NCBI RefSeq assembly: GCF_028826155.1
Contig: NZ_JAQGPN010000001.1
Span: 1,865,501 to 1,929,500 of the forward strand
Source: Mesorhizobium shangrilense
Lineage (GTDB): Bacteria; Pseudomonadota; Alphaproteobacteria; Rhizobiales; Rhizobiaceae
DNA: 64,000 nucleotides
Reading direction: 5' to 3'
Within the stretch, counting starts at the first letter, position 1. Each line of letters starts with the position of its first letter. The notes beneath the pieces were generated by a model, which saw nothing but the letters and a program-made list of their open reading frames with translations, was not told the origin of the DNA and did not search any database. Below, in pieces: positions 1-64,000 of this stretch. A program made the translations under genes and the position numbers.

Positions 1-286
1 TGTTTGTACGGGCTGGCCATGAGTGCACCCCCTGCTTCAAACCCGGTCCCATGCGGCCCTGTCCGAGCCGGCGTATCTTGCGGTCAGATCGTCATTACTT
101 CTTTCATAGAGCGTTCGCCGCGCGGTGTCATGACGTTTGCATTGTCGTCAATTGTTGATTGTTGAACAAGTTCACCGCGCTGCAGGATGCGTCCTTGTTG
201 CCCTATTGTTGACACGATCATCAGCGCGGACCTATTCTATTCAGGCCCGTTTCTCAAAGTTCGGCTTGTCACGATGGAGGCACGTC
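1..286. other. Non-coding stretch upstream of the OmpA-like gene
   Basis: No convincing gene lies here. An in-frame upstream extension of the next gene begins at 137, but its extra 50 residues are Arg-rich and do not look like a secretion signal. The true start is placed at 287, leaving this stretch as promoter and 5' region. I see no clear hairpin or repeat. Confidence 0.5.
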
Positions 287-820
287 ATGCGGGTTCCATT
301 GAGTGTATTGCTGTTCACCAGCGCGCTGGCGGCTACGCCTGCCTTGGGGCAATCCACGCAAACCTCCAAGGACATCATCGAATTCTTCGCAGCAGCTGCC
401 GATCTCGGCGCGTCGCGCGGAATTTGCGTGGGCACGGAAGAAGAGTGCAAGGCCAAGGCCTCGGCGCAGGTCACTCCGGCGCAAACCGGTCTCGACATGC
501 TCATCAACTTCGACCTCGACTCGTCCGACCTGACCCCTGACGCACGGACGAAGCTCGGCGAGTTCGCCAAGGCTCTGAGCGACAACCGGCTCAAATCACA
601 CTCGTTCCTGGTCGAGGGCTACACGGACGCGTCGGGTTCGGCCCAGTACAATGACGGCCTGTCGGAGCGGCGCGCTCAGTCCGTCACCACATTTCTGCTG
701 GCCAACGGAATCGAAGAATCCCGCGTTACCGCTGTGGGTAAGGGCGAGACCAACCCCCGGGTTGCGGATCCTTATGATCCGGTCAACCGGCGCGTCGAAA
801 TGCGGATCAATCTGCAATAG
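287..820 (+). CDS. OmpA-family peptidoglycan-binding periplasmic protein
   Basis: A 177-residue exported protein. The start is set at the ATG at 287 because GGAGG precedes it at 276-280 and translation from there opens with a normal Sec signal peptide (hydrophobic core, ALG/Q cleavage near residue 22). Residues about 72-177 form an OmpA C-terminal domain, with the LINFDLDSSDLTPDA strand-turn, GYTDASG and the closing NRRVEMRI, the usual diaminopimelate-binding framework. It should sit in the periplasm and grip peptidoglycan. It is the first gene before the T6SS operon but is separated from it by a strong terminator. No TssJ lipoprotein was seen, so it may help anchor the apparatus, but that is inference; it could also be a general envelope protein. 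Confidence 0.85.
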   Translation: MRVPLSVLLFTSALAATPALGQSTQTSKDIIEFFAAAADLGASRGICVGTEEECKAKASAQVTPAQTGLDMLINFDLDSSDLTPDARTKLGEFAKALSDNRLKSHSFLVEGYTDASGSAQYNDGLSERRAQSVTTFLLANGIEESRVTAVGKGETNPRVADPYDPVNRRVEMRINLQ

Positions 821-841
821 CGCCGGCCGCGCGGCTGCCAC

Positions 842-875
842 AAAGGCGTCCACCCCGATGGACGCCTTTTTTCTT
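842..875 (+). terminator. Rho-independent terminator
   Basis: An 11-bp perfect stem (AAAGGCGTCCA, 842-852, with its complement at 859-869) around a 6-base loop, followed by a T-rich run to 875. It lies between the OmpA-like gene and tssA, so the tss operon probably has its own promoter or depends on read-through. Confidence 0.85.
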
Positions 876-889
876 AACGGGACGGATCC

Positions 890-2248
890 ATGCGGTTCGA
901 CGACATAGCAGAGGCGATTTCCGAAGCCGATCCCTGCGGTCCCGATCTCGACGAGGAGGGGGACGAGGCCTACCTGAACTACGTGCTTTCCGCGGCGGGG
1001 CGCATTCCCGAGAGCTTCTACCAGAAGGACCCGAACTCCCCGGTCAACGACGCGCGCTACGTTCCGTTCGACCGGACGAAGGTCGACCTCAAGTCGGAGA
1101 TCAAGTCGGTCGCCGCACTTCTCGCCCGCACCAAGGATCTTCGTCTGCTCGCGCTCGAGGCGCGCTTCCAGTGTCTTGCCGGGCAGGTGGTCGGCTTCTG
1201 CGAATGCCTGCAAGGCATGGCCAGGCTGGTCGGCAGCCGCTGGGACGGGGTGCATCCGCGCGGCGCCGACGGCGATTTCACGCTGCGCCAGAACACGATC
1301 TCCGGCCTGGATGATCAGACATCGGTCCTGTTGCCGCTTGGCTATGCGCCGCTTGTCAACAGCAGAAAGATCGGAGCGGTCAGTCTTCGCGACTATCTCG
1401 TCGCAACGGGCGAGGTTCAGCCGCGCCCCGACGACCGGCAGGTAGGCGTCTCCGATGTGCTCGAAGCGATCCAGCAGGCGGACAACAGGGTGACGATCGA
1501 AGCGCTCGACCAGGCGGTGAATGCAGCCGCGCGGGCGCTCCGCGACATCGACGCGAATTTCATCGAGGCTGCCGGTCACGCGTCCCGCCCGAGCCTCGAC
1601 AATCTGCAGAAGGTGCTCGGACAGATCCGCACGCTCATCCGTGCGGCGGTTCCGGAATTGGCGCTGGAGGCAGAGGAGGCGGAGCAGGCGAAGCCCGATA
1701 CGGGGGGCGCTGAGACGGGCGACGTTGCGCTGCCGTCTGCCGGGACCGCCGCCCCGCCGGCCGCCGTCATCGCGCTCTCGGATCATGCCGAGGCGAGCGC
1801 GGCCCTGCTGGCTGCCGAGCAGTATTTCGCTCGGGCCGAGCCTTCGTCGCCCGCTCTCATCCTGATCCACCAAGCGCGCATGCTGGTCGGCAAGTCGCTG
1901 GTGGAAGCGCTGGAAATGCTGATGCCGGAAGGGGCGGCCAAGGCGATGATCACCTTCAGCGGCGGGCACCCGTTCCAACTGGACATGGGCCGCATGAAGG
2001 CGATCACCAAGACGGCCACGGAGGGCGCGCAGGGCAACGGCGTCGCCGCGCCGCCCGAGTTCCAGGCGGGCACTCGCCAGGAGGCCGAGGCGCTCATCGG
2101 CAGCGCTGATGCGTTCTTCCGCGCCCGCGAGCCGTCCAGTCCGATACCGGTCCTGCTCGGAAAGGCGCGCGCGTTCATGAGCCGCGATTTCTCCGCTATA
2201 CTGAGCGAGATCGTAAAGAACGGTGGTCCAGCGCCGCCAGCTGCCTAG
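890..2248 (+). CDS. tssA: T6SS protein TssA (ImpA family)
   Basis: A 452-residue protein with an ImpA N-terminal domain in roughly the first 120 residues (DPCGPDLDEEGDEAYLNY opening, then FDRTKVDLKSEIKSVAALLARTKDLRL and the LARLVGSRWDGVHP-type helices). TssA caps and primes polymerisation of the contractile sheath on the baseplate. The middle is Ala/Pro rich and variable, and the C-terminal third is helical. Two similar segments, each built around EAxxLxxxxxxFxRAEPSSP, occur near residues 303-325 and 398-420, suggesting an internal duplication. It is the first gene of the rightward structural operon. Identity rests on the N-terminal domain and context. Confidence 0.9.
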   Translation: MRFDDIAEAISEADPCGPDLDEEGDEAYLNYVLSAAGRIPESFYQKDPNSPVNDARYVPFDRTKVDLKSEIKSVAALLARTKDLRLLALEARFQCLAGQVVGFCECLQGMARLVGSRWDGVHPRGADGDFTLRQNTISGLDDQTSVLLPLGYAPLVNSRKIGAVSLRDYLVATGEVQPRPDDRQVGVSDVLEAIQQADNRVTIEALDQAVNAAARALRDIDANFIEAAGHASRPSLDNLQKVLGQIRTLIRAAVPELALEAEEAEQAKPDTGGAETGDVALPSAGTAAPPAAVIALSDHAEASAALLAAEQYFARAEPSSPALILIHQARMLVGKSLVEALEMLMPEGAAKAMITFSGGHPFQLDMGRMKAITKTATEGAQGNGVAAPPEFQAGTRQEAEALIGSADAFFRAREPSSPIPVLLGKARAFMSRDFSAILSEIVKNGGPAPPAA

Positions 2249-2483
2249 AGATCCAGGGTTGAGCCAGAAACGAAGCAAGCGAAAATCGGGCGTGCTCAGA
2301 TAGTCCGGGGACTTCATCTTTTCCTTACATTTACTTCCGTCTTTTGGAGTGACATCTGAAGTTCGGTGCGCAGTCGCGTTAAGCAGAGGCCAATGTCGAC
2401 GTGTCTTAGGTTGCAGGCGCGCGAAACGAATTGACAAACTGCGGGACCGGGTATTGCATTGTCCATTCGGAGGGAAATCTGCC
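2249..2483. other. tssA-tssB intergenic region
   Basis: 235 bases between tssA and the chosen tssB start. An open frame extends tssB upstream to 2349, but the added residues are basic and unlike the family, so it is treated as untranslated. It contains a promoter candidate, listed separately. Confidence 0.5.
2431..2457 (+). promoter_or_regulatory. Candidate promoter for tssB-tssC-hcp
   Basis: A perfect TTGACA at 2431-2436 is followed after 15 bases by TATTGC (2452-2457), a weak -10. The same stretch also holds GG-N10-GC (2444-2445 and 2456-2457), the spacing of a sigma-54 -24/-12 element. Which sigma factor uses it cannot be told from sequence. It would let the sheath and Hcp genes be made separately from tssA. 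Confidence 0.4.
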
Positions 2484-3026
2484 ATGTCATCTGATAGCGG
2501 TCAGAAATTCATCAAGAGGAACCGTCCGCCCCGCGTCCAGATTGCTTACGAAGATCCCTACGACGCGCAGAAGATGGTCGAGCTTCCTTTCGTCATGGGC
2601 GTCATGGCGGACCTGTCGGGAAACAGCTCCAAGGTCGAAAAGCCGGCGCTGGCGCAGCGCAAGTTCGCCAATGTCGACATGGACAATTTCGACGACTATC
2701 TCGAGAGCGTCGAGCCTGCGGCGACATTCCGGGTGCCCAATCGCCTGGGAGAGGCTGGGAACGAACAGATCGGCATCAATCTCACCTTCAGGAAGATGGA
2801 TGACTTCTCGCCGGCCGGCATCGCCCGGCAGATTCCTGCCCTCAATGCGTTGCTGGAGGCCCGCAGCCAGTTGGCCAATCTGCAGCGCTACATGGATGGC
2901 AAGGTTGCGGCCGAGGATCAGCTGAAGCGGCTGCTCGCGAACCCCGAAATGATGCAGGCGCTGAGGGATCGCCGTGCGGCCGCCCTTACCGCGAACGGCG
3001 AGGGCGCCGAGGCCGCGGAGAGCTGA
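2484..3026 (+). CDS. tssB: T6SS sheath small subunit TssB
   Basis: A 180-residue protein of normal length for TssB/VipA. The ATG at 2484 is chosen because GGAGGG lies at 2469-2474 and the product then begins like the family. The segments NRPPRVQIAYEDP, ELPFVMGVMADLSG and NVDMDNFDDYLESVEP are typical. TssB pairs with TssC to build the cytoplasmic contractile sheath, and the C-terminal helix inserts into TssC. tssC follows 56 bases downstream in the conserved order. Confidence 0.95.
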   Translation: MSSDSGQKFIKRNRPPRVQIAYEDPYDAQKMVELPFVMGVMADLSGNSSKVEKPALAQRKFANVDMDNFDDYLESVEPAATFRVPNRLGEAGNEQIGINLTFRKMDDFSPAGIARQIPALNALLEARSQLANLQRYMDGKVAAEDQLKRLLANPEMMQALRDRRAAALTANGEGAEAAES

Positions 3027-3082
3027 TCGGGTTTGTGTGACGCCTTGAAATAGAACTTCTGCAACGCATCGAGGGTCCTAAA

Positions 3083-4576
3083 GTGGCTACCGAAGTCCAG
3101 CGAGAAGATGCACCGGTTGCAACGGCATTTCAGGAGGCGGAAGAGTTTTCAGGCCTGCTGAAGCAGAGCTTCAAGCCGCGCAGCGAACGCGCTGCGACCG
3201 AGGTCGAGAACGCCGTGAACACGCTTGTCCAGCAGGCGTTGGCGGATACCACCGTGATCAGGGAAGACGTGCTCGACACGATCGACGAGATGATCGCCCG
3301 GCTCGACGAGAAGCTCACGGTCCAGGTCAACGAGATCCTTCACGCGGAGGAATTCCAGAAGCTCGAAAGCGCGTGGCGCGGCCTCCACTATCTCGTCTAC
3401 AACTCCGAGACCGACGCGACGCTGAAACTTCGCGTCATGAACGTCTCCAAGAACGAGCTGTATCGCGACCTGCGTCTCTATCCCGACGCGAAATGGGACC
3501 AGAGCCCTCTGTTCAAGGCGGTGTACGAGTACGAGTACGGGCAGCTCGGCGGCGAGCCTTTCGGCTGCCTGGTGGGCGACTACCACTTCGACCACTCGGC
3601 GGTGGACATCAGCCTGCTCAGGGCGCTGGGCAAGATCGCCGCCGCCGCGCACGCCCCGTTCATAGCCGGCGCGGCGCCGACCCTTCTCGGCATGGACAAC
3701 TGGACCGAACTCACCAACCCGCGCGACCTGAGCAAGATCTTCGAGACGCCGGATTACGCGGCCTGGAAGTCGCTGCGCGATTCCGAGAACTCCCGCTATG
3801 TCGGGCTGTGCATGCCGCGCGTGCTGTCGCGCCAGCCATATGGCGCCAAGTCCGAGCCAATCGAGGAGTTCGCCTTCGAGGAGGACACCGACGGCCACAG
3901 GGGCGAAAAGTATGCCTGGATGAACGCCGCCTACGCGATGGCCGCCAACGTCAACCGCGCGTTCAAGGAGTATGGCTGGACGGTGCGCATTCGCGGCGTG
4001 CAGTCGGGCGGGGAGGTGATCAACCTGCCGACACACACGTTCCCGACCGACGAAGGGGGCGTCGACCTCAAGTGTCCGACCGAGATCGCCATCAGCGACC
4101 GGCGCGAGGCGGAGCTTTCGAAGTCCGGCCTGCTGCCGCTGATCCACCGCAAGAACACGGACAAGGCGGCGTTTATCGGGGCACAATCGGTCTACAGGCC
4201 GAAGAAATACGACAAGGAGGAAGCGACGGCCTCCGACAACCTGTCCGCCCGGATTCCGTACATGTTCGCCGTATCGCGCTTCGCGCATTACCTCAAATGC
4301 ATGGTGCGCGACCAGATCGGCGAGACGAAGGAAAAAGTGGAGCTCGAGCGCTGGCTGCAGGGATGGATCAACAAGTATGTCGATTCAGACCCGAAGAACT
4401 CGTCTCCGGCCGTCAAGGCCAGGAAGCCCCTTGCTGCAGCAAAGATCGATGTGTTCGCAGACGAGGAAAACCCGGGATATTACGCGGCGAAGTTCTACCT
4501 GCGGCCGCACTTCCAGCTGGAGGGAATGGATATAGGGCTGAGCCTCGTTTCAAAGCTGCCCGGGCAGGCAAAATAG
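3083..4576 (+). CDS. tssC: T6SS sheath large subunit TssC
   Basis: A 497-residue protein matching TssC/VipB in length. It starts at GTG 3083; GAGGG at 3071-3075 serves as ribosome site. Recognisable stretches include LDEKLTVQVNEILH, FQKLESAWRGLHYLV, FGCLVGDYHFDH, PFIAGAAPTLLG and the C-terminal YYAAKFYLRPHFQLEGM. With TssB it forms the contractile sheath; ClpV (tssH, same operon) recycles it. There is no sign of damage or fusion. Confidence 0.95.
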   Translation: MATEVQREDAPVATAFQEAEEFSGLLKQSFKPRSERAATEVENAVNTLVQQALADTTVIREDVLDTIDEMIARLDEKLTVQVNEILHAEEFQKLESAWRGLHYLVYNSETDATLKLRVMNVSKNELYRDLRLYPDAKWDQSPLFKAVYEYEYGQLGGEPFGCLVGDYHFDHSAVDISLLRALGKIAAAAHAPFIAGAAPTLLGMDNWTELTNPRDLSKIFETPDYAAWKSLRDSENSRYVGLCMPRVLSRQPYGAKSEPIEEFAFEEDTDGHRGEKYAWMNAAYAMAANVNRAFKEYGWTVRIRGVQSGGEVINLPTHTFPTDEGGVDLKCPTEIAISDRREAELSKSGLLPLIHRKNTDKAAFIGAQSVYRPKKYDKEEATASDNLSARIPYMFAVSRFAHYLKCMVRDQIGETKEKVELERWLQGWINKYVDSDPKNSSPAVKARKPLAAAKIDVFADEENPGYYAAKFYLRPHFQLEGMDIGLSLVSKLPGQAK

Positions 4577-4634
4577 CGCATGTGACCAGTGGGATTGTTC
4601 TCGTTCCGACTCAACCAAGGCTGAGGATTAGGAC

Positions 4635-5120
4635 ATGCCAAATGTGATCAGGTTCGAAGGAGTTGAAGGCGAGTCTAAGATAACCGGCTACGAAAAATGG
4701 ATCGACATCGGCCCGTACAGCCTATCCGGGTCGTCTGCGCATTCGGGGCTCAGAGGCGGCGGATTGTCGGGCGGAGCCATGCAGATCAGTCCGATAACGA
4801 TCTCCAAGAAGCTTGATAGCGCGTCGACCAAGCTGATGAACAGGATGAGCAAGGGAGAGCATTTCGACAAGGTCGAAATCGTGTCCTTGAAGACCACCGG
4901 AACTAAGCTGGACAAGTACCTGACGGTCGAACTCGGTCAGGTCCTGCTCGCCGGGTACAGCTGGAATAATGATGGCGAGGGCGCTCACGATTATCCCACC
5001 GAAAGCTGGACGCTCTCATTCAAGAAGTTTGAGTTCCTTTATCTGCCGCAGACCGAGACCGGAACGCTTGGGGAAGAGGGCGTCTTCGCGATCGATCTGG
5101 AGAAATACGAGATTACCTGA
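4635..5120 (+). CDS. hcp: Hcp tube protein (TssD)
   Basis: A 161-residue Hcp-family protein. Typical features are the opening IRFEGVEGES, the GGLSGGAMQISPITISKKLDSAS region, LTVELGQVLLAGYSW and the ESWTLSFKKFEFLYL strand near the end. Hcp hexamers stack into the inner tube that is propelled out of the cell and can carry small effectors in the lumen. It has a short 58-base gap after tssC. No C-terminal effector extension is present. Confidence 0.93.
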   Translation: MPNVIRFEGVEGESKITGYEKWIDIGPYSLSGSSAHSGLRGGGLSGGAMQISPITISKKLDSASTKLMNRMSKGEHFDKVEIVSLKTTGTKLDKYLTVELGQVLLAGYSWNNDGEGAHDYPTESWTLSFKKFEFLYLPQTETGTLGEEGVFAIDLEKYEIT

Positions 5121-5161
5121 TCCAGGCCGGACGGGCCCGCTAGTCAGCCTGAGATCGCTTC

Positions 5162-5710
5162 ATGCGTCGACCGTTCAACACGGAATACAGTCCCCCGATC
5201 ATGTCCGCGTTCCGCGAGGCGTTCGCCGCGCGGGACGCAAGGAAGAGGATTGTCCAGACCGTAAGCGGCGAGCGCATCGTTCCCGGCCGGCATTCCTCGC
5301 AGAGACGGGGCGATGAGGGGGCGCTGAGGAGAGACCTCGCGATCGACTTGATGGCGCTGCTAAACACGATCGATCTGGGCTCCTCGGTCGACCTGGAAAA
5401 TTACGCCCATGTGCGCAGGTCCATCGTCAATTACGGGCTCAGCGATGTCGGCAGGCTCACCAGCGAGGAGGAGAGGGTCAACTTGATCAGGGACGATCTC
5501 AGGACGGCCCTCGTCCAGTTCGAGCCGCGTCTCAATCCCGAGACGATCCATATCGAACGCGACGAGAAGGTGGACGACGAGCAGCGCGTGCGCTTCACCG
5601 TCTCCGTGGAGATGTTCTGCCGGCCGGCGGACCTTGCGGTCGAGTTCGTCGCGGAGGTTGATGTCGGATCCGGCAAGATCAACCTGTCTCGACTTCCAGA
5701 CACAGCATGA
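5162..5710 (+). CDS. tssE: T6SS baseplate wedge protein TssE (gp25-like)
   Basis: A 182-residue protein with the gp25/TssE domain in residues about 55-170: LAIDLMALLNTIDLGSSVDLENYAHVRRSIVNYGL is the family core, followed by LIRDDLRTALVQFEPRLNP. TssE links the baseplate to the sheath. The C-terminal half (RFTVSVEMFC) is the usual beta segment. Its stop overlaps the tssF start (ATGA), so translation is probably coupled. Confidence 0.93.
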   Translation: MRRPFNTEYSPPIMSAFREAFAARDARKRIVQTVSGERIVPGRHSSQRRGDEGALRRDLAIDLMALLNTIDLGSSVDLENYAHVRRSIVNYGLSDVGRLTSEEERVNLIRDDLRTALVQFEPRLNPETIHIERDEKVDDEQRVRFTVSVEMFCRPADLAVEFVAEVDVGSGKINLSRLPDTA

Positions 5711-7659
5711 ACCGCGAGTTCCTTGAAAGCTTCGAGCAGGAACTGAAGTTCTTCTATGAACACGCGAAGGAGTATGGCGAGGAGTTTCCCGGCGTCGCCG
5801 ACCGGCTGGGCGGCCTGACGGAAAACACCATGGATCCGGGCCTTCAGGCCGTGTTCCAGGGCAGTGCCTTTATGGCTGCGCGCGTGCAGCTCAAACTTAG
5901 AAGCGAGTTCGCCGAATTCACCTCCGCGCTTCTCGACCAGTTGGTGCCGAACTACCTGGCGCCGATTCCCTCGGCGCTGCTGGCGGAAGCCGCGCCGCCG
6001 TACAACGACAAGAACCTTGCGGAGGGGCGGAAATTCCCCGCCGGCTCGTACCTCGATGCCGTCTATGTCGAGCGCGACAGGCGCGTCTCATGCCGCTATC
6101 GCCTGGCTGCGCCGCTGACGGTGTGGCCGCTGCAGCTGGAGGCCGCACAGTATTTCGCCACGCCGGCCCCGTTGCAGACGCTTGGCCTGGAAACGTCGGC
6201 CGGCACGGTCGCCGGGCTTCGTCTTGCATTCCGTCGCCGGACCGCGAAGATCGAGGACAACAAGCCCGGCGCTGTCGACCCAGGCGCACCGGTCAATCAA
6301 CTTGCGATCGACACGCTGCCCGTCCACCTCGTTGGCTCTGCGGTCGATACGACGGCACTCTACGAACAGCTTTTCGCAAACTGCCGGCGCATCACGCTGC
6401 GCTACCTCGACACGTTCGGCGACGCTCGCTTCGTCGCGACGCCGCCCGAGATGCTTCGCCAGATTGGCTTCGAGGCCGAGGAGTCGCTGCTCGGCGGAGA
6501 CGACAGGGTGTTTTCCGGCTTCGCGCTTCTACGGGACTTTTTCGTCTTCCCCCAAAAGTTCATCGGCTTTCGGCTGGAGAAGCTACGGCAGACATTGGCG
6601 TCGGTCTCGGCGCCGGCATTCGAGCTGCTGTTTGAGTTCGATAGCGTGGTGCCGAGACTGCAGTCGGTGGTCAATCCAGCGCTTTTTTCTCTCTATTCGG
6701 CGCCGGCGGCCAATCTCTTCGAGATGCAGTGCGCCCGTGTGCCGGTCCGGCGGCGCGAGCACGAGCATCAGGTAGTGCCGGACCGCAGCCGCTGGCTCGA
6801 GTACGAGGTTCACCGCATCGTCGAGATATTCGCCCACTACAGCGGTGAACGGGACAAGGTCCCGGTGTTTCCGCTCTACAGTCTGCCGTCGCGCAACGTG
6901 CCCCTGGAAAACGCCATCTTCCATACCGCACGGCGCGTCCAGCGGCGGGAGACCGCCCAAGAGCGGCGTTTCGGGCAGCGAAGCGCCTATGTCGGGACGG
7001 AGACGTTCATCTCGCTGCGCGAACCAGCGACGATCGACGATGAACGCCGCGTCCACGAACTCAGCGTCCGCGCGCTGGTTTCGAACCGCCACCTGACCGA
7101 GCATCTTCCGATCGGGGAGTCCGGGGCCGACTTCTTCCTGGTGGACGACACGTCGTTGCCGCTTCGCTGCGTTGCCGGACCGACACCACCACGCGAATCG
7201 ATCGTCACGTCGCAGCGTCGACAACGGGGCGCCATGCCGTCCGGCGAAGTGGCTTGGACGCTGGTCAACCTGCTCTCGCTCAATCATCTCGGACTGACCG
7301 ACCGCAATCCGCAGGACAGAGCCGCCGGATTGAAGGAGCTTCTGGCGCTCTTCGCCGATCTCTCCGATGTGGTCACCGAGCGACGCATTCGCGGCATCCA
7401 GGGCATCTCGACCCGCCCGATCGTTCGCCGGATCAAGCAGGATAACGGCTTCAATGCGGCGCGCGGCATCGAGGTGACCGTCCTGTTCGACGAGAAGGCG
7501 TTCGAGGGAAGCGGCATCATGCTGCTCGGCGCGGTGCTCGACCGCTTCTTCGCCGAGTATTCGGCCATCAACACGTTCACCGAAACGGTGATCGAGTCGC
7601 AGCAGCGCGGCATCGTCAAGCGCTGGCCGCCGCGCTCTGGCCTCGGGAGATTGCTGTGA
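5707..7659 (+). CDS. tssF: T6SS baseplate protein TssF
   Basis: A 650-residue TssF (ImpG/VasA). The first 70 residues carry the family signature FLESFEQELKFFYEHAKEYGEEFPGVADRLG, then FTSALLDQLVPNYLAPIPS. The C-terminal part ends RFFAEYSAINTFTETVIESQQRG-KRWPPRSG, again typical. TssF with TssG and TssK forms the baseplate wedge. It overlaps tssE and tssG by 4 bases at each end. Confidence 0.95.
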   Translation: MNREFLESFEQELKFFYEHAKEYGEEFPGVADRLGGLTENTMDPGLQAVFQGSAFMAARVQLKLRSEFAEFTSALLDQLVPNYLAPIPSALLAEAAPPYNDKNLAEGRKFPAGSYLDAVYVERDRRVSCRYRLAAPLTVWPLQLEAAQYFATPAPLQTLGLETSAGTVAGLRLAFRRRTAKIEDNKPGAVDPGAPVNQLAIDTLPVHLVGSAVDTTALYEQLFANCRRITLRYLDTFGDARFVATPPEMLRQIGFEAEESLLGGDDRVFSGFALLRDFFVFPQKFIGFRLEKLRQTLASVSAPAFELLFEFDSVVPRLQSVVNPALFSLYSAPAANLFEMQCARVPVRRREHEHQVVPDRSRWLEYEVHRIVEIFAHYSGERDKVPVFPLYSLPSRNVPLENAIFHTARRVQRRETAQERRFGQRSAYVGTETFISLREPATIDDERRVHELSVRALVSNRHLTEHLPIGESGADFFLVDDTSLPLRCVAGPTPPRESIVTSQRRQRGAMPSGEVAWTLVNLLSLNHLGLTDRNPQDRAAGLKELLALFADLSDVVTERRIRGIQGISTRPIVRRIKQDNGFNAARGIEVTVLFDEKAFEGSGIMLLGAVLDRFFAEYSAINTFTETVIESQQRGIVKRWPPRSGLGRLL

Positions 7660-8723
7660 GCTACCGCAGCGACCTGAAGGCCGAGCCCTTCCGTTTCGAC
7701 TTCTTCGCGGTCCTGCGGGAACTCGAGCGCTCGACTACCGGCAAGTCCCGGATCGGCCAGAGCACGATCCCCGAGGAGGACGTGGTCACCCTGGGTCAGG
7801 ACCCGTTCCTGGCGTTCCCTGACTCCAACCTCGACGGCTACGAGGTTGGCCGCCACGATATCCCCAACGTCAAGACCCGGTTCCTTGGCTTCTTCGGACC
7901 GCAGGGCGCGCTGCCGCTCAGCACGACCATCGATGCATTCAACTGGTCCACCCAGCACGATCCCTCCTTTGCGCGCTTCGCGGACATCTTCGCCAACCGC
8001 TTTCAGCAGCTCTTCTTCCGCGCCTGGGCGGATGCCCGTCCGATCGCCCACTACGATCGGCCGGCGGGCGACCGGTTCTTTGCCTATCTTGGTTCGATGG
8101 CAGGCGTCGGGACCGTGCCTTATCGCAGCCGGGACACGGTCGACGATATCGCCAAGGTGCAGTTCGCCGGGCTGATCGGCGCCCAGGTCAAGAGCGCCAC
8201 GCGCCTAAAGCACCTGCTCAAGGGCGTCTGCGCAATCGACGTCGACATCGTCGAGCGCATTGGAAGCTGGCTGATCTTCGAGCGAGGCGACCTGACTGCG
8301 CTTGGCGCGCAAGGATCGACGCTCGGCAGGGACAGCTTCGTCGGGACGCGCGCCTACAGCATCAACGACAAGATACGCATCCGCATCGCAGCGACGACGC
8401 TCGAGCAGTACCGGACGTTTCTTCCTTCCGGGGAGCGCTTCGAAAACCTAGTCGATCTCGTCTTTTTCTACCTTGGGCACCAGTCGGATTTCGACGTAGA
8501 ATTGGGCTTGAGGGCCGACCTTGCGCCGGCGGTGCAACTTGGCAGGTCGGGCGAGCTTGGCTGGACGTCCTGGATCTCTCCAAGGAGGCCCGTCGACGGC
8601 GAGACGGTGTATTTCACCGACGCGCGCTTCAGCCCAATGGAGCGGAGGCGGGCAGCAGCAGCAGCAGCGGGAACCGGCAAACAGCGCAAGACGGATAGAC
8701 CAGGAACGGGAGCGGGGTCGTGA
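7656..8723 (+). CDS. tssG: T6SS baseplate protein TssG
   Basis: A 355-residue TssG (ImpH/VasB), starting at a GTG inside the tssF stop. The N terminus has the FDFFAVLRELER motif; FFGPQGALPLSTTIDAF and HDPSFARFADIFANRFQQLFFRAWADARP are family hallmarks. It partners TssF in the wedge. The last 30 residues are Ala/Lys/Gly rich and look unstructured. The stop overlaps the tssH GTG start. Confidence 0.93.
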   Translation: MSYRSDLKAEPFRFDFFAVLRELERSTTGKSRIGQSTIPEEDVVTLGQDPFLAFPDSNLDGYEVGRHDIPNVKTRFLGFFGPQGALPLSTTIDAFNWSTQHDPSFARFADIFANRFQQLFFRAWADARPIAHYDRPAGDRFFAYLGSMAGVGTVPYRSRDTVDDIAKVQFAGLIGAQVKSATRLKHLLKGVCAIDVDIVERIGSWLIFERGDLTALGAQGSTLGRDSFVGTRAYSINDKIRIRIAATTLEQYRTFLPSGERFENLVDLVFFYLGHQSDFDVELGLRADLAPAVQLGRSGELGWTSWISPRRPVDGETVYFTDARFSPMERRRAAAAAAGTGKQRKTDRPGTGAGS

Positions 8724-11428
8724 GCGACATCAGTCTCGAAACGGTAACCGGCAAGCTCAATCGGGTGGGCTACGACGCCTTCATGCGGTCGCTCCGGCAC
8801 GCGAAAAGCCAGGGCAACCGCAATGTCGAGCTGGCCCACTGGCTGCTCCACATTCTTTCCAACGACCGCTCGGACATTTCGCTGACGCTCGATCACTACA
8901 AGATCGACCGCGCCAGGCTGCTGAAGGACCTGACCGATACCGTCGACGGCTTCCGGAAGAACGAGACCGAAATGCCGGGGATCTCGAACCAGATCACCGA
9001 CTGCCTCGACCGCGGCTGGCATTACGCGACGCTGTTCTTCGGCGAGACGCAGATCCGTACCGGGCACATTCTCGTCGCTGCGCTGAAGGCCCCGGAACTG
9101 CGGCGCGCGCTGCAGCAACTGTCCAAGCCGCTGAGCGCTCTGGACGCCGACCGGATTGCGGCAGAGCCGCGCCGGCTATGGGGGCAGTCGGACGAGGAGA
9201 ATCAGCGGCCGATGGACGGCGCAGGGCTCGCGGCCGGGCCGGCTGCGCCCACGTCCGACGGCAAGTCTCCGCGCGGCACGACGGCGCTCGACCGCTTCTC
9301 CGTCGACATGACGGCGGCCGCTGCCTCGGGGAAGATGGACCCGGTCGTCGGTCGCGACGACGAGATAAGGCAGATCATCGACGTGCTGATGCGCCGCCGC
9401 CAGAACAACCCGATCCTCACCGGAGAGGCCGGCGTGGGCAAGACGGCGGTGGTGGAAGGGTTTGCCCAACGTCTGGCGACCGGCGACGTACCGCCGCAAC
9501 TGGGAGGCGTGCGCCTCTGTGCGCTCGACATCGGCCTGATGCAGGCCGGCGCCTCGATGAAGGGCGAGTTCGAGCAGCGGCTGCGTTCCGTCATCGACGA
9601 GGTGCAGGCGTCGCCGACGCCGATCATCCTTTTCATCGACGAGGCGCATACCCTGATCGGGGCGGGCGGGGCGCAGGGGACCGGCGACGCCGCCAACCTG
9701 CTGAAGCCGGCGCTTGCGCGCGGTACGCTGCGGACGATCGGGGCGACGACCTGGGCGGAATACCGGCAGTATTTCGAGAAGGATCCGGCGCTGACCCGGC
9801 GCTTCCAGCCGGTCAACGTCGATGAGCCGTCGATCGAAAAATGCGTCACCATGCTGCGCGGCATCCTGGAGCCGATGGAAAAGCACCACGGCGTGCGCAT
9901 CTCCGACGAGGCCGTGGTCGCGGCGGTCGCGCTCTCCGCGCGCTACATTCCTTCCCGCCAGTTGCCCGACAAGGCGGTGAGTCTGCTCGACACGGCCTGC
10001 GCCCGCGTCGCCATCAGCCAGTCGACGACGCCTGCGGCGATCGCCGATCTGAAAGCGGCGATCGAGGCTCTGGAGAAAGAATTCTCGGCGCAGGAGCGGG
10101 AAGAGGAACTGGGCGTCGCCGATGACGAGCGGATCGCCGAGCTCAGTGCGTCCATCGCCGAGACGAAGGAGAAGCTTGCCGCGCGGGAAACCGAGTACGC
10201 CAGGGAAAAGGCCATCGTGGACGAGGTCGGCGCATTGCGGGCCAAGATCGCTTCTGCCCGCAACGGCGCCGGGCCGCCGGACGCTGCACCCGCAGGAGAG
10301 GGCGGAGATGCTTCGAGCGGCGCGAATGCGACCGCCGATCTAGAGAGTGCGCGAGGCGACCTGAAATCCAGACTGGCCAATCTCGGCGAAATGAACCCCG
10401 AGACGCGGATGATCTATCCGCATGTCGACGAGCAGGCGGTGGCCGCCGTCGTCTCCGCCTGGACCGGCATTCCTGTGGGCCGCATGGTCAAGGACGAGGC
10501 GCAGACGGTGCTGCAGCTTGCCGACATCATGGGGCGGCGCGTCGTCGGCCAGTCGCACGGATTGAGGATGATCGCCAAGCGCATCGAGACCAACCGCGCC
10601 AAGCTCGACAACCCGAACAAGCCGATCGGCGTATTCATGCTGTGCGGCCCCTCAGGCGTCGGCAAGACCGAGACGGCGCTGGCGCTGGCGGAATCGCTCT
10701 ATGGCGGCGAGCAGAACATGATCACCATCAACATGAGCGAGTTCCAGGAGGCGCATACCGTTTCGGGGCTGAAGGGCGCGCCGCCCGGCTATGTCGGTTA
10801 CGGCGAAGGCGGGCGGCTGACCGAGGCCGTGCGGCGCAAGCCCTACAGCGTGGTGCTCCTCGACGAGGTCGAAAAGGCGCATCCCGACGTCCACGAGCTG
10901 TTTTTCCAGGTCTTCGACAAGGGCCAGATGGAGGACGGCACCGGACGCCGCATCGACTTCCGGAACACGCTCATCATCCTGACCTCCAACGTCGGCACCG
11001 AGGTCATCATGAAGATGGCGGACGAGGGCAGGACCGAGGTGGACCCCGAGACGCTCAACACGGCGCTGAAGCCTTATCTGACCCAGGTGTTTCCGCTGGC
11101 CCTGCTGGGACGGATGGTCACCATCCCGTATTTCCCGCTGTCGTCGGAGATGCTGGGCGGCATCGCCCGGTTGCAGCTCGACCGGATCAAGAAGCGCATT
11201 GCGGAGAACCACGGCGCAGCGTTCGGCTATACGGACGCGGTGGTCGACCACATAGTTGCCCAGTGCAAGGATCCCGATTCAGGCGGGCGCATGATCGACA
11301 ACATCGTCACCAACACGCTGCTGCCCGAACTGTCGCGCCACTTCCTCAACCGGTCGCTGGAGAAGCAGGAGATCGCCAGCGCGAAAGTGGATGTGGCGGA
11401 CGGAAAATTCACCTACGAGGTCGCGTAG
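8720..11428 (+). CDS. tssH: T6SS sheath-recycling AAA+ ATPase TssH/ClpV
   Basis: A 902-residue ClpV. An N-terminal Clp repeat domain (about residues 1-150) is followed by two AAA+ modules: Walker A GEAGVGKT near 234 with Walker B LFIDEAHTLIG, then a coiled middle domain, and Walker A GPSGVGKT near 643 with VVLLDEVEKAHP. ClpV unfolds contracted TssBC sheath so that subunits are reused. It starts at GTG 8720, overlapping tssG, and is the last gene of the rightward operon; the next gene converges on it with a 16-base gap. The middle domain has an Ala/Gly-rich insert near residues 515-535. Confidence 0.95.
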   Translation: MSDISLETVTGKLNRVGYDAFMRSLRHAKSQGNRNVELAHWLLHILSNDRSDISLTLDHYKIDRARLLKDLTDTVDGFRKNETEMPGISNQITDCLDRGWHYATLFFGETQIRTGHILVAALKAPELRRALQQLSKPLSALDADRIAAEPRRLWGQSDEENQRPMDGAGLAAGPAAPTSDGKSPRGTTALDRFSVDMTAAAASGKMDPVVGRDDEIRQIIDVLMRRRQNNPILTGEAGVGKTAVVEGFAQRLATGDVPPQLGGVRLCALDIGLMQAGASMKGEFEQRLRSVIDEVQASPTPIILFIDEAHTLIGAGGAQGTGDAANLLKPALARGTLRTIGATTWAEYRQYFEKDPALTRRFQPVNVDEPSIEKCVTMLRGILEPMEKHHGVRISDEAVVAAVALSARYIPSRQLPDKAVSLLDTACARVAISQSTTPAAIADLKAAIEALEKEFSAQEREEELGVADDERIAELSASIAETKEKLAARETEYAREKAIVDEVGALRAKIASARNGAGPPDAAPAGEGGDASSGANATADLESARGDLKSRLANLGEMNPETRMIYPHVDEQAVAAVVSAWTGIPVGRMVKDEAQTVLQLADIMGRRVVGQSHGLRMIAKRIETNRAKLDNPNKPIGVFMLCGPSGVGKTETALALAESLYGGEQNMITINMSEFQEAHTVSGLKGAPPGYVGYGEGGRLTEAVRRKPYSVVLLDEVEKAHPDVHELFFQVFDKGQMEDGTGRRIDFRNTLIILTSNVGTEVIMKMADEGRTEVDPETLNTALKPYLTQVFPLALLGRMVTIPYFPLSSEMLGGIARLQLDRIKKRIAENHGAAFGYTDAVVDHIVAQCKDPDSGGRMIDNIVTNTLLPELSRHFLNRSLEKQEIASAKVDVADGKFTYEVA

Positions 11429-11444
11429 ACAAGGGGCGTGCAGC

Positions 11445-13775
11445 TCAGGTCCCGGCGGTGACGGATTTCACGAACGCGGTCAGCGCGGTCTTGTATTTCT
11501 CGAACTCCGGCGACGTCTGGCGGACCTCTTTCGTCTCGACCGTTGGTGCGGACTGTGGCGCGCGGCCGCTCATCTTGCGCTCTGCCCAGGCGATCACGTA
11601 GCCCGCGTCCTTGCCCGTCAGGAAGGGGTTGGCGCTGATCACCGACTGGCCGAGCACCTCGACGAGGGGAGCGGTGCCAGGCGCCGAGAGAATCTGGGCG
11701 GCGCCCTCCATGCCAAGGAAATGGCAGAGATAGAGCCGGCCGGCGGTGACCGCATGTCTGCGCACGCGCAGATAGGCCTCGCCTTCGCGCGCCAGGTTAC
11801 GCACCATCTCCCGCGAGATCGTGGGGTCGAAGCGCAAAGCGAGCAGGTCGGCGCGCGACATGGAGCGTGCGAGATCCGGCCGGTAGGTGACCATCATCCT
11901 GATCCAGGTCGAATCGATGAACTGGCCGAGGCCGGTGGCGCTGGACAGCGGGTTCTTGGCGGTGGCGCTGCCGCCGCTCTCGACATGGATGATGCGATCG
12001 GTCAGCTTCTCCACTGCGCCGCCGTCCGTCGAGGCGACGACCACCGACCCCAGCGGATCCATTGCGGTCTCTCCCTGGTAGAGCTCGAAGTGCAGGTGCG
12101 GGCCCGTCGAAAGCCCGGTGGTGCCGATGTAGCCGATCACGTCGCCGGCCTTCACCGCGGTTCCCACGCCCGCCGCGATGGCGAAGCGCGACATGTGCGC
12201 GTAGCGGGTCTCGCGTCCGCCCGTATGTGAGATCCGCACGAGATTTCCGTACTCGCCGCCGTCGCCCTGGAAAACGATCTCGCCGTCGAAGGCGGCATGG
12301 ATCGGAGTGCCGACCGGGGCTGCCCAGTCGACGCCCTTGTGGATGCGGACGGTCTTGAGGATGGGATGCCGGCGGGGGCCGAAGGTGGATGTCATGACGC
12401 CGTTGACCGGAGTGACCATGCCGTTGGTGACGGTGAGCGAATGGACCAGGTCGTCGCCGGTCACGCAGGCGAACTCGCCGTTCGTCTGGCGATAGACGAA
12501 GCACTCCATGTTGCGCGCGCCGCCAAGCACCGCGACGTAGAGCACCCGTCCGGCGCTGCCGTCCTCGCCCCTCGCCGTGTCGGAGTAGACGAGCACGAGC
12601 TGGTCTTCGTGGGTGGCGAAGGCGTTCAGATCCTGGCCGCGGGAGAGATACATGATGGCTTCGCCGATCACCCCGGTCGGCACGTTGTTGCGCGCCGCCG
12701 TCGAGTAGATGGCGTCGAGCAACCGGTACTGGCGCTTGTGCGCGCCGACGTCAGGCTCGCCGGAATAGTTGAACAGGTCGTCGCGCACCCAGGGATCGGC
12801 GCCGATGACGAACTCGCCTTTGACGTCGCGGGCCAGCGTGCCGACGAAAGTATCGTTGGCGTAGATCGACACCTGCATGAGCGTCATGGCGGGCGTCTGG
12901 CGGGCAGCGCGCAGGCCGCGCAGAGCCACCACGAATCCGGGCTCCAGGTTCTCCCGGGAGAACAGGGATTTCAGCGCCTCGCCGGCCTTTCTGGCGTCGT
13001 CGGAGCGGAAATGGTGCTCGAGAACCACGCTGTCGAGGCTGCGCGACGACAGCACCTTCACGAAAACGTCTTCCGTCGCCTCGAACCGCTCGGTCTCCGG
13101 CGTGACGATGGCGACGCTGGTGATGTTCTCGATCTCGGTCTTCTTGAACTCGGGAAGCGCCGCTTCACCCTCGCCAACTGTCTCGCCCCAGCCGGCGGCA
13201 GCGTCGGCCGGGGCCGCTGCCGCCACCGGCGCGACCGGACCGTCGGGTGCGCTGCTCTCGGCCGGCGCAGCCGTGGGCGAGGTCATGTCGGGGAGAGCCA
13301 AGGGACCCGCCGCTGCGGCTGTCCGCTGCGCCTGGAAGAATGCAAAATCCTCCTGACTGGACGGTATCGTCGTCATGAAGCGTTCGCTGGAGCTCAGCAT
13401 GGTGTCGGAAAGGACGTCGATCTGCGGCGAGATCCCCGGCTCGAGCAGGTCGGCAGGCCGTGGCGCGGAACGCACCTTGGGCGCTGCGGCGTCACGCGAC
13501 AGGCTGATCAGCATGGGGTCGCCTGGGAGGTCGACGATCGCCGGGACGAAGACCGCTGCATCTTCCGGGATGTCCTCCAGGTCGGCCACCGGCTCCAGGT
13601 CGCCCTCATAGGTTCCGAACGACCAGCGGTCGGCGGTGACGTAAGCGGCGACAGCCAGGCCGAGGACGGCAAGCAGGCCGAACCCGGCCGCCACCATTCG
13701 CCACCTGGCTCGCCTTCTGCGGGAAGCCAGCGCCTCCTTCCTCATCCGGAAGCTGGCGTCCAGGCTGTGGGTCAT
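11445..13775 (-). CDS. Membrane-anchored M23 peptidase / lytic transglycosylase fusion
   Basis: A 776-residue bifunctional wall enzyme. One membrane helix lies near residues 27-48, followed by an Ala/Pro-rich periplasmic linker and a long middle region. Residues about 460-575 are an M23 (LytM) endopeptidase with the zinc ligands of HPILKTVRIHKGVDW and HLHF. Residues about 585-700 look like a lytic transglycosylase, with the putative catalytic Glu in HVESGG and the GLGQFIDSTW motif. The enzyme could cut both peptide cross-links and glycan strands. It lies within the T6SS locus, antisense to and converging with tssH, and is probably translated by coupling to the upstream DUF1036 gene (ATGA overlap). 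Opening the wall for T6SS assembly is inferred; an envelope-maintenance role is possible. Confidence 0.85.
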   Translation of the reverse strand: MTHSLDASFRMRKEALASRRRRARWRMVAAGFGLLAVLGLAVAAYVTADRWSFGTYEGDLEPVADLEDIPEDAAVFVPAIVDLPGDPMLISLSRDAAAPKVRSAPRPADLLEPGISPQIDVLSDTMLSSSERFMTTIPSSQEDFAFFQAQRTAAAAGPLALPDMTSPTAAPAESSAPDGPVAPVAAAAPADAAAGWGETVGEGEAALPEFKKTEIENITSVAIVTPETERFEATEDVFVKVLSSRSLDSVVLEHHFRSDDARKAGEALKSLFSRENLEPGFVVALRGLRAARQTPAMTLMQVSIYANDTFVGTLARDVKGEFVIGADPWVRDDLFNYSGEPDVGAHKRQYRLLDAIYSTAARNNVPTGVIGEAIMYLSRGQDLNAFATHEDQLVLVYSDTARGEDGSAGRVLYVAVLGGARNMECFVYRQTNGEFACVTGDDLVHSLTVTNGMVTPVNGVMTSTFGPRRHPILKTVRIHKGVDWAAPVGTPIHAAFDGEIVFQGDGGEYGNLVRISHTGGRETRYAHMSRFAIAAGVGTAVKAGDVIGYIGTTGLSTGPHLHFELYQGETAMDPLGSVVVASTDGGAVEKLTDRIIHVESGGSATAKNPLSSATGLGQFIDSTWIRMMVTYRPDLARSMSRADLLALRFDPTISREMVRNLAREGEAYLRVRRHAVTAGRLYLCHFLGMEGAAQILSAPGTAPLVEVLGQSVISANPFLTGKDAGYVIAWAERKMSGRAPQSAPTVETKEVRQTSPEFEKYKTALTAFVKSVTAGT

Positions 13776-14230
13776 GTGCCGCGCCCGGTCAGGAAGAAGG
13801 TCCAGCGAACCTGTTCCAGCGTATCCACTTCATAAAAGGCAGCCGCTATGTGGCCGCGCTGCCAGCATTCCTCGATCCCACGGATGGTGAAGCGGCGTTT
13901 CTCGACGCACATCTCGGTCGAGCCGCTGAGGATCGGCTGGCCGAAGACGTCGGTCGCATAGACGTAGATGTAGCGGTTGACGAGCTCCTCGCGGATGACG
14001 TTGACGCACTGGTTGGCGCCGATCGTCCACCACCCGTCGGTCTGGAAGGCCGCATCCACCTCCTGGCCAACGGCGAGATTGACCACGTCGAGCGTCTGGT
14101 TGCAGACGGTGAATTCGGCGTGCGCGGGGCTTGGAGAGCCGGCGACGAGGGCCAGGAATCCGACGCCGATGCCAAGCGCACGCAGCGCGAGACCCCTTCC
14201 GACCCAGCCCTCACTCAACGAATCGGCCAT
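13772..14230 (-). CDS. Secreted DUF1036 protein
   Basis: A 152-residue protein with a signal peptide (long hydrophobic stretch, then SPAHA/E near residue 38). The mature part has the DUF1036 pattern: VCNQT near the start, then DGWWTIGANQCVNV and MCVEKRRFTIRG-EECWQRG, with several cysteines suited to disulfides. The start at 14230 is chosen over 14266 because the extra 12 residues add nothing signal-like. Function is unknown for the family. It is cotranscribed with the wall hydrolase and faces the Exb group across a 249-base divergent region. Confidence 0.8.
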   Translation of the reverse strand: MADSLSEGWVGRGLALRALGIGVGFLALVAGSPSPAHAEFTVCNQTLDVVNLAVGQEVDAAFQTDGWWTIGANQCVNVIREELVNRYIYVYATDVFGQPILSGSTEMCVEKRRFTIRGIEECWQRGHIAAAFYEVDTLEQVRWTFFLTGRGT

Positions 14231-14479
14231 CGAACACCGCCCCGTTCCGGCGATCCCGTGCTGCACCGTCAGGCTGCATTATCGGGCAGCATTGGCGAAG
14301 TGCAAAGGGGGCCGCGCTTGCGGCGGCCGGCGGGGCGCGGTGATCGCCCCGTGACGCCATTCCCGACCGGAGCAGGACGCACCTTCCGAAATTCGCTGTT
14401 CCATCGCGGGCGCGACGCGCTAAGCTGCAAGGTGCCGTTCCGTCTTGTCGCAACGATCTTCGTTCGAGGAGAAGTGCCG
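14231..14479. promoter_or_regulatory. Divergent intergenic region
   Basis: 249 bases between the leftward DUF1036/M23 pair and the rightward secreted protein/Exb group. Both must be promoted from here, which would allow co-regulation. I could not pick convincing -35/-10 pairs. Open frames that cross it are shadows. Confidence 0.45.
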
Positions 14480-14905
14480 ATGGCGTGTGGAAAGACGCTT
14501 CCTGCCTATGCGGCCCTGTTCTTCACCGCCGCATCGGCCGCTGCCGGCGCGCAGCAGACCGCCTTTACCATCGAGCTCAACGACGCCCAGGACGTCAACG
14601 GCGGTTGCCGGCTCGTCTACGTGGCGATGAATTCGACCGGCAAGCCGTTGCAGAAAGCGTCCTACGACGTGTTCACCTTCGATGCGGCCGGCAAAGTCTC
14701 GCAGTCGCTGGTATTCCAGTTCGGCGCTTTCCCGGTCAACAAGACCAAGGTCGTCCAGTTCGATCTCGCCAACCGCGAGTGCTCGAAGATCTCGCGCCTG
14801 CTGATCAACGATATGACGGAATGCATGGTCGAGGGCCAGAACTCGACCTTGTGCATGGATGCGTTGAAGACGACGACGCGAACGTCGATCGCCTTCGGCC
14901 TCTAG
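14480..14905 (+). CDS. Small secreted cysteine-containing protein of the Exb group
   Basis: A 141-residue protein starting at ATG 14480, with GAGGAGAA at 14466-14473. It has a signal peptide (LPAYAALFFTAASAAAGAQ, cut near residue 23-25) and a mature domain with four or more cysteines (GGCRLVYVAMNSTGKPL, NRECSKISRLLIND, MTECMVEG, TLCMDAL). It resembles a beta-sandwich periplasmic protein but I do not recognise a named family. It begins the rightward group and is followed after 14 bases by exbB, so it is likely a periplasmic partner or sensor of that complex (inference). Confidence 0.75.
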   Translation: MACGKTLPAYAALFFTAASAAAGAQQTAFTIELNDAQDVNGGCRLVYVAMNSTGKPLQKASYDVFTFDAAGKVSQSLVFQFGAFPVNKTKVVQFDLANRECSKISRLLINDMTECMVEGQNSTLCMDALKTTTRTSIAFGL

Positions 14906-14919
14906 CGGAGGGCCAGGGG

Positions 14920-15612
14920 ATGCTCGAGGTGCTGATGGCGCAGATGCGGTCCGCCGGCGGACCGATGCTGGTCGCACTCTTCGCAGTCTCGATCGCCGCA
15001 ACGGCAGTGACCATCTTCAAGATCCTGCAGTTCAGGCGCATGGGGGTCGGCCGGTCGCGCTTCGCGAGGACCGCGGTCTCCATCTGGGCGGCCGGGGATC
15101 GGGTCCGCGCCCTCGAGACCGCGCGCTCCGAGGTTTCGCCGACCTCGGCGACGGTAATCGCCGCCATGGCCTCGCTGCTGCGCTATCCGGACGATCGCGA
15201 CCGCGCCAAGGAATTGGCGGCACAGGCAGCCCTCGACGAACTCACGTCGATGTCGCGGCATCTCCGTATCCTGGAATCTGTGGTCCAGGCTGCGCCCATG
15301 ATGGGCCTGCTCGGCACGGTCATCGGCATGATCGTGGCGTTTGGCGAACTGTCGGCGGCGGGCGGCGCCATCGACCCTGCCGCGCTCGCCACCGGGATCT
15401 GGGCTGCGCTGCTCACCACGGCGGCCGGGCTGGCTGTCGCGATCCCCTTCTACTTCGTGTCGGTCTGGTTCGATTCCCGTGTGGAGGAGGAGCGTTCCAC
15501 GATGGAGGCGGCGATCGGGGCCGTGCTTTTCAGTTCCGCAGGCGACGCCACGCACAGAAGCGAAGCGGCGGCGTGGCAACCCGACGTCGCGGCTGCGCCG
15601 GCGGGGACATGA
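14920..15612 (+). CDS. ExbB/TolQ/MotA-family proton channel
   Basis: A 230-residue integral membrane protein with three membrane segments (about 14-36, 125-145, 155-180). The MotA/TolQ/ExbB core is visible in APMMGLLGTVIGMIVAF and the ATGIWAALLTTAAGLAVAIPFY helix. Such proteins form the pentameric stator that couples the proton gradient to ExbD/TolR and a TonB/TolA arm. It starts at ATG 14920 with GCGGAGG upstream and overlaps the following exbD by ATGA. Its place inside a T6SS locus is unusual. Confidence 0.9.
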   Translation: MLEVLMAQMRSAGGPMLVALFAVSIAATAVTIFKILQFRRMGVGRSRFARTAVSIWAAGDRVRALETARSEVSPTSATVIAAMASLLRYPDDRDRAKELAAQAALDELTSMSRHLRILESVVQAAPMMGLLGTVIGMIVAFGELSAAGGAIDPAALATGIWAALLTTAAGLAVAIPFYFVSVWFDSRVEEERSTMEAAIGAVLFSSAGDATHRSEAAAWQPDVAAAPAGT

Positions 15613-16058
15613 CCGCGGCGACCCCCTCAGCGCCTCTGATCGGCTGGAGACAGCGACAGCGCCGCGTGTTCTTCGCGCTGACGCCCCTGATCGACGTGAT
15701 GTTCCTGCTGCTGATCTTCTTCATGCTGTCGTCGCAGATCTCGCCCTATTCGCTGGTGCAGGTCGGCGGTGTGGGGCAGGCGTCCGGCGCTGCCCCGGAC
15801 GAAGCCGCAAACGCAGCTGCGGCGGCTCCGCTGGCCATACGCGTTTCGCACGGATCGGTGCGGATCGGGGGCGAGGATGTCGTGCTCGCCGAACTGCAGG
15901 CGGCAGCCGAGCGCTTCGTGCTCGAGGGCGTCGCCGCGTTCGTGGTCGTGCCCAGCGCCTCCGCCAACGTGCAGGACATCGTGACGGTGCTGGAACTGCT
16001 GAAGGCAGCCGAGGCGAAGGATGTCACGCTGGTGGCCGCGGGCCGGAGCCGCCCATGA
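15609..16058 (+). CDS. ExbD/TolR-family protein 1 (conserved Asp present)
   Basis: A 149-residue ExbD/TolR: short cytoplasmic tail, one membrane helix (about 20-42, TPLIDVMFLLLIFFMLSS) with the essential protonatable Asp at residue 29, then a periplasmic domain. It overlaps exbB and the second exbD by 4 bases each. It would supply the proton-binding residue of the ExbBD motor. Confidence 0.9.
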   Translation: MTAATPSAPLIGWRQRQRRVFFALTPLIDVMFLLLIFFMLSSQISPYSLVQVGGVGQASGAAPDEAANAAAAAPLAIRVSHGSVRIGGEDVVLAELQAAAERFVLEGVAAFVVVPSASANVQDIVTVLELLKAAEAKDVTLVAAGRSRP

Positions 16059-16468
16059 GCTACATCCCGGCCAGACCCAGGAAGACGCGCCCGGACTTTT
16101 CGCTGACGGTCATCAATATCGTGTTCCTGCTGCTGCTGTTCTATCTGGCGACCGGTAGCCTCATCAAACAGAACGAGCTTGAGGCCGACATTCCCTTCAC
16201 CAGGGACCTGCCGCTGGAAAAGCTGCCACGGCCGCTGTTGCTGGCGACTGCCGACGGCCAGATCTATCTGGATGGTGCGCCGCTCTCCCTCGAAGAGGTG
16301 CCCGGCGCCGTGAAAGCTATTCCCGAAGGCATGTTTGTGAACGTCCTCGCCGAGCGGACGATGATGGCGGATGCGCTGATGGCCGTGCTGGCCCGGGCGC
16401 AAGCGAGCGGCAGGCCTGTGCGGCTGGTCACCTTGCGGGATCGGCCGGAGACGGCGTCCCGGCCATGA
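16055..16468 (+). CDS. ExbD/TolR-family protein 2 (Asp replaced by Asn)
   Basis: A 137-residue protein with the same layout as ExbD: a membrane helix at residues 15-37 (LTVINIVFLLLLFYLATG) and a periplasmic domain ending LVTLRDRPE. The position of the conserved membrane Asp is Asn21 (codon AAT). The paralogue therefore cannot take up a proton there and may form an asymmetric ExbD1-ExbD2 dimer. It overlaps its neighbours by ATGA on both sides. Confidence 0.85.
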   Translation: MSYIPARPRKTRPDFSLTVINIVFLLLLFYLATGSLIKQNELEADIPFTRDLPLEKLPRPLLLATADGQIYLDGAPLSLEEVPGAVKAIPEGMFVNVLAERTMMADALMAVLARAQASGRPVRLVTLRDRPETASRP

Positions 16469-18060
16469 ACGCGCGGTCCGATCTGCCGCTCTGGGCAGGC
16501 GCATTCGGGATCTCGATCGCCTTGCATGGGGCGATCGCCGTTGCCCTCGGATTGACGCCGCGGCTCGAAAGCCGGGAGCAGCCGGTGACATTCGTCACCG
16601 TGCAGCCGCTGCAGCAGGACGTGCCCGAAGCGGTGGGCGGCCGCGTCGTTGCTCCTGCGGCGGCCGCGTCCGTCGCTGCGGAGCCTTCGGCGATTGCAGC
16701 GTCGCAGGAGATCGAGGCGGTTCGCGATCCTGCCGACACGGTGAAGTCGTTGCGGGATTCCCTGACCGCATCGTCTGCCGCGCGCGCCGAAGCGGTGGCG
16801 GGTCTGGACGCCTCCGGGACAACCGAGATTGCCCTCCCGGCTCCTGCAGCCTCCGATCCCGCCGTGCGGATGGACGAGACGAGGCGCACCGTCGCTGCAA
16901 GCCTGCCGAACGACGGCGAGACATTGGCGCCGGCAGACGCTGACCGCATCGCAGCCGCGGCCATCATGAGGCCTGCGCCCGCAGCGGAAACGGCATCAGT
17001 GCTTGGCGAGCTCCCGAAGGCTGTCGTCACCGGCCGCATGGCCGAACCGGCGGCGATCAGCTCCAGCCCGATCGAGCCAGGTGATGTGGGCGATCTCCCT
17101 CTGGTCGTCGTACCGCTGCCGGAAGCTGGCGGAGCAAACGAGATCGCGGCTCCCGTCGCGGAAGCAACGCAGTCGCCAATTTCGCAAGACCGGACCGGCT
17201 TTGCCAAGGTTACCGCTTCCGTGACGGGTAGCCAAACGGCTGCAACCGCGTTCGAAAGTCCGAAAACCGTGTCGGAGACGGTGGAAGCCGTTGGATCTCT
17301 CACGTCGCCTGCGATCGCGCCCGCGACGCCTGATACCGACAGGCACAGGATCGAGGGGGCAGCGCCCGCGCCAAGAAACGCCGACGTGGCGCTCGTGCCT
17401 GTGCGTCCGTCCGCTCCGGTGATCGTCGTGCAGCCGCCGACCGATCCAATGGAACTGGTCATGCAGATTATCGGCGATCAGCCTGTGCAGACCTGCTTCC
17501 TGGCGCTCGCAGGCTTGGCGGGCGACGGCATCGAGGTCGACGGATATGCCGCCGCCCCGGAGACGCTGGCGAGGCTCGACCGCGAACTGACGGCCGTCTC
17601 CACGGCCGAAGTGACGGCCAGGCAGCACAGGGTGACTTCGGTCCAATGCGATGCGCTCTCCTTTGCGCGCAGCGTTTCCCGGGATCACGTCGCGCAATTG
17701 TCGATCCGCCCCGACATGGCCGCGATCGCCAGCGGCGCCGAGCTTTCGGGCGTCGTCCGCAACCTGCGCCGCAAGCGCCTTTACCTGATGGTCGTTGACG
17801 ATGAAGGGAAAGTGCAGGAAGTCGACGGCCTCTCCCTGCTCGGTCCGGCCACGATAGGTTTTCGCTCGGCGTTCACCCTGACCGGCGGCCCGGTCGCCAC
17901 CGTTCAACTGCTCGTGGCCATCGCCAGCGACGTTCCGCTGGGCAGTGTCCAGGCGCATGAGGGCGAAAACGCCGCTGCCTACTTCGCCGCACTGGAGCGC
18001 GAGATCGCTGCGGCGCGCAGTGATGTGGAGGTGGGCATCGCCGCCTTCACCATCCGGTAG
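16465..18060 (+). CDS. TonB/TolA-like trans-envelope protein with PpkA-type C-terminal domain
   Basis: A 531-residue protein: short cytoplasmic start, one membrane helix (about 8-30), a 290-residue Ala/Pro/Val/Thr-rich linker like that of TonB or TolA, then a globular domain (about 327-531). The C-terminal domain is not a canonical TonB domain. It aligns by eye with the C-terminal domain of the kinase encoded tail to tail downstream: CF near the start, IEVDGY / IEIEGF, a later QC pair, the LSGVV / VSGRL turn, LMVVDDEGK / LILVDHKGM. As the last gene of the ExbB-ExbD-ExbD group it is the likely moving arm. The stop lies 6 bases from the ppkA stop. Confidence 0.8.
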   Translation: MNARSDLPLWAGAFGISIALHGAIAVALGLTPRLESREQPVTFVTVQPLQQDVPEAVGGRVVAPAAAASVAAEPSAIAASQEIEAVRDPADTVKSLRDSLTASSAARAEAVAGLDASGTTEIALPAPAASDPAVRMDETRRTVAASLPNDGETLAPADADRIAAAAIMRPAPAAETASVLGELPKAVVTGRMAEPAAISSSPIEPGDVGDLPLVVVPLPEAGGANEIAAPVAEATQSPISQDRTGFAKVTASVTGSQTAATAFESPKTVSETVEAVGSLTSPAIAPATPDTDRHRIEGAAPAPRNADVALVPVRPSAPVIVVQPPTDPMELVMQIIGDQPVQTCFLALAGLAGDGIEVDGYAAAPETLARLDRELTAVSTAEVTARQHRVTSVQCDALSFARSVSRDHVAQLSIRPDMAAIASGAELSGVVRNLRRKRLYLMVVDDEGKVQEVDGLSLLGPATIGFRSAFTLTGGPVATVQLLVAIASDVPLGSVQAHEGENAAAYFAALEREIAAARSDVEVGIAAFTIR

Positions 18061-18066
18061 TCAAAG

Positions 18067-20382
18067 CTATCCGCCGAGGCGGAAGTATTTGGCGGTTGCG
18101 GCGGCTTCAGTGCCCGGACCTTCCATCTCCGCCAGTATCTTCGGGAACAATTCGGTCGCGGGCGTCGGCGTCGAGAACTCCGCAGCCTTGATTCCCGAGG
18201 CGCTGGATAGTGCTACGATCATCTGGGGCACGACCTTTTTCGCGGCTTGGTCGGCCGCGCTCAGTCCGATGGGAATGCTGAAAGCGGCTCCATTTCCCTC
18301 GGCCGCCAGCCGGCTGTTGAGGTTGAACGCCATGCCCTTGTGATCGACGAGGATCAAATCGGTCCTGCGGCCGTCAACGCCCGTCAGCCTGCCGCTCACC
18401 GGCGTACCGTTCGGAACGGAGGTACGGTCGAGCGTAAGGCTGGGCATCTGTTTGGACGCCGGAAGTTCGCGCAGAAACTCGGTGACCACGCACTGTGCGG
18501 GCTCTATCAACCGCACGCCCACTTCCGGCTCGATGTTGAATCTCTCCTGAAACGCGGCGAGCAGCTCCATGAAGGGCTCGACATCGGTTCCGAACCCCTC
18601 GATCTCTATCGCCTTGTCTGTGGCGGACATGGCCGTGGCGTAGAAGCATTCGCCGCCGGTGTAGCCGCGCAGCCAGGCTATCCGCTCTGCGACGCCGTCG
18701 ATGGCTTCGGCCGCCTTAGGTTTCTCGGGCGGCTGCAGCTGCGCAGTGTCAACCTCGGGCGGTGCGGCCTCCTGTTCGGGAGACGGCCCAGCAGAGGCGG
18801 GTTGTTTGTCGGCAGGCGGCGGCAAGGGGGCCTCTAGTGCTGGCGCAGGCGCGGGCGCTGCGACCGGTTCCGGCTCGGTCTGCGCATTTGGGGCGGGCGA
18901 GGCGGCCGTTTCCTGCGGTGGGGGCTCGACTTGCGGCGACGGCTGGACCGCCGGCGCGACGGCCGCCTGCTTGTCCGCATCGCTCCCGCCCGGCTGCCCC
19001 CGCTGTCCGCTTTCATGTGGAGCTGGCTTCGAGGCCGCTTCCGGCTCCTGAGCCGCAGGCGTGAGGATCGCGCCGGCGGGAGGAGGCGTGGAGGAGGCTT
19101 GCGGCGGAGCGTCCGCCGGTCCGAAGAGCCCGCCCAAATATGCGGTTCCGCCTGCCGCGATCGCGAGGAGGGCGGCGGCCGCGACGTAGCCCGGCAGCCT
19201 TCGGCCGGGACGCGAGGTCGCGCGCACCTGTTCCGCGGGTGGGACGCTTTGCTGCCCTGCGTCGAGATAGGCGGGCCGCACATGAGGCACGAAGTCGGGG
19301 TTTTCGGACGCGCCAGCATCCCGTGCGGCGCCGGTATCGCGAGCGGGCGGCGACGTCGACTCCATCCGGGCGGCATCCGTGGCTGCTTCGCCTGCCACGT
19401 TCGGCGCGCCCTCCCAGAGGGGGACGGCAACCGGGGCGGCCTGCTCGATGGTGTCCGGGGGCGGGGGAACGGCAGTCGCGGCTCCCGAGGGAGCGACGCT
19501 CGTGGTCGCCTGCTTCGCTTGGCCGGCCTGCTGCGCCATTTCTACGACTGCCGCCATGTCGGCGGGGCGCGCCTTGGGGTCGGGCTGCAGCATCGCTTCG
19601 AGGATCGGACGAATGCTGGCGTCGATCTCCGAGAGATCGGGCATCTCGCGCCGCTTTTCGACGATTTCCACCTGCGTGCCGCCCATGTTGATCGGCTCGG
19701 CCCGCAGCGCGGCCACAAGCACGAGGCCGAGGCTGTAGATGTCGGACTGTTCGGTGATCTCGCCGCCAAATAGACCGAGCTGCTCAGGCGACACGTAGTT
19801 GTACTTGCCCGCGAACTTGCCGCCGATCAGGGTCTCTCCGCCGACCGTAGCTGACCGGGCGATGCCGAAATCGATGATCTTGGCGCGCTCGACCTTGCCG
19901 CCCGGCAGGATGATGTTGTCGGGCGACAGGTCGCGGTGCACGATCCCCGCCTCGTGCGCGGCGCTCAGCCCCGACGCCAGCCGTGCGCAAAGCTTACGGA
20001 CGTTCTCCGGCGACATCGGGCCGTGCTTCATCAGGTCGACGAGCGACTCCCCGTCGACGAACTCCATCGCGAGGTAGGGGCGGCCGATGCCCGCGTCGAT
20101 GGTGAAGACGTGGTAACGGACGATGGCGTCATGGGCGAGGTGGTTGAGGACGGATGCCTCTTTCTTGAAGAGGGAGAGGATGGTGAGGTCGCGCGCCAGT
20201 TCCGGCAGGACGATCTTAATGGCGACCGGGTCGCCAGTCTGGATGTTGTGGCCGCGGTAGACTTCGCCCATTCCGCCGAAGGCGATGCGTTCGTCGAGTT
20301 CGTAGATGCCGCTGAGCTGGGTACCGACGGTGGCGTTGGCCACGGCGGGCAGCAGCTTCGTCTTCTCCTCGTCCACGCTCAT
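18067..20382 (-). CDS. ppkA: T6SS Ser/Thr protein kinase PpkA
   Basis: A 771-residue transmembrane kinase. The cytoplasmic kinase domain (about 25-290) has the Gly loop FGGMGEVYRG, VAIK with Lys56, HRD at 149-151, DFG at 172-174 and SPEQL. The lysine usual after HRDL is Ser (HRDLSPDN), a variant seen in other bacterial kinases. An Ala/Pro-rich segment leads to one membrane helix near 397-420, a second Pro-rich linker, and an extracytoplasmic domain (about 560-771) shared with the TonB-like protein. In threonine-phosphorylation systems PpkA phosphorylates Fha or a similar partner to trigger firing; no Fha gene is in the window. It overlaps pppA by ATGA and is last in the tssK operon. Confidence 0.93.
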   Translation of the reverse strand: MSVDEEKTKLLPAVANATVGTQLSGIYELDERIAFGGMGEVYRGHNIQTGDPVAIKIVLPELARDLTILSLFKKEASVLNHLAHDAIVRYHVFTIDAGIGRPYLAMEFVDGESLVDLMKHGPMSPENVRKLCARLASGLSAAHEAGIVHRDLSPDNIILPGGKVERAKIIDFGIARSATVGGETLIGGKFAGKYNYVSPEQLGLFGGEITEQSDIYSLGLVLVAALRAEPINMGGTQVEIVEKRREMPDLSEIDASIRPILEAMLQPDPKARPADMAAVVEMAQQAGQAKQATTSVAPSGAATAVPPPPDTIEQAAPVAVPLWEGAPNVAGEAATDAARMESTSPPARDTGAARDAGASENPDFVPHVRPAYLDAGQQSVPPAEQVRATSRPGRRLPGYVAAAALLAIAAGGTAYLGGLFGPADAPPQASSTPPPAGAILTPAAQEPEAASKPAPHESGQRGQPGGSDADKQAAVAPAVQPSPQVEPPPQETAASPAPNAQTEPEPVAAPAPAPALEAPLPPPADKQPASAGPSPEQEAAPPEVDTAQLQPPEKPKAAEAIDGVAERIAWLRGYTGGECFYATAMSATDKAIEIEGFGTDVEPFMELLAAFQERFNIEPEVGVRLIEPAQCVVTEFLRELPASKQMPSLTLDRTSVPNGTPVSGRLTGVDGRRTDLILVDHKGMAFNLNSRLAAEGNGAAFSIPIGLSAADQAAKKVVPQMIVALSSASGIKAAEFSTPTPATELFPKILAEMEGPGTEAAATAKYFRLGG

Positions 20383-21188
20383 GGCATGCCGCCGTTGCCG
20401 GTGGTGGAGATGCCTGCTCGCCGGCGATGCGGTTCGGAACCGTCGAGCATACGCACGACGACAATGGTCACGTTGTCGGTGCCGCCGCGCGCGAGCACTG
20501 TCTGGAGAAGAACCTGGCAGGCCTGCTCCGGGGCGGCCGCCGCGACCGTTTCGCGGATCTCATCGTCGGATACATGGGCGGTCAGCCCATCGGTGCCGAG
20601 CACGAAGACGTCGCCGGGGATGATCTCGCCCTGCTCGATGTCGAGGACGATGTCGTCGCTGACCCCCACGGCCCGCGTGATGACGTTGCGCCTGGGCCAG
20701 ACCCGCGCCTCGGAGGCGGTGATCACGCCCTGGTCAAGGAGTTCCTGCACCTCCGTGTGATCCCGGGAGACCTGCGAGATGACGCCGCGGCGGACCAGGT
20801 AGACGCGGCTGTCGCCGGACCACATGCAGGCAAAGCGGCCGTCGATGGCGAGCAGGGCTGCCACAGTGGAGCCGATGGTGATGCCGCGCGCCTCCGAGAT
20901 CTGCCGGATCTCGGCATGTGCACGGGCCAGTCTGTCCTCGAAGCGCGCCCTCAGGTCCGGGGCGGAGCTGGCGATGCCCATGGTGGCAAGATGATGCACG
21001 ATGCTGGCCGAAGCCACTTCGCCGGCATCATGCCCGCCCATGCCGTCCGCGACCAGCCAGAGGCCGCTTTCGGGTTCGACCAGATAGTTGTCCTCGTTGA
21101 CGCTGCGCACGCAGCCGGTATGGCTGACGCCGTAGCTTTCGAAGGGAAATGAGAGGCCGTTCATCATGGCTGCTCTCGCGTGGGTCAC
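20379..21188 (-). CDS. pppA: T6SS PP2C-type phosphatase PppA
   Basis: A 269-residue PPM/PP2C phosphatase. Metal-binding motifs are present: GCVRSVNEDN, VADGMGGHDAGE, MWSGDSRVYL and GTDGLT-HVSDDEI. PppA removes the phosphate placed by PpkA and so resets T6SS activation. A second possible start lies 21 bases inside (21167), giving a product beginning MNGLS or MMNGLS. It lies 13 bases after tagF and overlaps ppkA. Confidence 0.93.
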   Translation of the reverse strand: MTHARAAMMNGLSFPFESYGVSHTGCVRSVNEDNYLVEPESGLWLVADGMGGHDAGEVASASIVHHLATMGIASSAPDLRARFEDRLARAHAEIRQISEARGITIGSTVAALLAIDGRFACMWSGDSRVYLVRRGVISQVSRDHTEVQELLDQGVITASEARVWPRRNVITRAVGVSDDIVLDIEQGEIIPGDVFVLGTDGLTAHVSDDEIRETVAAAAPEQACQVLLQTVLARGGTDNVTIVVVRMLDGSEPHRRRAGISTTGNGGMP

Positions 21189-21201
21189 ACCCGTTCCTCG
21201 A

Positions 21202-21867
21202 TCAATCTGCCACAGACTTCAGCATCAGAGTATAGAAATAAGGGTCGGGCAGTCCCGCGGCGCTGTAGACCAGTGGCCCGCTCGCTTCGCTGCCGGTCGT
21301 CCACCAGAAGCTTCTCGCCTCCGCGGTTTGCCGGTAGTCCGCCTCGACGATGCCGGTCAGCAGCGCGGCAGGGCTGGAGTGCGGGGGACCGTTCCAGAGC
21401 GTGCCGCCCTTGAACTGTTTCTCTCCTTGCCGGACGCGTTCGAGGGACGGCGCCGGGAGGTCCGCCAGCAGGGTGTCGATGGCGAGGGGACCGTCGGCGT
21501 CCAGTGTGGCGAGAAGGCGGGCTTCGATCGCCGCGTACCACTCGCTTTGGGGCGCGAAGGGTGGGGGCGGAACCCGCTCGGTTTCGGCGCAGGCATACAG
21601 CGCCATCAGCGGGAAGTAGCGTCCGACGCCGTCCACCGAGGGCATCACGACGCCCGCGCCTGTCGTGCCCAGCACCGAAGGTCCGATCCAGAAACGCCAG
21701 AGCGGGGCAACGAGATAATGCCGCTCCCAATCCCGCCCAAGCTCGGCGCGGCTGGCGGCAAGCGCCGACTGCAGCCAGGTCTCGAGCGGCGCGAGCAGGC
21801 TCGGCGCGATACCCAGCGAGATGAAGTCGCGCTTTTGCGGCAGTTTTCCAAACAGCCCGAAGCCCAT
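21202..21867 (-). CDS. tagF: T6SS accessory protein TagF (ImpM family)
   Basis: A 221-residue TagF/ImpM protein with the family opening GLFGKLPQKRDFISLG, then WLQSALAASRAELG, PLWRFWIG and GVVMPSVDGVGRYFPL. TagF is a post-translational repressor of T6SS in Pseudomonas and Agrobacterium, acting beside the PpkA/PppA switch. Its start codon directly abuts the tssM stop. In Agrobacterium tagF is fused to pppA; here they are separate neighbours. Confidence 0.9.
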   Translation of the reverse strand: MGFGLFGKLPQKRDFISLGIAPSLLAPLETWLQSALAASRAELGRDWERHYLVAPLWRFWIGPSVLGTTGAGVVMPSVDGVGRYFPLMALYACAETERVPPPPFAPQSEWYAAIEARLLATLDADGPLAIDTLLADLPAPSLERVRQGEKQFKGGTLWNGPPHSSPAALLTGIVEADYRQTAEARSFWWTTGSEASGPLVYSAAGLPDPYFYTLMLKSVAD

Positions 21868-24800
21868 TCACAGGCCCGCCGGGCACGAGAATTCGGACAA
21901 TGCCGGCAGGAAGAAGGGGTTGTCGATAGCGCCGACCTGGATCGTGTAGGCGACGTCGCGCCCGCCGACGACGAAGCGCGCCATGATGTTGTCGCCCCTT
22001 TTCGTGACCGAACCGGCGTCGAAGAGGCGCATCAGCGCCCAGGGGCCGTCGAAATTGATCGCCGACTGGCGGCCGGGGATCTGGGGCTGGAAGCTCAGAT
22101 TGACGGAACCCGACGCCATGCTGCCCGGCCAGGTGACCTGGTAGGGGATACCGCCCACCTGCTGGCTCTGCACGACCTGCGAGTTGATGTCGAGCAGCGC
22201 CATCTGGACTTCGCCGTGCAGCGAGAAGGGCGTGAAGGTCATCGCCACGGCCGGCATCGAGCCGCCCTGCGGGAAGAATGCGTCGCGGATCTTCGAGGCG
22301 CGCTGGAACTCCTTGAGCGCCGGGTTCGAGAGCTCGCGCCCCAGCCGCGTGTCCTGCTTCCAGACCCAGTTGTCGCCCGTCATGTCGGCAAGCGGCGCGA
22401 GGTTTTGCGCGTAGAAGCGGTCGATCACCCCGTTGGGCGCAAACAGCCGTGCGAAGTCGGCCATCGGCACGTCGCGGCCGCTCTTGCGGGAGAACGGGAA
22501 GCGGTTGGCGATCACCTGCTCGCAGGGGCGCGTGACGGTCGCGACCAGCATCTGGTTGAGCTGCGCAATCGAGGTGTTGGCGGCGTCGCCCTCGAAATCG
22601 TCGACCGCGGCGTTGACCATGCGTGCAAGCTGCTTCGGAAGTCGCGAGGCGTTGGCGCGCAGATTGACCACCTGGAGCTGAAGGTTGGCGTTGGCGCGCT
22701 CGGCCTGCGAGGGGTTGGTCGCCGCAAGCACGAGGCTTTGATACACCTCGTAGAAGTTCTGGATCAGCGCGTCGATCGGGCGCTTGCCCGCTTCGCCGTC
22801 GACCAGCATGTGGAACTCGCGGAACTGCGCCTCGATATTGGCGCCCGGAACCTGCGTGGCGGCGTTGGCGAATGCGCCGCCGGCGCGGCTGTTCGATTTC
22901 TTGACCGCAAGGTCGATGCCGATCCGGGCAAGGCCACCGGCGCGCGAGGCCACCTTGCCGACGACCTTCGTTGTGGCCGCATCGACCGCTGCGTCCACAT
23001 CCGCGTCGCCGTCGGCGGCCTGGGCTTCGCCTTCTGGCTCGTGGGTCAGCATGGTCTCGTGCGCGACCGCCTCGAAGAGCTGCCTGATCGGGGAGGTCGG
23101 CGAGGATGCGGCGGACAGCGTGACATACTGAGGCTTGTCCGCCGACATGGCCTTGAGCTTCACATTGTCCAGCGCGGCGTTCCACGCCTCGACGAAATCC
23201 TTTCCGTAGCGGTCGAGGAGTTCGGGGCCAAGCCGCTGGAATTGCTCCTCAATACCCTGCTGCTGGCCGATCTCGCCCATGACCCATTGCTCGTCCGCGA
23301 TCTTGTCGGCGACCGCAGACAACTGGGTCAGGAAGAAGTCGTTGAAGCCGGCATAGGTGTAGAGCCCCGGCACCGCGATGGCGGAGAGATCGCTTCCGTC
23401 CATCGTCTCGAACACCAGGCTGGCGTCGGGACCGGCGCGGGCGGCGACCGAGAAATCCTCCATCGGCGCGGCGTAGGTGGCCGACTTGATCAGCGCATAG
23501 GCCCGGTCGGCCATGTTCATACGGCCAAGCGAGCGCTGGGCGGATTCGATCAGGGGACCGTTGAGCTCGAACAGCGGGTCGTGCCCGTCGTCAAGCTCCA
23601 GCATGGCCCGCAGGTGCTGCTCCAATTCCTCGCGCCCCTTGCGGTTGGCCGGGCCGGGATAGCGATCCTGCCAGTCCTGGTTCATCCAGGCGACGATCAG
23701 CTCGTCCTCCGTCCTCGGCGCCTTGCCGCCAAGCATCAGGTAGACCTTGAGCGCCTCGTAGAGCACGACCGGGTCGTTCATGTTGGCTTCGATGGTGCGC
23801 TCCATCTGGAGAATGAGGCGGGAGCGGAACATGCGCTCCAGTGCACGCCGGTAAGTGGTCTCCGAAGCCGACAGCAGCCGCCCGCGCTGGCTGAGGCCGA
23901 AGGTTTCCCTGGTCGGCGTGGAGGCGTCCCGGTTTTCGTAGCCGACCGGCAGGGTGCGCAGCGTGTTGAGCACGCCGACCACGATCTCCAGGTCGACGTC
24001 GGCGATGGTGTTGCTCTTCAGCTGTGCGTCTGCGTTGACGCGGTACTGCTCGACGGCGTTGTCGGTCGAATTGATCAGCGTCTTGTTGCTCGCGAAGCTG
24101 ATGCCCCATGCGCCGAGCGCGCCGATCGCGACAAGGGCGAGTGCGGCGATGCCGCCATAGCGCAGGATGGCTGCGCGCCGCATCGCCGCCGCATCGAGGG
24201 ACACCCAGCCGGACTCCGCGAAGATGACCTTCGTCAGCAGATCGCGCAGGAAAAAACTCCTGCCGGTTCCGGACATGTGGGCCGCGGCCGACTGGCTGCC
24301 GTAGCTGCGGCCGATGGCGCCCAGGACCTGGTCGATCGGCGTGCCTTCCTGCGTGCCGGAGGAGAAATAGAAGCCGCGCAGGTTGGCGTTCACCTGGTAG
24401 CGGGTGGGCTCGAAGATGCGGTTGAGGAAATCGGCGACGCGTTCCTTGAGCGTCGCGAACTGCGCGGGGAAGCCGAAGATGGCGATGCGCGCGATGGGGT
24501 CGGCTTCCTCATGCAGCCGGTCGGTGACTTCTTCGGTCAGTCGCTTGACCAGGTCGTCGAATTCCGCCGGAACCTGGCCGACCAGATTCTTCCTGCGGTC
24601 CTCGGTCTGGAAGGTCGCCCCCCACACCCTGCGACGCCGGTTCTCCGTGAAGTTGCCGAAATACTCCATGAAGCCGGCGATCAGGTCGGCCTTGGTGAAC
24701 AGCGCATAGACCGGAAAATCGATCTTCAGCTCGTTGTGGATCTCCAGCAGGCGCTTGCGGATGGCGGCGGCGTGGGCGCTCAGTTCCTCGCCGCTGAGCT

Positions 24801-25449
24801 TCATCAGGTCTTCGAGGCTGATGGCGACGATGACGCCGTTGATCGGCTGCTTCACACGGTTCTTCTTCAGGAGGGACAGGAAGGACAGCCAGCTCTTCTT
24901 GTCTGCGTCCACGTCGGAGTCCTGGGTGGTGTAGCGGCCAGCCGTGTCGATCAGCACGGCTTCTTCCGTAAACCACCAGTCGCAGTAGCGCGTGCCGCCC
25001 ACGCCGGCGACAGCCTTCGCACCCTCGGGGCCGGCCAGAGGGAACTTCAGTCCGGAGTTCACCAGCGCTGTCGTCTTGCCGGCACCTGGCGGACCGATGA
25101 TGATGTACCAGGGAAGCTCGTAGAGGAAGTTGCGCTTGCCGCTGGAGCGCTTCAGCGTTTCCAGCGCCTCGGTCATGCGCTCGCCCAGCACCCTGGCGTC
25201 GCCGGTCGCGGCTTCGGTTTCGGCGACGGCGGCTTCCAGCGCCTTCTGCGCCTTGCGCTTGCGCCAGTAGCGGACGCCGTAGTAGCCGCCCACGCAGAGC
25301 AGGACGATGGCGATGATCAGAGCGCGCGGCCAGACCGGCTCCAGCGGGTGGACGTCCCCGAAGCCGATCATTGGTCCGCCGAACCAGACAGCCAGAACGA
25401 AGGCGACGAGCGCCAGCCAGATGGCGATGGTGACAAGCCACGCCCTCAT
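21868..25449 (-). CDS. tssM: T6SS membrane-complex protein TssM (IcmF)
   Basis: A 1193-residue IcmF/TssM. Two N-terminal helices (about 5-25 and 42-62), a cytoplasmic domain with an intact Walker A (GPPGAGKTTA, about 119-128), a third helix near 430-452, then the large periplasmic part ending in the DUF1215-like and C-terminal beta domains. TssM spans the inner membrane and periplasm and forms the core ring with TssL. With no TssJ seen, the outer-membrane link must differ. The start overlaps the tssL stop (ATGA). Confidence 0.95.
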   Translation of the reverse strand: MRAWLVTIAIWLALVAFVLAVWFGGPMIGFGDVHPLEPVWPRALIIAIVLLCVGGYYGVRYWRKRKAQKALEAAVAETEAATGDARVLGERMTEALETLKRSSGKRNFLYELPWYIIIGPPGAGKTTALVNSGLKFPLAGPEGAKAVAGVGGTRYCDWWFTEEAVLIDTAGRYTTQDSDVDADKKSWLSFLSLLKKNRVKQPINGVIVAISLEDLMKLSGEELSAHAAAIRKRLLEIHNELKIDFPVYALFTKADLIAGFMEYFGNFTENRRRRVWGATFQTEDRRKNLVGQVPAEFDDLVKRLTEEVTDRLHEEADPIARIAIFGFPAQFATLKERVADFLNRIFEPTRYQVNANLRGFYFSSGTQEGTPIDQVLGAIGRSYGSQSAAAHMSGTGRSFFLRDLLTKVIFAESGWVSLDAAAMRRAAILRYGGIAALALVAIGALGAWGISFASNKTLINSTDNAVEQYRVNADAQLKSNTIADVDLEIVVGVLNTLRTLPVGYENRDASTPTRETFGLSQRGRLLSASETTYRRALERMFRSRLILQMERTIEANMNDPVVLYEALKVYLMLGGKAPRTEDELIVAWMNQDWQDRYPGPANRKGREELEQHLRAMLELDDGHDPLFELNGPLIESAQRSLGRMNMADRAYALIKSATYAAPMEDFSVAARAGPDASLVFETMDGSDLSAIAVPGLYTYAGFNDFFLTQLSAVADKIADEQWVMGEIGQQQGIEEQFQRLGPELLDRYGKDFVEAWNAALDNVKLKAMSADKPQYVTLSAASSPTSPIRQLFEAVAHETMLTHEPEGEAQAADGDADVDAAVDAATTKVVGKVASRAGGLARIGIDLAVKKSNSRAGGAFANAATQVPGANIEAQFREFHMLVDGEAGKRPIDALIQNFYEVYQSLVLAATNPSQAERANANLQLQVVNLRANASRLPKQLARMVNAAVDDFEGDAANTSIAQLNQMLVATVTRPCEQVIANRFPFSRKSGRDVPMADFARLFAPNGVIDRFYAQNLAPLADMTGDNWVWKQDTRLGRELSNPALKEFQRASKIRDAFFPQGGSMPAVAMTFTPFSLHGEVQMALLDINSQVVQSQQVGGIPYQVTWPGSMASGSVNLSFQPQIPGRQSAINFDGPWALMRLFDAGSVTKRGDNIMARFVVGGRDVAYTIQVGAIDNPFFLPALSEFSCPAGL

Positions 25450-27053
25450 GGCTGCACCGCCTGCGGAGCGGCCGCGTTCGTCAGGTTCAGCGTTTCCTCT
25501 CGCGGGATCATCAGGTCGACACGGCGGTTTTTGGCGCGGCCTTCGGGCGTCGCGTTGTCGGCCACCGGGTCGTCTTCGCCCCTGCCTTCGACGGCCAGGC
25601 GGGACGGATCGCTGATCTTCGGTTCAATGACGGCTGCCACCGATTTCGCTCGCGCCACCGACAGGTCGTAGTTGGACTTGAAGGCGCTCGACCTTTTCGG
25701 CTTCACGATGTCGGTGTGGCCGATGATCCTGATCGGCCCGGGCTCCGGCTCCAGTGCGGCGGCTATGCGGTCGGCGATCGGCGCGAACTCATCCTTCACC
25801 TCGGCTCGCCCGGAGGCGAAGAGCAGGAGGTTGTTGATCTCGACGACGATGAAGTCGCCTTTGCCGACGACGTCGAGGCCGCCGGCGGCGATCTCGGGGG
25901 CGAGGGCGGCGCGGATGCGCTCCAGTTGGGTCTGGTCGCGCAGCTCCTCGACATAGGGCGTGAAGGCGGCTCGCTCGATGGTAATCGGCTCGTTCGGATT
26001 GAGCGCCAGCAGCTTGTCGGCCAGGGCGTCCCCGTCATTGCCGATGAGCAGTCGCAGCAGGAAGTATATGCCGGCCAGCAGCGCAATGACGGCCGCGGCG
26101 ATCGCCCACAGCGGGATGCGCGGACCGAGGTTCGACATCAGCTTCGCCATGCCCTGCCAGCGGGGCGAGATGTCCTCATCGGGGCGCGACTTGAGGTGGC
26201 GCAGCGTCTCGTAGACGTCGCGGCGCACGCGCTGCAGGTCGCGGTCGCCGCCCGCCATGCCCCGGTACTGGCCCTCGAAGCCGAGGGACAGGCAGGCATG
26301 CATCAGTTCGAGCAGGTCGAAGTGCTGGGCCGGATTGGCCAGCAGCTTGTTCAGCGCCTCGAAGAAGCCGACGCCGGAAGTGCGCACCTGGAAGAACTGC
26401 GCCAGCATCGAGTACTGCATCCAGACGTGCCTGTCGGTGCCCGGCAGGTTCTGGACGATGTCGTCGGCGGTGCCGCACAGCGCGTATTTGGCGATGCGGA
26501 CATCTTCGGCCGGAACGCCGGCTTCGGTGACCTTGCGCTCGAATTCGCGGATCGCGTTCGCCACATGGTTCATCAGCGGCACGGCCTGCATGTCGATGAT
26601 CATGAGGCGCAGCCTGCCGAGGAGGATCAGCAGCGGCGCAGCCGCGGTCGTGATCGGATTGGCGGCCGAGTATTCGCCGCCGTCGCGGGCGTTGAGCGCC
26701 ACCTCAAGCGGGATCTTCTCGACGGGCTCGACAGGCTGGCCGGGCTCTGCGCTGCCGGGGAAGAAGGCGCTGCCCGCGCCGCCCTTCATCCAGTCGTCTT
26801 CGGCGTCGGGCACGCTGTAGCGCTTCGCCGGATCGGCAAACGGACTGGCCGGATCCTGGCGGCCCGGCGCGCCGGGCGCGGGCTGCCGCGCCTGCTGGGG
26901 CGCAAACACGGTCGGCTCGGAGGGACGTTCGTTTCCGTTGGACGATCCAGGCATCGGGGAGGGCTTGAACTGTTCCGGACGCAGCGCGCCGCCGGGGTTC
27001 GGTCGAATGACCGTCTTGCCGCCTGAGCCAAAGGGATCGTCCTTGGAGCTCAT
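25446..27053 (-). CDS. tssL: T6SS membrane-complex protein TssL with OmpA domain
   Basis: A 535-residue extended TssL. A disordered Pro/Gly-rich N terminus (1-115) is followed by the DotU/TssL cytoplasmic domain (about 125-295; PLLILLGRLR, YALCGTADDIVQ, ELMHACLSLGFEGQYRG), one membrane helix (313-337) and a C-terminal OmpA peptidoglycan-binding domain (about 405-518; FASGRAEVK, GHTDIVKPKRS, NRRVDLMI). The OmpA part anchors the complex to the wall without a separate TagL. ATG 27053 is chosen because it overlaps the tssK stop; upstream extension is antisense-like. Confidence 0.95.
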   Translation of the reverse strand: MSSKDDPFGSGGKTVIRPNPGGALRPEQFKPSPMPGSSNGNERPSEPTVFAPQQARQPAPGAPGRQDPASPFADPAKRYSVPDAEDDWMKGGAGSAFFPGSAEPGQPVEPVEKIPLEVALNARDGGEYSAANPITTAAAPLLILLGRLRLMIIDMQAVPLMNHVANAIREFERKVTEAGVPAEDVRIAKYALCGTADDIVQNLPGTDRHVWMQYSMLAQFFQVRTSGVGFFEALNKLLANPAQHFDLLELMHACLSLGFEGQYRGMAGGDRDLQRVRRDVYETLRHLKSRPDEDISPRWQGMAKLMSNLGPRIPLWAIAAAVIALLAGIYFLLRLLIGNDGDALADKLLALNPNEPITIERAAFTPYVEELRDQTQLERIRAALAPEIAAGGLDVVGKGDFIVVEINNLLLFASGRAEVKDEFAPIADRIAAALEPEPGPIRIIGHTDIVKPKRSSAFKSNYDLSVARAKSVAAVIEPKISDPSRLAVEGRGEDDPVADNATPEGRAKNRRVDLMIPREETLNLTNAAAPQAVQP

Positions 27054-28381
27054 CGTCGGTCTTCCATGATGGCCCAAAGATCGAGTTGCAGGCCCGGCCA
27101 CTCGCCGGCGAAGTGCAGGCCCATGCTGGTCGCCTGGCTGAATTCGGGCCAGAGCGGGGAGGATTTGTCGAGATAGAAGTAGACGTGGTCGGAGATCGCC
27201 CTGATCTGGCGCGGCGGCGTCGGCATGTGGACGAGTTCGATGCCGGGCAGATGCGTCTGCACGATCTCGTTCATGCGGGTGTTGGGCCCCACCTTGCAGA
27301 GCGCCGGGAACTGCTGCTGGATCTGGGTCAGCGGCCGGCTTGCCGCCACCTCGATGACGAAGGTCGCGTTGCGGAAAAGAGCCCGGTCCGTCACCTGCGC
27401 GATGAAGGCGTTCGGCGCGCGCTCGATCAGGTTCAGCCTGATGGCGCGGCCGATGTCGAGGCTGAGCAGGCGCTGGATGTCGCCAAGCACCGGCTCGAAG
27501 ACGGTGTCGAGCGAATCCTGGTCGTACTCTCCGTATTCCGCGGCAAGGCGCTTGGGCGAGAACGTCCACAATTCGCCCGACATGCGCAGCAGTTGCCTGT
27601 AGGCCTCCACCGGGTGCACGTATTTCGAGCCCCGCATGTGCTTCAGCACGTTGATCTCGCGATTGAGCATCTGAAGCATGAAGTAGTCGAATGTTTGGAG
27701 GCCGCCGCCCGAGCTCGGGTCGGCGGCGTAGCGTGCAAGCGTCTCGAGCTTGGTGTCGACCCAGCCGATCACGCGATCGATCCAGCCGGAGACGACCGGG
27801 TGCGCATGCGTCACCAGCACCGGCGGGGCGAAGGTCTCGTCGAAGACGATCGTCTTGTCGCGCACCTCCAGCACGCGCGCCGCCTTGAGCGAATGAAAGC
27901 CAGGCTTGGGCGTCTTGCGCACCTCGAACTCGACGCGCGGATGCGCAACCTCGATCTCCTGTTCGACGAACAGGCTGGAGGCGGAATCGATCACGGTTTC
28001 GAGATCGCGCGCGTAGCGGCTGCCGCTCGACGCTTCCGGCATGTCGACTTCGCGGCCATTGACGGTGGCGACTGGCAGGGTGAGCCAGACGAGCTGGCGG
28101 TCGATGCCCTCCGGCATGTCGATGGGTTCGGGCAGGGGGCTGGTGCCCGGCATGTCGAAGGGCGTGCCGTCCTGGAAGACGCCGGTCGCCCGGCGGAGCG
28201 CGAACTTGTTCTGCTGCGCCAAGTCGCGATCGATCTCGATCTGCGAAAAGCCCCAGGGGTAGGGGGAGATCTGCGCGACGCGGCTTTCCAGCAGCCGTTC
28301 GTAATAGCGGTCGTTCTGCTGCAGATGATGCTGCCGCAGGAACAGTCCCTCCGACCAGGCTACCTTGCTATACCAGGACAT
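27050..28381 (-). CDS. tssK: T6SS baseplate protein TssK
   Basis: A 443-residue TssK (ImpJ/VasE) of standard length. It opens with VAWSEGLFLRQHHLQQNDRYYE, the family signature, and has PHPRVEFEVRKT-like, RLLSLDIGRAIRL and HMPTPPRQIRAISDHVYFYLDK segments. TssK joins the TssEFG wedge to the TssLM membrane complex. It is the first gene of the leftward block tssK-L-M-tagF-pppA-ppkA. Confidence 0.95.
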   Translation of the reverse strand: MSWYSKVAWSEGLFLRQHHLQQNDRYYERLLESRVAQISPYPWGFSQIEIDRDLAQQNKFALRRATGVFQDGTPFDMPGTSPLPEPIDMPEGIDRQLVWLTLPVATVNGREVDMPEASSGSRYARDLETVIDSASSLFVEQEIEVAHPRVEFEVRKTPKPGFHSLKAARVLEVRDKTIVFDETFAPPVLVTHAHPVVSGWIDRVIGWVDTKLETLARYAADPSSGGGLQTFDYFMLQMLNREINVLKHMRGSKYVHPVEAYRQLLRMSGELWTFSPKRLAAEYGEYDQDSLDTVFEPVLGDIQRLLSLDIGRAIRLNLIERAPNAFIAQVTDRALFRNATFVIEVAASRPLTQIQQQFPALCKVGPNTRMNEIVQTHLPGIELVHMPTPPRQIRAISDHVYFYLDKSSPLWPEFSQATSMGLHFAGEWPGLQLDLWAIMEDRR

Positions 28382-28601
28382 TTTCGGTGAAGCCCTCCAC
28401 CCGGAAAACGCACGTATCGGTATGCTCGCAGTCGCTGATTGCGATGCTAGTCCAAGGCCTTGGAACTGTCGATGGAAGATCGCAGAGGCGCGGCCTGCCC
28501 AGGTTCAAGGCATCGGTACATGACGGCGGTGCTTCGGACGGCCTGTCGGGCGTTGGGACCATGCATCGGCGCAAACCAGCGGGACGGCCGGGCGCGAGCG
28601 G
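28382..28601. promoter_or_regulatory. Upstream region of the tssK operon
   Basis: 220 bases between the caspase-like gene and tssK, both leftward. It probably holds the promoter for the tssK block. No clear terminator hairpin for the caspase-like gene was found, so read-through into tssK is possible. Confidence 0.4.
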
Positions 28602-30050
28602 CTAGAACACGCCGCCAATGCCGATGCCGCCGCTGATATCAGGAGGCGGGGCAGCCGGGCGCGTCCCGCTGTTGCTGCGCCGTGTCGAGCGCTGCTTGGT
28701 GGGCTTGCCGTTCGTGGCCCTGCGACCGCTGTCCGTCGATGCGCTGGCTTCGCGCACCTTCTTGACCGCCACCGGCTGCTTGCAGATGCGGCCTGATCTG
28801 AGGAACAGGTCGCCGAGCAGTTCGACGGTCGGTTCGGTCGCGCCGGCGGCCTGCTTTGTGTTGCGATAGTAGTCCGCAAGGGCGCGTGTAGATCCCTTGC
28901 CCCAGTCGCCGTCGACTTCCATGCGATAGCAGCCGAGGCGGCGCAGTTCCGTCTGCACGCTGCGCGCCAGCTCGGTCGCCTTCGCCTCCGAATCCTCGCC
29001 GGTGGAGGTGCCGACGATGAGCGTCTCGAGGCCCGAGACCACGCTGTCGCGCGCGCCCTCCATCCTGGACAGGGTCGCAACCTGCGTGCCGGCGGGCGGC
29101 GCGGATGCGGCGGCCGGTCCTTCGACAGAGCGCAGCGTCTGACCCACGATCAGCACTGCGGTCTGCAGGTCATTGGAAGCAAGTTCGACCTGGAGCTTCT
29201 CCTTCGCCGCAGGGTCGGCGAGGATGCGTGACAGGCTGGCGCTGAGTTGGGTCGGGTCGAGGACCTGCTGCTCGGTGAAATAGAATTGCTCGCGAAGGTT
29301 CGACTGGTCCCAGGGAACCTGGCGGCCGACCGTCAGGGCCTCGGTCTCGTTGCGGACACGGATCATCATGTCGGAAATGCTGAGGCCCGGTATCTCGACA
29401 TTTTTCAGGAGGGCAGTCGTGAAGGGGCTGTTCTGGCCCGCGCCGTCCACCGTCACATTGCCGGGCTGGGTGGCGAACGCCACGAAAGTGTTCTCGCCGA
29501 CCTCGACCTGGGCCAGACCGTCGCTGCCCGCTCCCTGGCCCATCGGGTTGTTGCGGCATGCGTCGAGGAAGATGAAGGTCTGGCGGTCACGGCTGGCGAA
29601 ACGCGCGATCACCTCATTCAGCCTGATCGCCCGCGCGGTCAGTTTCTCGACGTTGTCGGGGTCGAGCGTGTCGATCGGCAATAGATAGTTCTCGCCCTGG
29701 ATCTGGATGCCGTGGCCGGCATAGAAGATCAGCACCGACGTTGCGGTCGGCAGCTTTCTTTCCGCGTCGCCGAGCAGCTTCTTGAAGCCGTCCGAGGTCA
29801 GGTCGCTTGCGGACAGCACCTCGAAGTTCAATCTCTTCAGGCTTTCGGAGAGCCGCTGCGCATCGTTCCCGGCATTGGGAAGCCGGTCCAGGCGGGCGCT
29901 TTGGTAGTTCGAGTTGCCGATGACGATGGCCAGGCGATTGCGCGGCTGCGCACCGGCCTGCTCTTCGACCGCGGCGCGTGTTGCGACTGCGGTGAGCAGC
30001 ACGAAAAACAGGACTGCCGGGATGGTGAAGAAAGCTCTGTAGAACGCCAT
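28602..30050 (-). CDS. Secreted caspase-like (C14) protease
   Basis: A 482-residue protein from ATG 30050; a longer frame to 30293 lacks a signal peptide. Residues 1-26 are a signal peptide (TRA/A). Residues about 38-260 form a caspase p20-like domain with RLAIVIGNSNYQ, catalytic His113 in FYAGHGI and Cys165 in FLDACRNNP, both intact. A later segment near 385-430 (VQTELRRLGCYRMEVDGDWG) resembles a peptidoglycan-binding helical motif, and the C terminus is basic and Pro/Ser rich. Export to the periplasm is expected. It lies directly upstream of tssK on the same strand, so a link to T6SS is possible but unproven. Confidence 0.85.
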   Translation of the reverse strand: MAFYRAFFTIPAVLFFVLLTAVATRAAVEEQAGAQPRNRLAIVIGNSNYQSARLDRLPNAGNDAQRLSESLKRLNFEVLSASDLTSDGFKKLLGDAERKLPTATSVLIFYAGHGIQIQGENYLLPIDTLDPDNVEKLTARAIRLNEVIARFASRDRQTFIFLDACRNNPMGQGAGSDGLAQVEVGENTFVAFATQPGNVTVDGAGQNSPFTTALLKNVEIPGLSISDMMIRVRNETEALTVGRQVPWDQSNLREQFYFTEQQVLDPTQLSASLSRILADPAAKEKLQVELASNDLQTAVLIVGQTLRSVEGPAAASAPPAGTQVATLSRMEGARDSVVSGLETLIVGTSTGEDSEAKATELARSVQTELRRLGCYRMEVDGDWGKGSTRALADYYRNTKQAAGATEPTVELLGDLFLRSGRICKQPVAVKKVREASASTDSGRRATNGKPTKQRSTRRSNSGTRPAAPPPDISGGIGIGGVF

Positions 30051-30625
30051 GTCAGACTGCCCGTTCCTGTCTCGCGAACAGCAGCGGGTCGCCGATGCAT
30101 TCCTCGATCTGACGGGATGATCCGCCGGCGCCGCCAAAGACCAGCAAGTTTTTACACCAACAACCGCTTCAAAGATAGGGCGACGCCATCCGGTGACGTC
30201 TTGCGGCGATTGGAAACGGCAAGCACGTTCAGGTTGATGTGAGCATCTAGTCTGCACGCGTCCAAGCAAAAGGACGCGCATCGTGCTTTTCATGCAACAT
30301 GCCCAGCGGGAGCCATCCTGTTCGGAATCCTGGCGTTGTTGCGTCTATTAACAGATCAGCAAATATGTTCCATTTCAAATGCTTGGAAGGAAATATTAAG
30401 GACCGGCGGATTCCAGAAAATGGTTCGCGCTGCTGCGTTTTCGATCAGTTCAGACGCTCTACCCGACAGACGCATGACTGCGGCTAACTATGTCGCGCAG
30501 CAAACGGTGATGTTATGTTCGAAGCTCGGTTGGCATGAATCAGCCCCGATCTCGCGGAGAGGGCCGCGGTTGAGCTGCCAGACGCCGCCGTGCGTTCCGA
30601 TGCGGCGAGATCGGAAGGGGACACC
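30051..30625. other. Divergent non-coding region
   Basis: 575 bases between the leftward caspase-like gene and the rightward autotransporter, AT-richer than its surroundings. It has room for two promoters and leader sequence. A hairpin with 7-bp arms (CGCGTCC at 30257-30263, complement at 30272-30278) is followed a little downstream by TTTT, a weak terminator-like element. An open frame beginning at 30336 runs into the autotransporter in another phase and is rejected. Confidence 0.45.
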
Positions 30626-33112
30626 ATGCTCGTCTGCAAGAAGTCGGTTCGCTTCGGTGGCGTCTCGGCGCTCGCCATTGGTGCGGCGATGGCCTTCTTT
30701 CCCTCCGCGGCGGAAGCCTGCACCGCCACCCCGACCGTCGTCGGCGGCGTGGCGACGTCGGTTTCCGTCTCCTGCGTGGCCGGCGATACCGCCGCGCCGT
30801 ACGCCACGAGCTTCACCGCGTGGCCGATCGGCCTTGCTACGGTCAGCTATGACGGAAACGGTCCTGACACGATCACCATGACCGGCGGCACGATCTCTTC
30901 CGTGAGTTCGTTTCCGCCGCCCGTTTTTGACGCCAATCCGGAGTTCTTCCTCGATCCCAGCACCGGCGTCATCGAGATGCTGGACGGGATCGACGTCTTC
31001 AACATGAGCGGCGGTACGATCGGTAGCGCGACGGATGTGATCGGTCTCAGCCTCGGGGCCGGCGCTGACCAGTTCCAGATGAGCGGCGGAGAGATCTCGG
31101 GCTCGATCTTCGGCCTCGGCGGCGGCAACACCTATGTCATGTCGGGCGGCACGATCGGCGGATCGATTTTCGCCGGCAGCCAGGACGACAACGTTACCAT
31201 TTCCGGCAGCGCCGTCATCCAGGTGATCTCCAGCGGAGGGCCGGACGCGGTCGGACTGGAGGACGGCAACGACGTCTTCACGATGACCGGCGGCACGCTG
31301 AACGGCGCAGTCAGCGGCGGCGCCGGCGACGACGCGCTCAGCATCAGTGGCGGCACGATCGCCGGCTTCGTGGCCGGCAACGACGGCGTCGATCAGGTAT
31401 CGGTGTCAGGCGGCGTCATCCAGGGCGACATCAGTGCCGAGACCGTCACGCTGACGGGCGGCACGATCGGCGGCAACATCACGGGCCTCACCGGCAACAC
31501 GCTTGTCATCGACGACTCGGCCTCGGCAGCGCCGCTCGTGTTGCTGAACGGTGGGGTCTTCAGCGGCGCCAACGCCGTCGGCACCATCAACAACACCAAC
31601 CTCGCGGCAGGCGGCACCCAGCTATTCACCGGCTTTCTCAGCCTGCTTACGCAGAACTCGATGTTGGCGTTCGGGCCCGGCTCGACCAACAACATCAACA
31701 CGCTGACGCTCGGCCCCGGCTCGACACTCTTCGTCACCGGGCCGTCGCAACTCACCGGCACGCTGATCGCGAACGGCTCCACGATATCCATGATCAACGG
31801 CGTCGCGAACGACGTCTTCACCCTTGGCGGGCTCGCGCTCAATGGCGCAACGATCGGCGTCGACGTCAACCAGCAGACGATCCAGGCCGACCAGATCGTG
31901 GCTGGCGGCTTCGCCGCGGCGGGGACCAACACGATCCTTGTCAACCTGCTGGGCGCTCCGAACTTTGCGGGGGTGACCGACATTCCGATCATTCTGTCGG
32001 CGAATGCTCCGGTCGCCGGCACGTTCGTCGTGGCGGGAGCGCCGGCTACCCCCGGCGCCCTCTTCAGCTTCCAGCTCGTTCAGGGTGCCGGCGGCGGCCT
32101 CGTGCTCAGGGCGACGCCGGTGAGCGCGGGGGTCGCCCTGGCCCCACACAACGCGATCGACGTCGCATCCGTGGACACTGCCCTCGACGCACTCGACGGG
32201 ATCAACGACGACGCCGCCGACTTCGGCCTGGGACTGACCGGTCGCAGCCGGGGTGTGTTTGTCACGCCTTCCTTCGGCGTGTTCGCCTCCGGCCAGTTCG
32301 CCGAGGTGGATCACGACGGCTTCGAAATCTCCGGCGACAATATTGTCGCGACAGGTCCATCGTTCGATGCCAGCGACTTCTCTGCGGCGATCAGCCTCGA
32401 CTTCAACGTGGCGAAGCACTTCGGCTACGACGACAAATATGGCCTGAATGTCGGCGCCTTCGGCGGCTATACGTCGACCGATGTCGATATGGACGGGTTC
32501 GAGTCGTTCGCAAGCGTCGGCGAGGCGAGCAACGAGGCTGGCATGTTCGGTGGCTACGGGCTGTTCCGGCAAGGCCTGAACTATGGGCTGGTCTCGGCGA
32601 CCGCCTTCCTCGGCCAAACCGACGTAACCAACGACGTGCTCGGGACCACCGGCAGCTACGATACCGAAGGATACGCCGTGACGGGGTCGGTCGGGCATAT
32701 CTACGCGATCGGCGACCGCGCCCGGTTCGATCTGCGCGGTGGCCTGCTCGGCGTGTGGTTCGAGGGCAGCGACTTCACCGACAGTGGGGGTAACTCCTAC
32801 GGGAAGGCGCGCATCTCGTTCGGCGCACTCAAGTTCGAGCCCGGCATCTATGCCGACTACGAGCTCGAGAACGGCATGATCTTCAGCCCCTATGCCCGCG
32901 CCGACATCCAGCAGCGCTTCAGCTACGAGAACACCGCCAGCATCGATGGGGTCAGGTTTGCGTTCGACGATGCGGACTTCTCGGGGGCACTTTCGACAGG
33001 CTTCAACCTGAAGGTTTCGCAATCGACGACGTTAAGCGCGGAGGTGCGGGGGAAGGCCTCGTCGGACAGCACGACGCTTGCGGGCAAGATCGGCCTCAAG
33101 GTAGGCTTCTGA
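30626..33112 (+). CDS. Autotransporter with GGTI-repeat passenger
   Basis: An 828-residue type Va autotransporter. ATG 30626 follows GGAAGGGG at 30612-30619 and opens a long signal peptide (basic start, cut near SAAEA/C). The passenger (to about 535) has at least nine motifs of the form (M/I/V/L)(T/S)GGxI, spaced 18-30 residues, as in right-handed beta-helix or haemagglutinin-type passengers. Residues about 538-828 are the beta-barrel translocator, ending in the expected aromatic residue (KVGF). It is likely a surface adhesin or coat protein. No protease triad was seen. Confidence 0.87.
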   Translation: MLVCKKSVRFGGVSALAIGAAMAFFPSAAEACTATPTVVGGVATSVSVSCVAGDTAAPYATSFTAWPIGLATVSYDGNGPDTITMTGGTISSVSSFPPPVFDANPEFFLDPSTGVIEMLDGIDVFNMSGGTIGSATDVIGLSLGAGADQFQMSGGEISGSIFGLGGGNTYVMSGGTIGGSIFAGSQDDNVTISGSAVIQVISSGGPDAVGLEDGNDVFTMTGGTLNGAVSGGAGDDALSISGGTIAGFVAGNDGVDQVSVSGGVIQGDISAETVTLTGGTIGGNITGLTGNTLVIDDSASAAPLVLLNGGVFSGANAVGTINNTNLAAGGTQLFTGFLSLLTQNSMLAFGPGSTNNINTLTLGPGSTLFVTGPSQLTGTLIANGSTISMINGVANDVFTLGGLALNGATIGVDVNQQTIQADQIVAGGFAAAGTNTILVNLLGAPNFAGVTDIPIILSANAPVAGTFVVAGAPATPGALFSFQLVQGAGGGLVLRATPVSAGVALAPHNAIDVASVDTALDALDGINDDAADFGLGLTGRSRGVFVTPSFGVFASGQFAEVDHDGFEISGDNIVATGPSFDASDFSAAISLDFNVAKHFGYDDKYGLNVGAFGGYTSTDVDMDGFESFASVGEASNEAGMFGGYGLFRQGLNYGLVSATAFLGQTDVTNDVLGTTGSYDTEGYAVTGSVGHIYAIGDRARFDLRGGLLGVWFEGSDFTDSGGNSYGKARISFGALKFEPGIYADYELENGMIFSPYARADIQQRFSYENTASIDGVRFAFDDADFSGALSTGFNLKVSQSTTLSAEVRGKASSDSTTLAGKIGLKVGF

Positions 33113-33156
33113 GAAGACAGGCGCCGACGCCGACTTTGCCCGAGGTAAAAAGCGAC

Positions 33157-34251
33157 ATGACCACGACGCGCGCTCGCTCGCTGGGGCTCGATTTTCGCGG
33201 CGCGCCGGGAAGCGACAACGCCGTGACCGACGTTGCCGGGGTCAAGGTCGGCTTCTCGACGCTCATCGATCCGGAGCGCGGCATACGCACAGGCGTGACC
33301 GCGCTTCTGCCGCGTGACGATCGCGATTGCCCCGTTCCGGCATGGGCAGGCTGTTTCGCTCTCAACGGCAATGGCGAGATGACCGGCACACACTGGATCA
33401 ACGATGCCGGCTATTTCTTCGGTCCCGTGTTGATCACCAACACCCATTCGATCGGAATGGCGCATCACGGCGCCGTCAAATGGACGATCGATCGTTACGC
33501 GAAGGCCTTCGAGGAGCAGCGGCTCTGGACCATGCCCGTGGTCGCCGAAACCTGCGACGCCACGCTGAACGATATCAACGGGCTGCACGTCACCGCCGAG
33601 CATGCTCTGGAGGCGCTGGACACGGCCGCCTCAGGTCCGGTCGCGGAGGGGGCGGTCGGCGGCGGGGCCGGCATGATCGCCTATGAGTTCAAGGCCGGCA
33701 CGGGAACGTCCTCGAGGCGGGTCAGGATCGATGGCGCGACCTACACAGTCGGCGCGCTCGTGCAGGCCAATCACGGGCTGCGCCCATGGCTGACGGTGCT
33801 GGGCGTTCCGGTCGGCGAGTTCTTGACGGAGGGCCGCCTGAGGCAGACCGAGTCCGGCTCCATCATCGCGATCGTCGTGACTGACGCGCCCTTGTCGCCG
33901 CTGTCGCTGCGGCATGCCGCCCGCCGCGCCGCGATCGGTGTCGGCAGGGGAGGGACGCCCGGCGGCAACAGCTCCGGCGATCTCTTCCTGGCCATCTCCA
34001 CGGCGAACGAGCGTCCGTTGCCGCACATCGCGGGTTCCCGCGAGACGTTCGAATTCCTCAATGCCGAATGGATCGACCCGGTCTATCTCGCAGTCGTTGA
34101 GGCGGTCGAGGAGGGGGTGATCAATTCCCTTGTCGCGGGACGCGATACGCCGACCTTCAAGCCGCCCGGAAAAATCTGCCGCGGCATCGATCACGAGCAG
34201 CTGCGGGACGTCATGCGCCGTTTCGGGCGTCTGCGTCCGGCTGCGCTCTGA
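33157..34251 (+). CDS. P1 family (S58, DmpA-like) aminopeptidase/amidase
   Basis: A 364-residue P1-family protein. ATG 33157 is preceded by GAGG at 33142-33145; an upstream TTG at 33136 is less likely. The family matures by self-cleavage before a nucleophilic Ser in a G-N-x-S-G-D motif, here GGNSSGD near residues 267-273. ITNTHSIGMAHHG, AGTGTSSRRV and the early DNAVTDVAGVKVGFSTL are typical. Substrates in the family are N-terminal or beta-amino acid peptides and some amides; the one here cannot be told. It follows the autotransporter by 44 bases. Confidence 0.88.
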   Translation: MTTTRARSLGLDFRGAPGSDNAVTDVAGVKVGFSTLIDPERGIRTGVTALLPRDDRDCPVPAWAGCFALNGNGEMTGTHWINDAGYFFGPVLITNTHSIGMAHHGAVKWTIDRYAKAFEEQRLWTMPVVAETCDATLNDINGLHVTAEHALEALDTAASGPVAEGAVGGGAGMIAYEFKAGTGTSSRRVRIDGATYTVGALVQANHGLRPWLTVLGVPVGEFLTEGRLRQTESGSIIAIVVTDAPLSPLSLRHAARRAAIGVGRGGTPGGNSSGDLFLAISTANERPLPHIAGSRETFEFLNAEWIDPVYLAVVEAVEEGVINSLVAGRDTPTFKPPGKICRGIDHEQLRDVMRRFGRLRPAAL

Positions 34252-34270
34252 GCGCCAGCCACCGGGCAGC

Positions 34271-35524
34271 CTACTGCTTGGAGGCAGCCGCCTTCTGCAG
34301 CGCGCGAACCCTGTCGGCCAGGCTGACGACGACCTTGCCGTCGGCGTCGACAGGACGCGGTGCGTCGGGCGCTTGGGCGATCGCCTTGGCGGCGTCGGAA
34401 TCGCTGTCGCCCAGCATGATGGCCATGTTGACTACCTCTGCTGCGAGATTGCTGATCTGCTCCCGCAGGCTGGCGCTCGCAGGGCTTTGGGCACTGGAGT
34501 CCCGCGCGGCAGACGTCTCAAGCGCGCCAAGCTGGGCACGCAGTCTCTTGTTCTCGCGCAGGAGCGTAGCCAGACGTGTCTCCATGCGCGTGCGATCTCC
34601 CTTTGTCGCCATGTCGCCGCCAGCCCCGCCTTCGCCGCCCGCGCCCAAGGGCATGGACGCCAGTTGCTCGGTCAATTCGGCAACCTGACTTTCAAGCTTG
34701 AATCTCTCGGCGTTCGCTTCGGTCAGCTTCTCGCCAAGGTCGACCTCGACATCCGACAGGTCCTTCAACCGGTCTCTCAAGCGCGCCAGTTCCCTGCTGC
34801 GGCGGTCCAGCTTCTCCTCCCGATCGGCGGCGGTCGACATCAAGCTGTCGATCTTGGCCTGGAGATCCGCGGCTCGCTTTTTCTCCGTCCCCAGCGCGTC
34901 GGTAGAGGATTTGCGTTCCACGTCGAGAGCGTTGAAGCGACGGTCCGCCTCCCGCTGATCGCGGGCTGCCCGCGAAAGGTCGTCACTCAGCTTCTCGACC
35001 TCCGATTCACGTGCCGCCAGCTCGATCTGGCGGCCGCTGGCGGCCAAGGTCGCCTCGTCGAAGAGGCCGTTCAGGCGCTTCAGCTCGAGCGCGCGGGCCT
35101 CAAGGCTGCGGTTGGCTTCGTCGAGCCGGCCGGTGGTTTCCTGAAGCTGCTCCTCGCGGCGATGCAACTCGGCTGCGATCTCGGCGCTGCGTGAACCATG
35201 TGCAGCCGATGCGGCGGCTCCTTCGTCGCGCTCGGCCGTCAGCCGCTTCATGGTGTCCCGGTTGCGCGCGACTTCCGCGCTCTGCTCGGCCAGTTTCTGC
35301 TTCGCCTCTTTCAGGTTCATTTCGAGACGACGCGTGGTCATGGCGAACTCCGCCCGCAGCCTGTCCTTGTCCGCCTGCAGCTCGTTGAGCGTCAGCGGCA
35401 CGGACGCCTCGATGCGCCGCCGTGTCAGGTTGACTGCCCGCCGCCAGATTGCCGGCGCGATCATCAACGCGAGGAACGCGGCGCACAGGAAGCCGAGTGC
35501 GAAGAACAGGGCGGATTCAATCAC
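34271..35524 (-). CDS. Membrane-anchored coiled-coil protein
   Basis: A 417-residue protein when started at GTG 35524 (IESALFF...); the longer ATG start at 35584 would add a polar segment crossing an inverted repeat and seems less likely. One N-terminal membrane helix (about 3-27) is followed by 300 residues of heptad-rich coiled coil and a short Ala/Asp-rich tail. I recognise it only as a conserved hypothetical type of the Hyphomicrobiales. A scaffold or envelope role is possible but unsupported. Confidence 0.75.
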   Translation of the reverse strand: MIESALFFALGFLCAAFLALMIAPAIWRRAVNLTRRRIEASVPLTLNELQADKDRLRAEFAMTTRRLEMNLKEAKQKLAEQSAEVARNRDTMKRLTAERDEGAAASAAHGSRSAEIAAELHRREEQLQETTGRLDEANRSLEARALELKRLNGLFDEATLAASGRQIELAARESEVEKLSDDLSRAARDQREADRRFNALDVERKSSTDALGTEKKRAADLQAKIDSLMSTAADREEKLDRRSRELARLRDRLKDLSDVEVDLGEKLTEANAERFKLESQVAELTEQLASMPLGAGGEGGAGGDMATKGDRTRMETRLATLLRENKRLRAQLGALETSAARDSSAQSPASASLREQISNLAAEVVNMAIMLGDSDSDAAKAIAQAPDAPRPVDADGKVVVSLADRVRALQKAAASKQ

Positions 35525-35550
35525 CGGGCACGGATCCCACTGCGCAGAAC

Positions 35551-35582
35551 GACGGCGTGGCAAGCTTACTTGCCACGCCGTC
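35551..35582. terminator. Perfect 14-bp inverted repeat
   Basis: GACGGCGTGGCAAG at 35551-35564, a CTTA loop, and its exact complement at 35569-35582. It lies just upstream of the coiled-coil gene and downstream of DUF1134, so it probably ends DUF1134 transcription (leftward). No T-run follows on either strand, so it could instead be a regulatory hairpin. Confidence 0.55.
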
Positions 35583-35652
35583 ATTCCTTAAAGCCAGAGA
35601 GGCGGTCGATCCAGCCCGTCACGCTTTCAGGGCCTGGACCGAGACTTCGGCA

Positions 35653-36231
35653 TCAGAACGGATTCCAGGTCGGGCGCTGGGTCACCTTGAGGTAGCCGAC
35701 ATTCACGCCCAAGCGCGCTCCGACCCCGGTCCGTACCGGCACCAGCAGCATGTTTTCGTGCTTGAGCACGTTGACGCCGACGCCGGCGACCACATAGGCG
35801 GAGCCGGAGACGCCGATGAACCGGTGGTAGAGGGCGTCCACCGAATCCAGGTTGTAGACGAGCATCATCGTGCGCGAGCCCTGGCCGCCGAAATCCCAGC
35901 CCAGGGACGGGCCTTGCCAGAACAGCTTATGGTCGCCGGCGTTCTTGGTGTACAGCGTGCCCTCGCCGTAGGTCAGCCCGCCGACGAACGCGCCCGAGCC
36001 TTCTTCCCCGAGCACATAGCCGTTGGGGAGGCCATAGCTGGAGAAGATGTTCTCGACGGCGGTCGCCAGCCCGCCGGAAGTCGCCCCGAAGAAGCGATGG
36101 CCTGAATCGATGATCTCCTGGGCCGTGTATTCATTTGCAGCAACGGGCGCCGCGAGGCCGAGTCCTGTCAGAACGACTGTGATCGCGAACAGGGCGCGGG
36201 CGACGGTGCGCGACAGATATCGGGTGAACAT
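35653..36231 (-). CDS. DUF1134 exported protein
   Basis: A 192-residue protein with a signal peptide (cut near AAPVAA/N, residue 32) and the DUF1134 domain through the rest: EIIDSGHRFFGATSGGLA, YGLPNGYVLGEEGSGAFVGGL and LGWDFGGQGSRTMMLVYNL. DUF1134 proteins resemble YSC84-type lipid-binding envelope proteins in this glycine-rich pattern, but the function is unknown. It is transcribed divergently from chpT. Confidence 0.88.
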   Translation of the reverse strand: MFTRYLSRTVARALFAITVVLTGLGLAAPVAANEYTAQEIIDSGHRFFGATSGGLATAVENIFSSYGLPNGYVLGEEGSGAFVGGLTYGEGTLYTKNAGDHKLFWQGPSLGWDFGGQGSRTMMLVYNLDSVDALYHRFIGVSGSAYVVAGVGVNVLKHENMLLVPVRTGVGARLGVNVGYLKVTQRPTWNPF

Positions 36232-36545
36232 GCTTCCAAATCTCCATGCAGGAGCACATTGCCGACGCCTCTGATTCCTTCCTGCTTCTTGGCGGCCGAT
36301 CGGGAATCAATTGGGGCGATGCTAGGCCGTAATCCTTTTTCAACCATTAACCGATCACATGATCGAGGCCCAGCGCCGGCGCAGCCGTCGCCATTGGGCT
36401 GGGGCGGACAATTAGTCCAAGGGAAATTTTGAACCCGCCGGACTGAGGCCACACAAAACTTGTTAAAACTCGTTTGATTGCGATGATTCGGTGCCCGTCG
36501 CCGCTTGGCTGGCCGAAAATTTGAGAGATTGCGCGGAGACTATCG
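36232..36545. promoter_or_regulatory. Divergent DUF1134/chpT promoter region with GANTC sites
   Basis: 314 bases without a gene. It contains three GANTC sites (36273-36277, 36304-36308, 36485-36489), the target of the CcrM methylase that times cell-cycle genes in alphaproteobacteria. TTAA half-sites resembling CtrA boxes occur nearby (CATTAACC near 36350, GTTAAAAC near 36465), but no full TTAA-N7-TTAA box was found. Confidence 0.5.
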
Positions 36546-37193
36546 ATGGCTGAAATCTTCAACCTGTCCGCCGCGGAACTCGCGGCGCTTCTGTGCAGCC
36601 GGGTCTGCCACGACATCATTTCGCCGGTCGGCGCGGTCAACAACGGCCTTGAGCTTCTCGACGAGGGGGCGGCCGATGATGCGATGCAGCTGATCAGGAC
36701 GAGCGCGCGAAAGGCGTCTGCGCGGCTGCAGTTCGCCCGCATCGCGTTCGGTGCAGCCGGATCGGCAGGCATGCTCATCGATACCGGCGACGCCGAGGCG
36801 GTCGCCACGGCCTATCTCAAGGACGAGAAGCCGGAACTCACCTGGCAGGGCAGACGCGCCCTCTGGCCGAAGAACAAGGTGAAGCTCCTCCTCAACCTGC
36901 TCCTGATTGCGCATGCCGCGATCCCCAAGGGAGGGCGCATAACGGTTACGCTGGAAGACGTCGACACGGACCCGAAGTTCACGCTGGCATCGGCCGGCCC
37001 CGCCGCGCGCGTGCCGCCCAAGTTCCTTGAACTCCACACGGGCCAGAAGCCGGAGGAACCTATCGACGCCCACAGCGTGCAGCCCTACTACACGCTGCTG
37101 CTGGCGCGTGACGCGGACATGGAGATCAAGATCCATGTCAATCCCGAAGAGATCGTTTTTGGAGCGGTGTCCCGGGTCGCCGCGGCCGCATAG
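36546..37193 (+). CDS. chpT: Histidine phosphotransferase ChpT
   Basis: A 215-residue ChpT. The phospho-accepting His22 lies in CHDIISPVGAVNNGLELL, and the C-terminal domain resembles a degenerate HATPase (LLLNLLLIAHAAIPKGG, QPYYTLLLARD). ChpT dimerises and passes phosphate from CckA to CtrA and CpdR. Its position beside ctrA agrees. The start is the ATG at 36546; GGAG lies at 36536-36539. Confidence 0.93.
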   Translation: MAEIFNLSAAELAALLCSRVCHDIISPVGAVNNGLELLDEGAADDAMQLIRTSARKASARLQFARIAFGAAGSAGMLIDTGDAEAVATAYLKDEKPELTWQGRRALWPKNKVKLLLNLLLIAHAAIPKGGRITVTLEDVDTDPKFTLASAGPAARVPPKFLELHTGQKPEEPIDAHSVQPYYTLLLARDADMEIKIHVNPEEIVFGAVSRVAAAA

Positions 37194-37344
37194 CCGCGGC
37201 ATCGCTACACGCGCTGGTTGCTTTTCCGCTGATTGATGAAAATTTTACCTACCCTGTTCCCCTGATTTTTACGCGCCGCGTCTAGTGTGCATCCGTCGTT
37301 GCCGATGGGGCGGCAGTGGTGGGACGCATTTGGGGGAATGGGAC

Positions 37345-37713
37345 ATGAAGCGCTGCCTGTTTGTGGATGATTCCAACGTCATCCGGAAGGTCGCGAAAAG
37401 GATCCTGACGGGGCCTGACGTACTTGTTCTCGAGGCTGGCACGGGCTTCGAGGCGATCGACATGTGCGCCGAGTACATGCCGGACTACATTCTCGTTGAC
37501 GCCGTCCTCCCCGATCTCCCGGTGGAGGATTTCATCCGCAACGTGCGATCCATTCAGGGATCGACCCCGCCCCGTATCGCGATCTGCCTGACGGAAATGG
37601 ACGTTCCGGCCATCATGCGCGCCAAGCGCGCAGGGGCGCAGGGCTATCTGCTGAAGCCGTTCGACCGCGCTCAGCTCCTCGACAATTTTCGCGTCCTCCA
37701 GGCCGCCGCCTGA
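37345..37713 (+). CDS. CheY-like single-domain response regulator
   Basis: A 122-residue receiver domain with no output domain: acidic pair in CLFVDDSNVIRK, phospho-acceptor Asp in ILVDAVLPDLP and the conserved Lys in LLKPFDR. ATG 37345 is chosen because the receiver fold begins there. Set between chpT and ctrA, it may receive phosphate from or compete for ChpT/CckA, but it could serve chemotaxis. It is not an obvious CpdR or DivK. Confidence 0.88.
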   Translation: MKRCLFVDDSNVIRKVAKRILTGPDVLVLEAGTGFEAIDMCAEYMPDYILVDAVLPDLPVEDFIRNVRSIQGSTPPRIAICLTEMDVPAIMRAKRAGAQGYLLKPFDRAQLLDNFRVLQAAA

Positions 37714-37733
37714 ATCCAAACAGCCCAAACAGA

Positions 37734-37756
37734 AAGCCCGGCGCATGGCCGGGCTT
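37734..37756. terminator. Bidirectional terminator candidate
   Basis: A 9-bp perfect stem AAGCCCGGC (37734-37742) with its complement at 37748-37756 and a 5-base loop, between the convergent CheY-like gene and ctrA. The T-tracts are short on both strands. Confidence 0.55.
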
Positions 37757-37786
37757 GATGAGGTAGGCGATCGATCCAATCGACGA

Positions 37787-38482
37787 TCAGGCGCTCTCGC
37801 GCATGTCTTCCGGCTCGCGCAGCACGTAGCCGCGGCCCCAGACGGTCTCGATGTAGTTCTGGCTGCCGGAGGCGGCGTCGAGCTTCTTGCGCAGCTTGCA
37901 GATGAAGACGTCGATGATCTTCAGCTCCGGCTCGTCCATGCCGCCATAAAGGTGGTTGAGGAACATTTCCTTGGTGAGCGTGGTGCCCTTGCGGAGCGAG
38001 AGCAGCTCCAGCATCTGGTATTCCTTGCCGGTGAGATGGACGCGCTGTCCACCGACCTCGACCGTCTTGGCGTCGAGATTGACGATCAGGTCGCCGGTGG
38101 TGATGACCGACTGGGCGTGGCCCTTGGAGCGGCGCACGATGGCATGGATGCGGGCGACGAGCTCGTCCTTGTGGAACGGCTTGGTCATGTAGTCGTCGGC
38201 GCCGAAGCCCAGGCCGCGGACCTTGTCTTCGATGCCGGCCATGCCGGACAGGATCAGGATGGGCGTCTTCACCTTCGACAGGCGCAGCGTGCGCAGCACC
38301 TCGTATCCCGACATGTCCGGGAGGTTCAGGTCGAGGAGAATGATGTCGTAGTCGTAGAGCTTGCCGAGATCCACGCCCTCTTCGCCGAGGTCGGTCGTGT
38401 AGACGTTGAAGCTCTCGGATTTAAGCATCAGTTCGATGCTCTGTGCAGTCGCACTGTCGTCTTCGATCAGCAGAACACGCAT
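37787..38482 (-). CDS. ctrA: Cell-cycle master regulator CtrA
   Basis: A 231-residue OmpR-type regulator. The receiver has phospho-acceptor Asp51 ([16 protein letters not shown]) and [14 protein letters not shown]. The winged-helix output domain is nearly canonical CtrA ([32 protein letters not shown], then KLDAASG and [11 protein letters not shown]). The start is ATG 38482 (MRVLLIEDD); a longer frame is rejected. CtrA binds TTAA-type boxes to control division, DNA replication and motility. The C terminus ends SA rather than the AA of Caulobacter. Confidence 0.97.
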
Positions 38483-38912
38483 TTCATTCCCCTTTTGCCG
38501 CTGAACGGGTCCGCGATCCCCCGACGCTGCGGCAGTGATGCCTCGTTGAGGCTGCCATCGATTGGTTAACAAAACCTGATTCCGCTTCGGGAGCGATATC
38601 AGATTCTTTAACCTCCTTGTACACTCACTCGCAAAAAAGCCTGGCCAATCAACACGGGGCCCTGCGCTTTGGCCGCTGACCGCATCCGCTACGCACCTTT
38701 CAGACGATCAAAATCCGCCGTCCGATTTTTACCCCGCCTTAAGGCCTCGCTCCTATGATTAACAATGCCCGTAAACGAAAGGTTACCAGCGGGCCACCCT
38801 ATTAGGATTCTGTTTCCGAAAGGGTGTTTCCGACCCCTCGCTCGGGGATTTGCAGCGCGGGGGTCGGCGCCGAAAGGCAGAGTTGTGTGTGCGTGTTCGG
38901 GAGTTTGTAGGC
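38483..38912. promoter_or_regulatory. ctrA/fliJ divergent control region
   Basis: 430 bases without a gene. Three GANTC sites (38578-38582, 38602-38606, 38806-38810) mark likely CcrM control of ctrA. TTAAC half-sites occur near 38566, 38608 and 38759. Two of the GANTC sites lie about 100-125 bases upstream of ctrA, as expected for a methylation-timed promoter. Confidence 0.6.
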
Positions 38913-39290
38913 ATGAAATCTCGTGAGAATCTCGTGCGGCTAAAGCAATTTCAAGTCGGCGAGAAACGGCGGCATCTCATGCAGCTGGACATGATGATTG
39001 CCGAGTTCGAGCGGATGGCGACCGAACTGGAAGTCCAGGTCGCTGCCGAAGAGAAGAAATCGGGCATCACCGACATCAACCATTTCGCCTATCCAACCTT
39101 CGCCAAAGCGGCGCGCCAGCGCCGGGACAATCTGCGAGCGTCACAGAATGATCTGCTTCAGCAACGCGCTCTTGCACAATCCATACTCGCCGAAGCTGAA
39201 GCGGAGCTGTCCAAAGCGGAGATGCTGGAGTCGCGCGACACCAAGGCGCGCGAAGTCGAGCCGGTTGCGCGCGGCGTCATGATCGGCTGA
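38913..39290 (+). CDS. fliJ: FliJ-like flagellar export chaperone
   Basis: A 125-residue, almost wholly helical coiled-coil protein (LVRLKQFQVGEKRRHLMQLDMMIAEFERMA, then NLRASQNDLLQQRALAQSILAEAEAELSKAEM). Size, charge and the neighbouring ctrA fit the FliJ-like gene found here in Rhizobiales. FliJ binds the flagellar export ATPase FliI. No other flagellar gene is in the window, so the name rests on pattern and position. Confidence 0.7.
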   Translation: MKSRENLVRLKQFQVGEKRRHLMQLDMMIAEFERMATELEVQVAAEEKKSGITDINHFAYPTFAKAARQRRDNLRASQNDLLQQRALAQSILAEAEAELSKAEMLESRDTKAREVEPVARGVMIG

Positions 39291-39346
39291 GGCATTGCCA
39301 GCGGCGCTTCCGCAGCCGAGGCGAAAGCCCGATCTTGTGGATACGT

Positions 39347-40153
39347 CTAACACCTTCGCTGTCGCGCCAGATGATGGAGGGCGATCGCGGAGGCCGCGGC
39401 CACGTTGAGGCTGTCAAAACCTTCCGCCATCGCGATGCGGGCTGTCGCGATCCTCGACAGGATCTCGGGAGACAGGCCTTCGCCTTCGGTTCCGAGGAAG
39501 AGCGCGGTGGGACCCGCCGGCCGCAGGTCCATCAGGTCCGCCGCCCCGGCCGGCGACATGGCGATCATCCCAAACCCTTGCGCTGCAAGCTTCTCGATGA
39601 TCCCCGCCGCACTGGGGGCGACAAAGAACGGCACCTTGAGCGCCGCGCCGACCGAAACCCGGATCGCCTTGCGGTAGAGCGGATCGCAGCAGGTCTGGTC
39701 GAGCAGCACGGCGTCGACGCCGAAGGCCGCCGCGTTGCGGAAGATCGCGCCGACATTGTCATGATTCGAGATGCCGACGAGGACGACGACCAACGCGTCG
39801 GGCGGCAGGCTGTTCAACTCGTCGACGAGCTCTGCCGCGGGGCGGCGTCTGCCGATCGCCAGGACGCCGCGATGCAGATGGAAGCCGGCTACACGGTCGA
39901 GAACGTCGCCGTCGGCCACGTAGACCGGCGTCTCCGGCGGGGCGACGGCAAGCGTTGGCGCCATGCCCGGCAGGCGGTTCTCCAGCAGCAGCACGGACTC
40001 GACCTCGAAACGCCGCGCCGCGAAGAGCACGTTGAGCACGACCTTGCCCTCCGCCACGAAGAGGCCGTGGCGGCCCTTGAGATCGCGCTCCCGGATGTCA
40101 CGATAGGCGGCAATTCGGGGGTCGTCGGGATCGGTGATGCGGATGGGAACCAT
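39347..40153 (-). CDS. SpoU/TrmH-family RNA 2'-O-methyltransferase
   Basis: A 268-residue SPOUT methyltransferase with all three motifs: motif 1 VGISNHDNVGAIFRNAAAFG, motif 2 ALFLGTEGEGLSPE and motif 3 SLNVAAASAIALH, which form the trefoil-knot AdoMet site. A substrate-binding N-terminal domain (FVAEGKVVLNVLF) precedes it. It methylates ribose in tRNA or rRNA; the exact target cannot be assigned. Confidence 0.9.
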   Translation of the reverse strand: MVPIRITDPDDPRIAAYRDIRERDLKGRHGLFVAEGKVVLNVLFAARRFEVESVLLLENRLPGMAPTLAVAPPETPVYVADGDVLDRVAGFHLHRGVLAIGRRRPAAELVDELNSLPPDALVVVLVGISNHDNVGAIFRNAAAFGVDAVLLDQTCCDPLYRKAIRVSVGAALKVPFFVAPSAAGIIEKLAAQGFGMIAMSPAGAADLMDLRPAGPTALFLGTEGEGLSPEILSRIATARIAMAEGFDSLNVAAASAIALHHLARQRRC

Positions 40154-40282
40154 CCGATCATCTCTCGGCCGCCGGCCTGAGACGTGTCAACAGGGGCCGC
40201 CCGGAAACCGCCGGAAACGGCGTGGCGGCATGCGTTCGCTGTCAGCAAGAGCAGCATGCGAGCTGGCTGCGCGCCGGGCGCT

Positions 40283-40501
40283 TCATTCTTGTGAGGATGC
40301 AAGCCTTGCCGGATAGCCCGCGCCTTTGATCGCGGCAACGAGCGCCGAAGGATCGACCCCGTCACCCGCACGCACCAACGCCTCTCCGTCATCGACCTTC
40401 ACGTCGACCGATTGGACGTGCTCGACGCCCGACAATGCGCGCTCCACGGCGCGCGCGCATCCGCCGCAGTGCATCCCTTCAACCTTCAACTGGACAAGCA
40501 T
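40283..40501 (-). CDS. Small heavy-metal-associated (CopZ-like) protein
   Basis: A 72-residue stand-alone HMA domain with the metal site GMHCGGCARAV (CxxC at Cys12 and Cys15) and the beta-alpha-beta pattern VEHVQSVDVKVDDGEALV. Such proteins chaperone Cu(I) or Zn. No copper ATPase or CueR-type regulator lies beside it, so the partner is elsewhere. Confidence 0.88.
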   Translation of the reverse strand: MLVQLKVEGMHCGGCARAVERALSGVEHVQSVDVKVDDGEALVRAGDGVDPSALVAAIKGAGYPARLASSQE

Positions 40502-40593
40502 TCTTGGTCTCCGCAATCTGAACAGAAGCGGAGATAGGAGTTCCAGCCACTGGAAGGTCAATAGGGTCCGCCGCGCAAAATGCGGTCGGGACG

Positions 40594-41367
40594 TCAGCTT
40601 GCCTCGGTCGCCGCCTCGCGGGCCGTGCGGGCCATGGCGACCAGCGCCGGGCGCATCTCGGAGGCGTCCTTCAGCGGTTCGCGGAAGAAGACGCGAAGGC
40701 ACTTGTCGCCGTCGACCAGGTCCATTCCGTCGAGGTCCACGCCGCTCATCTTCCACGAGGCCGACGACTTGTCGCCGCCGAAGTGCCGGGCATAGAGCGC
40801 GATCGCCTCGAGGTGATCCTCGTTCATGTGGTCGATGGCGCTCTGCTCGCTCGTGGCGAGGGCCTCGACAGCCGGCCCATCGAGGACGAAATCCGCCCGG
40901 GTGAGGGCGTAGGCCTTGCCGAAGCCGCCGTTCAGCGAAGCGCGCTCGATTTCCAGCCGGAAGTAAGAGAAATCGCCGAGACCCGCATAGAGCTTGGCCT
41001 TCGGGTTGCGGTTGAGATAGCGGCGCGCGACGCGCTCGTGTTCGGCGTCGTCCTTTTCGATGCGGCGCGCCTTGCAGGTCAGCGTGATGCGCGGATGGGC
41101 GAGGGGATCGCCCTTGCCGGTCTCGCCGACGAGCAGCGAGCAGCGCGGATCGGCGAGAATCGCCGGGGTATGCGCCGCAAGCATCGAAGTGAGGATGACC
41201 GGCGTGCCGTCGGCATCCGTGGCGACGCCGACGCGGGTGGCGATCGGACCGCCGGACTGCGGATCGATGACCGCCAGCGCGCCGTACCGCGCCGACCGGA
41301 TCAGCGTCTTGGCGAGGCGGATCGCCTCGGCATCGGTTTCACGCAGGACGTCTCGCTTCTTTTCCAC
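40594..41367 (-). CDS. HugZ-like haem/FMN-binding pyridoxamine-oxidase-fold protein
   Basis: A 257-residue protein if started at GTG 41367; the frame reaches an ATG at 41457, but the extra 30 residues look unconserved. The N-terminal split-barrel (LIRSARYGALAVIDPQSGGP, CSLLVGETGKGDPLAHPRITL) is the PNPOx fold and the C-terminal part (AIDHMNEDHLEAIALYARHF) is the DUF2470 domain of HugZ-type haem proteins. A role in haem use or iron metabolism is likely from the family. Confidence 0.82.
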   Translation of the reverse strand: MEKKRDVLRETDAEAIRLAKTLIRSARYGALAVIDPQSGGPIATRVGVATDADGTPVILTSMLAAHTPAILADPRCSLLVGETGKGDPLAHPRITLTCKARRIEKDDAEHERVARRYLNRNPKAKLYAGLGDFSYFRLEIERASLNGGFGKAYALTRADFVLDGPAVEALATSEQSAIDHMNEDHLEAIALYARHFGGDKSSASWKMSGVDLDGMDLVDGDKCLRVFFREPLKDASEMRPALVAMARTAREAATEAS

Positions 41368-41488
41368 AGCACGCTCTAAAGTAGATTGATTTAGTCCACT
41401 TATTGCAGCGTATTGCTCGCTTCGGCAAGCGCTTTCAGCCTCCACGGCGCGCGGCAAACACCTGCGCGCCGTTCGTGCGGCAGCTGGC

Positions 41489-42250
41489 CTACTTCGGGGC
41501 CATACGGATGGCTCCGTCGAGGCGGATCACTTCGCCGTTGAGCATCTGGTTCTCGACGATGTGGACGGCAAGCGCCGCGTACTCCGAGGGCTCGCCGAGG
41601 CGGGGCGGGAAGGGCACGGCGGCGCCGAGCGAATCCTGCACGTCCTGCGGCATGCCTGCCATCATCGGCGTCTTGAAGATGCCCGGCGCAATCGTCATCA
41701 CGCGGATGCCGGAGCGCGCGAGATCGCGCGCCACCGGCAGCGTCATGCCGACCACGCCGCCCTTGGACGACGAGTACGCAGCCTGGCCGATCTGTCCGTC
41801 ATAGGCCGCGACCGAGGCCGTGTTGATGACGACGCCGCGCTCGCCACCGGCTAGCGGCTCGAGCTTCTGGGCGCGGTCGGCGACGAGGCGGATCATGTTG
41901 AAGGTGCCGATGAGGTTGACCTCGATCACCTTGCGGTAAAGGTCGAGGGCATGCGGACCGTCCTTGCCGACCGTCTTCTGGCCGATGGCGATGCCGGCGC
42001 AGTTCACCAGGATGCGCGGCTCGCCGAGGCGGGCGGCGACCTCGGCGACCGCAGCCTCGCCGCTCTCTGCGCTGGAGACGTCGCACTTGACGGCGATGCC
42101 GCCGATCTCTGCGGCGGTCTTTTCGGCGCGATCCAAGCTGATGTCGAAGAGGGCAACCTTGGCGCCCCTGGCGGCCAGCGCCCGCGCCGTCGCCTCACCC
42201 AGCCCCGAACCGCCTCCGGTAACGATGGCGACCTGTTGCGATGGGTTCAT
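41489..42250 (-). CDS. Short-chain dehydrogenase (3-hydroxyacyl-CoA type)
   Basis: A 253-residue classical SDR with nucleotide motif TGGGSGLG (residues 11-18), NCAG, and the catalytic Ser and YSSSK. The phrases [25 protein letters not shown] and [10 protein letters not shown] resemble type-II 3-hydroxyacyl-CoA dehydrogenases (HSD10-like) of fatty-acid degradation. NAD(H) preference is suggested by Asp at the end of beta-2 (LFDIS). An acyl-CoA dehydrogenase gene lies 3 kb away. Confidence 0.88.
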
Positions 42251-42359
42251 GTGCGCTCTCCTTCATGCGTTTGGCCGCCATCTACGCGCGCGAGGGGAGG
42301 GGAGGCAAGTAGAAGGAGGGAGACGCGCACGGTACGCCTACTACGTTTAGTTGTATGTA

Positions 42360-42388
42360 TTGAGTGATGCTATTTTTGGTTGTATAGT
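42360..42388 (+). promoter_or_regulatory. Candidate sigma-70 promoter of the accessory insert
   Basis: TTGAGT at 42360-42365 and TATAGT at 42383-42388 with a 17-base spacer, in an AT-rich stretch just upstream of the small secreted gene. A start site near 42395 would leave a 20-base leader. Confidence 0.5.
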
Positions 42389-42414
42389 GGTCTGCGCTTT
42401 CTGGGGATCGTCTC

Positions 42415-42630
42415 GTGGACCGCTGGCGGGCACTGCGCATCATCCTGGCGATAGCAACTCTGGCGATCCTTATGTCGCTTCGAGCAAGCTTTGCGCAGGT
42501 ACCCCCGCACGTTCCAGGCACGATATGCTTCACGCCATACTTCTGGTGCTGGGCCAATCCACCCGGACCGCCGGGTTACCCGTGTGGGTGTCCGTCCACG
42601 TGGGGTTACGTGCCAGGTGTTCTGGGATGA
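42415..42630 (+). CDS. Small secreted Pro/Cys/Trp-rich protein
   Basis: A 71-residue product starting at GTG 42415, with GGGGA about 8 bases upstream. Residues 1-27 form a clear signal peptide (basic start, LAIATLAILMS core, SFA/Q cleavage). The 44-residue mature peptide is unusual: three Cys, many Pro and Gly, and several aromatic residues (FTPYFWCWANPP, GCPSTWGYVPG). I know no matching family. It ends 4 bases before the next gene, so the two are probably translated together. It could also be spurious. Confidence 0.6.
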   Translation: MDRWRALRIILAIATLAILMSLRASFAQVPPHVPGTICFTPYFWCWANPPGPPGYPCGCPSTWGYVPGVLG

Positions 42631-42634
42631 TCCT

Positions 42635-44482
42635 ATGAACAAGGATCAAAAGGTCCAAACTACAGCGCCCCCAGACGGCCAAAGGTCAGCCGATCCCGGG
42701 GAAGCAACCGCAACGTCAGCATCCATTGCGGACACCGCGAATAACCAAGCGTCTTCGCGTCATCCCCCCGCTGATGCTGCCATCCCGACGATACCTCCAG
42801 AGAACGCACATTCGTCGGACCTGACCTACAATCCAGCGGAGAAAGTGGCTCTTCACCCAATTACTACCATTGATGACGACTTGCTCTCACTGCTCGCGGA
42901 CGCAAAGTCGGTCGCTCTCTTCGGGCAGAGGACTGGGCGGCTGAAAGGTAATGCCTTGCCATGCGCCATCGCTGCTGCAGAGCGCAAGACCCAGCTTACT
43001 TGGCTCGATGATGAGGCCGTTAAGCTGCAAGAGGCGCTGAACCTTGCTGTGGGGAACATTGCGCCCGTCACCCTTTTGCACCTTAGAAGCGGGTGGAACC
43101 CGTTTGTTAGCTCTAGGGGAAAACTTATAAGAAGAGTACTTAAGTGTGGGACGTACATATTAATATCGGCGATACTCATGATCGCGGCTGCCATAACAAC
43201 ATTCATACTAGACAAGGGTGCATCAATAATTAGACCATTGGAATCACTTGCAACCATGGATCCATCCAGTCGAATAAGTCATTTGCAAAGACAAATATTG
43301 AGAGGAATTAATAACGACGGAAGAGATGCGGCAGATAATGTTGTTATGAACGAGGCGTACTTTGGTTCTGTGGACGAGCTTCGAAGGATTGATCAGGAGT
43401 TGATGGTGTATTTGCCGCTATCGTCAGCGTTCCTGAGTACGTATACGGATTATTTATTTCCTCTCAGAAATTTTTTTGATCGACCTGACAGCGGTGTGGT
43501 TGTGGCGTCGGCGGCGCCAAGTGTCTGGGCTAGTCCGGCGGCGCCAGGTGCCTCGGCTACTCCGGCAGCGCCAGGTGCCTCGGCTACCTCGGCGGCGTCA
43601 GGCGCGCCGACTACTTCGGCAGCGCCGAGTGCGTCGGCTTCCCCATCAGCGCCAAGTGTCTCGGCTACTCCGGCGGCGCCAGGTGCAACGGCTACTCCGG
43701 CGGCGCCTGGTGCATCGGCTACTCCGGCGACGCCAGGTGCCTCGGCTACCCCGGCAGCGCCAGGTGCCTCGGCTACCTCGGCGGCGTCAGGTGCACCGAC
43801 TACTTCGGCAGCGCCGAGTGCGTCGGCTTCCCCATCAGCGCCAGGTGCCTTGGCCGCCCCGGTAGCACTAGGTACCTCGGGTGTGCCTGGCGGTGTAGGG
43901 GCGGAGGTCGCTGGCTATGGCTCGCAGATCTTTTCCTGTGAGTTAACCAGCACGTTGCGCACGGATACGAAGAGTGAGTCGCCCACTGGGGACAATTTGT
44001 CTATAGCAACGTTGCTTTTGAAGAATCAGAGAAGTTTGATTGATCTCTACTGTCTTGAAAGGTTGAGGTATCAACCAACAATGATCCCATCTATCAAGTC
44101 CCGTGTTAGTGATATGAAGCTAACTCTTGGGTTATATTCACTGTGGGTACTTCCAGCGATATGTGGAATTCTAGGTGCTACAGTTTTCTTTATGCGATCA
44201 CTGCTAGATCCTCTTATACCTGACCCGCCAGGAGGGGAGATATTTCTGCGAGTGGCGCTTGGCGCTCTGGCCGGAATTATTCTCGGGTGGTTTTGGTCTC
44301 CCGATGATGCTTCAGGCACTGGAGTATCGAATGTTGGACTCGGTTTGTTCGCGCTCTCCTTCCTGGTGGGTTTCAGCATAAACGTGTTCTTTGTGATGCT
44401 GGATCGTTTTGTAATGATGACTGAAGAGTTTGTTTCCAACATCGGTCGCGCGCCTCCCAGAGATCGCCAAGCGACCAAGTAG
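42635..44482 (+). CDS. Membrane protein of unknown function with a 27-bp minisatellite
   Basis: A 615-residue protein starting at ATG 42635. The first 165 residues are polar and probably cytoplasmic. A membrane helix lies at about 170-193, then a loop region containing 14 nine-residue units of AAPGASATP type (293-418), and three more membrane helices near 498-520, 536-558 and 570-592. The repeat is GC rich while flanking parts (43.1-43.5 and 44.0-44.4 kb) are clearly AT richer than the genome and use AT-ending codons, a sign of horizontal transfer. No family was recognised. The repeat probably forms an extended extracytoplasmic linker. Confidence 0.75.
   Translation: MNKDQKVQTTAPPDGQRSADPGEATATSASIADTANNQASSRHPPADAAIPTIPPENAHSSDLTYNPAEKVALHPITTIDDDLLSLLADAKSVALFGQRTGRLKGNALPCAIAAAERKTQLTWLDDEAVKLQEALNLAVGNIAPVTLLHLRSGWNPFVSSRGKLIRRVLKCGTYILISAILMIAAAITTFILDKGASIIRPLESLATMDPSSRISHLQRQILRGINNDGRDAADNVVMNEAYFGSVDELRRIDQELMVYLPLSSAFLSTYTDYLFPLRNFFDRPDSGVVVASAAPSVWASPAAPGASATPAAPGASATSAASGAPTTSAAPSASASPSAPSVSATPAAPGATATPAAPGASATPATPGASATPAAPGASATSAASGAPTTSAAPSASASPSAPGALAAPVALGTSGVPGGVGAEVAGYGSQIFSCELTSTLRTDTKSESPTGDNLSIATLLLKNQRSLIDLYCLERLRYQPTMIPSIKSRVSDMKLTLGLYSLWVLPAICGILGATVFFMRSLLDPLIPDPPGGEIFLRVALGALAGIILGWFWSPDDASGTGVSNVGLGLFALSFLVGFSINVFFVMLDRFVMMTEEFVSNIGRAPPRDRQATK
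43511..43888 (+). repeat. In-frame tandem repeat, 14 units of 27 bp, with a 189-bp higher-order copy
   Basis: Each unit encodes nine residues related to AAPGASATP. Units 3-6 (from 43565) and 10-13 (from 43754) are almost identical over about 100 bases, so a block of seven units (189 bp) was duplicated after the simple array formed. All unit changes keep the reading frame. Confidence 0.9.
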
Positions 44483-44511
44483 GGCACCAATGGCCTGCTG
44501 TTATTCCCCCC

Positions 44512-45201
44512 TCACGCCACCTTGCGGCTCTCCCCCGCAAACGAGCTCAGCCCCAGCCAGTTCTGCATCGCGGTGGCGATCTTGGGGTCGCCGTCGAGTT
44601 CGATGTGGCCGGCGTCGAGTTCCTTGCGTACCCCGCTCAAGCCCATCCAGATGGCGGTCATCGCCCTGAGCGAGCTTTTCACCAGGAGGTCGACGTCGTA
44701 ACCGGGATCGAAGCCGCAGAGGTCGACCGTGCGTCCGTCCACGACCAGCCACCAGTTCTGCTGCGCCCGCGGCGCCTCGGGGTACAGAAACTGAATCGTG
44801 CAGCGGCGCGGCGGCAGCGGATCGGGGTTGAGGTTGCGGCGCATGTCCCACATCAGCAGCGAAGGGTCGAGGTTGCGCAGCGTTACCTGCGATTCCACCC
44901 AACGCTGGCCCCATACGCCTATGCCAAGGATCAGCGGACGCAGCTCCTCTCCGGCTTCGGTCAATCGATACTCCGGCGCGCCGCTTGAGCGCTCCGAGCG
45001 GATCACCCCGGCGCGCTCCAGCTGCTTGAGACGCTTGGAAAGCAGGGCAGGGGACATCTTCGGCACGCCGCGCCTGAGATCGTTGAAGCGCGTCGAACCG
45101 CACAGGAGCTCGCGGACGACCAAGGTCGTCCAGCGCGTGCACAAGATCTCAGAAGCCATGGAGACTGGGCAAAACTGTCCGTAACCGCCGCGATCGCTCA
45201 T
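44512..45201 (-). CDS. HxlR-family transcriptional regulator
   Basis: A 229-residue regulator. Residues 8-105 are an HxlR winged helix: CPVSMASEILCTRWTTLVVRELL, FNDLRRGVPKMSPALLSKRLKQLERAGVI and YRLTEAGEELRPLI. The C-terminal 110 residues (CTIQFLYPEAP..WWLVVDGRTVDLC) resemble a sterol-carrier-like ligand domain. It is divergent from the acyl-CoA dehydrogenase gene and is its likely regulator. Confidence 0.88.
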   Translation of the reverse strand: MSDRGGYGQFCPVSMASEILCTRWTTLVVRELLCGSTRFNDLRRGVPKMSPALLSKRLKQLERAGVIRSERSSGAPEYRLTEAGEELRPLILGIGVWGQRWVESQVTLRNLDPSLLMWDMRRNLNPDPLPPRRCTIQFLYPEAPRAQQNWWLVVDGRTVDLCGFDPGYDVDLLVKSSLRAMTAIWMGLSGVRKELDAGHIELDGDPKIATAMQNWLGLSSFAGESRKVA

Positions 45202-45218
45202 GCGCCGTCACTCGTTTG

Positions 45219-45231
45219 TGGACCTGGTCCA
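45219..45231. promoter_or_regulatory. Palindromic operator candidate
   Basis: TGGACC-T-GGTCCA, a perfect 6-1-6 palindrome, lies 18 bases upstream of the HxlR gene in the 131-base divergent region. It could be the operator for both genes. Confidence 0.45.
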
Positions 45232-45332
45232 TGATAGCATGAATTGGGGCGGTCGCGTGCAGTACAGTTCCTGAACTGGAGCTTCCGACCGAATGGAGCA
45301 ATCCTCGGCCATTCGGTTCAATGGAGGAATGC

Positions 45333-46496
45333 ATGAAACCGATTCTGGCATCGCAAATGACGGAGGCTACCCCCGTCGGGTCTGAACTGTTGGAAACCGC
45401 CCGCAGACTCTCTGGAATCTTTGCCGAGCGCGCTTCTGCTTTCGACGAGGGCGACCGCTTCGTCTCCGAGAACTATGCCGTCCTGAAGGAAGCCGGCCTC
45501 GTCGCGGCCGCCGTTCCCAGCGAACTGGGCGGGGTCGGGGCCGAGATCGGCGAGCTTTGCGACATGCTGCGGATCCTCGCGCACGGCTGCAGTTCCACGG
45601 CGCTGGCCTTCGCCATGCACACGCATCAGGTGGCGATCCCGGCATGGCGCTGGCGGCACCAGAAGGTCGCGGCAGTGGAGCCGCTCCTGAAGCGGGTCGC
45701 CGCGGAAAACCTCATCCTGCTCTCCAGCGGTGGTTCGGACTGGATCGCCGGCTCGGGCAGCGCTGAGAAAGTGGAAGGCGGATACCGCATCAACGCCCGA
45801 AAAGTGTTCACCTCGGGCGCGGAGGCGGGCGACATCCTGATGACGGGCGCGATCCATCGCGCCGAGGACGGCAGCGAGGCCGTCATCCATTTCGGCGCGT
45901 CGATGAAGGCGCCGGAGGTGAAGGTCGTGGAGACGTGGCGCGCACTCGGCATGCGGGGCACCGGGTCCAACGACGTCGCGATCGAAGGCCTGTTCGTGCC
46001 GGATTCCGCGGTCGGCTTCTCGCGCACGGCCCGGCGCTGGCACCCGGTGTTCCAGATCATCGCGACGATCGCCTTCCCGCTGATCTACGCAGTCTATGTC
46101 GGGGTGGCGGAAAGCGCCCGCGACATCGCGATCGGGCTGGCGAAGAAGAAGCCGATCAACGCCCATGCCGTCGAGCTCGCCGGCCGCATGGACACCGCGC
46201 TCCGCGGCGCGCAGATGGCGCATCGCTCGATGGTCGAGGCGGCAGAGCGCAACGAGCCCGGCGCCGAGAGCGTCAACGACGTGATGATCGGCCGCTCCCT
46301 GGTTGCGCGGCATGGCCTCGAGGCGGTCGAACTGGCGATGGAACTTGCGGGCGGCGCGGGTTTCTACCGGACCAACGGACTGGAGCGCCGGTTCCGTGAC
46401 ATGCAGGGCGCACGGTTCCACCCGCTGCAATCCGGACCGCAGGCACAATATGCCGGCGCAATGGCGCTCGGCCAGCCGGTGGACGAGATCTTCTGA
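45333..46496 (+). CDS. Acyl-CoA dehydrogenase family protein
   Basis: A 387-residue flavoprotein of the acyl-CoA dehydrogenase/HpaH-like group. ATG 45333 follows GGAGG at 45323-45327. The N-terminal helical domain (ENYAVLKEAGLVAAAVPSELGG) and mid beta domain (GGYRINARKVFTSGAEAGD, WRALGMRGTGSNDVAIEGLFVPD) are typical, and the C-terminal helices include LELAGGAGFYRTNGLERRFRDMQ. The usual catalytic Glu could not be placed with certainty. The substrate is unknown; the facing HxlR gene suggests a ligand-controlled catabolic step. Confidence 0.88.
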   Translation: MKPILASQMTEATPVGSELLETARRLSGIFAERASAFDEGDRFVSENYAVLKEAGLVAAAVPSELGGVGAEIGELCDMLRILAHGCSSTALAFAMHTHQVAIPAWRWRHQKVAAVEPLLKRVAAENLILLSSGGSDWIAGSGSAEKVEGGYRINARKVFTSGAEAGDILMTGAIHRAEDGSEAVIHFGASMKAPEVKVVETWRALGMRGTGSNDVAIEGLFVPDSAVGFSRTARRWHPVFQIIATIAFPLIYAVYVGVAESARDIAIGLAKKKPINAHAVELAGRMDTALRGAQMAHRSMVEAAERNEPGAESVNDVMIGRSLVARHGLEAVELAMELAGGAGFYRTNGLERRFRDMQGARFHPLQSGPQAQYAGAMALGQPVDEIF

Positions 46497-46502
46497 CACG
46501 AA

Positions 46503-46537
46503 AAAGGGCCTCGTTCCGGCGGAACGGGGCCCTTTCT
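46503..46537. terminator. Bidirectional terminator
   Basis: A 15-bp stem (46503-46517 with 46521-46535) broken only by one G-T pair, with a 3-base loop. A and T runs flank it, so it can end transcription from both convergent genes. Confidence 0.85.
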
Positions 46538-46593
46538 ACATGTCCTGCCAATCGCAGGTGTAGGTCGCCAACGCCCTGCGTCGCCTCGGCAGA

Positions 46594-47976
46594 TCACTTC
46601 AGCGGTTTCAATTCCTGCGCGATGGTCGGCAGCAGTTCCGACACGTTGGGATGGATGTGCACTGCCCGCTGCAGGGTGGCGACCGGCGCCTTGGCGTACA
46701 TCAGGTCGAGCACGCAGTGCACCGCCTCGTCGCCGCCCGGCCCGAGCACCGAGCATCCCAGGATCTCGTTGCTGTCGGCGTCGACGAGCAGCTTCATGAA
46801 GCCCTGCGTCTCGCCCTTCTCGACGGCGCGGCCGACCCGCGTCATCGGCCGCATGCCGACAAGCGCGCGGCGGCCGGACTCGCGCACGGCGGCCTCGGTC
46901 ATGCCGGCACGGCCGAGCGGCGGGTCGATGTAGAGCGCGTAGGCCTCTATGCGGTCGCTGACCCTGCGCGGATCATTGTCGAGCAGGTTGGCGGCGACGA
47001 TCTCGAAATCGTTGTAGGAGGTGTGGGTGAAGGCGCCGCGTCCATTGCAGTCGCCCATCGCCCAGATGCCGGGCACGCTGGTCCGCAGTTGATCGTCGAC
47101 ATCGATGTAGCCGCGCTTGTCCGTCCTGACGCCCGCGAGATCGAGCCCGAGGTCGTCGGTGTTCGGCGTGCGGCCGATGGCCAGCAGCACATGCGAGCCG
47201 ACGACCGAGCGGTTTCCGCTCGTACAGTCGACACTGACCGAAATACCTTCCGCATGCCGCGCAAAGCCGATGCATTCAGCCGAAAGCCGGAACTGGATTC
47301 CTTCGCGCTCCAGAATGTCCTTGATCGCCTCCGATACGTCCTCGTCCTCGCGGCTGATCAGCCGCGGGCCCTTCTCGACGACGGTCACCTCGCTGCCGAA
47401 GCGGCGGTACATCTGGGCGAACTCCAGGCCGATGTAGCTGCCGCCGATCACCACCAGATGGCGCGGCAGAAAGTCGACCTCCATCATGGTCGAGTTGGTG
47501 AGGTGGGTGATGTCGCTAAGCCCCGGCATATCGGGCACATTGGCGCGGCCGCCGACATTAATGAAGATGCGGGGTCCGGTCAGCAGCTCATCGCCGACGC
47601 GCACGCTGTCCGGACCCTCGAAACGCGCATGGCCGCGGAGCAGCGTGCAGTTCTCCATGCCGGCGATCCAGTCCTCCAGATTGCTGCGCGATGCCGAGGC
47701 AATGGCATCCTTGCGCGCCTTCACCGACTTCATGTCGACTGTGACGGGGCCGCTGACCGAGACGCCGTAGTCGCCCGAACGGCGCGCGAGATGCGCTGCA
47801 TAGGCGCTTGCGACCATCGCCTTGGTCGGCGTGCAGCCGGTGTTGACGCAGGTGCCGCCGACCAGCTTGCGCTCGATCAGCGCGACCTTCATCCCGGCCG
47901 AGCTGAGCCGCCCGGCAAGCGGAGGACCGGCCTGGCCGGCGCCGATGACGATGGCGTCGAACGGCCGAGCGTTCAT
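46594..47976 (-). CDS. FAD-dependent pyridine nucleotide-disulfide oxidoreductase
   Basis: A 460-residue class I flavoprotein reductase resembling mercuric reductase or dihydrolipoamide dehydrogenase. FAD motif GAGQAG near residue 13, redox disulfide in GGTCVNTGCTPTK, NAD(P) motif GGSYIGLE, the second FAD motif WAMGDCNG and the C-terminal His-Glu pair in HIHPNVSELL are all present. It has no N-terminal HMA domain or terminal Cys pair, so mercury reduction is doubtful. ATG 47976 overlaps the DUF4126 stop. Confidence 0.88.
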   Translation of the reverse strand: MNARPFDAIVIGAGQAGPPLAGRLSSAGMKVALIERKLVGGTCVNTGCTPTKAMVASAYAAHLARRSGDYGVSVSGPVTVDMKSVKARKDAIASASRSNLEDWIAGMENCTLLRGHARFEGPDSVRVGDELLTGPRIFINVGGRANVPDMPGLSDITHLTNSTMMEVDFLPRHLVVIGGSYIGLEFAQMYRRFGSEVTVVEKGPRLISREDEDVSEAIKDILEREGIQFRLSAECIGFARHAEGISVSVDCTSGNRSVVGSHVLLAIGRTPNTDDLGLDLAGVRTDKRGYIDVDDQLRTSVPGIWAMGDCNGRGAFTHTSYNDFEIVAANLLDNDPRRVSDRIEAYALYIDPPLGRAGMTEAAVRESGRRALVGMRPMTRVGRAVEKGETQGFMKLLVDADSNEILGCSVLGPGGDEAVHCVLDLMYAKAPVATLQRAVHIHPNVSELLPTIAQELKPLK

Positions 47977-48434
47977 GAGACAGCTCCAACGATCAGCAGG
48001 CCGCCGACGATGGCGACCGCGTCCTCGATCAGCGCTGCCGGCCGGTCGTTCCCAAAGGCCGCGGCAAGGCGCGCGCGAAGGTCGGCGCCGCCATAGGTGC
48101 CGATCACTGCGCCGACGGCGCTGGCGATCGCGCCCGCGAGGGCAGCGCCGGTGGCGGCCCCGAGAACCGCGCCGGCGAATGCCCCCGATACCAGCCGCGC
48201 GCCGAACTGCTGCGGCACCTTGCGGCTCGGCGTCGACGGCAACTGGTCGGTGATGAATTCCACGATGGCGAGCACGGTGAATACGGCAAGCGCCGCCCAG
48301 TGGCCCATGAAGGCGGCCCATGTGCCGGCGAGCGGCAGCCATCCCAGCCCTGCGCCCCAGGCGACGGCGGCGGGCGCCGTCATGGCCCGAAGCCCGGCGA
48401 CCACGCCAATCAGCAAGGCAAGCACATAGAGCAT
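47973..48434 (-). CDS. DUF4126 membrane protein
   Basis: A 153-residue, very hydrophobic protein with about four membrane or re-entrant helices and glycine/alanine-rich repeats (GAVLGAATGAALAGAIASAVGAVIGTYGG). The opening LLIGVVAGLRAMTAPAAVAWG matches DUF4126. ATG 48434 is selected; a longer frame to 48626 has no signal-like extension. It is cotranscribed with the flavoprotein by ATGA overlap. The function is unknown. Confidence 0.82.
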   Translation of the reverse strand: MLYVLALLIGVVAGLRAMTAPAAVAWGAGLGWLPLAGTWAAFMGHWAALAVFTVLAIVEFITDQLPSTPSRKVPQQFGARLVSGAFAGAVLGAATGAALAGAIASAVGAVIGTYGGADLRARLAAAFGNDRPAALIEDAVAIVGGLLIVGAVS

Positions 48435-48661
48435 GACCCCTCGAGCCGCTGCAACGATTGGGTGCAGGCTAGCAGAAGTCTTGGGGATAGCTAAGGCATT
48501 CTCTCGATGCCGCGCGGATAGACAGGCGGCCAGGGAAAGCCCCCTCTCAGCCTTGCTTGCTCGGCCCCTCTCTCCCACTCCGGGGCGAGGATGGGAGCAA
48601 GCAGATTGAGGCACATCCTCTCCCAAACGGGGTGAGGTGGGTAGGAATGGCTCGATGGAAG
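48435..48661. other. Intergenic region upstream of DUF4126
   Basis: 227 bases between the DUF4126 start and the fhs stop, both leftward. Near 48565-48640 it holds CTCTCCCA-type repeats in both orientations (ctctcccactccgggg, cctctcccaaacgggg), a dispersed style often seen in rhizobial intergenic DNA. It must contain the DUF4126 promoter. Confidence 0.4.
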
Positions 48662-50341
48662 CTAGAACAGCCCTTCGATCTGCCCGGCCTCGTTGAGGAA
48701 GATCTTCTCCGACGAGGGGGTCTTGGGAAGCCCCGGCATGGTCATGATCTCACCGCAGATGGCGACGACGAAGCCGGCGCCGGCCGACAGGCGCACCTCG
48801 CGGACCGGGACGACGTGGCCGGTCGGCGCGCCGCGCAGGTTCGGATCGGTCGAGAAGGAATACTGCGTCTTCGCCATGCAGACCGGCAGGTCGCCGTAGC
48901 CGGCCGCCTCCCAGGCATGCAGCTGGTCGCGCACGCTCTTGTCGGCGATCGCTTCCGAGCCGCGATAGATGCGCTTCACGATGGTGTCGATCTTGTCGAA
49001 GAGCTTCATCTCGTTCGGATAGAGCGGCGCGAACTGCGATGCGCCGTGTTCGGCCAGATCTGCCACCTTGTGCGCCAGCTCCTCGATGCCGGCGGAACCC
49101 TGCGCCCAATGCTTGCACAGTATGGCTTCCTCGCCGAGCGAAGCGACAAAATCCTTGACCTCCTGGATTTCGGCTTCGGTATCGGAGTGGAAATGATTGA
49201 TGGCCACCACCGCCGGCACGCCGAACTGCTTCACGTTCTCGATATGGCGGCCGAGATTGGCGCAGCCCTTGTGGACGGCCTCGATGTTCTCCTTGCCGAG
49301 GTCCTCCTTCTTGACGCCGCCGTTCATCTTCAGCGCGCGCACGGTCGCCACGATCACGGCGGCTGCGGGCTTCAGGCCGGCCTTGCGGCACTTGATGTCG
49401 AAGAATTTTTCCGCACCGAGATCCGCGCCGAACCCGGCTTCGGTGACGACATAGTCGGCGAGCTTCAGCGCGGTCGTCGTGGCGACCACCGAGTTGCAGC
49501 CATGGGCGATGTTGGCGAATGGACCACCGTGCACGAAGGCCGGGTTGTTCTCCAGCGTCTGCACGAGATTGGGCTGCATGGCGTCCTTGAGCAGCACGGC
49601 CATGGCGCCGTCGGCCTTGAGGTCGCGGGCGTAGACGGCGCTCTTGTCACGGCGATAGGCCACGATGATGTCGCCGAGGCGCTTCTCCAGGTCCTTCAGG
49701 TCCGTGGCCAGGCACAGGATCGCCATGACCTCGGAAGCCACTGTGATGTCGAAGCCGGCCTCGCGCGGAAAACCGTTGGCGACGCCGCCAAGCGACGCGA
49801 TGATCTCGCGCAGAGCGCGGTCGTTCATGTCCATGACGCGCCGCCAGGTGACGCGGCGTGTGTCGATGCCGAGCTCGTTGCCCCAGTAGATGTGGTTGTC
49901 GATGAGCGCGGAGAGCAGGTTGTGCGCCGTGGTGATGGCGTGGAAATCGCCGGTGAAGTGGAGGTTCATGTCCTCCATCGGCACCACCTGCGCGTAGCCG
50001 CCGCCGGCCGCGCCGCCCTTGACGCCGAAGTTAGGGCCGAGCGAGGCCTCGCGGATGCAGATGATCGCCTTCTTGCCGATACGGTTGAGCCCGTCACCCA
50101 AGCCGACCGTCGTGGTCGTCTTGCCTTCGCCGGCCGGCGTCGGGTTGATCGCGGTCACGAGGATCAGCTTGCCGGACGTGTTGGCCTGGGTCGACCTGAT
50201 GAATTCCGCCGATATCTTCGCCTTGTCGTGACCGTAGGGCAGAAGGTGCTCGACAGGAATGCCAAGCTTGCCGCCGATCTCCATGATCGGCTTCTTGTTC
50301 GCAGCGCGCGCAATCTCGATGTCGGTCTGCACGTCGGCCAT
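48662..50341 (-). CDS. fhs: Formate-tetrahydrofolate ligase
   Basis: A 559-residue enzyme of the expected length. It makes 10-formyl-THF from formate, THF and ATP in one-carbon metabolism. Visible marks are the ATP-binding loop [22 protein letters not shown]-like [20 protein letters not shown], and [18 protein letters not shown] 50341 (MADVQTD) follows GGGAG at the right distance; the longer frame to 50401 is rejected. Confidence 0.96.
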
Positions 50342-50601
50342 GTGGTTCTCCCGGCTGGTGTCCCCGGCTGCGGTAGGCGCAACCTTTCTGTTCGTCGGCA
50401 TAGAAGCCCGAAGGAGGATTCGTCCGCAATCTCAAAACAGGCGCGGAATGCGCGAATTGCGACAGGGGCGGAGAGCGAACAGCGAATAGGGGACAAAGCG
50501 AATAGGGAAGCAGGTGAAACGGAGCCGGCGACGCGGCACGGATAGCCGCGAAACGCTTGACGCCCCCAAACAGGACTTTCTACTCGCTACTCGCTTGGTT
50601 C
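50342..50601. other. Intergenic region with GCGAATAG-type repeats
   Basis: 260 bases without a gene. Copies of GCGAAYAG run rightward at 50474-50508, and the related GCGAGTAG copies lie on the opposite strand at 50577-50600, so the region could fold into a long hairpin. It lies downstream of the DUF2333 operon and upstream of fhs. Confidence 0.5.
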
Positions 50602-51792
50602 CTACCGGTCGAGCACCTGACGAATCTCGACGATCTGGGAGCGGGCGCGCAGCAGGTTGAAGCCCATCGTCGCCAGATGCGAGGGGAACAGGAAGCTGGA
50701 CTCGTTGCCGTTGGAGATGATCCAGGGCTGCATGTTGAGCGCATCGCGCATCTGGGTCTGCATCGTATCCCACAACGTGGTGATGTTGCGCTCGCGGATG
50801 ACAGCCGAGAAATCCGTGCGCGTCGCGTTCAGCATCCCGTAATAGGCGTAGAGCTGGCCATAGGCGAACCAGAAACGATCGTCGGCACGCGGATCGAACC
50901 AGCCGGCGTCGGAGGCTTCTATCTGGCCGCGCAGGATGTCGGAGGTCGAGCCGATGTCGCCGGCGATGCGGTCGAGGAACTGCAGGAGGTTGTCCGCGCG
51001 GGCGTCGAAGGTCGACTGGCATTTTTCGAGGCTGGCGTTGAAGGCCCGCAGCTTGGCGATCGCTTCGCGGTAGACGCTGGGCGTCGGACGGGTCGGCCCG
51101 CGCAGGCCGATATACCAGGCGTCCTCGTCCCAGGCGAGCGCGGTGCGTGCGTCCTGCAGGTTCTGGTCGATGCGCGAGGTACCGCGTGCGCGGCCGAGCG
51201 CGTCAACCAGCTCGGTCGTCGTCCGGCGCAGCACCTGATTGATGCCGAGCTGGAAGGCGGCCTTGTTGTCGAAGAAGGGCGTGTTGCGCCACGGAACTCC
51301 GAAAAAGCCTAGCTTGGAGGCGAGCATGGAGGAGATCCATGCGTTCTGGTTGACGTTGAAGTCGACGAGATCAGCCGCCACGGCGGCAATTTCGGAGCGC
51401 TTGCAGCTTTGCGCGGCCGGCGGCGTGGCGGTTTGGCCGCTCGTCCCGCCGGTCGCCGGCTGCCCGGCCTGGCCGGAACCTGCAGTGTCGGCCGCGATCG
51501 GGTCGCCGGCAACGACGTTCGTCGCCTGGGCGGTGCTGGAAGCTGCTTCGATCCGGGTCGGGTAGTCCGGATCGAACCCCTTCCAGACCTGGGTGACGTA
51601 GAAGAAATAGCCGTACATGAAGACGATGCCGGCGAGGATCAGCCCGACCACGCCCTTCACGGTCCAACCCCGCCCGGCGTACCAATGGCCGGCCCACGCG
51701 AACGGCCACAGCAGGATGCCGATCACCCAGCCGATGCCGCGCCCGATCCATTGGAAGATGCGCGTGACGAAGTTGACGATCGGTTCCAGCAT
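50602..51792 (-). CDS. DUF2333 membrane-anchored protein
   Basis: A 396-residue protein with an amphipathic, Trp-rich start, one strong membrane helix (about 47-67, VVGLILAGIVFMYGYFFYV), a low-complexity Ala/Thr/Gly stretch (about 85-130) and a large extracytoplasmic helical domain (LVDFNVNQNAWISSMLASKLGFFGVPWRNTPFFDNKAAFQLG). The pattern is that of DUF2333, of unknown function. It is the last gene of the leftward run that begins at 58119. Confidence 0.88.
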   Translation of the reverse strand: MLEPIVNFVTRIFQWIGRGIGWVIGILLWPFAWAGHWYAGRGWTVKGVVGLILAGIVFMYGYFFYVTQVWKGFDPDYPTRIEAASSTAQATNVVAGDPIAADTAGSGQAGQPATGGTSGQTATPPAAQSCKRSEIAAVAADLVDFNVNQNAWISSMLASKLGFFGVPWRNTPFFDNKAAFQLGINQVLRRTTTELVDALGRARGTSRIDQNLQDARTALAWDEDAWYIGLRGPTRPTPSVYREAIAKLRAFNASLEKCQSTFDARADNLLQFLDRIAGDIGSTSDILRGQIEASDAGWFDPRADDRFWFAYGQLYAYYGMLNATRTDFSAVIRERNITTLWDTMQTQMRDALNMQPWIISNGNESSFLFPSHLATMGFNLLRARSQIVEIRQVLDR

Positions 51793-51824
51793 TCAGATCC
51801 CCTCAAACGCGGCTTTGCGCCGGT

Positions 51825-53111
51825 TCAGTCGGTCAGGCCGTAAAGCTGCTTGCGAAAGCCGGCCTTGTCCTTGAGATACGTGGTTTTCAGCACGTCGACA
51901 ACATGGCTGCGCCAGGGCTCGGCGAAGGTTTTGTAATCCCTGTAGAAGCCCTGCTTGTTGAAGATGTAGCGTGAGACGAAGTCGAACGGCACGAAGTCCG
52001 AGATCAACCGGTTGGTCAGCCAGGCGTCCGGATGGTTCGGCTTGGCCCGCACCAGGAGGAAGCGGTGCTCCGGCAACACATCCTCGAGCTTCAGCTGGCC
52101 GTATCGGGCGATGTCACGCTTGGCGGCGTTCAGGAACGGAAAGGTGCCCTCGCGCTTGATCAGGGCGGCATTGGAGTGGATCCAGGTCTGCAGCCACACC
52201 TTGTCGAGCTTGGAGATGTCACGTTCCGGTTCGGCCTTGTGGATCAGGTCGCGCACCAGCATCTCGGCCCGATGCTCGAGATAGTCCGACGTCTCGATCC
52301 ATGACGCGCGGGGCAATTCCACGCGGCCGGTCGAGGCGAGGAAGCGGAACACCCGGTCGGCGTCGTTGAGCGACAGGTAGCTCACCTGCCAGGGCCGCGA
52401 GCGGCGAAAGCCCGGCGCGCTGGGATTGGCGATCACCGTCGTCACGTCCTTGTCGACGAAGATGTAGACGCCGCCGAAGTGGCTGGTCCAGAAGGCGTTG
52501 TGGCGGAAGATGACCTGGTCCGGCACCAACGCGTTTTCGCGGATGTCGCCGCAGACCTTGGCGAGATCGACCATGCGGTTGAGCATGTCGTTGTCGCGCC
52601 AGGCGTCCGGCTCCTGCTTCAGGCGATCGACCAGCGTGCCGAGCTCGGCCGCCTTGCCGAGCACGTCCTCCGCCGAGAGCACGCGGAACGCCACCTGCTG
52701 GATCGACAGAAGGTCCTCGATGGTCTCGACCTTGGAGACCGAGTCCTCGATCTCGCCGTATATGACGTCCTTGATGGTCAGCGCGTCCACGGCGCGCTGG
52801 TTGGCGGTCATGAACTCGTAGAGAAGCTGCGAGGTGTTGGAGAAGGCTGTGTGCACCACCGGCAGGTCGATCTGCTCGGGCGTCAGGATGATGAAGCGGC
52901 GGTTGACCTCGTTGGGGTCGAGGTACTGCACGTCGCCGAGTTCCTCCGCGACCTGCGGCGAGAAGCCGGTGCGGTCGATCTCGAACTTCTCGAGCTTGGT
53001 GGGCTTCAAACCGAACGCCACCAGCGCCTTGTTGTAGCGCTCGATCAGGTGCTTCTGATCGACCGGCAGCAGGCGGCCGTAGATCAGCTCATTGTCGCGC
53101 AGGAGGTCCAT
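51825..53111 (-). CDS. DUF6638-type cytoplasmic protein
   Basis: A 428-residue soluble protein from ATG 53111 (MDLLRDNELIYGRLLPVDQ); a longer frame overlaps vapC and is rejected. No signal peptide, membrane helix or known catalytic motif is visible. I assign DUF6638 from memory of Rhizobiales annotation, so the family name is tentative. It lies 13 bases after vapC and 32 before DUF2333, inside the operon. Confidence 0.75.
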   Translation of the reverse strand: MDLLRDNELIYGRLLPVDQKHLIERYNKALVAFGLKPTKLEKFEIDRTGFSPQVAEELGDVQYLDPNEVNRRFIILTPEQIDLPVVHTAFSNTSQLLYEFMTANQRAVDALTIKDVIYGEIEDSVSKVETIEDLLSIQQVAFRVLSAEDVLGKAAELGTLVDRLKQEPDAWRDNDMLNRMVDLAKVCGDIRENALVPDQVIFRHNAFWTSHFGGVYIFVDKDVTTVIANPSAPGFRRSRPWQVSYLSLNDADRVFRFLASTGRVELPRASWIETSDYLEHRAEMLVRDLIHKAEPERDISKLDKVWLQTWIHSNAALIKREGTFPFLNAAKRDIARYGQLKLEDVLPEHRFLLVRAKPNHPDAWLTNRLISDFVPFDFVSRYIFNKQGFYRDYKTFAEPWRSHVVDVLKTTYLKDKAGFRKQLYGLTD

Positions 53112-53124
53112 TGGTGCCTGTCGC

Positions 53125-53535
53125 CTATTGTACAGCCAACGCAACGCCGATTCGCCGTGCAGCAACGGCCAACGCCTTGTCGAATGTCGCCAGCGGCAGG
53201 CGCTTGCGCCGAGCGAGTTCCAAGTAAATCGCATCGTATACGGTGAGCGTGTGGCTTTCCGCCAGATCGATCGCTACGCCTATTCTTTCGGGATCGGCCT
53301 GCTCATGCGCCAACTGAAGAGTTTCGATGAAACCGATAGCGTCGTCACGACCAACCTTGTCGATTCTGCCGCGTCGGCCAGCCATGACGAGGCCGTTGGC
53401 GAACTCCGCCCGGAATGTGAAGGGCACGTGGCCACCTTCACGCATGACCTGATCGAGGATGGAATCGGCCTGTGCGCTGCGCTCGTCTATCAGCGTCCAG
53501 GCCATGGCCATGGAATTGTCGACGACAATCGTCAA
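53125..53535 (-). CDS. vapC: PIN-domain ribonuclease toxin (VapC-like)
   Basis: A 136-residue PIN domain with the acidic metal-binding set Asp6, Glu44, Asp101 and Asp119 (VVDNS, FRAEFANGL, TVYDAIYLELA, ATFDKAL). It should cleave RNA when freed from its antitoxin. The start overlaps the antitoxin stop by 4 bases. It lies between the AAA+ and DUF6638 genes on the same strand. Confidence 0.92.
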   Translation of the reverse strand: MTIVVDNSMAMAWTLIDERSAQADSILDQVMREGGHVPFTFRAEFANGLVMAGRRGRIDKVGRDDAIGFIETLQLAHEQADPERIGVAIDLAESHTLTVYDAIYLELARRKRLPLATFDKALAVAARRIGVALAVQ

Positions 53536-53774
53536 TAGCGCCGACCCTCGTTGACAAGATCCTTCAAGCTTTCGGGACCAGGGTTGCTCCGCGCCCGAAT
53601 GGCGCGCAGTCCTTCAGCCGCACGGCGTGCTGCTTCCAGATCTCGACCTCCTGCCGGCACCAGTCGCGCCACCGGTTTCCCGTTGCGCGTAATCTCGATC
53701 TCCTCACCCTCCTGCACGAGATCGATAAGTGCGCTCAGTCTGTTTTTTGCTTCAAACGTCCCGACTTGCCGCAT
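53532..53774 (-). CDS. vapB: Phd/VapB-family antitoxin
   Basis: An 80-residue Phd/YefM-type antitoxin: VGTFEAKNRLSALIDLVQEGEEIEI and TRNGKPVARLVP form the DNA-binding fold, and the basic, flexible C terminus (about 45-80) should block the PIN toxin. ATG 53774 has GAGGG upstream. It likely represses its own operon through the palindrome just upstream. Confidence 0.92.
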   Translation of the reverse strand: MRQVGTFEAKNRLSALIDLVQEGEEIEITRNGKPVARLVPAGGRDLEAARRAAEGLRAIRARSNPGPESLKDLVNEGRRY

Positions 53775-53784
53775 ACGACCCTCT

Positions 53785-53831
53785 GCTAAGCTAGCTTAGC
53801 TATATATACAGGTTGGTGGCCGCTTGTTCAA
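53785..53831 (-). promoter_or_regulatory. vapBC promoter and palindromic operator
   Basis: On the minus strand TTGAAC (53826-53831), a 17-base spacer and TATATA (53803-53808) form a good promoter. Directly after the -10 lies GCTAAGCTAGCTTAGC, a perfect 16-bp palindrome (53785-53800), placed where a bound VapBC complex would block initiation. Confidence 0.7.
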
Positions 53832-53834
53832 CAT

Positions 53835-55745
53835 TCACGCATTCCACAGCCCCTTCTGCTTCAGCTCCTCCATCTCACGCGCCGCCCGCTCGCGCAGGCG
53901 CGCGTCGCGCAGCAGTTTCTGGACCGCGGAGTCGTCGGCGCGGTCGGAATAGCGGAATTCGGAGTCGGCGTAGCGGTTGATCTCCTGCATGACCATCGTC
54001 ATGTCGAACGGCCCGCGCAGTTCCTCCACCATCGCCTTCTTCTCGTCGTAGGGCTTGTGCATGAAGGTTTCGGGCTTCTCGAACCAGTCGTCGGGCAGCT
54101 CGATGTCCATGGCGCGCATCTTGATGGCATCGGTGACGTTCTTGATCGCGCGGCCGGTGAAGCGCGGCTCCGCCTCCTTGATGGTGTGGAGGTATTCGCC
54201 GATGTCGGCCAGCGTCTTCGGCGCGCCGTTCTCATTCATGAAGCGATCATAGACCTTCATCAGGCCGTCCTCGTGCGGCTTCGCGTGGCTCTCATAGGCC
54301 GTGTCGACCGCGCGCTGGATCTCCTGCGCGGCATAGAGCTCGTGGTCGCCGAGCGGGATCTGGTGGTTCTTTCCGGCGAGCAGGACAAAAATGTCGATGT
54401 AGTCCTCGCGGGTCTGCGGACCGTCGACCAGCCAGCGCGCGCCAGCCCGCTGGCGCAGCGCGTCGTCGACATTCTCCGGATAGTTGGAGAACATGCCGAA
54501 GGAGCAGTTGCCGCGCACCACCGTCATGGCGCCCGAGAAGGCGGCCATGAGTACGCCGGTGATCTCGTGCTGGCCGGCCGAGGCGCGGTCGTCCGAGCGC
54601 TTGGCCGCCACCTGGTCGATGTCGTCTATGGTGCCGAAGCCGATGGCGCGTGGATTGAGCACGTTGTCGATGAAGGCGCGGCAGTTCTGGCCCGACTTGC
54701 CCTGGTAGGAAGAGATCTGGTCGACGCCAAAATTCTCGTAGTGGAACGGGTAGCCGGCGACCTGGCAGTAGTCGTTGACCAGCCCTGCGATCATCTGGAT
54801 CAGCGTCGTCTTTCCGGTGCCCGGCGCGCCGTCGCCGATGAAGGTGAAGAGGAAGCCGCCGAGCTCCACGAAAGGGTTCATCTGGCGGTCGAAGTCATAG
54901 GCCATCAGCATCTTGGCCAGTTTCACCGACTGATATTTTGCGATGTGGTTGCCGACGACCTCTTCCGGCTTCTTGAAGGTCATCACCAGCGGCTTGGATT
55001 TCTTGCCGGGGGCGACATCAAAGCCGTCGAGGGTGAAGTCGTCCGCGTCGATGCGGATGTGGGCGTTCTCGAACGTGCCGAGGCCGTCGAACCGGCCTTT
55101 TCGCGTCAACAGCCCTTCGATGGCGACCCGGGCGAAGGCATCGGCGCGGGTCATCAGCTCGGCGTCGTCCTTGGCGCCGGCGATCGCGCGGTCGAGGCCG
55201 GCGACCATCGACTTCAGCGCGTCCTGCGCCGTGTCGAACAGGAAGTCGGGCTCGGCGATGTCGTTCGGCGGCTCGCCCTCCGAGTCGATGAGCTGCGACA
55301 GATACGAGGCGAACGAGAACGCCGAGACATAAGCGGAGGCGCTGAGCAGTTTCTTGAACAGCGTCGCCTCTTCGCCTTCGAGCGGCGCACGTGCGTTCCT
55401 GGCCTGCAGGCTCTCCAGCTCGCTGCCGCGCGCAAAAACGTCGGCGATGGCAAGCGCCACCGCCAGCCCGCGCCGGGCGCGGTAGAGCAGGGCGTGCTGG
55501 CCGATCCCCATGAGCTGGTCGTCTGGCCTGACCGCCATGACGGTTTTCGTCAGCTCGACCTCGCGGGTCCTGCGCACCGCGCCGGTGGAGACGGTCGAGA
55601 CGAAGCGGCGGCCGGTGCCGGCCAGCGGCGTGGCCGACTGGGCCGACGCATCCTCCAGCACGACGATGCGGGTGATCATCGACTGCGCCGTTGCGCGATG
55701 CTTCTCGATGTCGGCTTCGGGGATCGTGGTCAGGCCAGCGTCCAT
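53835..55745 (-). CDS. AAA+ ATPase of an uncharacterised membrane system
   Basis: A 636-residue protein. The N-terminal 250 residues are helical and carry no known domain. The AAA+ core has Walker A GAPGTGKT at 306-313, a Walker B-like IGFGTIDDID near 368-377 and an arginine-finger-like VDDALRQRAGARWLVDG. A C-terminal helical lid follows (FTGRAIKNVTDAIKMRAMDIELPDDW). The conserved HYENFGVDQISSYQGKSGQNCRAF segment is distinctive. Its substrate is unknown. It sits in a tight leftward run with coiled-coil and membrane proteins, as a motor or remodeller would. Confidence 0.85.
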   Translation of the reverse strand: MDAGLTTIPEADIEKHRATAQSMITRIVVLEDASAQSATPLAGTGRRFVSTVSTGAVRRTREVELTKTVMAVRPDDQLMGIGQHALLYRARRGLAVALAIADVFARGSELESLQARNARAPLEGEEATLFKKLLSASAYVSAFSFASYLSQLIDSEGEPPNDIAEPDFLFDTAQDALKSMVAGLDRAIAGAKDDAELMTRADAFARVAIEGLLTRKGRFDGLGTFENAHIRIDADDFTLDGFDVAPGKKSKPLVMTFKKPEEVVGNHIAKYQSVKLAKMLMAYDFDRQMNPFVELGGFLFTFIGDGAPGTGKTTLIQMIAGLVNDYCQVAGYPFHYENFGVDQISSYQGKSGQNCRAFIDNVLNPRAIGFGTIDDIDQVAAKRSDDRASAGQHEITGVLMAAFSGAMTVVRGNCSFGMFSNYPENVDDALRQRAGARWLVDGPQTREDYIDIFVLLAGKNHQIPLGDHELYAAQEIQRAVDTAYESHAKPHEDGLMKVYDRFMNENGAPKTLADIGEYLHTIKEAEPRFTGRAIKNVTDAIKMRAMDIELPDDWFEKPETFMHKPYDEKKAMVEELRGPFDMTMVMQEINRYADSEFRYSDRADDSAVQKLLRDARLRERAAREMEELKQKGLWNA

Positions 55746-55838
55746 GGGGTTTCCTCGAAACGGGGGATGAACCAGGCTGAAGGGACGCGAGGGGCAGCCG
55801 AGACAGAGAGGGGGGCGACGATTGCTGTGCCTCGGGCG

Positions 55839-56987
55839 CTACACATCGCTGATCACCTGTCCCTTGGACAGAATGTGCACTTTGTAGCCCTCAAAAATCT
55901 TCTGCGCCTCGCCGGCCGCATAGAGCGCCTGATAGGCCTCGTGCGGGATGAGCGCGTGCTTCTCGTAGCTCGATACGCCCTGGCGCGCGGCCTCGAGGTC
56001 GTCGGTGTTGATGTGGAACTCCTGCGTCGCCTTCTCGCTGGAGAAGAGCCCCCGACGGCCGGGCTTCTCGGCCTTGGAAAACACCTCCTGGATGGTCCAG
56101 GTGAGTAGCCAGGCGTTCTCTGTTCTGCGCACCTTCGACAGCACCTCCGTGACCGTCGAATTGTTTTCGGTGATACCGGCCGAATAGAACGGCCCCAGCA
56201 CGACGCGCCGCAGCTGCTTCGGATGCAGGGTCTCGAAATCCTTGTCGAGATTGGTGGCGATTGTCACCGGCGAGAGCGTGTAGGCCGAGTTCTTCTCGGT
56301 GAAGGCGTCGAACTGATGGGCAAGCTCGGGATTGAGCAGGCCATCGACGGGAAGGGGGATGTGGAGCCCCTCGTTCATCTTGCCGGTCTTCTGGTCGACG
56401 ATCTGGCGCACCATCGAGTCCGACGAGTCCTCGATCGTCGCCATGTAGATCAGCGGCAGGTTCGCGGTGCCGTCGAAGGCGGCCCAATGCACCAGATAGA
56501 AGGGACGCATGTTCTCCGGATTGACCGAGACGTTTGCGGTCTGGGCCAGCATGAACGGGCCGAACTGGTCGTCGTCCTTGATGCCCTCCAGGTAGAGCCG
56601 CTCGGCCATCGACTTCTGCAGTGCGTCGGGGAATTCCTTGTGGCGCAGGATGAAATCGGCCATCTCTGCGCGGATCGTGGCGGCGTCCGGGATGTTGGCA
56701 ATGCGCTGTTCCGCCTGCCGCCGGTCGTTCTCCAGCTCGAGCACGTTCTGGAACACCGGGAAGCCGCTTTCGGCCCGCGAGATCCTGAAGCGGTCCATGA
56801 AGGCCAGCCGGTTTCGCCAGCTTTCGAACGAGGCCTCCAGCCGCGAGATGTACTCGGCCACGATCCCGGCGACGATCCCATGCCGATAGAGCGGCGAGCG
56901 GTCGTCGCGCATGAATATCTCGAGGCCGCTCAGCGCTGCCGCGATGGCGTCGAAATAGCGTGCCGCTGCGTCGGTCTCAGCGTTCAT
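55839..56987 (-). CDS. Conserved hypothetical protein of the AAA+ module
   Basis: A 382-residue soluble protein with no recognised domain. The N-terminal part is helical (YISRLEASFESWRNRLAFMDRF), the C-terminal part mixed (FGPFMLAQTANVSVNPENMRPFYLVHWAAFDGTANLPLIYMATIEDSSD). No catalytic motif, signal peptide or membrane helix is visible. It lies 43 bases after the coiled-coil gene and 93 before the AAA+ gene, so a shared role is likely. Confidence 0.75.
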   Translation of the reverse strand: MNAETDAAARYFDAIAAALSGLEIFMRDDRSPLYRHGIVAGIVAEYISRLEASFESWRNRLAFMDRFRISRAESGFPVFQNVLELENDRRQAEQRIANIPDAATIRAEMADFILRHKEFPDALQKSMAERLYLEGIKDDDQFGPFMLAQTANVSVNPENMRPFYLVHWAAFDGTANLPLIYMATIEDSSDSMVRQIVDQKTGKMNEGLHIPLPVDGLLNPELAHQFDAFTEKNSAYTLSPVTIATNLDKDFETLHPKQLRRVVLGPFYSAGITENNSTVTEVLSKVRRTENAWLLTWTIQEVFSKAEKPGRRGLFSSEKATQEFHINTDDLEAARQGVSSYEKHALIPHEAYQALYAAGEAQKIFEGYKVHILSKGQVISDV

Positions 56988-57030
56988 GTCGGCGGACCTG
57001 CAAGGACGGTCGTTTCACGCGGGCAGGGCG

Positions 57031-58119
57031 TCAGCTCTGCACGTAATCCGAGGCGTTGTGCTTCCTCAGCACCTCGTCGAAGCGTCGGGCGAAGGCGTCG
57101 TCGGCCAGTTTCTTGCGACGCTGGATGTCGGCCGTCGCGACCATGTTCTTCTCGTGCAATTCGAGCAGGTCGCCGATGTGCTTCTGCGCGGCGGCGCCGA
57201 TGCCGGCCATGGTTTCCTCGGCCGTCGTGTCGACCTTCGAGCCCAGCGTGTTGATCTTGTGCGCGACATCCTGCTGCGCGGCCGTCTTCAGCGAGTCCTC
57301 CAGCGCCTTGTAGAGGACGATGCGCTGCTCGGTGTCGATGGTCAGCTTGTTGATCAGCGTGTTCTGCGCGGCGATCTGGTTGTTGAGCGAATCGACGAAG
57401 GTCTGGAACATCGAGGTGTAGCGCTCCAGCGTCTGGCTCTCGGCCAGAAGTTCCTGCTCCTTCGCCTGCTTCTCGTTGTATTCGGTGGCGAGTTTGGAGC
57501 GCTCGCCCTCAAGCTCGGTCCGCTCCTTCTGGCTGGTGGAGGCGGCGATCTTGTTCTCGATGTCGAGCAGCAGCGGGTTGAGTTCCTCGATGCGCTTCTG
57601 GGTCGCCATGAGGTTCTCCATCGTCGTCTTCCGGCGCTCGATGACCTGGCGCAGGCTCGTTTCCGACGTCTTGTAGCGCGATTCCAGGACCTGTTTCTGC
57701 GCCTTGAGGATGCCGACGATGGTGTCGGACTTCGACAGCAGCTCTTGCAGGTTTCCGGCAAGCGACATGTTGCGCACCCGGTCGGTGCGCATGCGCTGCT
57801 TGGTTCCCGGGGAGAAGATGCCGATAAAGATCTCCCAGCCGGTGAAACTCTTCATGCTTTCGAACTCGGCGCCGAAGACATTGGTGGCGTCCTCCAGCCC
57901 GATGATGAGGTCGGCAATGTTGCCTTCCATCACTTTCTGCTGCTTGATGACGTCCTCTATGCGGGCGTTCTCGATGTCGAAATTGACGTCGCCGATCGTC
58001 TTGTCGGAGGTGGCGAGGGTTTCGAGAACGGTGCCCGACTGCTCGATCTTGGAACGCATGTTCTCGACGACCTGCTTCGTCTTGGCGATCTCCTGATCGA
58101 AATTCTGCAGCGTTGCCAT
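57031..58119 (-). CDS. Long coiled-coil protein of the AAA+ module
   Basis: A 362-residue, highly charged helical protein from ATG 58119; a longer frame to 58212 is rejected. Heptad-like stretches cover about 1-90 and 120-300 (KRIEELNPLLLDIENKIAASTSQKERTELEGERSKL). It has no membrane helix. Its layout recalls TelA-like (toxic anion resistance) helical proteins, but I see no decisive motif, so that is only a possibility. It is the first gene of the leftward run. Confidence 0.75.
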   Translation of the reverse strand: MATLQNFDQEIAKTKQVVENMRSKIEQSGTVLETLATSDKTIGDVNFDIENARIEDVIKQQKVMEGNIADLIIGLEDATNVFGAEFESMKSFTGWEIFIGIFSPGTKQRMRTDRVRNMSLAGNLQELLSKSDTIVGILKAQKQVLESRYKTSETSLRQVIERRKTTMENLMATQKRIEELNPLLLDIENKIAASTSQKERTELEGERSKLATEYNEKQAKEQELLAESQTLERYTSMFQTFVDSLNNQIAAQNTLINKLTIDTEQRIVLYKALEDSLKTAAQQDVAHKINTLGSKVDTTAEETMAGIGAAAQKHIGDLLELHEKNMVATADIQRRKKLADDAFARRFDEVLRKHNASDYVQS

Positions 58120-58428
58120 CGAGGTTCTCCAGCCAGTGTTCCGCCTACCGTGGGGCGCGAATATAGGAGCCTCAAATGGCGATTGAAAGTCGCGGCCCCC
58201 CAAGTTTTGCAACCGCAGCGTTTCGGATTGGCGGGTCTGGTGCGACTTCTCGCGGCAGGTTCTGGGCGCAAATTGGCCGCGCGATGTCGCAACCAGAAAA
58301 CCGTTTGACGCTAAGCCTTTGCCGCTGCGCTTGAAAGCAGTGCAAAATGATGTTTGTTTTCAGCAATCGGACGCGGCAAAGGCTCGATGAGCGCGCGTCG
58401 CACCACGAATCACAATGGGAGAAACATC
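58120..58428. promoter_or_regulatory. Divergent region between the AAA+ module and choX
   Basis: 309 bases without a gene, serving as promoter region for both directions. The choX-proximal end is AT rich around 58340-58370, with TTGAAA at 58332-58337 as a possible -35, but no convincing -10 pair was found. Confidence 0.4.
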
Positions 58429-59376
58429 ATGCTGCGTTTGAACAAGCTGGCTGCCGGGTGCGCCCTGGCGGCGGCGCTCTATTCGGGCGCTGCGTCCGCC
58501 GCCGATCCCGAAGCCTGCAAGGCGGTCCGCTTTGCCGATGTGGGCTGGACCGACATCACGGCGACCACCGCGACCGCATCCGTCATCCTGGAGGCGCTCG
58601 GCTACGCGCCTGACGTGCAGGTGCTCTCGGTGCCGGTCACCTACACCTCGCTCAAGAACAAGGATGTCGACGTCTTCCTCGGCAACTGGATGCCGACCAT
58701 GGAAGCCGACATCAAGCCGTATCTCGAGGACAAGACGGTCGAATCCATCACCACCAATCTAGAAGGCGCCAAGTACACGCTTGCCGTGCCCACCTACACC
58801 TACGAGGCCGGCCTGAAGAGCTTCGCCGACATCGCGAAATTCAAGGACAAGCTCGGCAACAAGATCTATGGCATCGAGGCCGGCAACGACGGCAACCGGC
58901 TGATCCTCGACATGATTTCCGGCAACAAGTTCGACCTCTCGGGGTTCGAGCTTGTGGAAAGCTCCGAGGCCGGCATGTTGGCCGCCGTCCAGAAGGCCTC
59001 CGGCTCCAAGGAAGACGTCGTGTTTCTCGGCTGGGAGCCGCACCCGATGAACGCGGCGATCGACATGCAGTACCTGTCCGGCGGGGACGAGGTGTTCGGT
59101 CCCAACTTCGGCGGCGCCACCGTGCTGACCAACGTACGCGCCGGCTACCTCACCGAATGCCCGAACGTCGGAACGTTCGTGAAGAACCTCGTCTTCTCGC
59201 TCGACATGGAGAACGAGATCATGGGCGCCATCCTCAATGACGGGGCTGACCCGAAGGCCGCGGCGACGGCCTGGCTGAAGAAGAACCCGGATGCCGTCAC
59301 GCCGTGGCTCAACGGCGTCACCACCTTCGACGGCGGCGATGCCGCGGCGGCCGTGAAAACCGCACTCGGCAGCTGA
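58429..59376 (+). CDS. choX: Choline-type ABC transporter substrate-binding protein
   Basis: A 315-residue periplasmic binding protein (OpuAC family). ATG 58429 follows GGGAGAAA at 58418-58425. The signal peptide ends near ASA/A (residue 25). ADVGWTDITATTA, FLGNWMPTMEADIKPYL, VFLGWEPHPMN and the closing helices match ChoX of rhizobia, which binds choline by an aromatic box. Its genes choW and choV follow. Glycine betaine or proline binding is a less likely alternative. Confidence 0.9.
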   Translation: MLRLNKLAAGCALAAALYSGAASAADPEACKAVRFADVGWTDITATTATASVILEALGYAPDVQVLSVPVTYTSLKNKDVDVFLGNWMPTMEADIKPYLEDKTVESITTNLEGAKYTLAVPTYTYEAGLKSFADIAKFKDKLGNKIYGIEAGNDGNRLILDMISGNKFDLSGFELVESSEAGMLAAVQKASGSKEDVVFLGWEPHPMNAAIDMQYLSGGDEVFGPNFGGATVLTNVRAGYLTECPNVGTFVKNLVFSLDMENEIMGAILNDGADPKAAATAWLKKNPDAVTPWLNGVTTFDGGDAAAAVKTALGS

Positions 59377-59398
59377 GGCGCCGGACGCGCCGTGCTAT

Positions 59399-59430
59399 GA
59401 AGGCGGCCTGTGTCACGAGGCCGCCTTTTT
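59399..59430 (+). terminator. Attenuating terminator between choX and choW
   Basis: A 10-bp stem (AAGGCGGCCT at 59400-59409, complement at 59418-59427) followed by Ts to 59430. It lies inside the operon, so it should make choX transcripts more abundant than choWV, as usual for binding proteins. Confidence 0.8.
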
Positions 59431-59476
59431 CATGGGCCGCCGGGTTCGGTGGCTCAGCAACTGAGGGGAGCGAGCA

Positions 59477-60331
59477 ATGGATCCGGTTTCGGAACTGATC
59501 GCCAGCGCGAAGATACCAATCGGGCGATGGGGGAAGGCGTTCTTCGACTTCCTGACCACCAACTTCGAATGGTTCTTCGATTCGATCGCTGACGGCCTGA
59601 CGGTCGTGCTGGAAGGGCTCGTCGGCATCCTGCTGTGGTTTCCTCCCTTCGCGGTCGTCGCCGCGGTCGCGCTTCTGGCCCTGTATCTGCAGCGCTCGCT
59701 CAAGCTCGCAGTCGGCGTTGCCATCGGGCTTCTCTTCATCATCAACCAGGGCCTGTGGAAGGAGACCGTCGAGACGCTGGTGCTGGTCGTCGCAGCGGCA
59801 ACCGCCTCCATGGCGATCGGCGTGCCCATCGGCATCTGGGCCGCGCATAACGAGCGGGGTTACCGCTTCCTCCAGCCCATCCTCGATCTGATGCAGACGA
59901 TGCCGACCTTCGTCTATCTGATCCCGGTGCTAATCCTGTTCGGCCTCGGCATCGCACCGGGCCTGATCGTGACGGTGATTTTCGCTGCGCCGGCCCCGAT
60001 CCGGCTGACTTACCTCGGCATTACCTCGGTGCCGAAGCCCATGCTCGAGGCGGGCGAGGCGTTCGGCGCCACCAAGCGGCAGCTGCTCTGGAAGGTCGAG
60101 CTGCCCTCGGCCCTGCCCACCATCATGGCGGGCCTCACCCAGTGCATCATGCTCTGTCTGTCGATGGTGGTGATCGCGGCGCTGATCGGCGCCAACGGCC
60201 TCGGCAAGCCGGTGGTGCGCGCGCTGAACTCGGTCAACATCCCGCTCGGCCTCGAGGCCGGCTTGGCAATCGTCGTGCTTGCCATCATCCTCGATCGCAT
60301 GAGCCGCGTCCGCACGGGAGGAGCCCGATGA
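59477..60331 (+). CDS. choW: Choline ABC transporter permease
   Basis: A 284-residue permease with about six membrane helices and the transport signature in the cytoplasmic loop (EAGEAFGATKRQLLWKVELPSALPTIMAGL). The N terminus is amphipathic. It pairs with ChoV as a dimer and receives choline from ChoX. It overlaps choV by ATGA. Confidence 0.93.
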   Translation: MDPVSELIASAKIPIGRWGKAFFDFLTTNFEWFFDSIADGLTVVLEGLVGILLWFPPFAVVAAVALLALYLQRSLKLAVGVAIGLLFIINQGLWKETVETLVLVVAAATASMAIGVPIGIWAAHNERGYRFLQPILDLMQTMPTFVYLIPVLILFGLGIAPGLIVTVIFAAPAPIRLTYLGITSVPKPMLEAGEAFGATKRQLLWKVELPSALPTIMAGLTQCIMLCLSMVVIAALIGANGLGKPVVRALNSVNIPLGLEAGLAIVVLAIILDRMSRVRTGGAR

Positions 60332-61509
60332 ACGCCGCAGTCGAGTTCAAGAATGTCGATATCGTCTTCGGCGAGGATCGCGCCGGAGCCCTCGCACTGA
60401 TCGACCAGGGCGCGACGCGCGCGGAAATCCTCGACAAGACCGGTGCGGTGCTGGGCTGCGCCGGCGCCAACCTGATCGTCAACGAAGGCGAAATCTCGGT
60501 TTTGATGGGCCTTTCCGGCTCCGGGAAGTCGACGCTCCTGAGGGCGGTGAACCTCCTGAACGTGCCTTCCAGGGGCAATGTCTTCGTCCATGACGGCGAC
60601 AAGACCGTCGACATGGTGAGCTGCGACCCGAGCGCGCTGCGCCGCATCCGCCAGACGCGCGTCGCCATGGTCTTCCAGCAGTTCGGACTGCTGCCGTGGC
60701 GGACGGTCGAGGAGAATGTCGGTTTGGGACTGGAGCTTTCGGGCGTGCCGGAGGCGGAACGCAAGGCGCGCGTCCAGAAGCAGCTCAAGCTCGTCGGCCT
60801 CGACCAGTGGGCGCGCAAGTATGCGCACGAGCTCTCCGGCGGCATGCAGCAGCGCGTGGGTCTCGCCCGCGCCTTCGCGACCGAAGCGCCGATCCTCTTG
60901 ATGGACGAGCCGTTCTCGGCGCTCGACCCGCTGATCCGGACAAAACTCCAGGACGAACTGCTTCAGCTCCAGGCGACGCTGAAGAAGACGATCCTGTTCG
61001 TCAGCCACGACCTCGAGGAAGCCCTCAAGATCGGCTCGACCATCACGATCATGGAAGGCGGACGCATCGTGCAGACGGGCGCGCCCGAGGACATCGTGCT
61101 CAGGCCGGCCAACGACTATGTGCGCGACTTCATCGCCAACGTGAACCCGCTCTCCGTGCTGACGGCTTGGAACGTCATGCGGGACAGGCGCGACCTGGAA
61201 AGCGCGGGCGAGAGCTGGCTCTGGCTCGACAGGCGCAAGACGACGCGCTTCAAGCTGGACACCGATGGGTTGGTGATCGACGCCGAGCGCAACGGCCGAC
61301 CCGCGGTCTGGGTATCCTGCGACGCGATGGAACAGATCCCCGAGAATGAGCCGCACGTCTTCTGGGCCCGCCCGGGCACGAGCCTGAAGACCGTGATGCA
61401 CGCCATGCACCGCTCGCAGACCTCTCCGGTCGCGCTCTTCGACGACAGCTCGCGCTTCGTCGGCGCCATCGGCGTGCGCGACGTGCTGAGCGCGGTGCTG
61501 CGCAGATAA
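60328..61509 (+). CDS. choV: Choline ABC transporter ATP-binding protein
   Basis: A 393-residue ATPase: Walker A GLSGSGKST, Q-loop FQQFGLLPW, signature LSGGMQQRV, Walker B ILLMDEPF and switch His in VSHDLEE. The C-terminal 110 residues form a degenerate CBS-type regulatory region (CDAMEQIPEN..., ALFDDSSRFVGAIGVRDVL), typical for quaternary-amine importers. Confidence 0.95.
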   Translation: MNAAVEFKNVDIVFGEDRAGALALIDQGATRAEILDKTGAVLGCAGANLIVNEGEISVLMGLSGSGKSTLLRAVNLLNVPSRGNVFVHDGDKTVDMVSCDPSALRRIRQTRVAMVFQQFGLLPWRTVEENVGLGLELSGVPEAERKARVQKQLKLVGLDQWARKYAHELSGGMQQRVGLARAFATEAPILLMDEPFSALDPLIRTKLQDELLQLQATLKKTILFVSHDLEEALKIGSTITIMEGGRIVQTGAPEDIVLRPANDYVRDFIANVNPLSVLTAWNVMRDRRDLESAGESWLWLDRRKTTRFKLDTDGLVIDAERNGRPAVWVSCDAMEQIPENEPHVFWARPGTSLKTVMHAMHRSQTSPVALFDDSSRFVGAIGVRDVLSAVLRR

Positions 61510-61585
61510 CGGGCTGCGGCCTCGCCTGGGAACGCCGGACCGCGAAGAGCAGGCCGGCGCCCCTATCGATCGAACGGGAACGACC

Positions 61586-62641
61586 ATGCCCAAGAAATCC
61601 ACCGAACTGCTGGCCGGCGACACCGATGGCGTCGCCTATGAGTTCTCCGTGTTCCGCTTCGCCGGCAGCGACCGGAGCGCGCCGCGGGCCTATCTGCAGG
61701 CGGCGCTGCACGGGGACGAGATGCCCGGCGTGGCGGCGATCCATGCGCTGATGCCGAAGCTGCGCGCGGCCGAGGCCGAAGGGAGGATCAAGGGCGACAT
61801 CACCGTGGTTCCCTGGGCGAACCCGGTCGGGCGCGCGCAGTATCTGTTCGGCGTCGTGCAGGGCCGCTTCCATCTGGGAACGCGGACCAACTTCAACCGC
61901 GACTTCCCGCTGGTCGCGACGCCGGAGGCCAACGCCCTGCCTGTCGAGTCAGAGCTCGAGACGATCGACCAGAAGCTGAAGACGCGGCTGTTGTCGCTGT
62001 CGCTCGGACACGACATCGTGCTCGACCTGCACTGCGACGATGAGGGCGTGGCCTATCTCTACGTTCCCGTCGCACTGTGGCCGACGATGAGCGACTGCGC
62101 TGCCGCGATGGGAGTGGAGGCGGTGATCCTGTGGGATGGATCGTCAGGGGCTTCGTTCGACGAGGCGTCCCTGCATCCTTATCGGGAGCGCGAGGCGCGG
62201 GACTTGGCCGGACTTGCAATCACCACAGCGGAGTTTCGTGGACAAGTGGACGTGGAACGGGATCTGGGCGAGCGCGACGCACAGGGGCTCTATCGCCTTC
62301 TGGTCGGGCGGGGCGTGATCGCTGACGGCGAAACCCCGCAGGGCGACGGCTTCCGAGGGCTGGTGGCGCCGATCGACCATGTCGAGATGCTGCGCGCGCC
62401 GCGGGCAGGCGTCATCCTCTACGACGTCAAGCCGGGCGACCACGTGGCCGAGGGACAGCGGATCGCCTCCATCGTGCACAGCCCCGGCGAGCAGAACGGT
62501 CAGGTCGACGTGCTCGCGCCCCAGGCCGGCTTCATCCTGACACGCCGTTCCCACCGGCAGACGCGGGCCGGCGACGACCTCGTGAAACTGGTCGGCGAAC
62601 GGCCGAGCGCGACCGCTCGGGCGGGCGCGCTGGAAGCATGA
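61586..62641 (+). CDS. Succinylglutamate desuccinylase/aspartoacylase family enzyme
   Basis: A 351-residue zinc-dependent deacylase of the M14-like AstE/AspA group. Metal ligands are seen in LHGDEMPG (His and Glu) and LDLHCDDEG (His), with RTNFNRDFP as substrate-binding segment. The C-terminal part (about 255-335; PRAGVILYDVKPGDHVAEGQRIASIV) is a lipoyl/biotinyl-like barrel seen in this family. It lies 76 bases after choV and may act on an acylated amine or amino acid taken up by the transporter, which is inference. Confidence 0.85.
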   Translation: MPKKSTELLAGDTDGVAYEFSVFRFAGSDRSAPRAYLQAALHGDEMPGVAAIHALMPKLRAAEAEGRIKGDITVVPWANPVGRAQYLFGVVQGRFHLGTRTNFNRDFPLVATPEANALPVESELETIDQKLKTRLLSLSLGHDIVLDLHCDDEGVAYLYVPVALWPTMSDCAAAMGVEAVILWDGSSGASFDEASLHPYREREARDLAGLAITTAEFRGQVDVERDLGERDAQGLYRLLVGRGVIADGETPQGDGFRGLVAPIDHVEMLRAPRAGVILYDVKPGDHVAEGQRIASIVHSPGEQNGQVDVLAPQAGFILTRRSHRQTRAGDDLVKLVGERPSATARAGALEA

Positions 62642-62716
62642 TCGATACGGCGAGGTCGCGAGCAACCTGCTTTCGATGCGCGGGCCGTTCCGCCGGATGA
62701 AGGAGTTGCGCCCGTC

Positions 62717-63445
62717 ATGATCCCCGACGTGACGAAGCTGGTCAGCGGCATGAAGGCGGCGTGGCCGACGCGTCCGCTGGCGCTGATGATCGCGTTGCTC
62801 GCCATCGGTACGCTGGCCTTCCTCTACATCGCGCACGAGGTGGGAGAGGCGAGTTTCGAGCAGCTCGACGCGCGGCTGCTGCTGATGTTCCGCAATCCGG
62901 CCGACCTCTCCGATCCGATCGGCCCGCCCTGGCTGGCGGAGAGCGTGCTGGAGATCACCGCGCTTGGCGGCTACACGCTCATCATCGCCGTCATGCTGGC
63001 GGCCATCGGATTGCTGGTGGTCGCACGACGCGAGGGGCCGGCGCTGTTCGTCTTCCTCTCCATCTTCAGCGGCTGGCTGATGAGCTCTCTTCTCAAGAGC
63101 TTCTACGCGCGGCCGCGGCCGGATCTGGTGCCGCAGCTCGACCTCGTGCACACGGCGAGCTTCCCGAGCGGCCATGCCACGATGTCGACGGTGTGCTACC
63201 TGACGCTGGCGATTGTCATCGCACGGCTGACGGACAACACGCGGATCCGGGTCTATGTCGTCGCAGTGGCGATCCTCGTCTCGATCGCCGTCGGCCTCAG
63301 CCGGGTCTATCTCGGCGTCCACTGGCCGAGCGACGTGCTTGCAGGATGGGCGCTGGGAGCCGCGTGGGCCGCACTTTCGTGGCTTGTCGTCTCGCTGCTG
63401 CGGCGTCGTCGCAAGGCAACGACGCAGGAGGTTGAGCGCCGCTGA
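62717..63445 (+). CDS. PAP2-family membrane phosphatase
   Basis: A 242-residue protein with about five membrane helices and the full acid phosphatase motif set: KSFYARPRP, SFPSGHATMS and SRVYLGVHWPSDVLAGW, carrying the catalytic His residues. It likely dephosphorylates undecaprenyl pyrophosphate or phosphatidate at the membrane. The C terminus is short and basic. Confidence 0.92.
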   Translation: MIPDVTKLVSGMKAAWPTRPLALMIALLAIGTLAFLYIAHEVGEASFEQLDARLLLMFRNPADLSDPIGPPWLAESVLEITALGGYTLIIAVMLAAIGLLVVARREGPALFVFLSIFSGWLMSSLLKSFYARPRPDLVPQLDLVHTASFPSGHATMSTVCYLTLAIVIARLTDNTRIRVYVVAVAILVSIAVGLSRVYLGVHWPSDVLAGWALGAAWAALSWLVVSLLRRRRKATTQEVERR

Positions 63446-63451
63446 ATCCGC

Positions 63452-63479
63452 TTGCTCGCACGCCCGTTCGCCGTTATGA
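63452..63479 (+). promoter_or_regulatory. Candidate trpL promoter
   Basis: TTGCTC (63452-63457), a 16-base spacer and TTATGA (63474-63479). The predicted start falls on or near the trpL ATG at 63488, so the leader would be leaderless, as known for Sinorhizobium trpL. Confidence 0.5.
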
Positions 63480-63487
63480 GACGAGCC

Positions 63488-63532
63488 ATGTGCACGATCT
63501 CGATCAACACGCTTTGGTGGTGGGCCAGCTAA
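63488..63532 (+). CDS. trpL: trp leader peptide TrpL
   Basis: A 14-codon open frame encoding MCTISINTLWWWAS and a TAA stop. Three consecutive Trp codons sense charged tRNA-Trp. There is no ribosome site upstream; translation probably begins at the 5' end of the transcript. In Sinorhizobium the equivalent is [14 protein letters not shown]. It precedes the trpE(G) attenuator. Confidence 0.9.
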   Translation: MCTISINTLWWWAS

Positions 63533-63533
63533 C

Positions 63534-63608
63534 AGCGGCCTAGCAAAGCGCGTGCGCGCAGAAGTTGAAGTGGCCGCAGGACAAGTCCGGGCGGCCATTT
63601 TGTTTTCT
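63534..63608 (+). promoter_or_regulatory. trpE(G) transcription attenuator
   Basis: The terminator arms TGGCCGC (63571-63577) and GCGGCCA (63591-63597) are followed by a T-rich run to 63608. The 3' arm competitor GCGGCC at 63535-63540 can pair with GGCCGC (63572-63577) as antiterminator. This gives the classical switch: stalled ribosome on the Trp codons favours antitermination. The terminated RNA would be a small leader RNA (rnTrpL-like). Confidence 0.85.
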
Positions 63609-63650
63609 TGAGCCTTTCCGGACCGACAGCAAAACGGGATGGAGTTCTTG

Positions 63651-64000
63651 ATGACGGTCGAAATGCTCGAAAACGGCGCAGAAAGATACGTGACCGCAGG
63701 AGGTGTCTCGGTCACCCGTCAGCGCTTCGATGCGCCCTATGAAGGCGCCATCGAAAGCTATATTGACGGGCTGAACCATCGCCGCGGCGCGGTGTTCTCC
63801 TCGAACTACGAATACCCCGGGCGCTACACGCGATGGGACACGGCCGTCATCGACCCGCCGGTGGCGATCTCGGCGCGCGGCCGCTCGATGCGCATCGAGG
63901 CCCTGAACGGACGCGGCGAGGTGCTGCTGCCGGTGATCGCGAGGGCGATCGAGCCGCTGAAGGAAGTGTCCATCGGCGAACGTTCGCCGCGCCTCGTCAC
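63651..64000 (+). CDS. trpE: Anthranilate synthase TrpE(G), N-terminal part (cut by window end)
   Basis: About 116 residues are visible, beginning at ATG 63651 with GGAG at 63641-63644. The opening (VTRQRFDAPYEGAIESYIDGLNHRRGAVFSSNYEYPGRYTRWD) matches the fused TrpE(G) of rhizobia, which makes anthranilate from chorismate and glutamine. The upstream trpL attenuator supports this. The glutaminase half would lie beyond the window. Confidence 0.9.
   Translation, partial: MTVEMLENGAERYVTAGGVSVTRQRFDAPYEGAIESYIDGLNHRRGAVFSSNYEYPGRYTRWDTAVIDPPVAISARGRSMRIEALNGRGEVLLPVIARAIEPLKEVSIGERSPRLV

Follow-up and report, generated by a model that had tools for sequence, protein, structure and literature searches.

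The Ser/Thr kinase PpkA of type VI secretion systems (T6SS) is described as being activated by dimerisation and autophosphorylation (PMC10482370). In other species, its periplasmic domain is reported to be fed by RtkS, TssW and probably TagR (PMC6082577, PMC12607579). RtkS of Serratia marcescens and TssW of Acidovorax citrulli are encoded near ppkA (PMC6082577, PMC12607579, PMC10482370), while TagR belongs to TagQRST of Pseudomonas aeruginosa, in which TagTS is ABC-transporter-like. As described in these sources, the three inputs work without a motor of the Ton/Tol type, and none of the three proteins is credited with a domain in common with PpkA. For Agrobacterium, the review PMC10482370 gives the input of PpkA as an "unknown protein". 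The alphaproteobacterial T6SS of Agrobacterium tumefaciens comprises PpkA, TagF-PppA, Fha and a TssL that ends in a peptidoglycan-binding part (PMC3953482); the word TonB appears nowhere in the main text of that paper.

The Ton and Tol motors contain two copies of ExbD/TolR inside five of ExbB/TolQ, and several rotary models have been proposed for motors of this type (PMC12215075). An SHLS signature is common to TonB and TolA (PMC10907165). A proteome study of Azospirillum reports T6SS proteins and a TonB/ExbB/ExbD set to be up on fructose, their locus tags being distant (PMC11837500). None of the titles and abstract openings listed by literature searches on PpkA, on T6SS with TonB/ExbB/ExbD and on ExbD pairs describes the module presented here.

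Here we analyze a stretch of 64,000 nucleotides from Mesorhizobium shangrilense (the window; C1:1865501-1929500 of genome G000). As in A. tumefaciens, there are a PpkA, PppA, TagF and TssL, the TssL of the window having an OmpA domain; the nearest FHA-domain gene noted is some 2.7 kb left of the window. Unlike the pathway described for A. tumefaciens, it also has a TonB-like protein, which we call T. As with TagR, RtkS and TssW, T is a candidate actor on the periplasmic domain of PpkA; in contrast to them, it is accompanied by a Ton/Tol-type motor and has a domain in common with the kinase.

Organization of the locus

The T6SS cluster extends from a TssA-like gene (890-2248) through to a caspase-like gene (28602-30293). 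It includes a module with the gene order sec-ExbB-ExbD1-ExbD2-T, where sec is a small secreted protein, and PpkA follows on the opposite strand (Table 1). A reading of the sequence alone had described T and PpkA as tail-to-tail genes separated by 6 bases, and the coordinates in the table confirm this.

Table 1 Features of the T6SS cluster around T and PpkA (positions in the window).
Feature	Position	Strand	Evidence
M23 peptidase of the T6SS cluster	11445..13775	-	Pfam Peptidase_M23 E 5.1e-32
DUF1036 protein	13772..14266	-	Pfam DUF1036 E 1.8e-32
sec, 141 aa, first gene of the module	14480..14905	+	signal-peptide-like start (by eye), four conserved cysteines
ExbB/TolQ-type proton-channel protein, 230 aa	14920..15612	+	Pfam MotA_ExbB E 3e-29
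ExbD1, membrane Asp retained (LIDVMF)	15609..16058	+	Pfam ExbD E 2.7e-13
ExbD2, membrane Asp replaced by Asn (INIVFL)	16055..16468	+	Pfam ExbD E 9.7e-9
T, TonB/TolA-like arm, 531 aa	16465..18060	+	no Pfam match
Shared domain of T, 206 aa, domain Cys 19 and Cys 70	17440..18057	+	AlphaFold2 pLDDT 88.3
PpkA-type Ser/Thr kinase, 771 aa	18067..20382	-	Pfam Pkinase E 8.2e-40
Shared domain of PpkA, 212 aa, domain Cys 20 and Cys 72	18070..18705	-	AlphaFold2 pLDDT 90.0
PppA-type PP2C phosphatase	20379..21188	-	NCBIfam Stp1_PP2C_phos E 1.5e-58, under the model's curated cut-off
TagF	21202..21867	-	Pfam TagF_N E 6.5e-37

PpkA is composed of a kinase domain, a weakly hydrophobic membrane helix, a linker and a C-terminal domain that it shares with T. 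The helix falls below a simple cut-off in the window protein and is called in its relatives. All features expected of this kinase are present: the kinase domain, the membrane helix, the C-terminal domain, the neighboring PppA and the surrounding T6SS cluster. The helix, together with the cysteine pair described below, leads us to infer that the C-terminal domain is extracytoplasmic.

A Pfam scan gave no match for sec, relatives of which occur at 17 of the 19 loci with T and at two loci without a detected T (L044, L101). The M23 peptidase gene is present in both T-bearing and T-less clusters; in clusters of either kind, the DUF1036 gene frequently adjoins it.

T resembles a TonB/TolA-type arm

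T has an N-terminal membrane helix with the sequence SIALH, an Ala/Pro-rich linker of about 290 residues and the C-terminal shared domain. In TonB and TolA, the Ser and His of the membrane signature are spaced as Ser-x3-His. The His is found in 18 of 18 readable T proteins, preceded four residues earlier by Ser in 15 and by Ala in 3; L052 has no N-terminus on its contig, and the helix finder favored windows with His. Linkers range from 184 to 402 residues (17 of the 18 proteins; L039, with its mis-set start, was omitted). The strict TonB pattern of the ExbD-binding D-box occurs in 1 of the 18, and looser alternating stretches can be seen by eye. The SxxxH membrane signature and the ExbB/ExbD partners bear out the earlier description of T as an arm of the force-transmitting type.

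The module is similar to TolQRA and ExbBD-TonB in its relatives of ExbB/TolQ and ExbD/TolR, its Ser-x3-His helix and its long Ala/Pro-rich linker. It differs from both in carrying a PpkA-type sensor domain at the tip instead of TonB_C (PF03544), for which T has no match in Pfam; in its two unlike ExbD proteins, one of them without the proton-carrying Asp; and in its location within T6SS clusters, save for unlinked or contig-cut cases.

The TonB-type anchor and the ExbB/ExbD partners would also suit an ordinary nutrient-uptake TonB that lies in a T6SS cluster by chance. Three plug-domain receptors are encoded in the window genome, where the only ExbD-family genes above cut-off are a TolR-like gene, ExbD1 and ExbD2. 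Since there is no other ExbD besides the TolR-like protein, the ExbB/ExbD motor might also serve a TonB_C protein. Against T being an ordinary uptake TonB stand its own lack of TonB_C, a separate TonB_C protein encoded less than 4 kb from a receptor gene in the window genome, and the adjacency of T to PpkA in 16 of 19 genomes. Furthermore, the 99% complete genome G037 encodes the arm T along with ExbB, ExbD1 and ExbD2, yet neither a receptor plug nor a TonB_C protein was matched in it. The separate TonB_C proteins and the receptor-less G037 led us to reject the reading of T as an ordinary (iron) TonB, and chance placement of such a protein in the cluster is highly improbable. A second TonB_C protein of the window genome sits near its TolR-like gene. 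Among ten T-bearing genomes tested, nine have receptors and nine have TonB_C proteins.

T and PpkA share a homologous C-terminal domain

T and PpkA end in homologous copies of one domain, which takes up the last ~205 residues of each. The pairwise evidence is modest but real. The BLASTP alignment of the full-length proteins spans 107 columns (E 7e-5, 24% identity), and a Smith-Waterman alignment of the two C-termini scores 71, compared with 33.5 ± 5.4 for 2000 shuffles, none of which reaches 71. The profile evidence is decisive. Profiles of 9 T domains and 18 PpkA domains, each set aligned separately, match with E 1.5e-32 over 206-207 columns. Controls in the same program gave 0.094 (T profile) and 0.34 (PpkA profile) for sec, 0.21 for ExbD, 0.17 for the kinase domain and 0.72 for the reversed PpkA profile; the lowest value of all controls, 0.077, was the best of 30 column-shuffled profiles. 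The likeness first noticed by eye is thus genuine, domain-wide and far above background, and the motif pairs on which it had been based align as proposed (CF/CF, IEVDGY/IEIEGF, QC/QC, LSGVV/VSGRL, VVDDEGK/LVDHKGM). With the window PpkA domain as query, T proteins are retrieved from G067 (E 1.6e-11) and G037 (E 1.3e-10).

Searches of Pfam, NCBIfam and PDB sequences with the shared domain returned weak, scattered matches, the best at 0.029 and none credible. DUF4384 (PF14326), a candidate for the second half of the domain, has no match within the window; the sole match in the window genome lies on a different contig and scores 12.2 bits against a cut-off of 27. The suspicion is therefore not supported. 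In one genome (L047), the domain also terminates an open frame of 1594 residues with an AsmA match. Since it is present on an AsmA-type protein too, the domain may be a general periplasmic binder.

Predicted fold and cysteine pair

The two domains were modeled with AlphaFold2 from separate alignments (9 rows for PpkA, 8 for T). Of the 205 positions compared via the sequence alignment, 184 are in the same secondary-structure state in both models and two are helix/strand clashes; circular shifts give at most 99 agreeing positions. The order of secondary-structure elements is the same in both, as judged by comparing secondary-structure states along the alignment. The similar helical tail that had been proposed corresponds to helix 183-194 in the PpkA model and helix 178-192 in the T model, each followed by a final strand.

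Among the best 50 of 1761 Foldseek matches to the PDB, the PpkA-domain model has none with E <= 0.001; the best (1.8e-3) is immunoglobulin-like, and chains of the small ribosomal subunit, which we take to be the KH protein uS3, are also matched. For the T-domain model, the best 50 of 1711 include one match at 5.3e-4 (4kh9, a DUF4785 protein, TM 0.39) and Ig-like matches that are partial; OsmY ranks 24th. A division of the domain into a BON-like and an Ig-like half may be indicated; we treat it as a lead, not a result.

Two cysteines occupy the same columns in all 68 domains counted (48 of 48 in PpkA, 19 of 19 in T and the single AsmA-type domain). PpkA and T domains contain exactly these two, and the AsmA-type domain contains three. 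Their spacing is 50-57, and is 52 in 60 of the 68. In this count, a domain was assigned to PpkA if its frame also has a kinase match; L035, L043, L090 and L101, with frames cut by a contig end, were assigned by hand. The count leaves out L087, L088 and L091 (same genomes as L034, L035 and L039), the chance match L054, the domain piece of a broken PpkA in L123 and the PpkA domains from L131-L145. In each of the two models, the first cysteine precedes strand 1 and the second lies within a helix, a placement that would suit a disulfide inside the domain. With the pair kept throughout, the conserved disulfide suggested by the sequence-only reading is probable.

Distribution and gene order

T was found in 19 genomes. 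It adjoins PpkA in 16 of them, in keeping with the predicted co-occurrence in related T6SS loci. Twelve loci have the two genes tail to tail (G000, G001, G037, G067, G082, G088, G263, G730, L086, L089, L090, L092), with a spacing from a 4-base overlap up to 237 bases. In the other four (G325, G374, G426, G449), PppA, PpkA, ExbD2 and T follow one another in the same direction with ExbB on the opposite strand, PpkA being split in G449. Because this second gene order exists, the association of T with PpkA is more than one frozen arrangement. T and PpkA are at separate loci in G023, T and the PpkA domain are on separate contigs in G113, and T is found without a detected PpkA in G146, an 83% complete genome with a contig of 3.1 kb. 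T was found in the named relatives Mesorhizobium, Chelativorans, Pseudaminobacter and a Rhizobiaceae MAG, and one contig, from a Pseudorhodobacter MAG, carries PpkA only.

Across the order, 42 of 397 genomes have the domain (E <= 0.001). All 42 were read: PpkA carries it in 41, counting G113 and G299, where the kinase is lost past a contig end, and T carries it in 9. A search among relatives matched 21 of 151 genomes, from which G013 (L055) and G085 (L054) were dropped as chance or profile drift; G049 is AsmA-type, the PpkA domain occurs in 17, and T occurs in 9 (8 of those 17, and G146). Across the class, 2 of 385 genomes matched (E <= 1e-5), namely the window's own and G730, which share the class and nothing closer; both have T and PpkA. 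A tblastn match in Borkfalkia (L094, E 4e-5), where no window gene was matched, was judged to be chance.

Domain-bearing PpkA is common without T, and so does not need it. This lopsided dependence marks T as an add-on to the T6SS kinase pathway, and it seems to be T that depends on PpkA or the surroundings of PpkA rather than the other way round. In the tree of domains, a T-less PpkA clade (L036, L037, L038, L040, L096) that has kept the domain is nested among T-bearing loci, with no T, ExbB, ExbD1 or ExbD2 within the stretches read. This points to a loss of T with retention of the PpkA domain. The many T-less PpkA proteins and this nested clade count against a simple obligate pair of T and PpkA.

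Fifteen T domains form one clade (100/98), and the other four, from one genus, cluster with their own PpkA (98/92). The tree hints that T captured the domain twice independently, but one clade uniting the 19 T domains is not rejected (p-AU 0.421). T could have gained the domain of the neighboring PpkA by recombination, the pairing having no special function. Adjacency eases such a capture, and the four T domains that cluster with their own PpkA would fit a second capture or a conversion. However, the 15-member clade, its invariant cysteine pair and the unrejected single origin speak against it, as does the fact that both the domain and the pair of ExbD1 and ExbD2 have been retained in different families and in a further order. 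We consider neutral capture improbable.

An Asp/Asn pair of ExbD proteins

ExbB adjoins T in 16 of the 19 genomes; none was found in L095, it would lie past the contig end in L053, and it is on a separate contig from T in G113. ExbD1 and ExbD2, labeled by whole-protein similarity to the two window proteins, are present in all 19, those of G113 on another contig than T. We aligned these 38 ExbD proteins with the TolR-like protein of the window genome. The membrane Asp is present in the latter and in ExbD1 (19 of 19), and the same position is Asn in ExbD2 (19 of 19). Since Ton and Tol motors contain two ExbD/TolR each, a mixed ExbD1/ExbD2 pair would carry a single proton carrier. The invariant Asp/Asn pair lends itself, as a natural experiment, to asking if one proton-carrying Asp is enough for such motors or if two are needed.

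A possible motor input to PpkA

Our preferred reading, which we hold with slightly less than even confidence, is that T is the arm of a TonB/TolA-type motor dedicated to the T6SS. The tip of T would copy the periplasmic sensor of PpkA and would act on that sensor directly or via a common partner. The homology, the matching models, the cysteine pair, the anchor, the presence of ExbB/ExbD in the cluster and the two gene orders count in its favor. Weighing against it are the many domain-bearing PpkA proteins without T, the domain on an AsmA-type protein, the strict D-box pattern in just 1 of 18 T proteins, the lack of an ExbB next to T in L095 and the possible service of the motor to a TonB_C protein. 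The proton gradient would drive the ExbB/ExbD motor, by which T would be moved or loaded. The tip may then meet the PpkA sensor by homotypic pairing, or on a partner bound by both, and its action would determine if the kinase is able to dimerise and to phosphorylate its target (Fha/TssL). PpkA would thereby read the energy state or the wholeness of the envelope. The sequence-only reading had likewise proposed direct pairing or a common ligand, as a possible new way of switching the T6SS on; T could switch the kinase either on or off. PpkA of other species is fed via its periplasmic domain, and the simplest reading of a motor arm with a PpkA-type tip is that it would be a further kind of input.

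T and PpkA may instead share a binding target in the periplasmic or outer-membrane portion of the T6SS without touching each other; TssM, sec, peptidoglycan or a lipid are examples of such a putative ligand. T would put force on this part, for instance placing or recycling the membrane complex, and PpkA would sense it. As PpkA occurs without T in many genomes, its domain must do more than bind T, and the domain is found once on an AsmA-type protein. Another outer-membrane link may be needed, since TssJ has no family match anywhere in the window genome (E <= 1), and the four-cysteine protein sec travels with the module. We regard a common ligand without contact as possible but somewhat doubtful; between T pairing with PpkA and T working on a common ligand, the balance is close to even.

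On these data, a contribution of the motor to setting the T6SS switch is suggested but not proven. The fullest version of the motor-arm proposal is unlikely to hold in every part: it would join a proton-driven stator, in which a working ExbD is combined with a proton-dead one, to an arm tip that duplicates the kinase sensor, so that the energy state or mechanical integrity of the envelope sets the kinase and, via the kinase, T6SS firing. The sec-ExbB-ExbD1-ExbD2-T module is nevertheless a concrete candidate for a PpkA input beyond the few species studied. We know of no earlier case of a Ton/Tol-type motor acting on a kinase, and the module would be the first if this is true.

The divergence of the PpkA domain relative to that of the kinase domain also differs with the presence of T. 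In pairs that are not independent, the median ratio is 3.83 for T-less (45 pairs) and 2.99 for T-bearing PpkA (21 pairs), and we counted this slower relative divergence in T-bearing pairs in favor of T as a motor arm that acts on the kinase.

Components of the T module

Two adjacent ExbD paralogues belong to the module of T, the TonB/TolA-like arm protein, and in 19 of 19 T genomes one of them carries an Asp in the membrane segment and the other an Asn. Judged from these residues, the pair apparently forms a half-dead proton stator. In the window genome, a TolR-like gene and the two ExbD genes of the T6SS are the only ones that match ExbD above the cut-off. This genome also encodes a TonB_C protein close to a receptor gene, for which no ExbD of its own was matched above the cut-off.

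The small secreted protein, which is without a Pfam match, accompanies the module in 17 of the 19 T loci and also occurs at two further loci, in neither of which T was detected.

Features in the window and at other loci
Feature	Location	Remarks
M23 peptidase and DUF1036 genes	window, 11445-14266	
Small secreted protein	window, 14480-14905	four conserved cysteines
ExbD paralogue pair	window, 15609-16468	
Caspase-like protein	window, 28602-30293	weak peptidoglycan-binding match; end of T6SS cluster
TonB_C protein	window genome, G000:C1:2819796-2819975	
AsmA-matching open frame	L047 (genome G049), 9603-14387	1594 residues
Split PpkA	L123 (genome G449), 7310-9300	two overlapping frames

Surrounding genes and the shared domain elsewhere

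Many of the clusters contain matches to the caspase-like protein, and the M23 peptidase and DUF1036 genes lie close to the kinase gene ppkA in many clusters, T-bearing and T-less alike. At one locus PpkA itself is broken. The C-terminal domain common to T and PpkA also forms the end of the long open frame with an AsmA match.
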